This document shows positions 1 through 64,000 of a stretch of DNA of 64,000 bases, piece after piece (the first letter of the stretch is position 1; every line of letters starts with the position of its first letter). Position numbers and translations under genes: made by a program. A model generated the notes under the pieces. It saw only the letters and a list, made by a program, of their open reading frames with translations. It searched no databases and had not been told where the DNA came from. This DNA comes from Leucosporidium creatinivorum (Eukaryota > Basidiomycota > Microbotryomycetes > Leucosporidiales > Leucosporidiaceae): positions 372,260 to 436,259 of the forward strand of contig BCKL01000024.1 in assembly GCA_001600635.1 (NCBI GenBank), read 5' to 3'.

Positions 1-185
1 CCCGCTTCACTCGTCTCAACTCGTCTTCTCGCCTACGTCGCCGCCACCCGCCTGGAAAGCTGCAGGAGGAAGCCCCACTCAACTGCTACACGCCCACTCG
101 ACCGCTGCACTTCAAGACGAGCTCGAGAGGACGCTTTGCTGGAATCTGCTGAGAGACGGGGACGCGCGTTTGCTGGAGATTGAAG

Positions 186-422
186 GTGAGTCGAGGGTTA
201 CTGGGCGGTGGCAGCGACGGGCGAGGATGTATAAAAAGCTGCTGTTACTGGTCCCGGGACGAGGGTCAGCGTGTAGCAGCTGGACGGCGTCCGTGTCGAG
301 CGAGACTGCTCAGTTGTGGGGGCTGGCGAGCTGCAGAGAGAACGGTAGCGAGGTGAAGAAAAGAAGCAGTCTCCACTGACGTGTGAGAGTCGCATGCTGA
401 TCCTCGTCGTACCCGTCCGCAG
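186..422 (+). other. Predicted 5' leader intron of A1
   Basis: A GTGAGT donor after GATTGAAG and a gtccgcag acceptor frame about 237 bases upstream of the A1 start codon. The same donor context and a c-g-c-a-g acceptor lie at matching positions before A2, A3, A4 (32114-32355) and A5, so a spliced leader exon looks like an ancestral feature of A-type genes. No reading frame of the leader exon stays open in all copies, so I take it as 5' untranslated. Confidence 0.5.
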
Positions 423-480
423 AACTGTTCCCCTCCCCCTCCTTCGCCGACTCTCACTTCGACCTGCTCGCCCCCTCGAC

Positions 481-1612
481 ATGGCAGTCATCCAGGATCT
501 ACCGCCCGAGCTGCTGAGGAGGATTCTCGAGCTCCTTGCAGAGGCTCAACACGCCAGCGGCGAGCTTTGTAGGACCTCCTTGGTCGCCCGAGCGTGGCGA
601 GAACCCTCGCGCCAGCTCCGTCTTTACACTACGGATTTCGGCTACCTAGTCCAGAAAGGATCCTGGTATCGTGTTCGCCATGCAGAAGCCTGCGCCATCC
701 GACAAGTGGCATTCTTTCGGTGTAACGGGGAGGAGCTGCTCGAATTGCTGGAGGAGTTCCGCCCGAGCGTGCAGACGTTGGCAGTGGCGAGCGCTTACCC
801 CGACTGGCGCGTAGATTTCAGCAGGATGAACGCCGAGGTCCTCGCCCGTACGCTCGTGCCTTCTCAGGTTGATACCGCGTTGCTCACCAATCCCCACTTC
901 TTCCCAGGCGTACACTGCCTCGAGCTTTGGGGAGATGTCGATGGACAGCCGGACGTCACGAGCAACAGCATGCTCGAACTCCACGCCTTGGGCTTACACT
1001 CGAACTGCCCACCGTCCCCGCTCTTCCTCGACGCCCTTCTCAGCGCGACGCCCTTCTTGACCCGACTCCAGCTATGGGCAAGCGGCGGGGAGCCTTTCTT
1101 TCCAGCACACTTCAATTCAGCCCTGAGCCCCATTGCTCACCAACTCGTTCACCTCACACTTTGCGTCTCGTCGACGCCAATCGCACGGACTCGTTCGACG
1201 TCGTTGACTTTGTCGCCTCCTGCACTTCTCTTCGCTCCTTGAAGCTTTATGAAACTGTTTTCTCGGTCAGGAAGTGCCTTTTCGCGGCTCTGTGTGGCCC
1301 TCTCTTGCTTTTGGAGACCGACTTGGGGACAGTATGGAGTGAAGATGGCAAGGGCATCGCCGAGCTGATAACTATCCTCGAGCTTCCTCCGATGGCGACA
1401 CTTCGTCGCTGGAGGATCAATGGGCCAGCCAGTTCGCGGGATGTGCTGGACGAGGAAGAGCGGAGCCAGTGGGCAGCAGCTTGCCAAGCTCGAGGAGTCG
1501 AGCCTCGCGACGAGCGCCGATTCTTTACCGGTGAGCTTTCTGAGCTTCTCTCTGAGCCCGTTCAGACCATCACTGACGTCTTCTCTCTCCTCCAGACTAC
1601 CCCGCCGATTAA
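481..1612 (+). pseudogene. F-box protein A1, frameshifted
   Basis: F-box protein gene of the local family. The N-terminus has the F-box core LPPELLRRILELL followed by SLVARAWREPS, then leucine-rich stretches and the family tail ARGVEPRDERRFFTD. Exons are 481-847, 908-1530 and 1596-1612, matching the intact paralogues A2 and A3. Exon 2 is 623 bases where a multiple of three is expected, and the frame shifts near 1160, between HQLVHLTL and RLVDANRTDSFDVV. This is best explained by one missing base. Without it, the protein would end in FTDYPAD like its sisters. F-box proteins normally recruit substrates to SCF ubiquitin ligases through the C-terminal repeats; that role is family knowledge, and the substrate is unknown. 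It could still be a sequencing error. Confidence 0.75.
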
Positions 1613-2487
1613 CTGGGACGACGAGTCGATGGGTCAGCTCCATCGCCGCCTCTCCGCCGAGCCGCGCTGACCTCTCGCATCGCAGGGAGGTCGACGTACT
1701 TGCTGTCGAGACGATGTGAGGAGATGCACTTGATACGATGTTCTTGATGAACTTGTTTTGCTTTCCGTCAGCGCCGAGGTCGAGCGAGTTGAGAGCGAGA
1801 CAGGAGAAGGCTGCTCGGCGCTGGCAAAGGGAGCTTTTGGAGTGCTGCAGACAGCTAGAGCCGCCTCGCAGAGAAACAACAAGGATTTTAGTTGAGCTTG
1901 CCTCAGGTGAGAGCCGTGCATCGACCTACAACTCGACCACCCTCTCGCGCTCTCCCCTCCAGGTCGAGAGCGAACTTGGAGCGAGCGCCTCTTTCCCTCC
2001 CGCTTCTCGCTCGACTTTGCTTCTCTCGCCCGCTCGACAGCTCTCGACTTCGGATAGGAAGCTCTACTGCAACAAGACTACCACTCGACTGCTTCCTCCC
2101 TCGCCCGCTCTGCAACGAGGACTCGCTCAGCTCGACAGCTCGAAACGGACGGACGCTCTGCTCTGAGACGAGGAAAGCTGGTTCGCTGCTCCTGCTGGGT
2201 GTTCTAATTAGCTCGAACAAGGTTAGTTCGTCTTCTGTGTGGCTTGTCAATGAATGGAAACTGTAGGAGAGCAGTGGGCCGCCTGAGAAGAAAGCCGAGG
2301 GCAAGCGAGAAGGCCTGAGCGTCTGTTGTGATGGATAGAGGACCTCGACTGAGCAGGATGCGGAGGCGACTAAGTTCGAGAGACTTTGAAGCCTTGCAGG
2401 ACTGTAGCTGACTCTTTCCGTCGTGGCTCCACAGCTGAAGCTCCGCACCCTTTCCGCCCACCCCGTCACTCACTCCCCCTCCTCGAC

Positions 2488-3666
2488 ATGGCCAACATCC
2501 AGGCCTTCCCTCCCGAGCTCATCTACCGCATCCTTGGTCTCGTGTCTGACACAGCGCGGCCCCGAGAAGGTACCTCCGCTTTGCTTACAGCCGCCCTCGT
2601 CGCTCAAGCGTGAACTGGACCAGCGCAGGCGCTGCTCCCTCTCGATATCAGCCTCCACCAATCTTACGACCACGTCCTTGGCTACGAGAAAGCACTACAG
2701 CGCCTTGGACGACGTCCCATCCTCCGTCGCTTGACGCTCCACGGCACCCTGGCCGAGACTCGCGAGACCATCGAGAGGATCGCCGAGCTAGTCGATGGGG
2801 TTGAGCGGCTTTGCTTTTTGGGACACGAGGGCTTGAGCACCGAGATGGTGACTGTGGAGCTCCTTTCCCGCATGTTCCTTCGTCTGATGTCGTTGCAACC
2901 TGTGCTGACTGCGCCGGACTCGCCAGGTCTGCAAGTCAGGACCTCAACCGTCGAGCGACAGCTCCGCAAGCCTTTCCAATCGGACTACAACAATCACCGA
3001 GATACACAGCTCCCGTTGGTCCACCTCAGCCTCGCCCACTACTCTATCATCCCCGCCAGCTTTCTCTCACCGCTCATTACTTCGGCAGTCAACCTTACTC
3101 ATCTTTCCCTCGCTTGGACCCAAAACACGGACTACCCCTTCTTCCAAGAGGGTGCGATCGACCTCTGGGTACAGCTGGCGCCACGGCTGCGGAAACTTGA
3201 CCTCATCTACCCGCCCGTCCTTCGTTCGTACAATTCGCAGGAAGACGCCGCCGCCATCCCCCGCCTCCTCACCGCCTGTACGGCACTGGTAGCTCTGACC
3301 GTCGAGCTGAGCTACCAATACAGCGATCCCGTCGCCGAACACCTGGAGCTCATCCCCAGCAAGCTCGCCGTCGTCCGGACCAGCTCGGCTTTCGTTTTCC
3401 ATCGCTCTTTCGAGTTCGCTCGAGACGCCTTACGCCGAGCCCTGGCATCTGCAGCTCTGGCGGAGCCTAACAAATGGGAGCTTCTGGATCCGGTGGACCT
3501 GAACGCTCTAGGAGCGGGAGGCAAGTGGTGGAGGGAGCAATGCGCCGAGCGCGGAATTGAGATCGTAGAATGTCAATACTCAAGCCCGGGTGAGCTTCGA
3601 TGCTTCGCTCATCTCGAGCATACAATATCTGATCCTCCTTTTCGAGCTACAGATCTTCCCCAGTAG
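2488..3666 (+). pseudogene. F-box protein B1 with premature stop
   Basis: B-type F-box gene starting MANIQAFPPELIYRILGLV. Predicted exons are 2488-2881, 2927-3589 and 3653-3666 (total 357 codons). Codon 42 (2611-2613) is TGA where B4 and the A genes have Trp (VARAWT/VAQAWT), so the frame is closed just after the F-box although the remaining 310 codons stay open. The rest shows leucine-rich segments such as LPLVHLSLAHYS and LTHLSLAW. It ends SSPDLPQ rather than the usual FTD, so its tail has drifted. Either a recent nonsense change or a readthrough/base-call problem explains it. Neighbour A1 lies upstream in the same orientation, as in the A4-B4 and A5-B5 pairs. Confidence 0.7.
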
Positions 3667-3720
3667 AGAGCGCCCCGCGATTGAAGGTCGGTGAGCTAGC
3701 TGTCTTCATCCTCGCCGAAC

Positions 3721-4018
3721 GCGCTGACCCGCCAGCTTCTCTAGGGCTTACGCCGGTGCTTAGCGGAGCAAGGTTAGAACTAGTAGTCGTGTAATGGTAA
3801 AAATTGAGACTAAAGCAGCTCGCCGTTAGTGGTGAGGGCGGAAGAGCTCGCCGCTCGCCAAAGTCGAGAGTGGGAAAGTAATGTTACAACAAGAGCTGGG
3901 ATGGCCGAGCTCAATCTGATTGGTGTCGGTCTACGTCTACATCGTCTAAGCCCGTCTATCTGCATGTCTATGCGACTCCAACGCGATCTCGGCGCTTGCC
4001 CGCCCTCGCCCAGCAGCT
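3721..4018. other. Intergenic, no gene seen
   Basis: Spacer between the 3' ends of B1 and the convergent mitochondrial carrier gene. Short open frames here have no recognisable similarity. It contains several copies of the cgccga/tcggcg hexamer common in non-coding DNA of this window. Confidence 0.6.
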
Positions 4019-5673
4019 CTAAATGCCCTTCCATCGCTTAAGGCTTTCGTATACGGTCATCGAGATACCGTTGGCAGGGATCTGCGAGGAGCGAGGGCGA
4101 GGTGATCACCGAGTGTACGGGAAGAGTGGGAGAAGAGAGATCAGCTCGTGCTCGGCGGGCGCCTCCGCCATCCCTCTCCGCCCTCACAGCGAAAGCACAA
4201 CTCACCGCGTAAGCCACCCTAATCCCCAACCCCCTCCCAAACGCCCTCACCCCACCCTGCCTCCACAAGTCCTTCACAATCCCACCAACTCCCTCGCCCT
4301 TCCCCCCACTAGTCTGCCACCTCGACTGCACCAACTCAATCGGGTTGGTCACGCACGCGGCGAGCGAACATGCCGTCACGCTGCAGAGCGTGTACCGCGC
4401 GGTCGTGGGGAGCGTCCAGGAAGCAGAAGGGGAGGGAGTAGGGGGCGTGGGAGGAGGGCCGTAGGCGTCGTAGCCTGGGATGAAGTGGGTTTTGAAGGAT
4501 TCGTAGAGGGACCAGTAGAGAGAGATGTAGGGTCTGTGGTGGAGGAGGGGGCCGAAGGTCAGCGATCTCGTCCTCGTTCGTCGAGTCGGCGGCTCGGCGC
4601 TCGCCTCGGCTGCCTTCTCAGCCGCATCCTTCTCATTGCCTCCCTTCTCGACTCCGAACAAAGCTTGACCACTCACACGAATACCAAATTCGACAACCAA
4701 TACCCCCTCCAGACGCCCTTATAGCCCTCCTCCCGCCAAATCTTCTTGAGCAGCTTCGTCGCCGAGGTGCCTTCGTTGCCCTTCTGCAGACGTGCTTTCA
4801 TGACGTCCATCGGGGTCCAGATGGCTCCAGAGAGGACTGCGATACGAGTTGGTGATATTGATGGTGAGGGGATGAGCGTGGGTGAGGATGGAGTGGAGGC
4901 GAGGGGGAAGGCCGGGTTCGGCGAAAGGAGGGGTGAAGAAAGTGGTGAAGGCAGCGGCGCGATAGGTCAAGGGAAGCGGGATCGAGCAGGTGGGGAGAGG
5001 GAGGAGGGAGGGATCAGGTGGATGGCGAAGGAGGCGAGATATAAACAAGGTCAGCGAGCGAACCTCTCTCCCCTCCCCACCATCGCCGAGCACTCACACT
5101 CAGCCGTCATGCCCGCCATGACAAACACCGGCAACTGTTGCACCAACGTCGGTTTACTATCCTTCGGCAGGAAGCGTTCGCCGAAATATCGTTTTGATGC
5201 TGTTTGCCAACCATCACGGGTCAGCCTGCGAAGGAGAGCCAAAGGGAGAGAGCGAGGGGAACGGACCTTCATAGCTCGTTAGGTAGACTGAGAGAGCAGG
5301 GACCGAGAAGCCGATCGCTACTGGTAAACCTGCGGACGTCGGCGTTAGCTCGATGCTCCTCTGCAGCTCTCCCGGAGCAAGAGAGAGGAACTCACCAGCG
5401 TAAAGGTGCTGCAGCCTAGGTTTCGGGATCAACTGCTTCAGTGGCGGCACGAGAGCACCAGGGTAGGTTTGTATCCGAATCCTGACGGTATCCACTGTTC
5501 AGCCGCCCATCAGCTTGATCCCAGGCCGGAGAAGAGGAGGAGAAGCGGGACGAACGAGGGTGGGTGCATAACCGTGCAGAGACGGCCGAGGCGGAGGAGG
5601 CTACGAGGGTGAAGGGGTCGACGTAGACTGTTGCTGTTGCGGGGCGGGCTTCGAGCTCCAGGTCGCCTGACAT
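4019..5673 (-). CDS. Mitochondrial carrier family (SLC25) protein
   Basis: Membrane transporter of the mitochondrial inner membrane; substrate not assignable from sequence alone. Splicing seven exons (5673-5556, 5494-5396, 5329-5267, 5199-5098, 4836-4677, 4533-4206, 4081-4019) gives 310 residues, the usual size for the family. All three signature P-x-[D/E] loops appear: HPLDTVRIRIQ (across the exon 1/2 junction), TPMDVMKARLQ and NPIELVQSRWQ. The second repeat is followed by the matrix motif EEGYKGVWRGYWLSN. The protein ends with IPANGISMTVYESLKRW, typical of carrier C-termini. The start is the ATG giving MSGDLELEARP. It lies 345 bases downstream of the HD1 stop codon, transcribed in the same direction as HD1. 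The first exon uses a GTTCGT donor and the third GTCCGT, both slightly off consensus. Nothing looks broken. Confidence 0.9.
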
Positions 5674-6018
5674 GGCGGAGAGGAGGAGGGAGCGGAAAGG
5701 GGAGGCGAGAGAAGAGAAGGGCGACCGGCGCCTGAGGGTGAGAGAAGCGGCGGAAGAGCTACAGAGAGCTTCTAGTGCAATTTTCGAGTGTTGAAGCGTA
5801 AGACGAATGAATAGGACGGAGCAGAGATGAACAGCCGAGCTCGCCGAAAGTGTTGTTGCTTTCCCTCCTCCGAGAATCGCCTTTCTCACTCTCGCTATTC
5901 GCTCTCGAGGTACAGCTCAGCACGAACAAGTCCAACAGATCACAATGCACATCAACTATCTACCTCCGACCACCAAATGTCCATCTAAGCTACAACTCCC
6001 TGCTCCCGCCCGCTCCAT

Positions 6019-7317
6019 CTACGAGAACGAAACCTGACCGGCCAGCGGTAGGGCATAAGGATAGTCGGCGAGTGTCGAGAAGTAGGGGTTGGGTTCTTGC
6101 GCCTGTGCCGAGGAGGGGTAGACGAAGCCCGAGTGCTCGGCGGGGGAGGGGAGCTCGAAAGCCATCGGCGAGGCGGAGTAGAAGGAGGATGCGGAGGTCG
6201 AAGAGGAGTCGATAGAGAAGTGGGAGAGGCCGGAGAAGTTGCGCGAGGCGGAGGAGGAGTCGGAGACGTTACGAGGTGCGGGTGGGAGGGCGAGGGGCAG
6301 GCCGAAGGGGAGAGGGAGAGGGTCGTCGACCTGGAGGTCCTCGCTGTTGTCCTCCACCTTGGGCGCCACGACGCCGAGGTTCATCGCCGGTTTCCTCTCC
6401 TTCCTCCCCTTCAACACCTTTCCCTTCCTCTCAATCTCCCCCGCCGACATCACCACCTCGGCGATCCCCCTCCCCACACTATTCTTCTCCTCATCCCTAA
6501 ACCACTCCCTAACCTTCTGCACCTCCCTCCTCGCCTCCTCCGACACCTGCCAACTCGTCAACGGGGAATCGACCTCCCGGATAAACCGCTCCATCCCTTC
6601 CTTCTTCTCCCCGCCGAAGCGTTTGTAGAGGTCGCCCCAGCCGGATCGGCGACGGGTGTTGATGAACCAGGTGGCGCATTGGGCTTCGGATTGGGAGGGG
6701 ACGAGAGTGTGGAGGGACTTCTTGTCGGCGGTGGTGAGGTAGGGGAAGGAGAAGTGGTCGAGGAACCAGCGGCGGTAGGGCGCGAGGACGTCCTCGTTCG
6801 GCGCGGAGTGGGAATTGCTCCGAGGTTGGGAAGAGAAGGACGGATACTGTCGAATATCCTTGTTGAATGCAAAGCTACAGCTCCCCTGCTGTGCTAAGTA
6901 GTCCTGCACGTCTCCCGTAATCTTGTCCGTGATCTTGGCGACCGCGCTGTCCCTCTCCGCCATCCGTGCAACTATGGTGTGCACTCTACTGGCAACAAGA
7001 TGGCACAGTTGAATTGTCTCGTCCGAAAGAAGGCCGCGCTCCGCCGCCTCGACGACCTGCGGTAGCTTTACCTCCCACTGACGAGCGAACCGCTCAAGGT
7101 CGGCGCTGTTTCCCATCGCCTGCAGGAATGCGCTCTGGCTGGCAAGCAGGTCGGCGCATGTTGCTTGATCCATGCTGGTAGTGATTGCTGGCAAGTCCTC
7201 GTGCAGTGGGGGAGCGTAAAGGCGTTTGCGTGGCGCTGGGCGGGCTGAGTGGCTGAGTGAGGGCGACGAGGAGGGCTGAGTTCTTGTTCGAGCATGGGAG
7301 GAGGGGAACCGAGGCAT
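6019..7317 (-). CDS. HD1: HD1-class (TALE) mating-type homeodomain protein
   Basis: One subunit of the heterodimeric homeodomain regulator that controls post-mating development in basidiomycetes. The frame is uninterrupted for 432 residues from MPRFPSSHARTR. The homeodomain lies at about residues 175-228 (DVLAPYRRWFLDHFSFPY ... ATWFINTRRRSGW) and keeps the DNA-contact residues W, F, N and R of helix 3. The longer helix 1-2 spacing is that of the TALE/HD1 class. Residues 50-145 are helix-prone and should form the variable dimerisation region. Basic stretches after the homeodomain (YKRFGGEKK, KGRKERK) could be nuclear localisation signals. The last 130 residues are Ser/Pro-rich. The open frame continues 69 codons upstream, but the chosen ATG is the first one giving a typical HD1 N-terminus, 219 bases from HD2. 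The divergent partner makes the assignment strong. Confidence 0.92.
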   Translation of the reverse strand: MPRFPSSHARTRTQPSSSPSLSHSARPAPRKRLYAPPLHEDLPAITTSMDQATCADLLASQSAFLQAMGNSADLERFARQWEVKLPQVVEAAERGLLSDETIQLCHLVASRVHTIVARMAERDSAVAKITDKITGDVQDYLAQQGSCSFAFNKDIRQYPSFSSQPRSNSHSAPNEDVLAPYRRWFLDHFSFPYLTTADKKSLHTLVPSQSEAQCATWFINTRRRSGWGDLYKRFGGEKKEGMERFIREVDSPLTSWQVSEEARREVQKVREWFRDEEKNSVGRGIAEVVMSAGEIERKGKVLKGRKERKPAMNLGVVAPKVEDNSEDLQVDDPLPLPFGLPLALPPAPRNVSDSSSASRNFSGLSHFSIDSSSTSASSFYSASPMAFELPSPAEHSGFVYPSSAQAQEPNPYFSTLADYPYALPLAGQVSFS

Positions 7318-7536
7318 TGTAGCTGAGTAGCTGCTGATGTAGGTGGTAGAAAGGGAAGCTGTAGCCGAATCGAATCGAAAGGCGAAGCGAGAACAATGAA
7401 GTCGAAGGGCGAGGAGGACAAAGGCAGAGGCTCGAGCGCCGAGGGTCGAGCTCAACTTTTTGCCAAGTCGGGAGGACATCCCCTTCAACTCGAACTCGCT
7501 CATCACACTTCGACCTTCTACCACATCTTCTTCACC
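7318..7536. promoter_or_regulatory. Shared divergent promoter of HD1 and HD2
   Basis: The 219 bases between the two start codons must contain both promoters. Such compact divergent arrangement is the classical layout of basidiomycete HD loci. I could not identify a specific operator; the heterodimer is known in other species to bind upstream of HD target genes, and a site here would be inference. Confidence 0.7.
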
Positions 7537-8997
7537 ATGGATACGGCACGAATCGCAGCAGACTCTAGGCGAATGCTACAGCTTTTTGGCTCGCTGCCAC
7601 CTTCTCCTCCAGGCAAACCCCTTCCTCCGCCTCCCCGCCTACAACTCCAAACACATGACATACGGCCAGACCTCGCAGGCCTAGGGTGCAGCGAGTCGAC
7701 CATGCAGAGTTTGATACAGATTTTCGACAACGCTCAAGGCCGACTACAGCGGTCGTGCAGGGAGAGCCACGAGGCGACGCTTCGCAAACTTGCGCACGTC
7801 GGCACCGAGGAGGAGGTGTACCCAGCGTATCAGAACGCTTTGGAGGTCAGGTATGGACGCCTTTACCTAGAACAGCTGCTGGGCACTCGGGCCCAGCTAG
7901 TTGAAGAAGTGAGGCGGGCGCAAGAACGAGTAGCAGCGGCGGTCGAAGCGGACAGCGGGCGAGGCAACTTCTCGGGCGAGGTGGTGGAGCTACTGGAGCG
8001 CGCTTTCGCACAGCAGACGACGCTGAATCGAGCCGAGCGGCGGTCACTAGCAGAGGCGACAGGCCTTGAGGAGAAGCAAGTCGGCACCTGGGTGAGCCTT
8101 TGTCTTCGCGCTCAGTCCTCGTTCGCATTTAGCTAACCCTGCTTTGCAACACAACAGTTCGCCAACCAACGTCAACGACGCCTCCGACCTTCCCAACGCG
8201 AGCGGACGGCGCCTTACGACCTCACCAGCCGACCGAGGGGGCGCCGAGACTTCTCGGGCAGCTCGGCTTCGTCCATGTCCTCTCTCAACTCGGCTTTGTC
8301 GGACGTCTCTACCGCTCCTTCGTCGGTGGAAAGTTGGATCAGCTCCTCCGCATCGTCGACCATCTCTTACGACTCGGAAACCCTCCCCTCCTCCACTCGC
8401 GAGGCGTCGCCCCTTCCTTTCGGCTCGCTCCCCTCTTTCGACGAACATACCTACGCTCCACCTCCTGCACCGCACCACCAGTACATCAAACAAGAGCAAG
8501 GCTACCGTGTCGCCTCCGCCTGCGGTCCTCCCCCTTCCTGGACACCCCCAATCCCCTCCGTCTCGACCACCCTCCCCACTCCCTCTCCCTCGCGCTCCTC
8601 CTTTCCCCGTTCATCACTCCCCGCCGCTTCCTCCTCAATTCACCCTTTCTTCGCCTCTCCCACCACCACCACCACCACCAACAACAGCAGCAACAACTTC
8701 TCCTTCGACTCCCCCGTCGCTCCTCCCTCGCCCACAACCGCCAACCTCCTCTCCACCGCGCCCTTCCTCCAAGGCTTCGACTTTGAGCAAGATCCCCAAG
8801 ACGGGGCGTTCTGGCAGCAGTTCCTGCAGGGAGGGTTTGGCGCTGAGCTCGGGCTGGGAGGAGGGGCCGGAGTGAGCTTCGGCGGAGAGGGAGCGCAGGG
8901 AGGGGATGGACAGATGAGCTTGATGTTGCCTATGCCGACGCCGATGGAGGAGGAGGGTCAGTTTGGGATGGATTGGGGAGGGTTGGGGCAGCAGTAG
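7537..8997 (+). CDS. HD2: HD2-class mating-type homeodomain protein
   Basis: Partner of HD1 in the mating-type heterodimer, acting in the nucleus. Exons 7537-8091 and 8158-8997 give 464 residues from MDTARIAADSRR. The single intron (GTGAGC...acaacag) splits the homeodomain just between W and F of helix 3 (QVGTW / FANQRQRR). The homeodomain spans about residues 144-195 (FSGEVVELLERAFAQQTTLN ... WFANQRQRR) with W, F, N and R in place and typical 60-residue spacing, so it is the HD2 class. Residues 60-140 are helical and charged and form the likely specificity and dimerisation region. The C-terminal half is Ser/Pro/Gly-rich with a short Thr/Asn tract encoded by a CAC/CAG-like microsatellite near 8660-8700, resembling an activation region. 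It is transcribed away from HD1. No disabling change is seen. Confidence 0.93.
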
Positions 8998-9364
8998 ACG
9001 TAGAGTTGTAGAGCTTAGAGCGAGGAGTGGGCGAGCTGGTCTCGCCGAAGGGGGGGTTCCGCGTCGGTGTATAGCTCGTGTACATCCCCTTAGACACTCA
9101 GCAGTCGTAAAATGAACATCTTGTGCTTCCAGCTATCTACTTCGCGGTCAGGGAGAGCAGTGAGCGAAGAAACGAGAGGCTTGGCGATGACCGCCTCCCC
9201 CTTCTGGTTCTCGAGAGCTCGCAGAGGGGGATGAAGACTTCAGCAGAGGCACGGATCGGGTGATGCTCTAGTCATAGTCCCCTTTAGCCGCTCGCTCCCT
9301 GGCACCGCCCTCAAGAAGCTCTGGGATCGACTTCGCCGAGCAGCCCTCTCCTCTCTCACTCAAA
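8998..9364. other. Intergenic after HD2, no gene seen
   Basis: Between the HD2 stop and the truncated end of F-box module 2. No open frame with recognisable similarity; it should contain the HD2 3' untranslated region. Confidence 0.6.
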
Positions 9365-11345
9365 TCGCTCGACCTCGACGCTGACTGGGAGCAAAGCAGG
9401 TTCATCAACATCCTATTTATCCAGCGTATCCCCTCTCATCGTCTCGACAGCAAGCACGTCGACCTCCCTGCGAAGTGAGGGAAGGTCAGCGAGGCTCGGC
9501 GAAAAGGAGAGAACGTCCCGAAGGAGCTCACCTACCATCTCAAGATCCCAGCTACTCGGTAGGGTAATCTGAGAGAGAGCGAAGAGGTGAGTTGAGATCC
9601 GAACAAGCTTGGGGTTGAAGACACTCACCGCCGAAAAATCGACGGTCATCGCGAGGCTCGACTCCTCGAGCTCGGCAAGCTTCTTCCCAAACGCTCAAGC
9701 AGAAATTCACAGGCGGACGACCGAAGACACGGGGCTGTGTGAGTCGCCAGCGCCTCAGGTCGGCCAACGCCGGAAGCTGCAAGACCGCGATGAGCTCGGC
9801 CTCGCGGAAGTCGTCTTCGTGAAGCACCTCGGTTGCCAAGACATCAAGGTGGGCTTTCAAGCGTTTGAGGAGCTCCAAGACGAAGTGCGGACGCATCCAA
9901 CTCAGCTCCAGCATCTTAAGAGAGGTGCACGCTGTCAGAAAGTCGGCGACGTTGAAGGACTCCCTGGGAATCCCAGGCCAATCTTGATCGCTAAGGCCAG
10001 CGATCTTGATGTGACGCAGTCGAGGAGCAACAGAGGCCAAAGGCGAGTCGTATTCCGCTGGGCAGTTCGGATTGCGAGCGGTGAATTGAAGCTCGAGTCG
10101 GGTCAAGGAAGGCGCCGCCTGAAAGAGAGAAGCGAGGAGACCCGGGGAGGGCGGGAAGTTGTCGTCCAGACGAACACTCTTGAGCTGGAGCGTGGTGTTG
10201 TGAGGAAGCTTAGGCGACCCACAGCAAGGTCCGACGATCTCGAGCGATCTGAGGCCTACGCCGAGTTTCGACGTCAGCTTCCCGCTGAGAGAGGAAGGCG
10301 TGGTACGCACCCATGAGGATTCCCCGAGGCAGGCGGCCGATATTGAGCGGATACGGCCAAGCGCAGCGTAAACTTTCGACCTGCACCCGTTTTTGATTGA
10401 GCAGCTCGAGCATCTCCATAGCACTTCCAGGGAGGAGATAGGCCCGACGAAGGGTTCGACCAGAGATCTTGAGAGTCAGGCGACGCAGATCGAATCGCGG
10501 GGGGAGGGTGATGTACATGTTGGTGACCATGAGCTCTTGCGAGGGGGATGTCCACGCTTGGGCAACGAGCGAGGCGTTCTGTAGGTCGTGGGTGGAGCGA
10601 TTCTCCTCCTCACAGAGGAGCTCGAGGATCCTTCTGAGCAGCTCGGCAGGTAGATCTTGGATGACGGCCATGTCGAGGGAGCGGGTGAGCGATTCGAGGG
10701 AGAGTCGGCGAAGGAGGGGAGAGGGAAGAGCTCTGCGGGAGAGGACGATGAGGTCAGCGTTCGAGTCTCACGAGTCGGTGTACAATGCTGCCTTTCTGCA
10801 AGCGCAGCCCTCCCCCGCTGCACGTTGAAAGTCCCAGAGACTGAGCAACATCGCTCAACATGGACCTACCTCGCCAGCTGCTGCTCTCCGCTACCAATCC
10901 CAGAAGCAGCAGCAGCTACCAATCCCAGAAGCAGCAGCAGCAGGCTGTTCTACATCCCATCCCCTCGCTCCCACCGCCCAGCAACCCTCGACTCACCTTT
11001 GACCTTCAGCAAACGCGCGTCCCCGTCTCTCAGCAGATTCGCAGCAAAGCGTCCTCTCGAGCTCGCGTTGAGGTGTAGTAGTCGAGTGGGCGTGTAGCAG
11101 TCGAGTAGAGCTTCCTCCTGTAGCTTTCCGGGCGAGTAGCGACGGCGAAGGCGAGAAGGCGAGTTGAGACGAGCGAACTGGGAGAGGGCAAGGGAGGTGA
11201 GCGGGGAGGCCGAGGCAGGGGAGCTGGAGAGGGGGTGTCGGTGAGCTGGTGCGGGAGCGGAGAAATGTAGCTGTGTGTTAACTCCGCTTCTGATTCCTCA
11301 GCGAACCGCTCTCGTCAAGCTCCCCTTCCGCCGAGGTCGACTCCG
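9365..11345 (-). repeat. F-box module 2 (A2 only), inverted relative to module 1
   Basis: A-type half of the F-box duplication. Its left end, about 9365-9480, matches the start of the A-B spacer seen at 33.4 kb and 45.8 kb and then stops, so the B half is missing. Its right end at about 11345 carries the block reading gctgctcggcgaagtcgacc-like on the coding strand, which also begins modules 3, 4 and 5. With module 1 it forms inverted repeats around the HD locus and carrier gene. Confidence 0.7.
9552..10671 (-). CDS. F-box protein A2, intact
   Basis: F-box protein of 334 residues, encoded by exons 10671-10311, 10255-9629 and 9568-9552. The F-box is at residues 1-45 (MAVIQDLPAELLRRILELL ... 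NASLVAQAWTSPS). Repeated leucine-rich units follow, including GLRSLEIVGPC, SLTRLELQF, APRLRHIKIAGL and SLKMLELSWM. The conserved end is LPALADLRRWRLTQ followed by CRARGVEPRDDRRFFGDYPTE. The phase-1 junctions at both introns match paralogues A3, B4 and G1 exactly, which supports the model. F-box plus repeat proteins usually act as SCF ubiquitin-ligase adaptors; the leucine-rich reading of the C-terminus is my inference from residue spacing. It is the nearest gene downstream of HD2 and runs toward it. Confidence 0.88.
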
Positions 11346-11901
11346 CAGAGCAGTGCTCGTATACGCGTATGCATTGGCTTGTAACGAGGTATAGCCCCCT
11401 TTCGGGGTAATCTGTGGCTAGCTACGCTACCTCGATACTCTTGAAAAGTACTGCAGACCCTCATGATCCTGCTCAAGGCTCCAGGATCGAAGAACGCGCG
11501 CCACAAGCTGCTCGGCTTTGAGCAAGGCGTGGGCTGTTCGCGAGAAGGAGGCGAGCTACAAGCTGGGGCAGCACGACGAAGGGGAGCTCGAGTTTCAGAA
11601 GAGTAGGATCAGAGTAGAAGAAGGCAAGAAGCGAGGGCAGCTCGGCCGAAGGCAGGAGCAGAGAAGAAGCAGGCTCGGCGTTCGCGATGGGACGCAGCTC
11701 TCGATGGGCGACGACGAGAAGACGAGGCAGAAAAAGGGTGGGTTGCAAAGGGTGTACAAGAAAGAAAAAGGGAAAGAGGGTCACAAGAAGGGGAGCACAG
11801 AGGCAAGGTGGGCCTCGGCGGTGGGCTGTGGGAAGAGAAGGGAAGGAGGGTCAGCGAGGGGGAAGGAGAGCGAGTGAAGGGGAGATGCATACAGGATGCT
11901 T
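11346..11901. other. Intergenic, no gene seen
   Basis: Region between F-box module 2 and the 3' end of the secreted repeat-exon gene. Purine-rich strand composition creates long but meaningless open frames on both strands. No feature is supported. Confidence 0.55.
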
Positions 11902-13095
11902 TCAGTAGAAGTCGCCACCCTTCTTGCCTCCATGGAAGCGGCGGTGCTGTATCAGAGAGAGTGGGAGAGGTCAGCGAGGGAGCGAGAAGGAGGGCAGAGA
12001 GAACGGCGCACCTTGAAGTCATCATCCTCGTCCTTACGGAAGTCGACGACCTTGAGCACATTGCGATCCTTGGCCTCAACCTGGTTGAACTTGGCGTCGT
12101 GCTCGGTAGCGTCGTGGACCTGTTGGGAGAGGAGAAGAGTCAGCGCCGAGCAGGAGGGTAGGAGGAGAGGGCTCACGTTGAAGTTGGTCTTCTTGAACTT
12201 GTCCTCGTTGATGGCCTTGACCTCGGCGAACTGTAGTGAGGGAGAGGGAGAGGGAGAGTCGGCGGGGAGAGCGGAGGNNNNNNNNNNNNNNNNNNNNNNN
12301 NNNNNNNNNNNNNNNNNNNNNNNNNNNNNNNNNNNNNNNNNNNNNNNNNNNNNNNNNNNNNNNNNNNNNNNNNNNNNNNNNNNNNNNNNNNNNNNNNNNN
12401 NNNNNNNNNNNNNNNNNNNNNNNNNNNNNNNNNNNNNNNNNNNNNNNNNNNNNNNNNNNNNNNNNNNNNNNNNNNNNNNNNNNNNNNNNNNNNNNNNNNN
12501 NNNNNNNNNNNNNNNNNNNNNNNNNNNNNNNNNNNNNNNNNNNNNNNNNNNNNNNNNNNNNNNNNNNNNNNNNNNNNNNNNNNNNNNNNNNNNNNNNNNN
12601 NNNNNNNNNNNNNNNNNNNNNNNNNNNNNNNNNNNNNNNNNNNNNNNNNNNNNNNNNNNNNNNNNNNNNNNNNNNNNNNNNNNNNNNNNNNNNNNNNNNN
12701 NNNNNNNNNNNNNNNNNNNNNNNNNNNNNNNNNNNNNNNNNNNNNNNNNNNNNNNNNNNNNNNNNNNNNNNNNNNNNNNNNNNNNNNNNNNNNNNNNNNN
12801 NNNNNNNNNNNNNNNNNNNNNNNNNNNNNNNNNNNNNNNNNNNNNNNNNNNNNNNNNNNNNNNNNNNNNNNNNNNNNNNNNNNNNNNNNNNNNNNNNNNN
12901 NNNNNNNNNNNNNNNNNNNNNNTGATAGCTTTGACCTCGACAAACTGTTGAGAAGTAGAGCAGAAGGTCAGCGAGAACGGACAGACGGAACAGCGAGCAA
13001 CTCACCCTGATGTCCTCACCATCTCCCCAGGGAGCAGCGACGACGACGGCGGCGAGGGAGGCGACAAGGGCGAGGGTGGAAGCGCGAGCGAGCAT
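11902..13095 (-). CDS. Secreted protein with tandemly repeated exons (internal assembly gap)
   Basis: Unrecognised secreted protein. Exon 1 (13095-13006) encodes 30 residues with a clear signal peptide (MLARASTLALVASLAAVVVA, cleavage after ...AAP likely). The next exon starts at 12944 with FVEVKAI and runs into a 645-base N gap. Beyond the gap, exon 12230-12177 encodes FAEVKAINEDKFKKTNFN, exon 12119-12012 encodes VHDATEHDAKFNQVEAKDRN then VLKVVDFRKDEDDDFK, and the last exon (11946-11902) encodes HRRFHGGKKGGDFY. All introns visible are phase 0. The F-[V/A]-E-V-K-A-I exon start occurs on both sides of the gap, so at least one exon is duplicated and more copies may be hidden in it. The mature protein is very hydrophilic, Lys/Asp-rich and lacks cysteine. 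No known family is recognised. Confidence 0.7.
12278..12922. other. Assembly gap (645 N)
   Basis: Run of undetermined bases inside the secreted repeat-exon gene. The flanking exons begin with nearly the same codons, so a collapsed tandem repeat is the likely cause. Confidence 0.95.
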
Positions 13096-13244
13096 CTTGA
13101 AGATTTGGTGGCGACGACGAGCGAGCGGGAGAGGCGACTACTAGGGAACCAACTTGCGCCCCGAGCATCTCAGCTCTCCTTCTTGTAGTCCCTCACTTCA
13201 GCTGAGCTCGGACCACCCTCTCACCGGGCGAGAGCTGAGATAAG

Positions 13245-13828
13245 CTAGAAGAGACGCCAAGGGGGAGCAGGAGAAGAGCGAGGCGGAGGAGGGGACGGAG
13301 AGGACGAGCCCTGGCACCGAGAGGAGGGGGTCGAAGCCGAGGAGGGTCCGAAGGTGCTGTAGGTAGTGAGGGAGGCCAACGATAGGTGCGGGTCGTCCTT
13401 GAGCAATCTCTGGTGGCTTACACGACTCCTCGTAGCATACAAGCTTGAGACGAGCGAGGGCAGTCGGCCGAGACGAAGCCTGCTCTTCCACGCGATCCGA
13501 TGACGGATGAAACGCAAGCAGTCACAACGAGAGAGCGCTCAACTTCTTGAAGACCTCGGCGCAAATGAAGCAGGGGAGAGCAGCGTTGCAAGATCCCAAC
13601 TTCATCTGCTAAGAGAGCGAGAGATCAGCGCCGAACTCGACGGGGAACAAGAGCCCAGCAGCAACTCACATTACATAACATGAACAGCGTAAAGAAGTTG
13701 ATCCGCAGTTCCTGGTCTCTCAGCCTCGTGTAGGGTGGTGGTCGTTTGCGAGAAGCTCGCTCGAACTCAGTTCGCGCCTCGGTGGACAGGCTGAGCTTGA
13801 GGCGACGAATATCACCTTCAGCAGAGAT
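13245..13828 (-). pseudogene. Possible remnant of an unidentified gene downstream of A3
   Basis: In a frame different from the A3 tail, the minus strand from 13828 reads ISAEGDIRRLKLSLSTEART and then FERASRKRPPPYTRLRDQEL, followed by INFFTLFML. After a plausible intron ending in cttag, it continues with MKLGSCNAALPCFICAEVF. Residue composition looks like real coding sequence, and the CFIC pair is suggestive of a small metal site. No start codon or full frame can be built, and A3 runs directly into it. It may be the truncated end of a gene interrupted by the F-box duplication. Low confidence. Confidence 0.25.
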
Positions 13829-14937
13829 CTGAGAGGGGGGAAAAGTCAGCTCCCGCTCGAGACAGAGGAAAGACTTGCATCACAACTCACCAGTGAAGAA
13901 GCGCCGTTCGTCGCGAGGCTCTATCCCTCGAGCTCGGCAGGCGTGCTCCCACGATGCCCTCTCCTTCGCCAGCCCCACGCACTTCTCGCCGGTACGAAGC
14001 CTCCAGCGCTTGAGCCCCACTGCAGTAGGCAGATCGAGAATGGCAACGAGGGTTGCGACGGGATCGTCGTGCAGCGTCCAGTCGCAGTCGAGGTAGGTGT
14101 CCAGGAGAACCAGGGGTACGCGAACAGTTGTCAGAACCGCTTGAATGATATCGAGGTTGACTTGGACGAGCTCAAGCGACTTCAGAGACGTGCAGGAGGC
14201 GATAAAGGCGAGGACGTCGAACGAGGGAGGAGCCGCCGAGTAGGGGCGAGGGCGGGGCATGGTCAAGTGAAGTGGTCGAGAGGCAACAGCATCTACCGCG
14301 TTGATGAATCCCGTCGGGAAGCCTTTCAGAAACCCATTGGTGAGTTCGAGACGAGTCAAGAAAGGCGCCGCGCCGAACAGGGAGTGGAGGAAGGCCGAAG
14401 ATGGAGGAGAGTCGGCGTTGAGATGGAGGCTGATGAGCTTGAGCGTGGTGTTTGGAGGAATGGATAGTGGCTTCTGGAAGGGTCCCCTGATGGTGAGGGA
14501 CTCAACGCCTGCACGAGAAGGCGTCAGTGCTGGCGCCGGCGCTTCACGAAGTTAAGCCGTTACGCACCAGCTAGTAGCTCAGGGCTCGCAGCATACAGGT
14601 CAAAGTCAGTTGAGCGTGTCGAGACCAGTTTCAAGCTCTTCACAGTCGCCTTGTGCACAGCCAAGAGCTCTAGTACCACTTTCGCCTTTTGGGAGGACAG
14701 CTGGACTCGGCGAAGCTTGCGACGAGAGTTCAGCCGTACCCAGATTGGGAATGCCAACGACGATAGGTTGTTGACGTTCAAGTTGTAGGCAAGGAGCTCC
14801 TGCGACGGGCGTCTCCAAGCTCGAGCGACCAGCGATGAGCTTGCCAGAGAGGTCGCTAGGGGCGCTCTCCCGTCTCCCTTGATGAGCTCAATGATGTGAT
14901 AGAGCAGCTCGACCGGTAAATCCTCAATGACTGCCAT
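13818..14937 (-). CDS. F-box protein A3, intact
   Basis: F-box protein of 332 residues from exons 14937-14568, 14508-13891 and 13828-13818. The F-box reads MAVIEDLPVELLYHIIELI ... SSSLVARAWRRPS. Leucine-rich segments follow, such as GVESLTIRGPF, FLTRLELTNGF and CTSLKSLELVQVNL, and the family end is GLKRWRLRTGE then CRARGIEPRDERRFFTDLC. The summed length of exons 1 and 2 (988) is identical to that in A2, supporting both models. Its final exon ends earlier than in A2 (FTDLC instead of GDYPTE), because the downstream sequence is unrelated to the usual module. It is arranged head-to-tail with A2, separated by the secreted repeat-exon gene. A role as SCF adaptor is inferred from the F-box only. 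Confidence 0.87.
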
Positions 14938-15590
14938 GCCGAGCGAGCGAGCGAGTCGGAGAAGGGTCGGCGAGGGTGGGGAAGGGGGAGGTAACTCTGC
15001 GCGAGAGGCGGAGAGGGTCAGTATGCGAGTCTCGTGTGCTGGTGTACACTGCTGTTCTCTTCCTCCCGGTGCCGTCCCCTCTGCAGCGCCGAGTCCCAAG
15101 ACTGGGCAGCCTCAGTCGACCCGGGCGCCTTGCTCCCCAGTTGCTGCTCCCCGTTCCAAGCCCAGCAGCAGCAGCAGCCCCTCCTACATCCTGTCCTCTC
15201 ACCCTCTCAGCCCGGCCACCCTAAATTCACCTTCAATTCGCAGCAGATGCGCCAGTAGAGCGTCCTCTCGAGCTCGTGTTGAGGTGCAGTAGTCGAGTGG
15301 GCGTGTAGCAGTCGAGTAGAGCTTCCTTCTGCAGCTTTCCAGGCGAGTAGCGGCGGCGCAGATGAGAAGACGAGATCAGGCGAGTGGAGCGGGCGAGGGC
15401 AAGGGAGTGTGGAGTGAGCGGGGAGGGGGCGAGATGAGCTCCGAGAGGGGCTGAGGGTTGGATGGCAAGGGCGCAGGCCCATGTAGCAGTGTATCACTCT
15501 CAACTTTCTGTTCGCCGGGGCTCACCCAGCAGCTCTCGTCAAGCGCTTCTTGCGCCGAGGTCGACTTCGCCGAGCAGCGTTTAAGGCTGA
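13818..15590 (-). repeat. F-box module 3 (A3 only)
   Basis: Copy of the A half of the duplication including the leader exon region (about 15240-15370) and the outer block near 15580, both alignable by eye with modules 2, 4 and 5. The downstream spacer and B gene are absent. Confidence 0.65.
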
Positions 15591-18500
15591 GCTCTTTGTA
15601 TGGCGGCTAGCGGCTACAGGTGACAACTCTGCACTTTGATCCAGCTACGACCCTTCCTCCATCATCTTGCTGTACTCGAGCGTCCTCTCCTCACTGCGAA
15701 ACGACCTGGGGAACAGCAAGTCCGAGTCAGCTCCCGGTCGTTTCTGCAGGGTTGGTGGCCCCTCTACACCGCAAGAGCGATGATACAAAGGAAGTGCGTG
15801 CTTCTTGTCGCTGTCACTAACGTCGAAAGGGTGCCATTGGGTCTCCTGAGCAGCAAAAGCGCGGAGTCGAACTTCGGCCGACGGCTGGAAGAGAGGGCTA
15901 ACCGAAGGGAAGCTGCAGTCACTCCCTTTTCGGCAGCAGAGCAGCAATATATATGTGACAGCTCGATCCGCCTTATCAGAAGCTGCTGCAGCCCCACAAT
16001 ACAGAGCAGCGAGCAGCCTCAAGCCGTCTCATCGCCCGCCGAGCTCCTTCACTCCGGCAGCTGGTGCAAATTGAGAGCTGATTCGAGCCCTGCAAGGTCA
16101 TTCGGAGAAGTCATCGAAGTCACCGTGTGCAGAGATGTCAGCCAACCCCGCTCACCAGGGTAGCAGTTCACTTCAGCATGCTCTCCCGCTGCGCCGCAGG
16201 GCGAAAGTCGAGCAGCGCGCTGTATCGATTCAGCAGGCTTGGAGCTGATTCCGAGCTTCGCGACGGAAGACGTCAGGATAGCTGTCTAGCTTTCCCAGCA
16301 GCAGAAAAGCCGCTATGACGTTGACTCCGCCGTCCCTACACTTGCGCCGAGCTCGTCTCGCTTCGCTTCCTCCATTCCTGCCAACAGGAAGCATGTCTGC
16401 TGTTTTGTACAGGTTCAGACGAGGGATGATAGTGATTGAAGAGGACGCTGCCAGATGCAAAGCAGCCCAGCAGCGACCCTCAGTGCCCTCGTGCTCGGCG
16501 CCGAAAGGGGCAGTGCGAAAAAGCGAGCTGGTGGCGCGCGCGATAGGCAAGAGCGCAAGAAGCGGCAGCGGAGATCGAGTGGGATTAAAGGCTAACCTCT
16601 ATTCTGATGTAGAGCTGGGCCTACCCTCAGTGTCTCACCCTCCCTCAGCCGCCGACTGCGAGCGAAGAAGCCGGCGAGCTCTCGCCGAAATGACATGTCA
16701 CCAACACCCGAGACTTATGACATCTCAGATAAACTCGGCAACAAAGAGAGACCTGCATTCAGAAGAGCTCACCCACCTCCACTAGAAGTAGATCCACTCT
16801 TCAGCGCCGGCGACATCGACCGCCGAGCAGGGCGGCGAGCTGGCTACATGGTGCGGAGTCGCTGAGCGTCCGAGGTTCGAGGACGAGTCGACAGCTCGAG
16901 ATTAACTCTCATAGGCGACCGCTGCACTTCGTCAAAGAGTTTCAGCCCCCTTAACGTCCATGAGCGTCGACGAGCGAAAGCTCGGCGACCGAGACGTGAG
17001 CCGTGAGCTGGCGCGTGTAGATCCCCAAGCAGCGCTGAGCGAGGTGTGCCGGAAGGAAAAGATCAGACTCCTCCCTGCACATGCAGGGAAGTCCTCTGAT
17101 CACTCTCCAGCCTCCGTTCGCCGACGCCTAGCACAGAAGTCAAGTCGCGACTCGGTAAGATGAAGCGCGGCGAGCAGTGTGTGCTCGTGCAAGACGACCG
17201 TAGAATCGAGAAGCGTCTGAAGATCTGCATCGCAGAGTCTCAGACCACATCAGCTCATCTCAGCGCTGTCCCGCCCGCCGTGTCAGCTGGTCACTTAGCG
17301 CCGAGCTGCTTCTCGAATCTTGTGAGTAGCCCGACCTCGATCAGGCCACTGGTGTACACGGCGGACCCTTTTTCTTGGGCCTAAAGAGCCGAGCCACCCC
17401 GCAGCGAAGAGCAGCTGTACGTCTCAGAACCCCGTGTGCGCCCGCCGGGCTTGAAGTGATTCAGCTCGAGACTCGCTACCGCCTTTCCAGCCTCTTTCTT
17501 TAATCGGGACTTTTGATGAGCAAAGGCCTAGTCAGTAGCACCCTCGAGGCGAGTACCGAGCAGCCTGAAAGCGCACTAACAGCCCGCCGAGCTGGCAACG
17601 CTGAGCAGAACGAGCGACTGCGACTCCCACGAGCGCGGTGCAGGCTCCTGGCCGAGCCAGGTGGCAGGCACCAAGGCGGGACAAAGGGAAGCGCTCCTCC
17701 CGCTGGGTGAGAGCAGCACATCACTTAGGCCTGCTCCCCTCCCCCTCGCAGAACGATTCAGGCGGCAGCTTCGAGCTCTGTTCCGGGAGCAGCTAGTAGC
17801 TCATGCAGGGTCTTCAGGGAGAGCGCAAAAAAAAAAGGCTGGCACCCCACTCTGTGAAGCAACATGCCCGTCTCTGCACCCCTCTTATTCCCCGACCGCG
17901 TGCCCAACCTCCGCCGAGCCGGCTCCCCCTTGCCGCTCGCACGCTTTATCAGTCTAGCGCACTGACCTCCTTTCGCGCTCACCACCAAGCGACCTAAGAA
18001 GCTCAGCCACCTAGTTCCGCAAGGTATTAGCGCACCAAGCAAGTGAGGCGAGAAGCGAGCAAGTCGAGCACCGAAACGACAACGGCTCTGCTCGGCGATA
18101 TTGAGAGAAGTGCTGAGGGCTCCAGCGAGGTGCTTGTAGACAGAGGACGTCACTAGACCGTGCTGCAGTAGCGCACCCTGCCCAGCCCCCTCCAATTCCC
18201 CTGCAAACCTTGTCCCAATCGACGCTGCCTCTCCTCGGTGGCTCGGCCTGCACTTCAAGCACGGCCGCTTCGGACTCGATACTGAAGTCAGGTTCATCGG
18301 CTAGGAATCTCGTAGAGCTGAGCTGCCCGACTGCTTCAGGTCATCAGGCAAGCTCAGGAGAGTAGACAGCGCGACGAGGACGGGAGCCGAGAGCCGAGGT
18401 GGAGGGTAGGGGTTTCAACGCTCGATTCGGCGAGTCTAGAGTGGCGCTGTGGTGCGCTGATATAAGCCAGCCTCTCCCCTTCACATATCGCGAAGCTGAG

Positions 18501-19501
18501 CCGCCTGACTGCCCCCAGTGATCAAGCGAGCTCGGCGAAGTGAGAGACTAGTCAAGAGCGAGCGCCGAGCTGGCCTCTAAACTCAGCTGCAAGTCGATGA
18601 GTGCAGCGCTGCAGCAGACGTCACAGACTGCGCAAGCACCTATTCCAGCTGAGGCACCCCATCGCTTGAGCAACCAGGCAACGTCAGCAGAGAGCGAGCT
18701 TCGAGAGTGAGCGAGCATGTCCTCTGCGCTCAGCGCTCGACTCAACGACTCGGGGGCAGACCAGCTGTACAGCTACTCATCACGTATGCCTATTTCCATA
18801 GCTGAACTACCCGACCGCTCTAGCCATCCGCGGGCTCAGCAGACCGGCAGAGCGCGAATGAGAGCGAAAGCGAGAGCATTATCTCGGCTCGGCCTCTGAG
18901 TCTGAGGGACTGCAGAAGTCGAGACTCGATTCGGGGGAGTCGGAAGCAGTTACTTGACTGCTCCAGCGGACAGGCAACCCCACGCGATCCCAGCAGCGAG
19001 CGAGCTTCGAGCAAGATAAGCGCGAGCGACTCCCTCCATCTAGAGAGCTGTAGACCATCAGCTACTTCGAGGGCCAGCCAGCTCCAGCATACCCACTTTG
19101 AGCACACTAGCAGCTAGCAGAGCCAACAAGCAGCGAGAGTCACGAACGAACAGCAAGACGAGGCGAGATGCAAGAGAGAGGGAGCTCGAGGCGGCTTGCT
19201 CGACGTCGACACCGAGTCATTCAAGAGGGCTTGGCGCTTGTCGAGGTACAGAGCTGTCGAGGCAGCCGAGGTGAATAGCCCGATAGTGTGAGCATTCCTG
19301 TGAGATCACCAGTCTGTAGCTCAGTCTCGCTCCGAACTCATTCGCCATCTGTTCTCGGCGCCGATTGAGTGGAAGACAATGTTGCTAATTCGACAAGGTG
19401 AGAGCTGTACAAAGCGGCTTCTAAAGAGCGGCGACATGATAATGATGGACAGACGAGACTATGGACATGGCTAAGGCTACAAGATTCTCCCTCTCGCGCT
19501 C
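15591..19501. other. Gene-poor stretch, no gene supported
   Basis: About 3.9 kb with only short overlapping frames on both strands and no convincing splice-linked exons. It has many gctgag/ctcggcg-like words, a run of ten A at about 17827-17836 and no obvious transposon ends, long terminal repeats or conserved protein motif. A degenerate or lineage-specific gene, or a non-coding transcript, cannot be excluded. Confidence 0.5.
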
Positions 19502-21422
19502 CTACGCCGAACCCGCTCTCACATCAGCAAACCGATTCCCGCCCCTCCTCGGCGCCTTCAACTGCCTAATCTTCATCCCCTGCATCGGCCTCTCACTCTC
19601 CTTGGCCCACATATCGACCAAATGCCCATCCCTCGCCTGCGGGACATTCTTCGCCTCGGCCTGCCTTCCCATCCCTTCATGACGAGCAATCTTCTTCCGC
19701 TGCAACGCCTTCATTCCCGCTTTGCCGCCGATGACGACGCCGCCGCGAGAGGGGTTGGCCTCCCCTTGCGGAATCGTGGCTTGTCGTCCTCCAGCGCCGA
19801 CTCCTCGTCCTTGGCCTCGTCGACCGTTGTGGGCAGCGACGTAGGCGTCGTTGATCTGATGCCGGGAGAGTTCGTGCGAGGAGGAGAGAGTGCCGGGCCC
19901 GACGCAGAGGAGGAAGCCGAAGTGCTGGTCTTTGAACTCGGATTGGAGGGAGCCAATCACGGAACGAGGGTCGCGGAGGAGGGGAGTGGGCATGGCGAAG
20001 TGTGGGCGTTCGTAGCAGGCGGAGGTTTCGAAGCCCCAGACGGAGGCGCTGTAGGCGTTGAAAGGACGTGAGTCAGCGCCGAGCAACAACGAGAGCGAGA
20101 GCGGAAAGGAGAGCGTACGAGATGGCGTTGCCATTGACGACGATTCCTCGAGCGTCCGAGACGGCGATAGCGTAGGCGTAGTATCCAGTGTACGAGGAAA
20201 GACGGTTCTTGACGATCTCGGAGCCGAAGGCGATTTCGTGGTCGCCGATGAGCTCGTCGGTCGACCAGACTCCGGCTCCCGTGGCGATACCGACGCGGAT
20301 CATGGCCGAGGCGGCGTGGATGCGGTTCTCACTGGGGTAGAGCAGTAAGTCAGTCTTGTGTCGAGTGATCAGAGAGCGACAGAGCTCACCGAACGATGAC
20401 TCCACCGACGTGAGCGGCGCGCTTGGTGAAGACGGGATGAGCGACGATGGAGATGCCGACGAGCATGTCGCGGTCGCGGGCGACGATGGTGTTCTGAGTG
20501 ACCTGCGAACCATGGGCGCCGCGAAGCATGATGCCGACTCCCGAGACGTCGCGAATGGTGTTCTCCGAAACGGTGCTGTTCGCCGAGAATCGAAGTCAGC
20601 GACGGCGAGGTGAGGAAGGAAGGTAGGAGACGCACGATTGAGCACAGGCGATACTGATGCCGTCGGTCCATTGTCCTGGGCGCTCGATACCGCGGTACGG
20701 GGGCGTTCCATCGCGCAGACGAACGAGCTCGGAGTTGAGCATGAGGTCGAGGGGAGCGTCGCCGGCCGTGTGGAACGTGTTCTCGGTGATGGTGACGTCG
20801 GAGCAGGTTCCTTGAGGTCCCTCTGTTCATGTACCGAGGTCAGCTAAGCTGCAGAGCGAGAAGAGCAAGCGAAAGACGAACCATCGGCGTGAAGGATAGC
20901 GTAACCCCTCGCTCCCCAGGCATCCACCGCGCGGACTTCTTGCTCTCCCTGCGCTCCTCCCACAACAATCAACGCATCTCCTCCCTCCGTTCCACCAAGC
21001 TCAACCCTCCCTCCATCGACATGCAAGTTGCGAATCTGCACTCCTCGGCACCTCTCGCAATCCGCTCGAATGGCGGTAGTGAGGTCTCCACTGTAATGAC
21101 CCTTGTCATTCTCGATGGTGATGGTCGCCCTCGTATGATCTTCCGGTGATCCCTCGGTGTAGATGGACTGGCGAGCAGCGGTAAAGGTGATGGGAGCGCC
21201 GTGAGGGTCGATTACGACGTGGGCGTAGGGGCAGAGGATGACGGCTGTTCCTTCTCCTCCTGTGCGGAGGATATGGTTGATCTCGGTTGCTGAAGCCGCG
21301 TCAATGCACTCTGCTGCTGCTTTTGCTGGCGCGTTGTTGAAGCGTTGCTGGCGCCAGGCGGAAGCGAAGGAGGGGAGGGAGAGGAGCGTGATGGCGAGGG
21401 TGGGGCGCCAGTCGTGTAGCAT
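19502..21422 (-). CDS. Secreted parallel beta-helix protein
   Basis: Multi-exon gene for a secreted protein with a right-handed beta-helix (pectin-lyase-like) fold. Exon 1 (21422-20882) starts with a signal peptide (MLHDWRPTLAITLLSLPSFASA). The middle exons carry typical helix-turn units spaced about 22 residues apart: GVQIRNLHVDGG, DVTITENTFHTAG, TVSENTIRDVSGVGIMLRG, SQVTQNTIVARDRDM, VKNRLSSYTGYY and ARGIVVNGNAIS. The last exon ends FADVRAGSA at 19502 and is Arg/Gly/Lys-rich. Such proteins bind or cleave polysaccharides, but I see no catalytic Asp/Arg pattern that would name a lyase or glycosidase. Introns separate exons near 20881-20830, 20638-20580, 20395-20340 and 20120-20050 (approximate). 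Expression and partner unknown. Confidence 0.75.
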
Positions 21423-22571
21423 GTTGATTGCTGTAGCTGTAGCTCAGCCGAGTGAGTTGGCGAAAACGAGCGTGGGAACGAGTGACGGGAAGAGCGAAGT
21501 GCGAAGCGGGAGAGGCAGGCGAGTTGCGGGCTGGGCGAGAGAGAGTTGTAGACGAATCCAAGTGAAGGGGAGGAAGGAGAGAGCAGGAGGGGAAGGATTT
21601 GTAGAATGTCGTAGTGCTGCTGCTGAGTGCTGTAAGGTTGCAGCGCGTGTAGTCGAACGAAATGAAGCGAAGTGACCTCGGGACTGCGCCTGTCGTCAAG
21701 TCCAACTCTGTAGCTGAGCTCTTGATCTTGGAAAGGTGCTTAGAACCTGTTTAGAAGCTCCTGATTAGATGAAATACAGCAAAGAGCGAGGATCCAACTT
21801 GCCTCGTGCGAAATGAGCCCTCCGCAGCGGGAAGCGACGAGAGCGAGTCCGGCACAGGCTCAGCCCGTCGAATAGCGAGCAATTGAGGGCTACTAAGCTA
21901 AGCTGCGTAGTATGTGACGAGTTGTATCAGGTGAAAGGGAGTAAGGAGAGTGATGAGAGGAGCGAGACTCCAACACCTCGCTCACTCCTTCCTTCTCCGG
22001 CGACGAATCGTCCAAGGTCCCTTGTCTCTCTCCTCACTCATCTCGCCTTCTGCTCGGCTCGGTACAATGGATTCTAGCCTACAGCATCATCAGCCTCGCC
22101 TTGCTGGTCACCCACTCTAGACCACAGCAGTACAGCCTACAGCACACCGCAGGCGTAAAAGGCTGGCCGCTCCCAGCCATCTCCCGTCACTTCGACGTCT
22201 CGCCCCCTCGTAATGGACTCTTCTGATTGAGGTACATGGTCCCGGGAGCGATCCCTGCTCATCACCTCTATTCCTCGAATAGCAAGTCGCTAACGCGTTG
22301 CAATACAGGCTCCAATCCGGCCGAAACGAGCAGGCTCGGCTCGCTTCAGGAGAGATGCTAGCTCGGCATGCTCCGTCCCGCTCCCCTTCTCCCTCCTACC
22401 ATCTGCCACGCTCGAATAATATCCTGCTATCCGACACGCGAGCAACAAGCTACAAGTTCCGAGTCTCAGATCTCCGAGCCCCGAAGAAAGGCACTCCTTC
22501 TTCCCCCTCCTCCTCTGCGACATCTCCCTAGCCCTAGACTCGCTCACAGCCCTTTGCGCATCTTTCACACC
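21423..22571. other. Intergenic, no gene seen
   Basis: Divergent spacer between the beta-helix gene and the Ser/Pro-rich gene; it should hold both promoters. No open frame with recognisable similarity. Confidence 0.55.
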
Positions 22572-24080
22572 ATGGAGGATCACCGGCCTTCGCCCACTAC
22601 CATCACACTTCATCAAGAAAGGCCGCTCCCTCCTCTCCCTTCTCCTCCTACCTCGTTCGCTCTTCATCACCGCCCTCGACTACAGCGCCGACACACTCCC
22701 GCACCAGCATCTCTGGAGCTCAGCCCGCGTTCGACAACAACTCGACTCCCGTCGTCGTCTTCCACCATGTCGCCTCCTCCACCCAAAACGCCTACGGCTC
22801 GGCTGCACCGTCGAGCACATCCTTCCCCTCCTCCCACGCCTTCATACTATGGCGAGGAGGACATCTTCTTCACCCCTCCTTCTTCGCGTGACGATTCCAT
22901 GCCTCCCACGCCTACTTCGCCGACGTTCTCCATCCCTCGCTCCACCTCGCCTCACGCTTCCTTTGTCAAAAAGTTTAGCAACAAGTGGAAGTCTACTGCT
23001 ATGGATGAGTTGGATTTCGGATGTGCTGGGGATGCTTGGAGCAGTGCAGCTGGTCCTGCTGACTTGGTGAGTCGCGTCTTTCCCTTTCCCTTCGCGCCGC
23101 TCCAGCCGAAGCTCGTGAATCAGTTGTCTCGCTCCGAGGCTTCCAAACAAGTGGGAGAGCGGGAGGACTACTGTAGAGGAACACGAGTGCTGACGTTGTC
23201 TGTACATCATCCTCTCTCGTCCTATCAGGGTGACCGCTACTACAGCACTCAGCAAGGCGGCAACCGAGCTTCGACCTCCTCCTCGGTGATGGTCCCTTCG
23301 CTCACCCACTCGCGAGCCCACTCCTCCTCCTCCGACTTGTCCACCTCGACTATGGACTCCTCCCTCCCTCCATCACCAACACCATCCTCCTGCGCCTCCC
23401 TCTCCTCCTCGCAACACGGTTCCTCCCTCCCGCCCCTCACGCCCCTTCCCTACACCTCTCGGGTCCCTCTCACCCCTCGTACCGCGCAACGGAAACGTCA
23501 ATCCGACGAGATCCTAGCAGTCGACGCTCTGAACCACTTCTTCACCTCGGTCCGCCTCTCCCAAATCGCCGAGGACGTCTCGCCCGCCTCTACCGCTCGC
23601 GCTTCCTTCTCCTCGACCTACCGGGGTTCGGGATCCCCTCCCACCGCCGCCGACATTCTTCTCTCCAAGAACCACGCACCACCGCCACCTCCCTCGAGCA
23701 ACCACGGCTTCGAGATCGAGTTCATCGACTCGGGCTGCTCGACTTATACTCCCCTCCCCTCCGCCACCTCCTCCTACTCCTCCCTCTCCCCCTCCCCCTC
23801 TTCCCCCCACTCTTCTTTCTCCCACCGCCGAAACACCCCCTCCCCCATCCCCGACTCCGACGTCGCCGGCGCTCTCGAGGAGCTCTCCGAATACTTCACC
23901 TCGCCTCTCCCTTCTCCTCGGAGCGAGAAGAAGCAGCCGACGCTCCTTCCCTCGCCTACATTGATCAAGAGGCCGAGTTTGGGGAGGAGGCCGACGAGGA
24001 GTGGAGCTGCGGGAGTGAGGATTGGGTTTGAGGCGCCGAGTCCGAGTGAGGAGAGGAGGGTGAGCTACGGCTGGATTTGA
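22572..24080 (+). CDS. Ser/Pro-rich hypothetical protein
   Basis: Unrecognised protein of 448 residues from exons 22572-23066 and 23229-24080, joined in phase 0 (GTGAGT...tatcag). It is low complexity, dominated by Ser, Pro and Thr, with SP and TP sites (PPPKTPTARLHRR, PPTPTSPTFS) that suit proline-directed kinases. More ordered stretches are SFVKKFSNKWKSTAMDELDF (about residues 135-155), ILAVDALNHFFTSVRLSQIA and DVAGALEELSEYFTSPLP. The C-terminus is basic with RRPTRSGAAGVRIGFEAPSP. There is no signal peptide or membrane segment. The in-frame, phase-matched intron and steady codon bias argue for a real gene. It is likely a disordered regulatory or cytoskeletal protein, but this is inference. 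Confidence 0.65.
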   Translation: MEDHRPSPTTITLHQERPLPPLPSPPTSFALHHRPRLQRRHTPAPASLELSPRSTTTRLPSSSSTMSPPPPKTPTARLHRRAHPSPPPTPSYYGEEDIFFTPPSSRDDSMPPTPTSPTFSIPRSTSPHASFVKKFSNKWKSTAMDELDFGCAGDAWSSAAGPADLVSRVFPFPFAPLQPKLVNQLSRSEASKQVGEREDYCRGTRVLTLSVHHPLSSYQGDRYYSTQQGGNRASTSSSVMVPSLTHSRAHSSSSDLSTSTMDSSLPPSPTPSSCASLSSSQHGSSLPPLTPLPYTSRVPLTPRTAQRKRQSDEILAVDALNHFFTSVRLSQIAEDVSPASTARASFSSTYRGSGSPPTAADILLSKNHAPPPPPSSNHGFEIEFIDSGCSTYTPLPSATSSYSSLSPSPSSPHSSFSHRRNTPSPIPDSDVAGALEELSEYFTSPLPSPRSEKKQPTLLPSPTLIKRPSLGRRPTRSGAAGVRIGFEAPSPSEERRVSYGWI

Positions 24081-25874
24081 GAGGCGGAGTCGATGTGTTG
24101 TAGATTTCTCTTTTTGTTGTAGCTTGTTCTTACTAGTCCGTACCACACCCCCATATGTAGCCCTCCCACACTCATTCACAAGCCTGAAAGTCTTCGCAAC
24201 CCAAGTCGTTTCCCTCATTCTCTCTTCGCCGAGCTCGAGAGAACAGTCGAGACAAGCGAGCTACATCGCATCAACAGCACACTCGTTTCTACTCTCCTAT
24301 AAGACGAGCCCACATCCCTCTCACCCCCTCAAGCTCGCGGGATAGGGCAAAACGCCATGTCTCACTCCTTTTGCTCGGCGAAGTCGGGGGGAGCGCCTCC
24401 TCACCTTCCTACCCTCTTCTCCAAGAGGGTTAGTCTCCTTCGCTGTCTCTGTGATACGATGGCCATCGCATCGCCAGTCACTCCCCTGCTCTGTATGTCT
24501 TCAGTCTCGCTGGGCTCGTCACTCACTACTCGCTGCGACGAGAAGTCCTGTCTCGCAGGCTCGGCGCCGAAGGTCCTGGCGATCCGACCGAGAGTTGAGC
24601 AAGCTGCCTGAGGCCGTCTGAAGTCTCTCTGGGTGATGTACAAATTGATGGGAATGGGAGCGAAACAGATGAGTGATGAGCAGATGCACGGTTATAGGCT
24701 GTGCAGGCTTCGAGAACAGGCGGGAAGCTGGTCGAGGCTCGGCGATAGGTCTCGAGCAGCGCAGGCGAGGGATCTGCCCGCGCTGTAATGTAGGATATCA
24801 ACGAGTCTCGGAAGGCGGTGTTGTGCTCGTACCCATCTATCGCTGTGCATCGTACTAGACCGCAGTGCTTCCCGAGGCTCAGATCGAACAGAACGAGAGC
24901 GCCCTCGGAGCCTCTCGCAGCACAGGCGCTTCCCATGGTTCGACCTTGGGGGTGTGAATATGGCCTGTCGAAACGCTGTGCAAATGCTGCATAGCACGGT
25001 TGCTGGAGGGCAGCCGAGGGCAGCGCAGAACAGAGAGAGGGGTGAAGCGGTCCGCCGGGCTGGCAGACCGAGCGTGCTCTGAGTCGCATTTACGCCCGAG
25101 AGCCAGTTGGAACGTCAGAGTGGCTGGAGCTCAAGCATCTGTGGAGATCTCTGAGAGGTGCTGTGCTTCGGCGGTGCCCGTCGTCGAGCGGAGAGAGAGT
25201 GACAGCCGGCGCCGCTGGTGCAGGTGCTGGGTACTCCTCTCGAGAGCACTCGTTAGCCTTAGAGTGCAGAGAGTTCAGCGAGAATGCGTTGGTGAGGCTG
25301 AGGGAGCGATATCGCATCGGAATGCTGAGAGAGGCTGCCAGTCCTGCTCGGCGCCGAGCTCGCTTGCATGCCACCCATTCTCCTCCCGGAAACGAGCAGA
25401 GGTTCGCCAGAGCGCCGAGGGACGAGACCAAGAGGACGAGGGAGAGTCTCCACTCCGCACATCGCCCACACATCTCGTCAAACGGGCAGCACTTCGCCCA
25501 AGCAGTCGCCGAGCACATCCCATCGCCGAGCTCCCTCCCTCGTCCTCTGTCGCGTCTCCCAACATCCCATAGGTTCGTTCCGAAACGACAGCAAAGCGTT
25601 GCAATCATCTCATTCAAAGACCTTTCGGCCTCATCAGTTTGCCTCCCCTCTCTCGAGGTTCGGCGGGCGGGTATCCTTCCCTCGCTGTTGATCCATCTTG
25701 ATGCGGTGCTTATTATAGCAGGTCGTGTCGAGAGTAGGTCGAGGCGGAGGAAGGGGAGACATGGGGGAACATGGGCGGGAGCGAAAGTGGTGGGGGAGGG
25801 GAGAACCGAAATGAAAGACGACACGGGGTAGCCAGGAGAAACGAGCACTTTGAATGGGAGATCAAAGTACAAGC
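24081..25874. other. Intergenic, no gene supported
   Basis: About 1.8 kb between the Ser/Pro-rich gene and the eS28 gene. Long frames exist on both strands (for example 24936 down to about 24690 and 25872-25090 on the minus strand), but they overlap one another and show no known motif. Nothing firm can be annotated. Confidence 0.45.
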
Positions 25875-26522
25875 TTAACGCAGGCGGCTGTAGGAGAGAA
25901 GGGCATAAGCTGATGGTCGATAGCGTAGGCTGGCGCGAAAGGCGCGTACCGGGCCTCCCTCTCGGACTCGAGGAGAGCGAGGATGTCGTTCTCGCGGACG
26001 GGGCCCTTGACGTTCCTATTGTACCACAGCAAAAGGTCAGCTATCCGCTCCCCCGCTGCCAAACCGGCAGCACTTCTGCCTGCTAGCCCAGCCTCCTAAT
26101 GAAACGCACCTGATGATGGAGCGGGTCGAGTCGTCCATGAACTCGACACGGACCTGGGTGACTCCTCCACGGGAACCGGTGCGACCGAGAACCTTGACGA
26201 CCTTGGCGAGCTTGACTTGGGTCTTAGTGGACTCCTGCAGAAGCGAGGGCACCGAAGCATTAGGACGACGTTCGACTTGTGCGCGAGTTGTAGGGTTCCC
26301 AAGAGGTGCAGCTGGCCCAAACGAGCAGCGGTTCCCCCTCCTGTACACGCATAATCCATGCCTCTCGTTGCGCTATTCCCTAGTCCCCTGCATCATGCTG
26401 CAGCACGCGGTCGGCAGGTTTTGCCCTCCTCAGCTCGACGGGCAGCGGTTCCCCTGGCCTGAGAGTTGGACGAGGGCGACGGGGAGGCGTGTAGGCTGGT
26501 AGAAGAGACGTTGGCTGACCAT
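25875..26522 (-). CDS. RPS28: Small ribosomal subunit protein eS28
   Basis: Cytosolic 40S ribosomal protein eS28 (S28), 68 residues. Exon 2 (26234-26110) encodes [20 protein letters not shown] and then [20 protein letters not shown]. Exon 3 (26015-25950) encodes [20 protein letters not shown], and exon 4 (25887-25875) completes ARRLR and the stop. The family start M-E/D-S is obtained only if exon 1 is the ATG alone (26522-26520) followed directly by an intron. That donor reads GTCAGC, which is weak, but no other ATG-GT pair lies upstream within range. Length and ending match the family exactly. It is divergent from the uS7 gene, 153 bases away, so the two ribosomal genes probably share a promoter. 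Confidence 0.9.
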
Positions 26523-26675
26523 TGTAATCGAAAAGGTGAGGCGGTGGAACGAGCAAGAGTGCAAGAAGCTGCGAAAGCGAGCTTGGACTTGGTCGCCTGC
26601 GAAAAATCGCTCGCCGACGACTTGGACTTGGGAATCTGCGCCTCTCTCTTGCTCTCTTCTCGTGTGCCGCCCATC
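26523..26675. promoter_or_regulatory. Shared promoter of eS28 and uS7 genes
   Basis: Only 153 bases separate the divergent start codons of two ribosomal protein genes, so transcription of both must begin here. A pyrimidine-rich stretch (cctctctcttgctctcttct) just before the uS7 start is typical of ribosomal protein gene leaders. Confidence 0.65.
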
Positions 26676-27855
26676 ATGTCCCTCGACTTCCAGCCTGTCC
26701 CTGCCGGTATGTAGCTCAAGCCATACAGCTGGCTTCAATCCCACCGCTCACGCTCGCTCTTGCCGTTCTCAGACGTCGTCGCCGCCAACAACGCCGGACT
26801 CCTCCTCTTCAACAAGTGGGAGTCGGCCGATGTTGAGGTCAAGGACATCTCCCTCACCGACTACGTCCAGGTCCGCAACGCCATCTCGCTCCCTCACACC
26901 GCTGGACGTTATGCCGCCAAGCAGTTCCGCAAGGCTCAGATGCCCATCGTCGAGCGCCTCGTCAACAGGTGAGGATACCGACTCGTGGGGACGGTGCATT
27001 GGGAGGTGTACTATGGATTGGGGGTGCCGGGGAACCGCTGCAGGATGATGCCGAGGTGTTGAGACGGATCAGGCGATTTTTCCTGCTCGGGAGGGGGAAC
27101 TGCTGCCGGTGCGATTCAGGTGGCATTGGGAGGCGTGCAGAACCGTGCGCAGGGAGCTAGGATTATACTCGTGCAGGAGGGGGAATCCAGGTTCGTGTAG
27201 GTGATGAGCGATGATGCTGACCCCTTTGCGCCGAACCCAGCCTCATGATGAACGGACGCAACAACGGTGCGTAACGAGGTGCAGAGGCAGCAACAGCCGG
27301 GAGGAAGAAGCTGACCTTTCCATTCGTATACAGGAAAGAAGCAGATGGCCGTCCGCATCGTCGCTCACGCGTTCGAGATCGTCCACCTCCTCACCGACCA
27401 GAACCCCGTCCAGGTGTACGCTACCTGTCCCCCTCCCTCCCCCTTATGCCAGCCAGCTCCAGTAGCTGACCCCTGTGCTCTTTCCCCTATCCTTCGCTCT
27501 CCCTCTCTCGCAGTCTCGTGGACGCCATCGTCAACACCGGACCCCGCGAGGACTCCACTCGCATTGGATCCCAGGGAACCGTCCGTCGCCAGGCCGTCGA
27601 TGTCTCCCCCCTCCGTCGCGTCAACCAGGCTATCTCGCTCATCACCATCGGTGTCCGCGAGTCTGCTTTCCGCAACGTCAAGTCGGTCGCCGAGTGCCTC
27701 GCCGACGAGATCATCAACGCCGCCAAGGGATCGTCCAACTCGTACGCCATCAAGAAGAAGGAGTACGTCCATTGTTTACCTCACTATCCTGAGCTCTCGC
27801 TGACCTCTTGACGAACAACAGCGAGCTCGAGCGTGTCGCCAAGTCCAACAGGTAA
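26676..27855 (+). CDS. RPS5: Small ribosomal subunit protein uS7 (S5)
   Basis: Cytosolic 40S protein uS7 (yeast Rps5), which binds the 18S rRNA head domain near the exit site. Six exons (26676-26706, 26773-26968, 27241-27266, 27334-27415, 27514-27762, 27822-27855) give 205 residues. Diagnostic segments are [79 protein letters not shown] and the end [14 protein letters not shown]. The exon 4/5 junction must use the GTACGC donor at 27416 (not the GT two bases upstream) to give QVLVDA. The N-terminus [10 protein letters not shown] is shorter than in animals but normal for fungi. It is complete and intact. Confidence 0.95.
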
Positions 27856-28677
27856 AGCTGCATTGGATTCGGTGGTGGGCTATCAAAGGAGAGAGGAGTG
27901 CTGGGATGGGAACGGGGTCGCAGGGAAGCTGTATGTTTTGGACCTTCTCAATCTCATGCCTCCCGAAACCACATCCACTCGGTCCGTTCGTTCTCGGCGA
28001 AGGGTTCGGCGCTCGGCTTTCGTTCCAGCTGAGAGTCTCTCATTACATGTGGGCTACACGACTCGATGGATCTGATACTCGTACAGCGGAAGCATCTCTT
28101 ATCTCTCCACAGCAAAAAGCTAAAGAAGCGCGGGCTCGAAAAGTCCAGATTCTGGGGCTCAGCCGCGCGAACGCCGGGCGGCTCAGTCCGCCGCCCTAGT
28201 TTGACTCTTTCCCGCTGCTACACCACTCCACAACTGCTATTACTCCTTCCTCACCATCTCAGCCCTCGCCCCCTGCTCTCTCGGCCCCCCAGTAGCCCTC
28301 CTTCGACCAGCCTGCGAAGCGCCTTCGCCTGCGCCTCTCCTCGTCCTTTCAGACCTTATCACTTCGCTCTGAGGCTTCCAGGTGAGTTCGAACCAGTTTT
28401 GATAGGTACAACAGAGCTTCGGGCAGCTTTCCAGCTCGCGACGAGCTTGGGAAGAGTTCCCTACAGCTCGCCTGAGCGCGACCCTTCGCCGAGGGTGCCA
28501 GCTCGGCAAGAGCAGGGGGTGCCTATCGCCCTCAAAAAAGTTGAATGTATATCTGCAGACGAGGCAACTTCTGCACCAGCTGCAGAACACTTGCTGACAC
28601 CTCTTTGCACCTCACTCAGCGCAAACCCAACTCTCGCCGAACTCCTCGTCCGCCACGACCTGTCCGCCTCCAGAGCA

Positions 28678-29854
28678 ATGGCCACCATCTTCTCCATGCC
28701 ACCCGAGCTACTACACCGCATACTCTCCCTCGCCTACCAGTCCACGCACTGGATCTCCACCCGTGGCCGCGCTCCTTTCCTCCAATCCACCTCCCTCGTC
28801 GCGAAGTGCTGGGTCGCTCCTTCGCAGCAATTGTTGATGGATTGCGTAACGATGGACAGTGAAAAGGATGTGGAGAAGATTGAGAAGGTGTTGGACGTGA
28901 GAGGGGAAGGGGCGTTGGTGAGGTACTTGACGGAGAGGACGGGGGAGAGGGGATTGAAGGTTATCCAGCAGGGGGCGAGGGCGGTTCATCATCTTTGTTT
29001 GATGGCGATGGGGGATAAGTATAATGCTGAGACGGTGCAGAGTGTGCTTGAAAGGGGTGAGTATTCACTGCAGCTCTCTGTGGCTCGCTCGGGGCGATCT
29101 CGGCGATGGCTGACCCGCCGCTCGTTCATCACAGACCTTCGCTCTCTCATTCTCCTCGCGCCCCTCAATGGCGGAAAACTCTCCGACCTTCCCTCCAAAG
29201 GTCTTGCCTTGGAACACCTCCTCCTCACCCCCCTCCACGAGCCACCTCCTCGCTTCCTCGTCCCCTTCCTCTCCTCCCTCCCCCGCCTCACCCGCCTCAA
29301 CATCTTCTGGTCCTCCGGCGGCAAGGACTGGAACCGCGACTCCATCTCAGCCCTTCTCCAAGTGATCCCCACCATCGAAAGCCTCACTCTGTCGGACTAC
29401 GCCCCCGAACCCTCCGCCGAGAAGGCTCCCTCTTACTCTCTCCACTCCTCGCTCTACACCCTCCTCCCCGCTGCCAAATATCTCCGCACTCTTGAGATCG
29501 ACTTTGAAGCCTCCACCGCCCTCACCCACATCCTCAAGCTCGTCCCCACTCGCCTCGAGCTATTGGAGACGACCGCTTCTCCCGCCGAGGAAAGGACGGC
29601 GAGCAATATGTTGGAGGCGTTGAAGATGCCAGCGTGCAAAGGCTTGAGACGGTGGAGGGTTGCTGGTTTGGGGAAGGTGGAGGAGAAGAGTCACAAGTTG
29701 AAGGAGTGGGAGAAGGTATGTGAGGAGCGAGGGGTAGAGGTGAGGGATGAGACGAGGTTGTTCACAGGTGAGTGATCCGTTGAGTTTCGGCTTACGTAGA
29801 TAACTGTTGACTAACATTTAACTCACCTCAGACGACCTCCTCCCGGTCTACTGA
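28678..29854 (+). CDS. F-box protein G1, intact divergent paralogue
   Basis: F-box protein of 344 residues from exons 28678-29056, 29135-29767 and 29832-29854. The F-box reads FSMPPELLHRILSLAYQ, later LQSTSLVAKCWVAPSQQLL. Leucine-rich units such as LEHLLLTPLHEPP, LPRLTRLNIFWSS and IESLTLSDY follow, and the end is GLRRWRVAG then CEERGVEVRDETRLFTDDLLPVY. Intron positions and phases match A2, A3 and B4 although residues are quite different, so it is an older family member. The frame stays open far upstream (from about 28066), but the chosen ATG starts directly before the F-box as in all paralogues. No duplicated module sequence surrounds it. Confidence 0.85.
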
Positions 29855-30408
29855 GCGGCTTGGAGCTGCCTCGGCGCTTCGGCGATGAGTCGCGATGCAA
29901 CGCTGGTCGCTTCTCGCGGCCCGTTCCGCTTGTACTACGTTGTCGGGGCTAGTGGGAATGTTGTACAGGGTGTTGTAGCTTAGACTTGGCTGCTGGGGAT
30001 CCAGTAGACTCAAGGAGACTTAGCCGAGAGCTGACCTGCTGAAAGCCAGAGGACAAGTCGCCTCGACACTTTACTTACTGTATTTACTGCTGTTCGGGAA
30101 CTGCAAATGTTGGAATGTTCGATGAGATCCCGGCCTTTCCCTGATTAGGAGAGCGGGATCGAAAGCCAAAGTGGGAGCGCTGGCGGCGAGACACACGAGA
30201 GTGGGGCAGCTCGTATGGCGTCTTATGCTTCTACCACACCGTACTCGTCGCATAACACGCCGGAGCACACCTGTCTAGGCCGGCTCAGACTGCGTCCGTC
30301 AACTGCACAGTTTTGTCTGCTGCTCAACCGCCCTCAGCAAGGCCGAACTTCGAATCTTCTCGTTCGCGATAACGGGCAGCTCGTCTCGCACTCGGGACAC
30401 TCTACGCG
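29855..30408. other. Intergenic, no gene seen
   Basis: Spacer between F-box genes G1 and G2; no open frame of interest. Confidence 0.55.
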
Positions 30409-31568
30409 ATGCAGACCATCAACGACTTACACCTGAGGTACTCTACCGCATCTTGGAGCTTGGTGCCGACATCAAACCCGAACCCTCTCGCCGATTCGGC
30501 AATCATAGTGCTCCGCCTCTTCGACTACGCTACGCTGCACTCGTGGCCCCAGGCTGGACAGCACCTTCGAAGTCACTGCTCCTATCGACGACTGAGCTGG
30601 ACACCCAGCGACTGAACAACGTCGACCCTTCCACGGCGCCATACTTTGGGCGAACAATTCGACAGCTCAGGATCGCGGGGAACGACAGCAGCATATGGTC
30701 TCAACTCCACCTTCGACCTCGAGTAATCTACATGGCTGACACTATGGTCACTGAGGCGCCGTTGGCAAGCCTTTTGACGCCCTCGCTGCTACAGGGTGAG
30801 CTGTCTCGGCGGCTCGGCGATGATGGAAGCTGACGCCTGCGAAACTCAAAGAGGTGCAACGTATCAGCCTTACCGCATATGTAGCAGGGGAGCTCTCTCT
30901 ACCCTTCAACACACAACTCACGCTGAAGACCCTCGAAGTCTCCCTCATGTACGATTCCGACCCGACCTTCTTCGCCTCCCTCATCGCCGCCGCTCCCGAC
31001 CTCTGCCATCTCGTACTCGAGTTCTCACAACGAGACCACTTCCCGCATCTCTTCATTCGAGCTCTCCTCGACCTCGCTCCTCGACTGCAACTCCTTACAG
31101 CTCGCTGGGGAGACTACGCCGCATCGACCGCTTCCCCTTTTCTTTGCCAACTCGTCGCCAACGCCTCCACCCTAAAGACCCTCGCGCTCAGCCCAATCAG
31201 CATTGATGTACTACACCCAATCCTCAGCAGTCTCATCTCATCCCTCGACGTCCTCGACATCTGCGTCGCCCATCTCCCCTCGGCGCTCGACTCGAACTGC
31301 CATGTCAAGGCCGCTCCCCTCCTCTCTCTCCTCAACCTACCCGCTCTGAGGGAGCTCAAGAGGTGGAGGCTGTACGGAGAAGAGGCAAGGATCTCTTTCA
31401 ACAGCTTCGAGGACATGAAGGAGTGGAAGAACGCTTGCGAAGCGAGGGGAATCGAGGCGCGAGACAATCGGAGGTACTTCACGGGTGAGTTGTCCTCACT
31501 TTGAGTCACTTTGAGGTGGATTTCGAGGTCACGGGTGCTGATCGGGTTGCCTTCACCTCATAGACTGA
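30409..31568 (+). pseudogene. F-box protein G2, frameshifted in the F-box
   Basis: F-box paralogue with exons 30409-30795, 30852-31484 and 31564-31568. The ATG gives MQTINDL, but the continuation PEVLYRILELGADIKPEPS lies in another frame. One base appears to be missing near 30428, and exon 1 is 387 bases where paralogues have a length of 3n+1. Exons 2 and 3 are open and show FNTQLTLKTLEVSLMY, DLCHLVLEFSQRDH, LRELKRWRLYGEE and CEARGIEARDNRRYFTD. Since everything after the lesion is preserved, the lesion is recent or a base-call error. Its upstream sequence is unrelated to the A/B modules. Confidence 0.7.
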
Positions 31569-32413
31569 ACCGCTGTACGACTGAATACCTACAATAGGTG
31601 AGTTGCAACACCCGACCAAAACTCGGCGCTCGGCGCTGATGCTTCTCCCATCAGAGCTGTACCTCTTCATCTCGGATTACTCAGGTCTTCCCTCAGTGTT
31701 ATGGCGTATGTACACGTAGTCTACCAGCTATCGAAGAGGGAGCCTAGGTCCGATATCGCTGCTCGGCGAAGTCAATCTCGGCGAAAGGAGAGCGTGTCGA
31801 GAGTGTTCCTCTGAGCCGCAGCAAGTCGAAGGCTCAAAGTTAACAGGCAGCTACATGGCTCAGCTCCCTCACGAGTCCACCGACACCCCCTCTCCCAGCT
31901 CCCGATCCCCTCCCTCGCCCTCCTCCCTTGCTTTTTTGCTTCACTCGTCTCAATTCGTCTCCTCATTCCCGCCCGCTGCCCGACTGGAAAGCTACAGGAG
32001 AAAGCTCTACTCGACTCTTACACGCCCGCTCGACCGCTGCACCTCATCACGAGCTCGAGAGGACGCTTTGCTGGAAGCTGCTGAGACCTGGACGCGCGTC
32101 TGGCGGATTGAGGGTGAGTTTAGGATGGCTGGGCTGTGACAGTAGGGTTCAGGATGTAGGAGGAGCTGCTGCTACTGTTGGGACTGGGACTGGGATTGCG
32201 GAGCCGCAGCCGGGGAGGAAGAGCGCCCGCGCTGAGCGATGCTGCTCAGTCTTTGGGACTGCCAGAGAGAGGGAACAGCTGGGTCGTGGAAGAGGGCAGC
32301 AGTGCTCATCTACTTATGAAACTGCAAGGCTAACCCTCGACCTTCTCTCCCGCAGACCTCTTACCTTTCCCCTCCTTGGCCGACGCTCTCACCCACTCGC
32401 TCGCTCGCTCAAC

Positions 32414-33317
32414 ATGGCAGTCATCCAGGATCTACCGCCCGAGCTGCTCAGAAGGATCCTCGAGCTTCTCTGCGAGGGATACCGCTCCAGCGTCGACCTC
32501 CGCAATACCTCGCTCGTCGCCCCAGCATGGAGGTCTCCCTCCCAAGACCTCATGTTCTACAATGCGGATACCACCCTCACCCGTGAGCTGACGTCCGACT
32601 CGGTGCAGGCCTCAAGTCGCTCGAGATCTTCGGACCTTGCAGTGGACTGCACAGTCTCCCTCCCGACACCACGCTCGAGCTCAAGAACCTTCGTCTCAAC
32701 GCCGAGTTCCCGCCCCCCCCTGATCTCCTCTCCTCCCTTTTCGAGGCAGCGCCTGCCTTAACTCGCCTCGACATCACTCTCACCACGTGCACCCCGAGTT
32801 TCACAGCGGAGTACGATCCACCTTTGACCTCTTTGGCGCCCCAATTGCACCACTTGAAGATCGTTCGCCTCACCGCTCGAGGTGGGCCTTGGATCGGCAA
32901 CGAGTGCTTCGACGTCGCCGGCTTCCTCACGGCGTGCACCTCTCTCAAGACGCTGGAACTCCAATGGATGCGTACGCACATCATCTTGGAGCTCCTCGAA
33001 CACTTGAATGCCCGCCTCGATGTTCTGGCGACCCAGGTACTTTTCGAAGACGACTTCCGTGCTGCCGAGCTCATAGCGGCGCTCGAGCTCCCTGCGTTGG
33101 GAACCCTGAAGCGCTGGCGAGTGTGGAAGAGCAATGTCAACTCTTCTACCCTGGCACCTGCGGAGGGTGACCAGTGGGCCGAGGCTTGCCGAGCTTGAGG
33201 AATTGAGCCTCGCGACGACCGCCGCTTCTTCACCGGTGAGCTTTCTGAGCTTCTCCCTGAGCCCACTTAGACCATCGCTGACGTCTTCTCTCTCACACAG
33301 ACTACACCGCCGAGTAG
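32414..33317 (+). pseudogene. F-box protein A4, internally deleted and with stop codon
   Basis: A-type F-box copy. It starts MAVIQDLPPELLRRILELLC and continues ... NTSLVAPAWRSPSQDLM. The first exon is only 169 bases (361-382 in paralogues), and the apparent intron (32583-32608, GTGAGC...cag) is 26 bases, too short to be spliced efficiently. About 200 bases of exon 1 therefore look deleted. Exon 2 from 32609 is open and carries GLKSLEIFGPCSG, ALTRLDITLTTC and TSLKTLELQWMRTH. Then TGA at 33196-33198 replaces the CGA Arg codon of CRARGIEPRDDRRFFTD. The last exon 33301-33317 (ending DYTAE) is preserved. Confidence 0.75.
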
Positions 33318-34214
33318 TTGGAACGACGAGTCGAGAGGTGAGCTCCATCGCAGCCTTCGCCCTCTTCGCCGAGCCTCGCTGACCTTCTCTCGCTTCGCAG
33401 GGAGGTAGTCGTGCTTGCTTCGAGACGAGGAAAGGAGATGCGCTGGATACGACGATTTTGATCAACCTGCATTGCTTTCCGTCAGCGCCGAATCCGAGCA
33501 AGTTCAGAGCGAGAGAAAGGAGCAAGCCTGCTCGGCGCATGCGAAGGGAGCTTTCGGAGTGCTGCAGACAGCTAGCACCGACTCGCAGAGAGAAAACAAG
33601 ACTATTAGTCGAGCTTGCCTCAGACGAGAGCCATGCATCGACCTACAACTCGACCCCACTCTGCGCGCAGTCCCCTCCCCTCAGCTGAGGGTCGAGAGCG
33701 AACTTCGAGCCAGCGCCTCTTTCCCTCCCGCTTCTCGCTCGACTTTGCTTCTCTCGCCCCTTCGACAGCTCTCGACTCGGACAGAGAGCTTTACTACACC
33801 TCGCCTACCCTCGACTGCTTCCCCTTTGCCTGCTCTTCAAGGAGGACTCGCTCAGCTCGACAGGTCGGAGCGGACGGACGCTGTGCTCTGAGACGAGGAA
33901 AGCTGGTTCGCTGCTGCCGCTGAGAGCACTAGATAGCTCAAGAGTGTGAGTGAGGCTGCTGAGTAGTGCGCGCTGTCTAGTAGCTGTAGGAGAGTAGCTG
34001 GCTGGCTGAGAAGCGGCGCCGAGGGAGAGCGAGGAGGGCCGAGCGTCTGTTGTGATGCGAGGCAGCTTGGCGGAGCAGGAAGCGGACGAGACGATAAAGT
34101 AGACTCACTGAAGCGATGCAGAACTCTAGCTGACCATTCCCTTGTCCGCCTACAGCCGAAGCTCTTCCCCCTCCTCTGCGCCTTCCCGTCGCTCGCTCGC
34201 TTCCCCTCCTCGCC

Positions 34215-35402
34215 ATGGCCGTCATCCAAGACCTCCCTCCCGAGCTTCTGTATCGGATTCTCGAGCTCTTGGGATCACCCTGCGCCTGCATTTTTACGCC
34301 CGAGACGCTCCTCGCGCCTTCCCTCGTCGCTCGGGCGTGGACTGGATGGGCTCAGTGTTTGATGCTTATGTGCACTGAGCTCGGTGCTCCAGTGCAGGAC
34401 AATCAGCTGTTGGATCGTCTGCAGGGGAGCGAGACTAGACCTCTGATACAGGCAGTGGATTGGCGTCTTCGTCAGGCGGACGACATCGAGGCGTTCGGCC
34501 GAGTGTGCCAGCAGGTGGGAGGGATCGAGTGTCTCGGGGTCCACGGCCCGTACACTGCGGCAGAATCATGGCTGGGAATAGACGTGCTGTACCCGGTGCT
34601 CGTCAGTGAGTTCACCCCCAGTCATCCCGGCACTGGCGGACTCTGACTTTTTATCGCTCCTCGGCGCTCAGCGCTCAACGTCAAGCAGCTTGACCTCTTC
34701 ACCAGGATCAACGGCTCCCTTTCCTACCCGTTGACCCAGTCCCTTCCCCTCGAACGCCTCAAGCTATATGCCGCCTACCTGCCTCCCTCCTCGATCTTCC
34801 GACCCCTTCTTCTTGGCGCCCACAACCTCACTCGTCTCACCTTAGACTACACCCACGGCAACCAACTAGCGATAGGGCAAGATGATCGAGATGTGTGGCT
34901 TGAGCTCGCTCCCCGCCTTCACCATCTCTACCTTGCCTTCCCGCCCGAGCCCCGAAGCCTGGCGACCATCTCAGCGGGCGGCGACAATCGCTTCCTCGAC
35001 GCCTTCCTTCCCGCGTGCACCTCACTATCCTCGTTCCAGATGGACTCCTATCATTTCGAGGCCCTCTACCCCGGTCTCCACCTCCTCACCGTCCAGCTGC
35101 AAGTGCTCACAACGAGTTTCGGCCTCGATCCAAACCACGAGCGCATCCCTCGGCGCCGAATTTGGAAGCACTTCCTCCTTCCTGCTTTATCAGGGCTCAA
35201 GCGCTGGAGGACGGAGATGTACCCGCATGAACAGGGTCGTGAGCAGGAGCAGAAGGACTTTATGGAGGCGTGGACGGAGCTTTGCAAGGAGGCAGGTGTG
35301 GAGGCTCGCGGCGACGAGCGCTACTTCACTGGTGAGCTTCTCCTGCATTCTTCCAGCTCCTCCCGAGACTCAGCTGACTTCTCCTCACTCTCCGCAGACT
35401 AA
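34215..35402 (+). CDS. F-box protein B4, intact
   Basis: B-type F-box protein of 351 residues from exons 34215-34605, 34672-35331 and 35398-35402. The F-box is MAVIQDLPPELLYRILELLG, then PSLVARAWTGWAQCL. Leucine-rich units include VKQLDLFTRINGS, LERLKLYAAYLPPS, HNLTRLTLDYTHG, PRLHHLYLAFPPE and CTSLSSFQMDSYHF. The end is GLKRWRTEMYP then CKEAGVEARGDERYFTD, where the final two-base-plus-stop exon (AC TAA) completes the Asp codon. It is the only B-type copy without a lesion and so is the best candidate for the functional B gene. It follows A4 in the same orientation after the conserved spacer. Confidence 0.87.
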
Positions 35403-35506
35403 GCTACATCGGCGGCAAATGGTGAGCTTTCATTCGACTTCGGCGATCTCGGCGCTCGTTTCGCAGGCTGACTTCCACTCTTCGCTCGCAGGGGACGGAG
35501 TAGGGT

Positions 35507-35958
35507 GACGCTTGTTCAATAGGAGGATAGTTGAAGATCTCGTTAGTGCACTATACAGCTTCTTGTGTGATCCTCGGCGCTCGAGAGAGCGAGAGCGGCC
35601 AGCGCGAGGGATCGCCGAGACTGCGAATAGAGGTGAGGCGAGGCGAGGTGACTTGACCTTTGGTACAGGATCCCAATACGAGCTGTTAAATGCTCTCTGG
35701 GCTTAGACGAGGTCTCTAACAGCCAGCTACGCCGGGATGGAAGGGCAAAGCCCAGGCAGGGCCATCTCCGCGCAGAGACAGGCTGCTGCAGCACAGCAGA
35801 GCAGCAGAAGCAAACGCCTACGATTCTAGCTCTGCTGCTGAGCAGCAAGCGAAAGTTGAACCCCTTACCCTCGACCCTCAACTCGAGCCTCTCGCTGTCG
35901 CTGTTTCCGCTCCTTCCTCACGCTCGCTTCACCTCGTCTCTCAACTCAAAACTACAGG
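35507..35958. other. Intergenic, no gene seen
   Basis: Spacer between module 4 and the TMEM256-like gene; contains the promoter of the latter. Confidence 0.5.
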
Positions 35959-36683
35959 ATGCCACTCTTCCCCGCGACCTCCGCTCTCGCATGGAAGGCG
36001 GGCGCTTTACTCTGCGAGCTCCGCTCTCCCTCTTCCCTCCCCCGCGCGCTTGCTGACGGGGCGTAATGAAAATAGCGGGATCAGGAATCATGGCCGGTGC
36101 TTTTGGTGCTCATGCCCTAGCGCCTAGGCTAGGGGAGAAGACTGCTACCTGGGTGAGAGGACAACGCGCTCCCGCCCCTCTCTCGCTGACTGGTGGAGTG
36201 CTGACATGCTGCTGGGACCACAGGGAATGGCCTCCCAATACGCCTTCAGCAACGGCGGTGCGTCTCCTGCTCTCTCCTTCTCCCCCTCCCCCTCCTGCTT
36301 TCCCCCGCGAGCGAGCGCTGACCGAGTTCTTGAACAGTCGCCCTCCTCGCCATCTCCCAACACCCAGTTTACTGCAAACGCTGGTCCGCTCCCTTGATCA
36401 TCGCTGGCACTACTCTCTTCAGTGGGTCAATCTTCGCGCTGCTGCTGTTCAAGGAGAGGTGAGTCGTCGGCGCTCGGAGAGGGTTCGGCGATGAGGTGAG
36501 CGAGCTGACGCCTCGAGTAGGATGGGAGGATTGGCCAAGATTGTGGGGCCTACGACGCCCGTGGGTGGGCTGTTGATGATTTCGGGGTACCTCAGTCTGG
36601 TGAGTCTGAGGAGGGGAGACGAGCGAGGGGGAGGAAAGAGGAGAGCCGAGAGCTGACTACTGTCGATGTTGCAGCTTCTCTGA
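35959..36683 (+). CDS. TMEM256/DUF423 family membrane protein
   Basis: Small integral membrane protein of the conserved YgdD/TMEM256 (DUF423) family; biochemical role unknown. Exons 1-3 are 35959-36013, 36076-36152 and 36224-36257; two more exon pairs end with LL and a TGA at 36683. The N-terminus reads MPLFPATSALAWKAGALL, spliced to SGSGIMAGAFGAHALAPRL, the family signature GAFGAH. Further segments are GMASQYAFSNGVALLAISQH, APLIIAGTTLFSGSIFALLL and KIVGPTTPVGGLLMISGYLS, giving several membrane helices. The first intron has a GC donor (GCGAGC ... aatag), which is required to restore the family sequence. An internal ATG at 36066 would make a shorter protein but would lose the first helix. Confidence 0.82.
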
Positions 36684-37249
36684 GCGAGAGCAGAGGAATT
36701 GTAGTAGATGTAAGATTTGCTGGAAGGAAGGAGGATACACCGCTCTCTGTTCGGATGGGGAGAAGACGCGAGCTCGGCGAGGAGAGATCAGCGGCTAGTC
36801 TTGCTGCTCTTTCGCCCGGCTGAACGAGCTAGCGTTTACCGAGGAGTCAAAGAACCACGAGACTGCCTCTACATGGCCTTGTTGGCTCGCCGCCGCTACG
36901 CAGCGTTAGCTGGCCACCGCTGAGCTTCATTTCGGCGCTCTCCTGCAACCGGCGACAGTTGTCGCTGGACCGGTATGCGAGCTCGGAAGAGGGGACACCG
37001 AGCTGATAGATGATGTGCGTCAGCCGGTAACACACTGTCATGTCCTTTTGAGGCAAGGGGAGAGATCTCGGCGAAAGAGAAAAGCCTCGCCGCGCGCTGG
37101 CTCAACGCTGCTCGGTCGACCACCGAAGGCTCGCAGAAGTACAGGCAAATGCTCAACCGCCTCTCTCGTTCTGAACGACCTCGCTACAGCTTTTCCTCGC
37201 CCGCTGGAATCGCTATCCAAACACCTCGGGTTACACCCTCAATCGCGCT
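36684..37249. other. Intergenic, no gene seen
   Basis: Convergent spacer between the TMEM256-like and NOP6-like genes; only short frames without similarity. Confidence 0.5.
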
Positions 37250-38430
37250 CTAACCAAGCTTGATACTATTAGCTCCCGAGCTAGCAGCCGCCGCCTTGGC
37301 CGCGGCCTTCCTACTCCTCTCCTTCTCGACTCCATCAGGGCCCGTCTTGGGGATCCTACGATCTCGGACCTTCTTGACCTGCCCGTCGGGGAGGAGGATC
37401 TCCTTCTTCTGCGTCTTGGGCTTGTCCTCTCCTCCCGCCTCTGCTGCTCCCTCTCCCACTGCGGCGGCGGCCTTCTTGTCCTCCGCCTCGCTCTTCCTTC
37501 CGATACCCCACAACGCCGACTTGTCCTGCAAGTCCGCCGGCTTGCCCTCCTTGACCCTCTTATTCCTCGCGACCGTCTCCCTCTCCTCGCCCATACTCTT
37601 CCTCTTGGCCGCAATCTTTGCCTTCCTTTGCTCGCTATTGCCCCCTCCACCAGCGGTGAGCTCGACATTGATCTTGCGACCGCCGAGCTCGGATTCGTGC
37701 AGGCGGAGAGCGGCTTGGAGGGCGTTGGGGGAGGCGAATTGGATGAAGGCGCAACCTTTGGATTGGTTGGAGGGGGTGGCCGAGTGGTGCGATTGTTTGG
37801 GGGTGAGGAGGCGGACGATGGGGGGTTCGCCTGTGAAGGAGCGAGCGCCGAGATGGGTCAGAGAGAGAGAGGGGAGAGGGAGAGGCAGAAAGGGAGACGG
37901 ACCGCAGGGAGTGAAGTGCTCTTTGATTTGCTCCATGGTGACCTTGAAAGGGAGGTTGCCTGTACATCAGAAGGAGCGAGCGCGAAAGGTCGGAGATGCA
38001 GCAAAAAAGGACGCGAAGTGAGAGATGAGAGTCAGCTAAGCTCGGCGCAAGCTGTAGGGCAGTACAGGGAATCACCGATGAAGAGTACGAGCTTGGGCTT
38101 CCCCTCTGCATCCTCTCCTGGCGACACCTTAGGCTTGTTCATGCCACCGCGCTGGCGCTTCTTCTTCTTGGGCGCTTCCTCTGCTGCTGCAGCTTCTCCT
38201 GTAGTCGATTCCTCTTTGGTAGGCTCCTCGGTAGTAGAATCATCACGCTTGCGCTTCTTGTCCTTCTTGTCAGCTTTGGGCGTGCGATCCTCCTCTGCTT
38301 GGTCGAGATCCTCTTGCTCGGGCACTTCATCCTGTGCGTCCTCTTGTTGCTTCTTCTTGCCTTTACCAGCGCGGAAGGCGAGGGCCTTCTTCTCCTTCTT
38401 ACTGAGCTTGCGAGCGTCTACTTCAGTCAT
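37250..38430 (-). CDS. NOP6: NOP6-like nucleolar RNA-binding protein
   Basis: Small RRM protein acting in early 40S ribosome biogenesis in the nucleolus, by similarity to yeast Nop6. Exons 38430-38076, 37959-37903 and 37830-37250 give 330 residues. Residues 1-110 are Lys/Glu-rich, with KLSKKEKKALAFRAGKGKKK. One RRM follows: RNP2 VLFIGNLPFKVTMEQIKEHF is made by joining exons 1 and 2, RNP1-like GCAFIQFASPNALQAAL lies in exon 3, and it finishes with the Nop6 hallmark GGRKINVELTAGGGGNSEQR. The C-terminal 150 residues are basic and repeat Lys/Ala. The donor of intron 1 is GTGATT and of intron 2 GTCCGT. It is divergent from the ESS2-like gene 106 bases away. Confidence 0.87.
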
Positions 38431-38536
38431 TTCTTGCTGTAGTCGAGTTGGAGGTGAGACGGTTTGGGTAGAGGACAAGGATTCAGACGGTCAAGTCCAA
38501 GGTCTCCCTCCCGCCAAATCGCTCGACAAGGGCAAG
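38431..38536. promoter_or_regulatory. Compact divergent promoter NOP6/ESS2
   Basis: Only 106 bases separate the two predicted start codons. Both genes act in RNA processing (rRNA and pre-mRNA), so joint transcription is plausible but not shown. Confidence 0.55.
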
Positions 38537-40939
38537 ATGAGCCGAGATTACTATTCCCACTCTGCTCAATCTGTAGCATCTACTTCTGCCACCCCTTACG
38601 ACTCACCCGCTGGCACCTCCGAATGGGGTACAACTCGCCCCTCCACCTCATCCAAGCGCCACACCTCGTCTCAAGCTCTCATCCCCGCCAGCAAGCCTCA
38701 ACTCTCCTTGTTGAAGCAGGAGATCCTCTCTGTGCGCTCTCACATTTTGCTCTCTCGCTCACAGCTAACTCGGACGCACTACAGGAGGAGGAATACGTCC
38801 AGCATTTGAGCGACATCATCAAGCGGGACTTCTTCCCTGCGTTACGGACACTCGAGGGACAGCATGAGATTTTGAATGCGTATGCAAGTGAGGACCCGAC
38901 GAGGATTGAGGAGAGTGTGAGGAGGATGAGGGAGATTTGTACCCCGACGCCAAAGAGACGGCACCGAGGTGAGTTATCGCCCGCTCTTCTCTCGCCGAAC
39001 TCGAGCTGACGGGTGTACTGCGATAGCAACCACACCAGGCCGAACACCCTACGCTGACTCCCCCTCTGCCACACCGACCTACTTCGACGCCACGCCCGAC
39101 TCTCGCTCCACTCCCCGTCCATCTTCGTCCTCGTCCCTCTCTGCTCCCCCTCGTATCGACCCCTCAATCTCCCTCGACGCCTTCCAATCCCTCTACACCT
39201 CGGAGGACAATTCCTCCTTCGCCGTCCTCCTCGCACGAGACAACGCCCTCCGTCGACAAAAGTATAGCTGGGCATGGGACGCCGAGAAGCGTGCAAAGAC
39301 GAAAGCGATCAAGGGGAGGGAACAGAGGGAGAGGTTGGTGGATGTTACGCAGAGGATGGTGGAAGCGAGTGGGGATGGGAGCGTGAGGATGTTGGAAGGC
39401 ACGGCGGGACGGCCGAGCGAGATGAGGTTGATTGTGGAGGGGAGGGTGGCGGAGGGGTTGAGGGTCGAGGAGGGGGAGAGGTTGATGATCGAGGGGAAAA
39501 GTAGCGGAGAGGGCGCGAGGCTGATGCTTACTGCTCCCGGGGCGCCGGAGAGGTTGAGCGAGGAGGAGATGAGGACGAGGAAGGAGAAGGGGGTGATGAG
39601 TCGAGGGGTTGGATGGATGGGCGAGAAGGCGAAGGAGAAGGGGAAGGGAAGGGCCATTGGAGAGCAGTTCACGGACTGGGAGAGAGCGACTGCTGAGGAG
39701 GAGGAGGATAATCGGGCGCCGAGGAGGGATGGGATGCAGGTGCCGGTTGATAGTTGGGGGTTCACGGTGCGTTGCTTGCTCTTGCTCGCTGTCTCCGCTT
39801 TTCATTGACTTCCCTCTTCATCGACTCGACCGACGACAGAACCGCAACTCCTTCATGTTCCCCCCCGACGCCGATGTGGACCCCACCAACCCCTCCCTCA
39901 CACCCTCTCTCAACCCGCTCGACCCAGCATACCCCTCCTCCATCGCTCTCAAGATCAAAGCCTCGGCGACGGCTAAGGATGGGCCGATGCTCCCTCCCAG
40001 CGAACCGAAGGGAGTGAGGTATCATGCGACGAGGTTGGAGAAGTTGGAGAAGGGGCAGAGCTTTGAGAGCTTGAGTGGGGGCAGTGTTAGTGGGAGGAGT
40101 GGGACCGGGACGAGTCCGAGTAGGAGTAGGATTGGTGCAGCGATTAGTGGGACGCCTTGTGAGTCTTCTTGCTATGCTCGGCGAAGCAGCTCGGCGCTCG
40201 CGCTCGTTCCCCAGAGCTCCTTCTCGCCACCGAACCTTGCTGACCTTTTGCTGCCTCCCCCTTCCATCCACAAACAGACCACCAACCCCCCGCTGCTCTC
40301 ACCCCCCGCGTCTCGGGCTTCTCCTTCGTCGACGCTCTCCCCACTCCCTCCGCCGCCTCCCTCCCCGCCGCCTCGCTGCAAGAACTAATGACCTGGGGTA
40401 CGATCGAAGCTACTCCTGTCACTATTCGCTCGTCCGGCGGGTTGGAGGATTATAGTGGAGCGGCAGGACCGTTTAGGATTGAGGATACGAGTCGGAGGGA
40501 AAGGTTGGCGACGGAGATGGCGAGGAAGGCTAAGAGGGGATTGGCGGAGAGGGCTGAACGAGGGAGCGGGAAGAAGGGAGGATTGGCGGTGGGGGGGTTG
40601 AGAAGGAGCGTGTTGGAGTCTACTCGGGGAGGAGGAGAAGAAGGGACGCCGAGAACCCCAGGGACACCAGGCTCGCCGAGGGATCTCTCTCCCGCTGCTT
40701 CTGCTCTTCTCGGGCGGACGGGGCAGGGCAAAGCCCTTGCTGGGGGGTTGAGTAAAGAGAGGGGATGGAACGAGGAGGAGGAGAGGAGGAGGGTCGAGAG
40801 GGCTAGGCAGAGGGCGAGGGAGGTGGAGAGTCGGGAGAGGTTGAGGAGGGAGAGATGGACTGCTAGTCCGGCGCCGAGTTTGGGGTTTGATCCTGAGGAG
40901 GAGAGGTTGATGAGGGAGAAGGAGAGGAGGGAGGGCTGA
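38537..40939 (+). CDS. ESS2: ESS2/DGCR14-like splicing factor
   Basis: Nuclear protein of the Es2/DGCR14/Bis1 family, associated with the late spliceosome. The N-terminus is MSRDYYSHSAQSVASTS. Splicing near 38730-38786 joins the conserved EEEYVQHLSDIIKRDFFPAL, the family's central signature. Further exons carry SWAWDAEKRAKTKAIKGREQ, then RNSFMFPPDADVD, YHATRLEKLEK and, after an intron near 40158-40276, LQELMTWGTIEATPVTIRSS. These follow the known order of Es2 motifs. The C-terminal 160 residues are Arg/Glu-rich (ERGWNEEEERRRVERARQRA) and probably form a long helix. An inserted repetitive Met/Gly/Glu/Arg stretch around 39340-39600 is larger than in animals. The exact first splice junction is uncertain. 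Confidence 0.87.
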
Positions 40940-41256
40940 TATGTTACAGATTTGTTCGACGACTTGGCGGAGAAGCTTCTCGAGAGCCGAGAAAGGCCGA
41001 GTTGAGCTGATGGAGAGCAGGGCGAGCGAGAGAAAGTGCGTGCACAGAGTCAAAGTCGTATTCTGATCGATGTACCAGCAGCGCCCATTCGAACGAACAT
41101 ACACGAACTTCTGAAGGAGTTTCGACACCGTCTTCTTCCGAGAGCGATGCTCGCCCGCTCGATTCGACCCCGCGTCGTGGAGTCGCACTGAGTTGCCTTT
41201 CCCTCTTCTCCTTCATCTTTCACCCGGCACAGTCTCGGCCTTTTTCTCTGTTTAGA

Positions 41257-43424
<2,168 letters not shown>

Positions 43425-43843
43425 ATTCTCATATAGAAAGACAACAAAAGGGATCCGATTGCAGTAGTCAGCTTTGACGATGATGAGTTCGCTTGAAGTG
43501 CCATAGGCGGCTCTTTTATCATTCTGCGCACCGAGACGAGATGCCGAGAGACGAGGCGCAAGCTTTGAGAGTGTACGAGAAGAGCTCTCACTGCTCAAGC
43601 AGCTCCTCATGAGTGGGCAGGAATCTCGAAGGCGCGCCGAGCGACTGCAGTTGCTCGCTCCTCTCGGTGGCCGAATGGACGAGCGAAGCTATACAGTTCA
43701 TCAACGAGACCTCGAGCTGTTCCCACTTAGACGGTGTTTCTCCGACCCCCTCGCCTGCTAGCGAAGCGCGAAGGTCAGCTTGCGAAACGGACGCCGAGAC
43801 CACCGAACTCGAGCGAGAGCTCCCCCTTCGCCCCCGATGTAGC

Positions 43844-44986
43844 TCAGTCTGCGTCGAGCGAGGGGTGGTTACCTGATAGAAACGGCGGAGCTGGAAGAGT
43901 GTAAGAGAAGCGCACCCGTGAAGTACCGCTCGTCGCCGCGAGCTTCGATGCCTCGCTCCTCGCAGAGCGCGCGCCACGCCAGCACCGCACTCTCGCTCAC
44001 GAACCCGGTGCACTTCATCCTCCATCTCTTCAGCTGTGCTACGCACGGAAGCTCCAGGGCACCTTCCAGGTCGGGATCATTGTAGCTGAGACGGGTGTCG
44101 AGCAATCTTAGGTTGCTCATGAGGGGCTTGAGGCACTCGTGGAGAGTGAGGAAGGACCTCTTCTTCGTGGTTATGAAGATCAACGAGCCCTTCGTGATCT
44201 TGAGCCGCAGGGATGTAAGCGAGGTGCACGCCGACAGGAAGGTGGCCAGCTCCGAGTAGTCCAGGTGGCGGGGATACTTGAAGCTCACATGGCGAAGCTG
44301 CGGCGCCAGGTGGAGCCATACATCTCGGGAATCTCGGTATAATGCCACGTAAGGCCCTTCGAACTCTAGGCTGAGGTGTGTGAGGTGGTGGGCGGCGAAG
44401 ATGAGGGGTCGGAGGTCGTGGGGAAGCCGAGAGTGCAGGACCAGTCGTTGTAGGGAGGGCGTGGATGGGAGAGGGGAAGGCAGGTTGACTGATATCCAAT
44501 GGCTGTTCTCGAGTCGTTTTAGTCCGAGATCTGCGGAACGCGGAGGAGGGTTAGCCCTCGTTCGGCGAAGATAGCGCGGGCCCGAGCTGCTCACCCAGCA
44601 CGAGCTTGGTATGCACACGCTTCACCTCCAGCTCCAATCCGATCTCAAATCTTTGGCCGCGGAAGTCAACGCTTTCGATGCCTCTTGCCACGTCGAGCAG
44701 CGATGCGAACGTCGCCAGAGCCTCCCTCCGAAGAGAGGCCACCTCCAGGCTGCGAATCACGGGGATCGGCTGGGGGCTCTGTAACCGCTCCCTAAACTTG
44801 GGGTTGGGCATCTCCTCAATCGAGATATTGCTCCACATGAGCTCTTGGGCAGGCGTAGTCCAGGTTTGAGCGACCAGGAAGGCGGCGCGGAGGTCGGACT
44901 TGGAGGAGGCAGGGGTGCGCTCCTGCTCGAGAAGCTCGAGAGTGCGATACAGTAGCTCGGGAGGGAGGTCTTGGGATGACGGCCAT
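43844..44986 (-). pseudogene. F-box protein B5, frameshifted at codon 5
   Basis: B-type F-box copy. The start codon context equals that of B4, but ATGGCCGTCATCC is followed by an extra C, so MAVI leads into the wrong frame. The corrected reading continues LPPELLYRTLELLEQE. Exons 44986-44595 (392 bases against 391 in B4), 44530-43916 and 43848-43844 otherwise keep paralogue structure, ending CEERGIEARGDERYFTD. Leucine-rich units include IESVDFRGQRFE, SLQRLVLHSRLPHD, HLTHLSLEFEGPY and SLTSLRLKITKG. The last donor has become GTGCGC. Except for the early insertion the gene is open, so the change is recent or a sequence error. A CTG or other internal start cannot be judged. Confidence 0.72.
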
Positions 44987-45886
44987 GGCGAGGAGGAGTG
45001 AGCGAGCGACGGGGGGCCCGGGGGAGGAGGGGGGCTTGAGCTGTGGAAGCAGGAAAGAAACCGTCAGCTACAGATCTACATGGCTTCAGTGTATCTCCTT
45101 CAGCATCTCTGCCGCTTCTCTGATTCTCCGAGCTCCCTTCTCCCATCACAACAGACGCTCGACCCTCCTGGCTCTCCCTCGGCGCTTCAAGCCGCCGGCC
45201 CAGCGCTCTCCTACAGCTCTCAGTCACCACCCGGCTACTCAGCATTCCTACTCACCTTCTTGAGCGACCTAACACACCGAGCAGTAGCAGCAGCGAACCA
45301 GCTTCCTCGTCTCAGAGCACAGCGTCCGTCCGTTTCGAGCTGGCGAGCTGAGCGAGTCCTTTTTGAAGAGCAGGCCAGCGAGCGAGGGGTAGTCGAGGGG
45401 TGGTAGGGGTGCAGTCGAGCTTCCTATCCGAAGTCCAGAGCTGTCGAAAGGGCGAGAGAAGCAAAGTCGAGCGAGAAGGGGAGGGAAAGAGACGCTTGCT
45501 CGAGGTTCGCTCTCGACCCTCGGCTTGGGAAGGAGCTGCGCGAGAGGGGGGTCGAGTTGTACGTCGATGCATGGCTCTGAGCTGAGGCGAGCTCGACTAA
45601 AATCCTTGTTGTCTCTCTGCGAGTCGGCTTTAGCTGTCTGTAGCACTCCGAAAGCTCCCTTCGCAAGCGCCGAGCAGGCTTGCTTCTTTCTCCCGCTCTC
45701 AACTTGCTCGACCTCGACGCTGACGGAAAGCAAAGCAGGTTCATCAAGATTTTCGTATCCAGCGCATCTCCGTTCCTCGTCTCGAAGCAAGCACGACTAC
45801 CTCCCTGCGAAGCGAGAGAGGGTCAGCGAGGCTCGGCGGAGAGTGAAAGGGCTGCCAGGAGCTCACCTATCGACGCGTCGTCCCAG

Positions 45887-47045
45887 CTACTCGGCAGGGT
45901 TGTCTGTGTGAGAGAGAAGACGTCAGTGATGGTCTAAGTGGGCTCAGAGAGAAGCTCAGAAAACTCACCGGTGAAGAAGCGGCGGTCGTCGCGAGGCTCA
46001 ACTCCTCGAGCGCGGCAAGCTTCTTCCCATTCAGTTCGATCTATCTCCGCCAGCCCGAGTATGACATGATAACTGGCCAACTCGTCCATCTTCCAGCGGC
46101 GGAGCTCCGACAACATGGGCAACTCGAGGATTGCGACGAGCCCATCTCGGCTCGAGTTCCAGGCCAGTACAGTCGTGAGTGCAGCGAGTGGCGCACGTAA
46201 GACGTTAATCACATCTTCGATAAAGGGTGGACCGCAGTTCCACAACTCCAGGCAGACGAGAGACGTGCAGGACGCGACGAAGCCGATGACAACCGGGGAG
46301 GCTCGACTGGTAGACTCGGTCCAGCTGTACTCGGTGGAGATCGAGAGGTGCCGAAGCCGCGGAGCTATAGCTTCCACATGTGTGACGTAGCCTTGGGGAA
46401 ACAGGTCCCCGTCTGCTCGGACTTTGAGGTCGAGAGAGGTGAGGAAGGGCGCCGCGGCGAGGATCGAGTCGAGGAGAGCAAGAGAGGGCCAGCATTCAGG
46501 ATGAATACTGAGTGTGGTGAGCTGCAGCTTCGTGTCCTGCGGAATCGAAGGATGTCCTCCGATCCTCCTTGCGAGGTGAAGCCTCTTGAGGCCTGGATAA
46601 GGAAGAGGGCTCAGCGACGAGGGCAGCGAAGGCGAGGGAAGACCGAGGGGAGCATAACACGTACCAGCGAGTAGCTCGATCCTCATTGCGCTCATATCGA
46701 GATGACTGCGTCGCACTGCATACACCCCCAAGTCCTCGACCAAGATCTGATGCTCGGCCAACGCCTTAAGCATGGCTGGGGCCTTGTCCGAGAACAGGTC
46801 GACCTCCCGGAGAGTGCAGCCCACGTTGGCGCGTAAAGCAGCGAGGTAGCGCACTAGACCCGTACCGCTGAGCTCGAGATTGTAAACGAGAAGCGACTGC
46901 GAAGGGTGTCGCCAGGCTCGGGCTACAAGCGAAGTCCAACCGAGAACATCGCACAACAACTTGTCGCCACCGGCGTACTCATCGTCGGCGAGAAGCTCAA
47001 GAATCCTCCTCAGCAGCTCGGGGGTAGATCCTGGATGACTGCCAT
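45887..47045 (-). pseudogene. F-box protein A5, frameshifted near codon 8
   Basis: A-type F-box copy whose first codons MAVIQDLPP match A1, but one base is missing in the Pro codons (CTACCCCCGAG against CTACCGCCCGAG). Exon 1 is therefore 381 bases where a length of 3n+1 is expected. The corrected frame continues ELLRRILELLADDE and then SLVARAWRHPSQSLLV. Exons 47045-46665, 46592-45969 and 45903-45887 keep the A architecture and end CRARGVEPRDDRRFFTDNPAE. Leucine-rich units include GLKRLHLARRIGG, FLTSLDLKVRADG, APRLRHLSISTEYS and TSLVCLELWNCGP. The gene is otherwise open. Confidence 0.72.
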
Positions 47046-47705
47046 GTCGAGGGAGCGAGCAGGTCGAAGTGAGAGTCGGCGAAGGAGGGGGAGGGGAACG
47101 GTTCTGCGGACGGGTACGACGAGGATCAGCATGCGACTCTCACACGTCAGTGTAGACTGCTGCTTTTCTTCACCTCGCTACAGTTCTCTCTGCAGCTCGC
47201 CAGCCCCCACAACTGAGCAGTCTCGCTCGACACGGACGCCGTCCAGCTGCTATTCGCTGATCCTCGTCCCGGGACCAGTAACAGCAGCTCCTTATACATC
47301 CTTGCCCGTCGCTGCCCCCGCCCAGTAACCCCCGACTCACCTTCAATCTCCAGCAAGCACGCGTTCCTTTCAGCAGCTTCCAGCAAAGCGTCCTCTCGAG
47401 CTCGTGATGAGGTGCAGCGGTCGAGTGGGCGTGTAGCAGTCGAGTAGAGCTTCTTTCTGTAGCCTTCCGGCCGAGTCGAAGCGGCGGAGATGAGAAGACG
47501 AGATGAGACGAGTGAAGCGGGAGAGGGCAAGAGGGAGAGAGCGGGGAGGGGGAAGGCGACTTGGGAGAGGGGGGATTGGTGGACTTGTGAGAGGGCAGAG
47601 CAGTGTAGCTGACTCTCCATACTCAACCTCTTCTTACTGTATCACGGCGGCACGCTCTCGTGAAGCTCTCCTTTCGCCGAGGTCGACTTCGCCGAGCAGC
47701 GCCGA

Positions 47706-48411
47706 GCAGTCACTTCGCAGCGAGAGCAGTCCCTCTTCGAGCTCTCTGCGCCGACGCAGCAAACTGTCTCCTACTTGCAAGCGAGCTCCTGCTTCTATAC
47801 GCCCCAACTTGATTACAGGCAGTCCCCTCGACCTTTCGCTCGCTCAGCGCTCTCTCCCCTGCTCCCCTCCGCCGTTCTCCTGAACACAGCCTCACGTCGG
47901 CCCGCAGTGACATGTCGCACCAATCAAAAACCTCTTCTGCCCCTTTCCACCCCTTGAGCGATGGCGCCTCCCTCTCCCTCTCGCCTTCGAGGAGGGTCAG
48001 AGGAGGAACTGGGCGAGCGTTCAGCAATGGTGCCCTCTCCTCGCCTCGCACTGCCTTCACCCGAGAGTAGAGAGAGAGGAGGACAAGAAAGAGGTCTGGG
48101 GATGGATCTGGGGCGATTGCGAAAGCCCCGACCTCTGGGCTGAGGAGGAGGAGGCTGATATGTGCCCGGCGTGGAGGAGGGAGTGAGAGGGTGGGAGAGG
48201 GAGGTGAATATAGTGAGAGAGGAGTATCGTGAGATGAGCTTGAAAGGGTCGGGATGAGCCGAGCAAGCGAGCTCCAGCCATCGGAGCGAGGCTGAGCCTT
48301 CGCAGCCTCCACTGAACACCGCATGCGACGAGGAGATGCGAATGAAGCCTTGAGCGTGTTACATAAGATGAGAGAGAGTCGACTGTTGATCCTTGAGAGT
48401 TCCCTGAGCGC
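47706..48411. other. Intergenic, no gene seen
   Basis: Spacer between module 5 and the UPRT gene. Overlapping frames on both strands lack similarity. It should hold the UPRT 3' untranslated region. Confidence 0.5.
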
Positions 48412-49590
<1,179 letters not shown>

Positions 49591-49887
49591 GGCTGGAGTG
49601 TGGGCTGATTTGAGGTGGCGAAAGAGAGGAGGAAGAGGGCAAGAGCAGAGAGATGGTGGGGCTGGCCCGGCCCTCGACTCGCAGGCCAGCATCTCATCCG
49701 CTTCGACCGCTCAAACCCGTCGACCTCTTTCTCCAGCTCTCGGGCAGACCGATCAAGCCTTGGAGCAGCTCGTTCAAGTGATAATGATCACGTGTAAGTA
49801 ATCACCGCTCTCTTACCACCCGCTATCTCGCCCGTCCGCTTTCGCCGAGCTCTCTCCCTCTGAGAATTCTATCAAGCGAGATTCCAG

Positions 49888-49912
49888 CCCCTCCCCTCCC
49901 CTCCCCTCCCCT
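49888..49912. repeat. (CCCCT)n microsatellite
   Basis: Five consecutive cccct units between the UPRT and NOP13-like genes. They lie within the likely 3' region of the NOP13-like gene. Confidence 0.8.
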
Positions 49913-49928
49913 ACCGCATCTGACCACT

Positions 49929-52114
49929 CTACTCAAAAGTGATCTTCCTCCCCGTACTCTCCACAATACTCGTACTAGCCCTCTGCGCGCCCGCCAACGC
50001 AGCACCGGGCTTCGCGCGCACTCCACTGTCCTCCCTACCTCCCCTACTTCCTCCCCTACTGCCTCCCCTTCCTCCACCCCTTCCACCGCGCTCCGATCCA
50101 GGCGCGGTAGACGAAGGCCGGAACCCAAACTCGCTCCTCGGGCGGGGGGCGAAATCCCTAACCTCGGGCTGAGACTCGGTATAGTCGACCCTAGCGCTCT
50201 CCCTAACGTCCTGATCATCCCAATCCTTGCCCTTCTTCTCCATCCTCGCCGGTCGTCCTGCAAATCCTCCCCTCCCTCCATCCCCTCCTCCACGTCCTCC
50301 CCTCCCTCCCATCGCCCCCCTCCCCGCTCCCGGTCCAGCAGCTCGGGTCCCCAGTCCACCGCGGCGGACCGCTTCGGAGGAAGCGTACTCGACGTTTAGG
50401 GTCCGGCCGTCGAGAGAGTGGTTGCGGATGTTGAGGAGGGCGCGGGTGCATTGCTCGGGGAGGTGGAAGTCGACGAAGGCCCATCTTTTGAGGGTTTGGG
50501 GAGATGTGGGTGGGGGGCACGAGAGAGGGTGGATAGGGAGGTGGAGAGAGGGGAGAGGAGAGTAGGGAGAGAGAAGCGCAGGAAGAAGAAGGAAGAGGCG
50601 GAAAGTGGGGTCAGCGTCTGCCCGCGATCCCTCGCCGAGCCAAAGCTCCGCCCCGCGACCGAAAAAAAACCGGCCAAGACAGCAGAACTCACCCCTTGCA
50701 CTTGCCCGTATCCTCAAATGTTCCCAGCCGAATCTTCCTAATCCCCGCGTCCTTCGCCTTACTCAAATCGAGCGGCGCCTTGACCTTGGGCCCTCCCGCG
50801 CCATCCTTCTCCTCAGCCTTCTTCTTCTTGGACCGAACACGCTTGGGCTTGGGCGCTTCCTCAGCATCGGCGTCCGACTCCGAGTCGTCAGAGTCGGAGC
50901 CTGAGCCAGCGTCGGTCGAGGGGTCGTCGGCCTTCTCCTCCTCTTCCGCGGCGTCGCTCTCCTCCTCCTCCTCCTCATCGCTCTGCTCCTTCTCCTCCCC
51001 ACTCTCCTCATCAACCTCCATCTCCCCACCCTCCTTCTTCTCCTCCCCCTCCCCCTCCTTCTCCCTCTTCTCCCCCTTAACCCTCGGCGCCCAAGCCGCC
51101 GCAGCTCTCTGATGCGCATCAAACATCATCCGAATATCCTCCACCTTGGTCTCGAACCCCAAATTCCCGAGGAAGAGAGTAGGACCCGGGGGGTTACGTT
51201 GGCGGTCGAGGATCTTTCGGGCGGTTCGGTTGAGAGTTTGGCCTTGGGGTCCTTCTAAGACCTTGGGCCTTGCGGGCTGGTCGGTGGCGGAGGGGGTGGT
51301 GGAGGAGGAAGGGTCGATCAGAGCGGAGGCGGGTAGGTCGGAGGGGAGGACAACGGTGGAAGGAGCGGGACGACCCGAGTAGTCCGAGGAGGATTTGATG
51401 AGCAGCTTGCGGCCGTCGAGGTGTTGCTCCGAGGCGCCGACGGCGATGGTCACGTCCGTTTCGGTGGGGAAGTCGAGGTAGGCGAATCTGTTCGCCCCAC
51501 GTCGAGGAGAGAGAGAGAGAGGAAGAAGGTCAGCTCGGCGCCGAGCAGCGAAGGCGAACGAGGGAGAGAAGCAAGCAAACGCACCCTCGGTTATTCTCAT
51601 GCGACCGCTTCCCCTTGGGCATATTAATCCTCGTCACCTCCTTCAGTCCCCTCTCCTCAAACCAAGCGAGTAGATCCTTACTCGTCGTCGCAAAGTTCAT
51701 ATTGCCCACCCAAATCCCGTGCGCTCCCTTTGCCGGCGTAGCTCCAACAGTGATACCACCTTCATGACCCCCAGGAGCGCGTTGCGATCCGATCGTAGGG
51801 ACGGGGATGGCGGCCACGGAATCGGGAGGAGGAGCTGGTGCGCGTTCGGGAAGGCCTGCGAGCTTGCGCTTCTTGGCGAGGCGTTTCTCCTTGTGGGAGA
51901 GGGCGGGGGTGTCGTCTGTAGTGTCTGCTCCATCGCCTGCAGGAGCAGAGTCGGTGGGAGAGTCGTCCTGAGACTTGGAGGAGCGCTTTGACTTTTTTGC
52001 GGGAGAATCGTCGGCGGGAGGGGCAATGTCGAATGCGGGAGTCGAGTCCTGTACGGCGGTAGGAGCGTCCTCGCGGGAGCGTTTGCTCTTGTTAATTTTG
52101 ACGGCCTCCGACAT
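49929..52114 (-). CDS. NOP13: NOP13-like nucleolar protein with two RRMs and RGG tail
   Basis: Nucleolar RNA-binding protein similar to yeast Nop13, linked to pre-ribosomes. The N-terminal 130 residues are Lys/Ser/Asp-rich (HKEKRLAKKRKLAG). RRM1 reads HGIWVGNMNFATTSKDLLAW ... FAYLDFPTETDVTIAVGASE. RRM2 begins GPTLFLGNLGFETKVEDIRM and resumes only after about 110 residues with IRKIRLGTFEDTGKCKG and WAFVDFHLPEQCTRALLNI. The insertion is a run of Glu/Asp/Ser followed by Lys/Arg (KPKRVRSKKKKAEEKDG). The C-terminus is Arg/Gly-rich (GGRGGGRGGSRGG) and ends STGRKITFE. Three exons are visible; splice points lie near 51595/51487 and 50695/50490. Confidence 0.86.
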
Positions 52115-52431
52115 GGCTGTAGTAGAGGACAGAGACGAGGTGAATGTGGGAGAGGGAAAGCCGCATTTCCAGCGTTTCGCAGCGAGGGTAATGAACGGCT
52201 GTGCTCGACTCGAGTACAGACTCGGAAATTAATGCTGGATTAGCAAGGAATAGCTGCAATTGAGATCTAATCGTCAGATTTGGATATGTAGGACATTAGC
52301 CCACCCTTTCTCACGTGCTGGAGCCCAAACACTCGAACGAGAGGAGGAGAGGAGGAGAGGAGGGCGTCACCCTCTCTCTCTTTCGCTCTTTACTCCTCAG
52401 CTCGTTTCACTGTATCGACCTACAGAAGAGG

Positions 52432-55400
52432 ATGGGGACAACTTCGCCGCCCAAAGCAGCACGACCACCACCTTTAACGACCAACAACACTTCCCCTCCT
52501 TCCCTCTCTGCTCATTCCTCCTCTTCCGCTTTACGCTCCTCTACCGATTCGCTCAACTCAAGGGGAGGTTCACCTCATTCCACTACATTACAACAGTTAT
52601 CTACAGCTCCAACTACTCTAGGCGTAACCACTCTCACCGCCATGGACTTGTCCTTACCCACGGTGGACGTCTCGTTCCACACGGAGGACGAGGTCGACCA
52701 GGGCTACGACGGCGATACCGTCAGCCTACAGCGCTCTGTATCTCAAGAGGGGAGTCAAGGGGAATTGATGAGTGACGCTCAGCTACAGAGGAACTATCTC
52801 TCAGGTCAGTAAACGAGCTCAGCGCGCGCGCGCGCGATCCTAGCGAGCACCGCCTCAGCTCACCTCTGCACCTTCAACAGGCCCAACCGACGAGCTAGTC
52901 GAATCCCTCCCTCGCCCCTCCCCTCTCTCCAGGCCCATGTCAGCTCTCCCCTCCCCCGCCATCTCGACGACCTCGACCTCCTCCCTCCTCGGCACACCCA
53001 CTTTCGAACTGCCCCCCTCAGGCCAATACCACCACCACCGCGACGCCTACACACCCATCTTCGACTCGACCCCCTCCCGTCCGCGCCCTCGAGCCTTCAC
53101 TCTCTCCCATTCCGCCTTCGGCTCCTTCGGCACCTTCCCCTCCACCGCCCGCTCCGGGCCCCTCCCAGCACCCACCGTAATCTCCCGCATCCGCCTCTTC
53201 TTTCTCCAACTCTTCGCCAACGCAGCCTCTGCCGCTTTCCTCGTGCTCATCGTCGTCTGGGCTCTGAGCTCAAGGGGATTGAACGCCGCCGTCTCCTACC
53301 TCCGAGGTGAGGTCGATATCCGCCTCCGCCGACCATGGGATACCGACGAGCATCGCCGACGGTACGCCAATGAGAAGGTCGTGAAGGACATTCAGTACTA
53401 CGCCTCGCAGTGCGGGTTTGACGTGATAGAGCAGACGGTGGAAACCAAGGATGGGTACCTGTTGAAGGTGTTCAAGGTCGAGTGTTTGAAGAAGGCGGGG
53501 AGGGTACATAGTGATGGGAGGAGAGGGTTTCCGGTGTTGATACAGCATGGGTTGTTTCAGAGTTGTGGGAGCTTTATTACCAGTGAGGAGAGGAGTTTGG
53601 CCTTTTGGTTGGCCGAGCATGGGTGGGTCGTCGTGTCTCTCACTCCTTCTTGGTGTTGCAAGAGAAAAGCTTACCCGTTGATTTCGATAGCGATTACCAA
53701 GTCTACCTGGGCAACAACCGCGGCGTCTTCGACATGGGTCACGTCAGGCTCAAGCGCTCGGATCCGAGGTTCTGGGGTTCGTTTCGTTTTCTTTCTCCCC
53801 TCTTTCCCCCTCTTCTGCTCTCGCTGACCCTCGCTCCACGATGGATAGACTACAATATCAAAGAACTCGCCCTGTACGACTTGCCCGCCATGGTCGATCA
53901 TGTGAGGAGGGAGACGGGGTACGATAAGGTGAGTCTTTCGGTCGTCGAGAGTCAGCTTCGACTCGACTTGAGAGCTGACCATTCCCTCGCTCTCTCACCC
54001 GTCTCGCTCAACAGATCGCCTTCATCGGCCACTCGCAAGGCAACGCCACCATGTTCTGTTCCCTCGGTCCGTCCTCTCCTTCCCACCCCTTCTCGCCCTC
54101 TCCTTCTCCCTCGGCCTCGTCCTCGCTCGCTGACGCTCGCTCTCCACAGCACAAGGCATGGTCCCCGAACTCGGGCTCAAACTCTCCCTCTTCATCGCCC
54201 TAGCACCCGCCGTGTACGCCGGTCCGTTGACCACGGGCTTTCCTTTCGGCGCGTTAAAGAGCATGAAGTGGAAGACTTGGAGGAGGTGGTTCGGTGCGTC
54301 CTACTTACTCTCCCGTCCTCTCTCTCTCGGTCTCGGCTTCAGAAGAAGGATGGAGGAGCTGACCCAGGATGTGAGAACAGGCGTGCTCGATTTTATCCCC
54401 CTCATGCGCATTTCGTACGATTTGACCCCCTCCAAGCCCTTCGGTTTGCTCGGGTATCAGATGTTCGCGTTCCTCTTCAACTGGACGGATCGGAACTGGG
54501 TGCGTTTTGTCCCCTCATCTTCGCCGAACCGCTCGCTCACCTTCCCTCTCCCTCTCCCCCCTCCCCCTCCCCTCCCCCACTTTCTCCTCTCCCTCCCGCC
54601 TCCTCAACCACCCACCCACCACCTCGTTGACGCTCGACCACACAGCTCCTCCGCCGCAAAGCCAAGACCTTCCGTTTCACCCCTTCGCCCGTTTCCTCCG
54701 CCTCCATCTTCTGGTGGACGGGTTACGGCGGGTTCTCCACCCGTGGGTGCGTGTTGGACCCCACGGTGGAGAGGTGGTGGGATGCTAGATTCCCGCCGTT
54801 GAGTATTCATCAGTGAGTTTGCGCTCTTCCGCCCTGCTTCGCGCTTGCTTCGTCGCCGAGCCGGAGCTGACTCGCCTCTTCCCCTTGCACTCCCCTCCCG
54901 CCCACTCCCTCCGTCTTTCTCTCCACTCAACTCTCTCGCCTCCTCACCCCGCTCCCTTCCCCACCACCAAAAGCGGCGGCCGCGACTACCTCGTCCTCAC
55001 CGAACCTCTCCTCGAGCGGCTCGAGAAGCACGAAAAGGACGTCCGCGTGTTGAGGGTGCAGAAATTGGAGGAGGGGGAGCATTGCGATTTCTTTTGGTGA
55101 GTCTGAGTCTCGTCGGTGATGGTGATGGGTGAGAAGCAGCGGGGGGTTAGGAGAGGGCAGGAGGGCGCCGAACTGAGGCGAGCAGGGACGAAGAGCAGGA
55201 CGGGAGGACACGATGAAAGGGGCGAGCGCTGACCTCCTTACTTCTCTACACTTCGCACGACCTCACCATTCCGACCCGCTCTTACCTCTCCCTCCTCGCT
55301 CTCTCTCGCCTCTCGCCCTCCTCACGGCCTCCTTCGCCTTTCTTCCTCTCCACCTCTCCTCACCCGCTCGCTACGCTTCCTCACAGGCACATTGACGCCC

Positions 55401-55660
55401 CCGAGCTCTGCTTCCACTCGTTCCTCGAAGACATCGAAAAGACCCGCCCGCGCTACGTCGACGAACCTCCCCTCTCCAGCTCCCTGGCCTCCTCCCGCGC
55501 AGGGAGCTTCACCGATTCGTATGGACATGGAGGAGGGCTCCCCAATGGGAATGGGATGAAGTTGGAGAAGGCGGGTGCAGGGGGAGCGAGGAGGGGGAAT
55601 AAAGGCGGTGGAGGGCTGTTGGCGCCGAAGGGGTTGGGAGAGGGGGAGGAAAGGAACTGA
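52432..55660 (+). CDS. Membrane-anchored steryl ester hydrolase / acid-lipase-like protein
   Basis: Alpha/beta hydrolase of the Tgl1/Yeh1/Yeh2 and lysosomal acid lipase group, likely hydrolysing sterol esters at a lipid droplet or plasma membrane. The N-terminal 200 residues are Ser/Pro-rich and disordered. A membrane segment follows (LFANAASAAFLVLIVVWALS). Then come the AB-hydrolase-associated lipase part (VKDIQYYASQCGFDVIEQTV, ETKDGYLLKVFKV, VLIQHGLFQSCGSFI), YLGNNRG, the nucleophile elbow IAFIGHSQGNATMF (Ser in GHSQG), GGRDYLVL with the likely acid residue and EHCDFFWH with the likely His. The C-terminal tail is Gly/Ser-rich. About nine exons; an earlier GC tract (gcgcgcgcgcgcgcg near 52822) lies in the first intron. 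The start is the first ATG of the open frame; a second in-frame Met at 52642 is possible. Confidence 0.85.
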
Positions 55661-55835
55661 GGGAGGGAGGGGGAGATGGACAATTGTGGATGTAGTACTT
55701 TGCTTTTCGTGCAGTGTCTAGATGTTTTATCGTTGTATGACGCCGAGGGGAGAGTCGTGAGAGAGAGGCGAGGCATGGAGAAAGCTCGGCGAAGGCCAGC
55801 GCGACCGCGGGCAGAGGGCGAGGTGCGTGCTTCGC

Positions 55836-56461
55836 ACTGTCCTCATCGCAGTGCTGTAGCAAGGCGGAAGAGTAGCAGAATACAGGCGGTCTGTGCTTGC
55901 CCGGGGGGGGGGGGACAAGGAGTGAAATTTTCGGAGTTGGCTTCTTGNAAACAGCTGAGAGCGACTTGATCTCGAGCCACGAGGTTGGACTACAGGAAAC
56001 AACAAGAAGACGGTTTGTTGCTCAGCCGAGAGATCTAATCGGACAAGATCACATTTTCCCTCTCGTCTCAGGCTTGGACCCGTCGCCATTCCTTCCTAAG
56101 TCATCGAAGCCTTCTCGCTGCACCTGAACACGCCTAAGCGCTCCTCAAGATGGTCTTGATTGATGGCGTCAAGGTGAGTAGTATTCTGTATCCCTCTCTT
56201 CCCTTATAGAGCCACCCGACCCTTCCGAACAGCTGAGCAGAGCTGACTCGCTCTCTCTTCTCGTCGTCCTCAGTACGCCTGCCAGTCTTGTGTGAAAGGT
56301 CACCGGTCCAGCAAATGCACACATACCACTCGCACCCTCGTAGAAATCAAGAGTAAGCCCTACAGCTCGAAGAACTCGCGACTCGCTCTGTTCCGCCCGC
56401 GCGCCGCCCACCCTCTCTGATCAGCGGCCAACGAACTCGCCCTGGCGCCGCTCTACCGCAG
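55836..56461 (+). repeat. Duplicated 5' segment of the copper-fist gene, copy 1
   Basis: Matches 57453-58075 at a constant offset of 1617 bases. The first about 370 bases (upstream region, exon 1 and start of intron 1) look identical apart from a poly-G length change and one N at 55948. From mid intron 1 on, divergence rises to about 10 percent. Similarity stops at the 3' end of intron 2. Confidence 0.9.
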
Positions 56462-56535
56462 ACATGGGATGTAAAAGCTGGCAATGCTACGCTCGGCAGC
56501 TTGCGCCAGACCGCCGTTGCCCTCAATCCCAGTAG
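56150..56535 (+). CDS. Truncated copper-fist mini-gene
   Basis: Exons 56150-56173 and 56274-56352 encode the first 34 residues of a copper-fist domain, identical in sequence to the full gene 1617 bases downstream. The zinc ligands C11, C14, C23 and H25 are all present (YACQSCVKGHRSSKC then TH). A usable acceptor at 56461 leads to exon 56462-56535, which adds NMGCKSWQCYARQLAPDRRC and stops, giving 58 residues. The KGRP minor-groove element and the activation region are absent. Exon 2 differs from the full gene at eight bases, all synonymous. It may be a pseudogene fragment, an assembly artefact of two haplotypes, or a small competitor protein. Expression is unknown. Confidence 0.4.
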
Positions 56536-57452
56536 AATGAGCAAAATGGCTCGGCGGCGCGAAGCTCGGCGATAGCTAGATCGTTGCTAGCTCGGCGACT
56601 GAGGGTACAGGCCGCCCGTCAGCACGTCCAGGGAAGCTCACATGTTCTACGAAGCTGTCTGCTTGACGAGGGACCGAGTTGGTTGCATTTATTTCGTCCG
56701 GTTGGCCATTCATCATCCTCGAGCTCGGCGAAGGCGCTGAATGCCGCTTTAAGCCCCACTCCCTGCCTCACCTCGTCCGCGATCAGTGCTGATCAAGTAT
56801 AATTGTGCCTATCCCCCGTTGGAAGTGCCATTGCCAGCCCATTGAGCGAGCAGAGGGTGAGGAGAAGGAAAAGTCGGCGCTCGAGCAGAGAGCGGCCCGT
56901 GAATTTCAAGAGCGGGACGTCCGGAGCTCGCTGTGGCTTGACGGGTAGCTTGGCGCGCATAGATGAGTTGGTGTTGCTGATCTTCGTCTTCATCAGGCCT
57001 ACTCGGAGTCACACAAAGCTTTGCCCAAGCGAGCGGCCAGCGCCAGACGGCGCGCTTCACCTAACTCAGAGCCGAGGTCTGGTTCCCCAGCTGTCTGCGA
57101 TGCTCTGACGTCGCGCCGTTGACAGTCAGAACGTTCAAACCCATTTCAAGAGTGTTCTCTTGGCCAGCTTCAAGCTGAGACGAGACGAAAGCGAGCTCGG
57201 CGGAAGAAGCTCGGCGGTAGGGAGAGGGCAAAGTGCTGCCTTCGCATGCCCCGGAGCATCGTTGAGGGACACCCTGCCGTTTATGAAATGAAACTCGACT
57301 GTGGTGCACTGTCGTGCTGGCGATGGCTCGCTCGCAAGTTCCTGCAGCGCTGCCCCGCCGAGAAAGCCGAAAAACGATCAATGTACTGTGGTAGACAGTC
57401 ACAAGCTGCCCAAAAAAAATCAGGACTTACATACAACGGTTCTCGAAGGCGC
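56536..57452. other. Spacer between copper-fist copies
   Basis: About 0.9 kb without a supported gene and without obvious copies elsewhere in the window. Together with copy 1 it makes the 1617-base offset. Confidence 0.5.
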
Positions 57453-58075
57453 ACAGTCCTCATCGCAGTGCTGTAGCAAGGCGGAAGAGTAGCAGAATAC
57501 AGGCGGTCTGTGCTTGCCGGGGGGGGGGGGGACAAGGAGTGAAATTTTCGGAGTTGGCTTCTTGAAAACAGCTGAGAGCGACTTGATCTCGAGCCACGAG
57601 GTTGGACTACAGGAAACAACAAGAAGACGGTTTGTTGCTCAGCCGAGAGATCTAATCGGACAAGATCACATTTTCCCTCTCGTCTCAGGCTTGGACCCGT
57701 CGCCATTCCTTCCTAAGTCATCGAAGCCTTCTCGCTGCACCTGAACACGCCTAAGCGCTCCTCAAGATGGTCTTGATTGATGGCGTCAAGGTGAGTAGTA
57801 TTCTGTATCCCTCCCTTCCCTTATAGAGCCACCCGACCCTTCCGTACCGCTGAGCAACGCTGACTCGCTCTCTCTTCTCGTCGTCCTCAGTACGCCTGCC
57901 AATCTTGCGTGAAGGGTCATCGGTCCAGCAAGTGCACACATACTACGCGCACCCTCGTAGAGATCAAGAGTAAGCCCTACAGCTAGATGAACTCGCGACT
58001 CGCTCTCTTCCGCCCGCGCCGCCCACCCTCTCTGATCAGCGGCTAACGAATCGCCGTGGCGTTGCTCGACCACAG
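57453..58075 (+). repeat. Duplicated 5' segment of the copper-fist gene, copy 2
   Basis: Promoter, exon 1, intron 1, exon 2 and intron 2 of the complete copper-fist gene, matching copy 1 upstream. A poly-G run (about 12) lies near 57520. Confidence 0.9.
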
Positions 58076-60190
58076 AGAAGGGTCGTCCAACGTCGCAGTG
58101 CTCTCACTGTAGAGATCTTCGCAAAACTCGAGCGGTACATGGAAGATGCGACTGCGCGGCAAGGGACACAGAAGGTGAGTCGCCGAACGCGCGGGGTATT
58201 GTTCGGTGCAGAAAAGCTGACGGATGAGGACGCTACAGAGCGACCAAAAGCCAAAGTACTCAAGAATGGTATCGCCGACCTTGCTCAGCTGGCTGCCGAG
58301 TCCGCCGAAGCAGGTGCGCCATTTCGCAAGCGCCGAGGAAGCCGAGCTGATGTCCATGTTCGCTGCAGGTCCATCTTCGCTCGCTGCATCATCTACCAAC
58401 GTAGCTCCCGCTTGCGACTGCAACCAGAGCGGTAACTGCAGCTGCTGCACCGTCCTCTCGCGCGCGGGCAAGAAAGCTCCTTCAACTCCCGCCCTCTCCG
58501 AATCACCTTCCTCGCCGACCGGATCCTCGGCCTCGATCAAGGGCGACCATAATCTCCCCCCTCTTCTTATGCCCCCTGCACCTGCCCCTCACTTCTACTA
58601 CCCAACGACCTCGGCGCCGTTCAACCCCTACCAGCAGCTTCCTCTCCCTTCTCCTCACCAGCAAGGCTACTTCCCCCTCGCTTCCACCTCGCAAATCGCC
58701 AACGGCTTCGTGCCCCAGCAGAACCCCTTCGGATCGACTACACCTGCCGGCACTCCTCCCATCTCGGGCTTCCCTCCTCAAGCTCCGACACCCTCCTACG
58801 CTTCGTCCACCTTCCCCATCCGGTCGGGCTATCCTTCGCCCTACATGGGTCCCTCCTCATACTTCCCTACCCCTCTTTACAACAGCATGAACCCCTACAC
58901 CTATCCCTCCGCTCAACCGACCTCAGCTTGTTTCGGCGGCGACTCGTGCATCTGCGGCGGCTGCGCTCATCAGGATCCACTCCGCTACAACACCCCGATG
59001 GCGATGCCCAGCGCACCAAGAGCGATCTCGTGCCCCTGCGATGAGGGCAGGGAGCAGGTCCCCGGCGCTGTCAGGTCGTGTTGCGGAGGAGCGCTCGCTC
59101 AGCTTCAAGCGGCGCAGGCGGCGGGCATGAGCATGGAGCAGCTGATGAGGACGATGGTGCAGGGATGCGCGTTGAACCTGCCGCCAATGCAGTGGCCTCA
59201 GCAGCAGCAGACGATGCCTTATCAGCAGCAGCCGATGGGAGGGGAGCTGGGATTCGCGCCGACGATGTCAATAACGGGAGGAGCAGGTCTACCACCGCTC
59301 TCGCAGCGTTGGGGGAGCAATGCGGGTGCAGTACAGGCCAGCGCCATGTTGATGGGGAACTACAACTCGGAGTCGGAGCAGCAGCCTCGCGTGAGTCGCT
59401 GCTTCGGCGCTGAATCTCGCGCTCCTCAAGCTGACCTCTTGCACAGCAGTGGACCGCTCCCGACCAGACCATCAAGCGCAAGGCTACGACCTGTCCCTCG
59501 CCGACCTACCCCTCCTCCTCGGGCTCTCGCACCCCTTCCGCCCCCCTCTGGTCAGGCGGCATCTCGTCGCCTTCCTCGCCTCAATCCTCCGTCGGCCTGT
59601 CCCTCAACTTTGACGACATGAACCTCGAGAACGTTGAGCTAGGGTGCGGCGGCGGATGCTCCTGCGTGCAACAATGCGACTGCAAGGGTGCCGGGAAGCA
59701 GGAAGGCGCGCCGAGCAGAGGCGCCGAGGGCGACATCGAGGAGCTCGTTCTCGCTGCCCCTCCATGTCGAGGCATCAAGATGAAGGCTCGCGTGCAGCCG
59801 GAGGACTCGATCAGCTATCGAACTTACAACCGACCGTCTCGCCGTCGTCGCACGGGCCAATCACCCCTCACCATCGAATGCCTCCCCGAGCCCACCTCCG
59901 CGCCCTCTCCTCCTTCCGCCTCCCTCGCCGCTCATGTTCCAGCACCCACTCCCGGCTTCTTCGGCCTTCCCACTTCGCTCGGCATGGACTCCTCCTTCGA
60001 CGACTTCGGCCTCTCCCTCGACTCGATGACCGCCGCCGACATTGAGGGCTTCGGCATGGGAGGGCAGCAGCAGCAGCAGCCGTACGAGCAGTCGGCGGCG
60101 GACACGGTAGCGGTGACAGGAGGAGTACTCGAGTCGCCCAAGCTGCCCTACTTGCAGATGGCCGAGCTCATCGCCGCTGGTTTCTGCTGA
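57767..60190 (+). CDS. Copper-fist transcription factor (Ace1/Cuf1-type)
   Basis: Copper-sensing nuclear transcription factor of the copper-fist family. Exons 57767-57790, 57891-57969, 58076-58174, 58239-58313, 58369-59390 and 59447-60190 give 680 residues. Residues 1-40 form the zinc module (MVLIDGVKYACQSC, C23/H25), followed by the minor-groove element KKGRPTSQCSHCRDL and RKTRAVHGRCDCAARDTE. Further Cys clusters come later: CDCNQSGNCSCCTVL, CFGGDSCICGGCAHQ, CPCDEGREQ with RSCCGG, and GCGGGCSCVQQCDCKGAG, which are candidate copper-binding or sensing sites. The centre is Pro/Ser/Tyr-rich and there is a short Gln tract (GGQQQQQPY) near the end. By family, it would activate copper-uptake or copper-detoxification genes; which of these cannot be told from this sequence. 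Its 5' part is duplicated 1.6 kb upstream. Confidence 0.9.
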
Positions 60191-60574
60191 GGAGGAGGAG
60201 GAGAGGAGCTGTCTATAGTACCGATGTCTTGAGAGTGTTGCCCTTTTGTACTCCTCTACACTCCATAGTTTTACGTTATCCACTACTTCGCCTCAAGGCG
60301 AATGGCTGAGACGTAGCGAAAGAGTTCGCCGAAGCGAATGAGCGCCGAGCCGATTGCCGCTCGAATTGGACAGGCCACGCGGTATCGACGAAGGTACAGC
60401 TCCATCTGGCGACCGAACATACCACCAGGGAAGACCAAAGCTTGCTCGATCTCTCAATGACTGCTCGCTCACTCGCCATGCTCGGCGAAGACTGATAGAA
60501 CGATTCCTGATTCCTTGTGAGGCATAAGGGACCTCGTCTCCTTCTGATACTCAATAATGATGATTCACTCTTGC

Positions 60575-63500
60575 CTAGTTCGTGAAGAGAGCCCTGAAGA
60601 GCTTGACGTGCCAAGGAGCGAGAGCGCGCTCGGCGCGGTACTCGCGCATCTCCTCGACGGTGAGCCATGACTTGCGACCGGTCTGGAGGTAAGAACCGAG
60701 GCGTCAACATCTTCGTGAGAGGCGAAGAGGCGACCGGCAAGCCGCCAAGGAGGCATTGAGGAGATCGAAGGCCGAAACTCACGTCGAGGTCAATATCCTT
60801 GAGAGCCTTGGGGAGGGTACGCTTCCAGACGAAGACGATGATCCAGATTCCCAGGAGGATGGGAGCGGCGAGGTAGGCGAGGAAGAAGTCTTGCACGGCC
60901 TGGCGAGGATCCTCCGACCTTCCTCCGATCGGCCAGACAGCCTAGGGAGAGGGAAGAAGGGTCAGCTTCAAGCGTCGGTGAGGTGTGAGGTCACACCGGG
61001 AACTATCGACGTACGATGTAGAACTGGATGCACGCTGGAAGTCAGCGCACTGAAGAGAGTCGAGCGAATGCTCGGCGTTGTCTCACCTGAGCAATGAGGA
61101 CCAAGACGACAAGGACGCAGCCGAAAATTGAGCCATAGATACCTCCCATAGCGCGGAAGGGAAGCTCCTCGACCGAATGGCCTGATGAACAAGACGGGGA
61201 TGTCAGCTCGGCGCAGCAATCCAGCCTTCAACAACTTGGGGGCGCACCCTGAAGCTTCCAAGCCATGCGGAAGCTGTAGGAGAGCAAACGTAAGTGGATG
61301 ACGGAGCCAAGATCTGAGCACGTGACGTACCGAATGTGACAGAGGCAGATAGCTCTACGGAAGCGAACGCCGGACATCAGCGCCGAGCTCCATAAGGGTG
61401 ATGCAGGGAGGAATTGCTGTGACTCACCCCCAAGTGAACAAGGTACTCAGACCGGAAAGAGCGAGAAGCCAGTTGAAGACATCCTAGAAGAGCAAGCAGA
61501 CGCATGCAATGTCGAAGGGAGAGAGGAACGAGCCAGGTCAGCGCGCGCCGAAGGTGGGTCAATGTCGAGGCCTTACCGGTCCCGAGGCGGAGACGTTCAC
61601 GTAGGCGATCTGTAGAGATGTATGAGTATTCGGCGCGAGATCGAGAAACGCTGGAGAGCGCTTACAGGACCCCAGGCGAGCACGAAGAGCACCGACCAGA
61701 GAGGGCGACCGGACTTGTCGACGTAGGAGAACACGCGAGGAGCATATCCCGTCTCGGCGAGAGCTGTGAGGACACGAGATCCAGCGTAGACGCAGGAGAG
61801 ACCGATGGAGAGGACCGAGATGCAGATGGTGACGTTGATGAGGTGGTTGAGTCCAGCAATGCCGGCCTTGTCGATCATGATAACGAAGGGAGAGGTTCCA
61901 GCAGTTCCATCATTTCCACCGAGGAGGCGCTCGTCGTTGTAAGGGAGGTTGAGACCGATAATGAGGAGGGAGCTGGATCGCCGAGAAGAGCTAGAGTTAG
62001 TGTCAAGATTTGTGAGGGGATGGGACAGCGGACACACGAGAGGTAGATGACAGTGATGCGCCAGAAGGTTCCCTTGACCGCAGCGGGCATGGTCTTGCGT
62101 GGATCGGGCGTCTCGGTAGCGGCAAGACCAACGAGCTCGGTTCCGGCTGAGAGAAGGCGGGGAGAGAGCTAATTAGCTCGGCTCGGTAAAGTGCAGCAAC
62201 CAAGATTTTGAGCACGCGCAGAGCCCGTTCAGCTCCCCTGGGCTTCAAACAGCGACCAGACTCACCGAAAGAGAAAGCGGCGGTGACGAAAACGGCGCAT
62301 ACTCCCTTAAACCCATTCGCGAGCGGTCCAGGATCCCTCCAGTATCTTCCTCCAACGTAAGACGTGTAGCTCCCATCCCCTGTGTCGGGTCCAGCTCCGC
62401 AGTTGACGACCTGTTTCGGCGAGTGCATCAGCGCCGAGCTCGCTTGATTGAGGGAGAGGTTTCGTACGATGCCGATGAAAATGAACATAACTACAACGAA
62501 GAGCTTGAGGCAACTTGACCAGAACTCTTCCTCGGCGAAGCTGTAGTAGAGGGGAAGAGCAAGGTCAGCCTTCGAAGATCATCGCCGAGCCCGAGCCCAC
62601 CCAGGCGTCTTGAGGGCAGTCGACGTACCCGAGAGTGCCGAAAATGTTGATGAAGATGATAAGGAACCAGAAGCTACGGCATGGAGAGCGTTAGTGAGCA
62701 TGTCATCAGCGACCGTCTGCTCGGTGACCGTCTGTTCGGCGCCGGCGAAGTGCTCAGCGTCACCAACGCTGTCTAATACTTACATGGTGATCCAGCCGGC
62801 AATCGGCACGCCGCCCGTCCAATATTGTACAGTGATACCAGCGGCAGTGAGCTCGACGGGAAGAGTGACCGTCCATTGAACTGTGAACGAAAGCTGAGTT
62901 TAGCCCGAGCGGTAGAGAGACATGCCGCTTGCGGGAAGAGAGACGCACGCAAGTAGTTCCAGCCGAGAGAAACACCGAAACCCTCGTCGAGGAAGCGGAT
63001 AGCTCTAAGAAGGGAGAAAGGTTAGTCTGCGGTCGCCGAAATCCATTCGACGATGAAGAATAGGACATACAATGTGTAGAAGCCTCCACTGACGGGGTAC
63101 ATGATACACATCTCTCCGAGACATTGAGTGACGTTGATGAGCATCTGTACGAGGGTCAGCGAAGGCGGGCGAGGGAGGTCAGTCTTCGGCGTTCGTTCGG
63201 ATCAGTCGAGAGACCACTCACGATTCCGATGAGTGACCAGGCGATAAGGATTCCGAGGGGTCTGTACAAGTGTCGTCAGCGAGGCTGCCTGGGAGCGTAC
63301 AGCGAGAGGCGGCGCACCCTCCGTTGCGAAGAGCTGAAGGCAGTGAGCAGGCAGCGCTCGTTTCTGGCAGTTTACAGCCCATCCGCACGTCGCAAAGAGC
63401 TCACCTTGACCACTGCCGATGAAGAGTCCGGTTCCGATGGAGCCTTTGAAGCGAGCGAGCTAAGGTCAGTCGCCGAGCCGAGAATGGCGAAGCTCGGTCG

Positions 63501-63970
63501 CGAGCTCTGGAGAGCGACTCACCTCCGACGGCGATCATCTGCAGGTGACTGATAGTTGCATACAGCGCGTGAGCTTGCTATTAAGATTTACTTCGCCTCG
63601 TATCGCTCGAAAAGCGGGACGTCGCTTTAGCGCAAGAGCGGAGGGTGAACTCACCGAGGCTTCATCTTCTGCTGAAGCATAGGGTTGGACCCCTCCTTAA
63701 GAGGATCGATGTTTGCTGCCTGTCCGGAGACTTTGAGACCTCTGTGGATGTTGGAACGATAGCGTGAGCTTCGGCGCTTCGGCGAACGGGGTCAACTGAT
63801 TCTCACCCGGTGGTGCCGGGAGCGCGCTTGTAGGATTCAAAGCTGAGTCCCGCTCGAGTCCAGATAGACTCCTTGCTAGGATCGTAGAACTGTTGCTGAG
63901 GGGCGGAGGTGGTCGACGTGAAGACGTCGTCGCTCCCTTCCTTCCCCGAGTGCCTCTTGTCGTCGCTCAT
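60575..63970 (-). CDS. Amino acid permease (AAT/YAT family)
   Basis: Plasma-membrane amino acid/proton symporter of the fungal YAT group (Gap1/Agp/Dip5-like, amino acid permease domain). The start MSDDKRHSGKEGSDD leads through a hydrophilic N-terminus (FYDPSKESIWTRAGLSFESY) into about 12 membrane segments split over some 15 exons with introns of 50-120 bases. Diagnostic parts are GGRYWRDPGPLANGFKGVCA, VFVTAAFSF, AGTELVGLAATETPDPRKTM, HLINVTICISVLSIGLSCVY, GSRVLTALAETGYAPRVFSY and VDKSGRPLWSVLF. The C-terminus ends with KSWLTVEEMREYRAERALAP and HVKLFRALFTN. The substrate range cannot be read from the sequence. The gene looks complete, with its ATG only 31 bases from the window end. Confidence 0.88.
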
Positions 63971-64000
63971 TGATGGTGTCTGTTCGTGAAGTGGCGAATG

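What the first reader, a model, noticed from the sequence alone, without database searches (positions are those of the whole stretch)
5673..8997. HD1/HD2 mating-type locus in a probable Pucciniomycotina yeast
Two divergent homeodomain genes 219 bases apart, one TALE/HD1 (WFINTRRR) and one HD2 (WFANQRQRR, intron splitting W from F). Both keep the helix-3 contact residues and have different helical N-terminal regions expected to set allele specificity. A mitochondrial carrier gene is adjacent. The pheromone/receptor genes are not in this window, so the locus is either separate from the P/R locus or linked at a distance.
Basis: partly seen in the sequence, partly recalled or inferred. Interest (0 to 1): 0.75.

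Follow-up and report, generated by a model that had tools for sequence, protein, structure and literature searches.

The report
Yeast mating-compatibility gene pair (HD locus)
Two back-to-back homeodomain genes in a Leucosporidium-like yeast look like the classic compatibility switch of basidiomycete sex: an intact new example of a well-known kind of locus, apparently far from the pheromone-receptor locus.

Summary
Window 6019-8997 carries an intact divergent pair: HD1 (TALE homeodomain plus Mating_N, 432 aa, minus) and HD2 (typical homeodomain, 464 aa, a 66-bp intron splitting W from F, plus), 219 bp between ATGs. The genome (27.7 Mb, 63 contigs) gave one TALE match, this one. Named nearest relatives are Leucosporidium scottii and L. 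creatinivorum HD1/HD2 (57-68% identity), so the yeast is a Leucosporidium relative, species unnamed. The mating signature shows in relatives: two L. scottii HD1 alleles are 33% identical in the N-terminal region but 100% in the homeodomain; HD2 N-termini are 38-42% identical against 87-92% in the homeodomain. The partner P/R locus was found too: one A2-type STE3, a precursor with two CTIA-ending repeats, then STE20-, KAP95- and LSM-like genes, across contigs C25 and C12 (exact 73-bp overlap). HD is on C24: about 0.52 Mb or more away (0.81 Mb if further joins hold), or on another chromosome. No second strain of this species was found, so its allelic diversity and genetic linkage stay untested. 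Ordinary kind, well supported.

The parts
6019..7317 (-). HD1 gene, one exon, 432 aa (alternative ATG at 7173 gives 384 aa)
   Evidence: Open frame; Homeobox_KN and Mating_N; 61% identical to L. scottii P0001 over 100% of the query
6919..7176 (-). HD1 N-terminal Mating_N region (residues 48-133), presumed dimerisation/specificity part
   Evidence: Mating_N 48-133; helices 42-67, 71-93, 99-145, block pLDDT 91-93 from residue 51 to 140; 26-41% identity in the 21 pairs of 7 HD1 proteins over residues 49-133
6634..6792 (-). HD1 TALE homeodomain region (residues 176-228)
   Evidence: Homeobox_KN 184-224; the HD1 profile matches PKNOX1, Meis1/2 and TGIF1 chains
7318..7536 (.). 219-bp region between the two ATGs, presumed shared promoter
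   Evidence: Coordinates; promoter function inferred, not tested
7537..8091 (+). HD2 exon 1 (variable N-terminus and homeodomain up to W of helix 3)
8092..8157 (+). HD2 intron, 66 bp, GT...AG with an internal CTAAC
   Evidence: the spliced product aligns without a gap here to L. creatinivorum P0010, while L. scottii P0011 reads differently at this site, as if its record were not spliced (the latter is my reading)
8158..8997 (+). HD2 exon 2 (rest of helix 3 and the C-terminal region)
4038..5673 (-). Neighbouring mitochondrial carrier gene (limits approximate); a flank, not part of the switch
   Evidence: Mito_carr E 8e-12 on 4038-4718; no match for 5416-5916; first exon and ATG at 5673 read by eye

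Best explanation
This is the HD mating-type locus of a Leucosporidium-like yeast, present as one allele in a genome that looks haploid. HD1 and HD2 are transcribed apart from a shared 219-bp region. Products of one allele should not pair with each other; after fusion of two cells with different alleles, HD1 of one and HD2 of the other should dimerise through their variable N-terminal parts, and the two homeodomains together bind DNA and start the dikaryotic, filamentous sexual programme. Shown: gene anatomy, domains, a single TALE match, variable N-termini against near-constant homeodomains in relatives, and a P/R locus of A2 type elsewhere in the genome. Inferred: self-avoidance, heterodimer formation, target genes, and sexual competence of this strain.
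For: Domains and divergent pair; one TALE match in the genome. Orthologues: L. scottii P0001, P0004, P0011 and L. creatinivorum P0002, P0010, the last two both listed with a longest contig of 298,985. L. scottii P0001 vs P0004: N-terminus 28/85 (33%), linker 8/36 (22%), homeodomain 53/53, next part 70/72, C-terminal part 123/134. In the homeodomain+C tree the two are sisters (100/97); in the N-terminal tree they are not together. HD2: N-terminal parts 38-42%, homeodomain 87-92%. HD1 N-terminus modelled as confident helices. Partner locus: STE3 (Pfam E 7e-83), six of six type-named matches A2, pheromone-like precursor, STE20-, KAP95- and LSM-like genes.
Against: No second strain of this species; allelic excess and dN/dS untested here. 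The N-terminal tree does not reject grouping of the two L. scottii alleles (AU p 0.42), so trans-specific polymorphism is suggested by distance, not by topology. No Pfam match for the pheromone precursor; it rests on its repeats and CAAX-like end. The HD2 N-terminus was not modelled. The HD1 fold search had 0 of 109 matches at E 0.001 or better. Nothing was tested for expression or mating.
Confidence: 0.94

Rival explanations
1. The pair is an HD locus by descent but no longer sets compatibility: the lineage is asexual or homothallic, or the HD pair acts as a constitutive regulator.
For: In homothallic Phaffia rhodozyma the HD pair acts without different mating types (passages of PMC4915694), and asexual red yeasts keep HD genes (passages of PMC3236058). 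No mating data exist for this strain.
Against: Both frames are intact, whereas early HD2 stops were found in asexual red-yeast strains (PMC3236058 passages). One receptor and one TALE gene were found, as in a heterothallic haploid. N-termini are far more divergent than the rest, unlike the even spread reported for Phaffia HD2.
Confidence: 0.05
2. Two unrelated homeodomain regulators that happen to be neighbours, with no mating role.
For: Five further Homeodomain matches exist in the genome.
Against: Mating_N on HD1; both orthologues found in L. creatinivorum and L. scottii; chance neighbourhood improbable; variable N-termini.
Confidence: 0.01
3. On the mating system: HD and P/R are on one chromosome and partly linked (pseudo-bipolar, as in Sporidiobolus salmonicolor) rather than unlinked (tetrapolar, as reported for L. 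scottii).
For: One chromosome with 0.5-0.8 Mb or more between the loci is not excluded by the assembly; in S. salmonicolor no crossover was seen over 1.2 Mb between HD1/HD2 and PAN6 (PMC2916851 section 8).
Against: L. scottii, a near relative, is called tetrapolar (passage of PMC4915694). The right ends of C12 and C6 show telomere-like repeats, which leaves only the left sides for a connection if the joins hold.
Confidence: 0.3

Closest known systems
HD locus of Leucosporidium scottii (Maia et al. 2015, Genetics; paper not held, seen only as a citation)
   Same: Orthologous HD1 and HD2 with variable N-termini; HD1 61% identical to P0001 over full length, homeodomain 45/53
   Different: Another species: homeodomain 85% and next part 88%, against 100% and 97% between two L. 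scottii alleles. No crossing data exist here.
HD1/HD2 of Leucosporidium creatinivorum (P0002, P0010)
   Same: Both genes found; HD2 63% identical over 99%; intron site agrees; genome there about 28 Mb (PMC12093110 passages)
   Different: HD1 homeodomain 43/53 identical, N-terminus 27/85: another species and another allele.
HD1/HD2 of Sporobolomyces and Rhodotorula (Sporidiobolales)
   Same: HD1/HD2 with specificity in the N-terminus; P/R neighbours RibL18ae, RibL6, LSm7, STE20, KAP95 (PMC3236058 section 10 and passages)
   Different: HD1 only 28-34% identical (P0007-P0009). There RibL18ae usually flanks STE3.A1 and LSm7 flanks STE3.A2; here an A2-type STE3 sits beside eL20/RibL18ae, with the LSM gene beyond the STE20- and KAP95-like genes.
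MATa1/MATalpha2 of Saccharomyces cerevisiae
   Same: TALE plus typical homeodomain acting as a heterodimer (recalled); the HD2 profile matches MATa1 chains, the HD1 model hits MATalpha2 chains weakly (E about 1)
   Different: In yeast the two genes sit in alternative idiomorphs (recalled); here both are in one divergent pair.

Membership tests
Basidiomycete HD mating-type locus | One HD1 (TALE) and one HD2 (typical) homeodomain gene | tested here: met
Basidiomycete HD mating-type locus | Genes adjacent and divergently transcribed | tested here: met
   219 bp between ATGs
Basidiomycete HD mating-type locus | Orthologous to HD genes of a related species with a described mating system | tested here: met
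   L. scottii and L. creatinivorum matches; 'L. scottii is tetrapolar' is from a passage of PMC4915694
Basidiomycete HD mating-type locus | N-termini much more divergent between alleles than homeodomains | tested here: met
   Met for HD1 between two L. scottii alleles (33% vs 100%) and for HD1 and HD2 between species; within this species not testable, one genome
Basidiomycete HD mating-type locus | Trans-specific polymorphism in the allele tree | tested here: inconclusive
   Conspecific alleles not sisters in the N-terminal tree, 0 of 6 inner branches well supported, AU p 0.42
Basidiomycete HD mating-type locus | Different-allele HD1/HD2 heterodimerise, same-allele do not | not testable with these tools
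   Needs two-hybrid or crosses
Tetrapolar mating system | HD and P/R loci genetically unlinked | tested here: inconclusive
   Different contigs; about 0.52 Mb or more apart given the C25-C12 join, about 0.81 Mb if further joins hold
Bipolar (fused) mating-type locus | HD and P/R close together in one region | tested here: not met
   HD on C24:378278-381256 of 467,960; STE3 on C25 near 436 kb of 440,178, whose right end overlaps C12, not C24. Rests on that join; without it the bound falls to about 0.09 Mb

The most novel reading that the evidence does not exclude
The short stretch upstream of the second HD1 ATG is under unusual constraint inside an otherwise variable locus: the 48 residues before it are 31/48 identical to L. 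scottii P0001 (the first 19 without change), while the next 85 are 33%. Either HD1 has a conserved N-terminal arm outside the specificity domain, or the DNA is a conserved element of the shared promoter, for instance an autoregulatory HD1/HD2 binding site. Alongside, the A2-type STE3 beside eL20 may keep a P/R gene order from before the A1/A2 rearrangements of red yeasts.
Probability: 0.2. Interest if true: 0.4.

Novelty: new member of a known kind. Interest (0 to 1): 0.27.

Why it matters
It gives a two-locus mating-type anatomy (HD pair plus A2-type P/R locus) for a Leucosporidium relative, in the same class as red yeasts with pseudo-bipolar systems. With a chromosome-scale assembly it would help to date when HD and P/R came to share a chromosome in Microbotryomycetes. 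By itself it would surprise no specialist.

Tried and rejected
Chance or pseudogene: rejected, frames intact and domains over cut-off. Second HD pair in the genome: no second TALE match. The control genomes rang in 0 of 14, as expected of prokaryotes. Fused bipolar locus: disfavoured by contig positions. Same species as L. scottii or L. creatinivorum: rejected on homeodomain and following part. Pfam Pheromone search of the genome found nothing, and no control rang either; the precursor was seen by eye in a contig-end ORF, and a search with it gave one place. Several Microbotryomycetes carry more than one pheromone copy (PMC12510652 passages); the contig break may hide copies. C60 against the left end of C24: shared words with shifted offsets, no clean join, left out of the argument. 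Fold search of the HD1 model: 0 of 109 matches at E 0.001 or better; the top two are TALE homeodomains. Protein searches scored a capped 7990 candidates for HD1 and HD2, so further relatives may exist. Exact species: not reached; I knew of no fungal nucleotide collection among the tools. Adjacency of the carrier in relatives: not tested.

Papers: PMC2916851 passages and section 8; PMC3236058 passages and section 10; PMC6730849, PMC12093110, PMC4915694, PMC10977897 and PMC12510652 passages only; all others search listings only. Maia et al. 2015 was asked for and is not held.

Full report
What is there. Window 6019-8997 holds two intact genes. HD1 (minus, 7317-6019) is a single exon of 432 codons; HD2 (plus, 7537-8091 and 8158-8997) encodes 464 residues, with a 66-bp GT-AG intron placed exactly between W and F of WFANQR. 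HD1 scores over the cut-off for Homeobox_KN and Mating_N, HD2 for Homeodomain. The HD1 profile matches eight distinct chain sequences, all TALE (PKNOX1, Meis1/2, TGIF1); the HD2 profile matches 54, all homeodomain proteins of animals apart from MATa1, as far as their names tell. The genome G000 has 27,713,604 bases in 63 contigs; the window is C24:372260-436259. It gave one TALE match and six Homeodomain matches, of which one is HD2. A carrier next door is confirmed on one piece, not on the piece with its presumed first exon.

Whose genome. Nine proteins matched HD1. Six bear names: two L. scottii (P0001, P0004), one L. creatinivorum (P0002), two Sporobolomyces johnsonii (P0007, P0008), one Rhodotorula kratochvilovae (P0009); three are unnamed (P0003, P0005, P0006). 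Two matched HD2: L. creatinivorum and L. scottii. HD1 homeodomain identity is 85% to L. scottii and 81% to L. creatinivorum, while the two L. scottii alleles are identical there, so I take this for a third species. L. creatinivorum has a genome of about 28 Mb (PMC12093110, passages).

The mating signature. Among 7 Leucosporidium-type HD1 proteins the 21 pairs are 26-41% identical over residues 49-133, whereas homeodomains are 64-100%. The informative pair is P0001 and P0004, both labelled L. scottii: 28/85 in the N-terminus, 8/36 in the linker, 53/53 in the homeodomain, 70/72 and 123/134 after it. Conspecific alleles are thus no closer in the N-terminus than alleles of different species. A tree of the homeodomain and C-terminus (9 rows) groups the two with support 100/97; a tree of the N-terminus does not, but 0 of its 6 inner branches are well supported and the AU test does not reject the grouping (p 0.42). 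HD2: 31/81 and 15-16/38 in the N-terminus, 52-55/60 in the homeodomain (three sequences, P0011 lacking the first 101 residues). The HD1 model has confident helices at 42-67, 71-93 and 99-145 and three homeodomain helices; residues 1-42, the linker 147-173 and nearly all after 298 have pLDDT under 50 (mean 62.5, pTM 0.32, 9 sequences). In red yeasts the HD1 N-terminus is described as the specificity region, with some sites under diversifying selection (PMC3236058, passages).

The other half of the system. STE3 matches lie at one place, on C25 (two exons). My five-exon model of 325 residues scores E 7e-83 for STE3. Of 36 database matches six are named by receptor type and all six say A2 (P0012, P0014, P0017, P0018, P0020, P0021); none says A1; a few others bear the general name a-factor receptor. 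Upstream lies eL20/RibL18ae (60S L20 chains, E 2e-30). A Ribosomal_L6 match is 18 kb away (C25:417474); a second, weaker one is on C11. ASF1 follows STE3. The contig ends in a 64-residue reading with two copies of EKNPAPPGSYLFCTIA, the second at the stop: the form of a farnesylated pheromone precursor (motif recalled; no Pfam match). The last 73 bases of C25 are the first 73 of C12, and C12 opens with a PBD-plus-kinase gene, the best of the PBD matches at three places in the genome, which I call STE20, then importin beta-1 (KAP95) and an LSM gene. In S. salmonicolor the RHA2 pheromone gene was amplified from STE20 and KAP95 primers (PMC3236058 passage), and STE20 lies in the P/R locus of L. 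scottii and red yeasts (PMC6730849 passage). So the C25-C12 join is supported by overlap and by synteny.

Distance between the two loci. HD is at C24:378278-381256 of 467,960; STE3 begins near C25:435650. Given the C25-C12 join, the closest layout puts C24's right end against C25's left end: about 87 + 436 = 0.52 Mb. Without that join C24's right end could meet C25's right end, about 0.09 Mb. Two further observations tighten the bound. C24's last 5,291 bases, which carry perfect 1,137-bp inverted repeats at both ends, equal the reverse complement of the first 5,291 of C6 at all 3,400 positions compared, and the right ends of C6 and C12 show TTAGGG/TTGGG telomere-like repeats. Either C24 continues into C6 and to a telomere, with the inverted-repeat segment in either orientation, or the shared segment is subtelomeric; in both cases only the left sides of HD and P/R could meet, about 378 + 436 = 0.81 Mb. 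A third possibility, a two-copy dispersed element, leaves 0.52 Mb. C58's last 82 bases equal C25's first 82, but they look like a tRNA gene by eye and have near copies on C25, so this join is weak and not used. With 32 kb per cM as in S. salmonicolor (PMC2916851) these distances would allow frequent recombination, but that figure is from another genus.

How it works. By established knowledge of HD loci (recalled, and PMC4915694 passages), HD1 and HD2 from different alleles dimerise through their N-termini and switch on the dikaryotic phase; same-allele products do not. Here only the anatomy is shown. The genome looks like that of a haploid with an A2-type receptor and one HD allele.

Loose ends. 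The first 48 residues of HD1 are 31/48 identical to P0001, the first 19 without change, although the next 85 are 33%; the other relatives' records begin at or near the second ATG, and the model gives this arm low confidence. A coding arm and a conserved promoter cannot be told apart without L. scottii DNA. In Sporidiobolales RibL18ae usually flanks STE3.A1 and LSm7 flanks STE3.A2 (PMC3236058 section 10); here the A2-type receptor sits beside RibL18ae, which differs from that rule.

Verdict. The locus is a new member of a well-known kind; interest is modest.

Noticed in passing
G000 C25:435650-440178 and C12:1-10000 (L010, L026): P/R mating locus with an A2-type STE3, a pheromone-like precursor with two CTIA repeats at the contig end, then STE20-, KAP95- and LSM-like genes; the contigs overlap by exactly 73 bases.
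   Followed up: yes
window 349-1670, 9552-10767, 13880-15111, 30279-35402, 43869-47139: Dispersed family of F-box-like genes with a shared start (DLPPELLRRILEL) and end (RGVEPRDDRRFFTG) around the HD locus: 6 start-motif and 5 end-motif matches in the window, and matches in L017 and L019. Of five pieces of such genes given to Pfam one had an F-box-like match.
   Followed up: partly
G000 C24:462670-467960 and C6:1-5291: A 5,291-bp segment bounded by perfect 1,137-bp inverted repeats stands at the ends of two contigs: a flip-flop segment, a subtelomeric element or a two-copy element.
   Followed up: partly
G000 C13:384720 (+) and C13:406751 (-): Two 461-aa open frames with a weak homeodomain match lie 22 kb apart in inverted orientation; the fetched 3,144-base stretches agree at 1,978 positions ungapped.
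   Followed up: partly
window 7174-7317: HD1 upstream arm strongly conserved with L. scottii P0001 directly before the variable region.
   Followed up: partly
G000 C25 STE3 against protein P0043: An unnamed 197-aa protein is 96% identical over 28% of the STE3 model, so a very close relative, perhaps the same species, is in public data.
   Followed up: no
window 12278-12922: A stretch that reads N inside a small secreted-protein-like gene with repeated flanks (the description is by eye).
   Followed up: no
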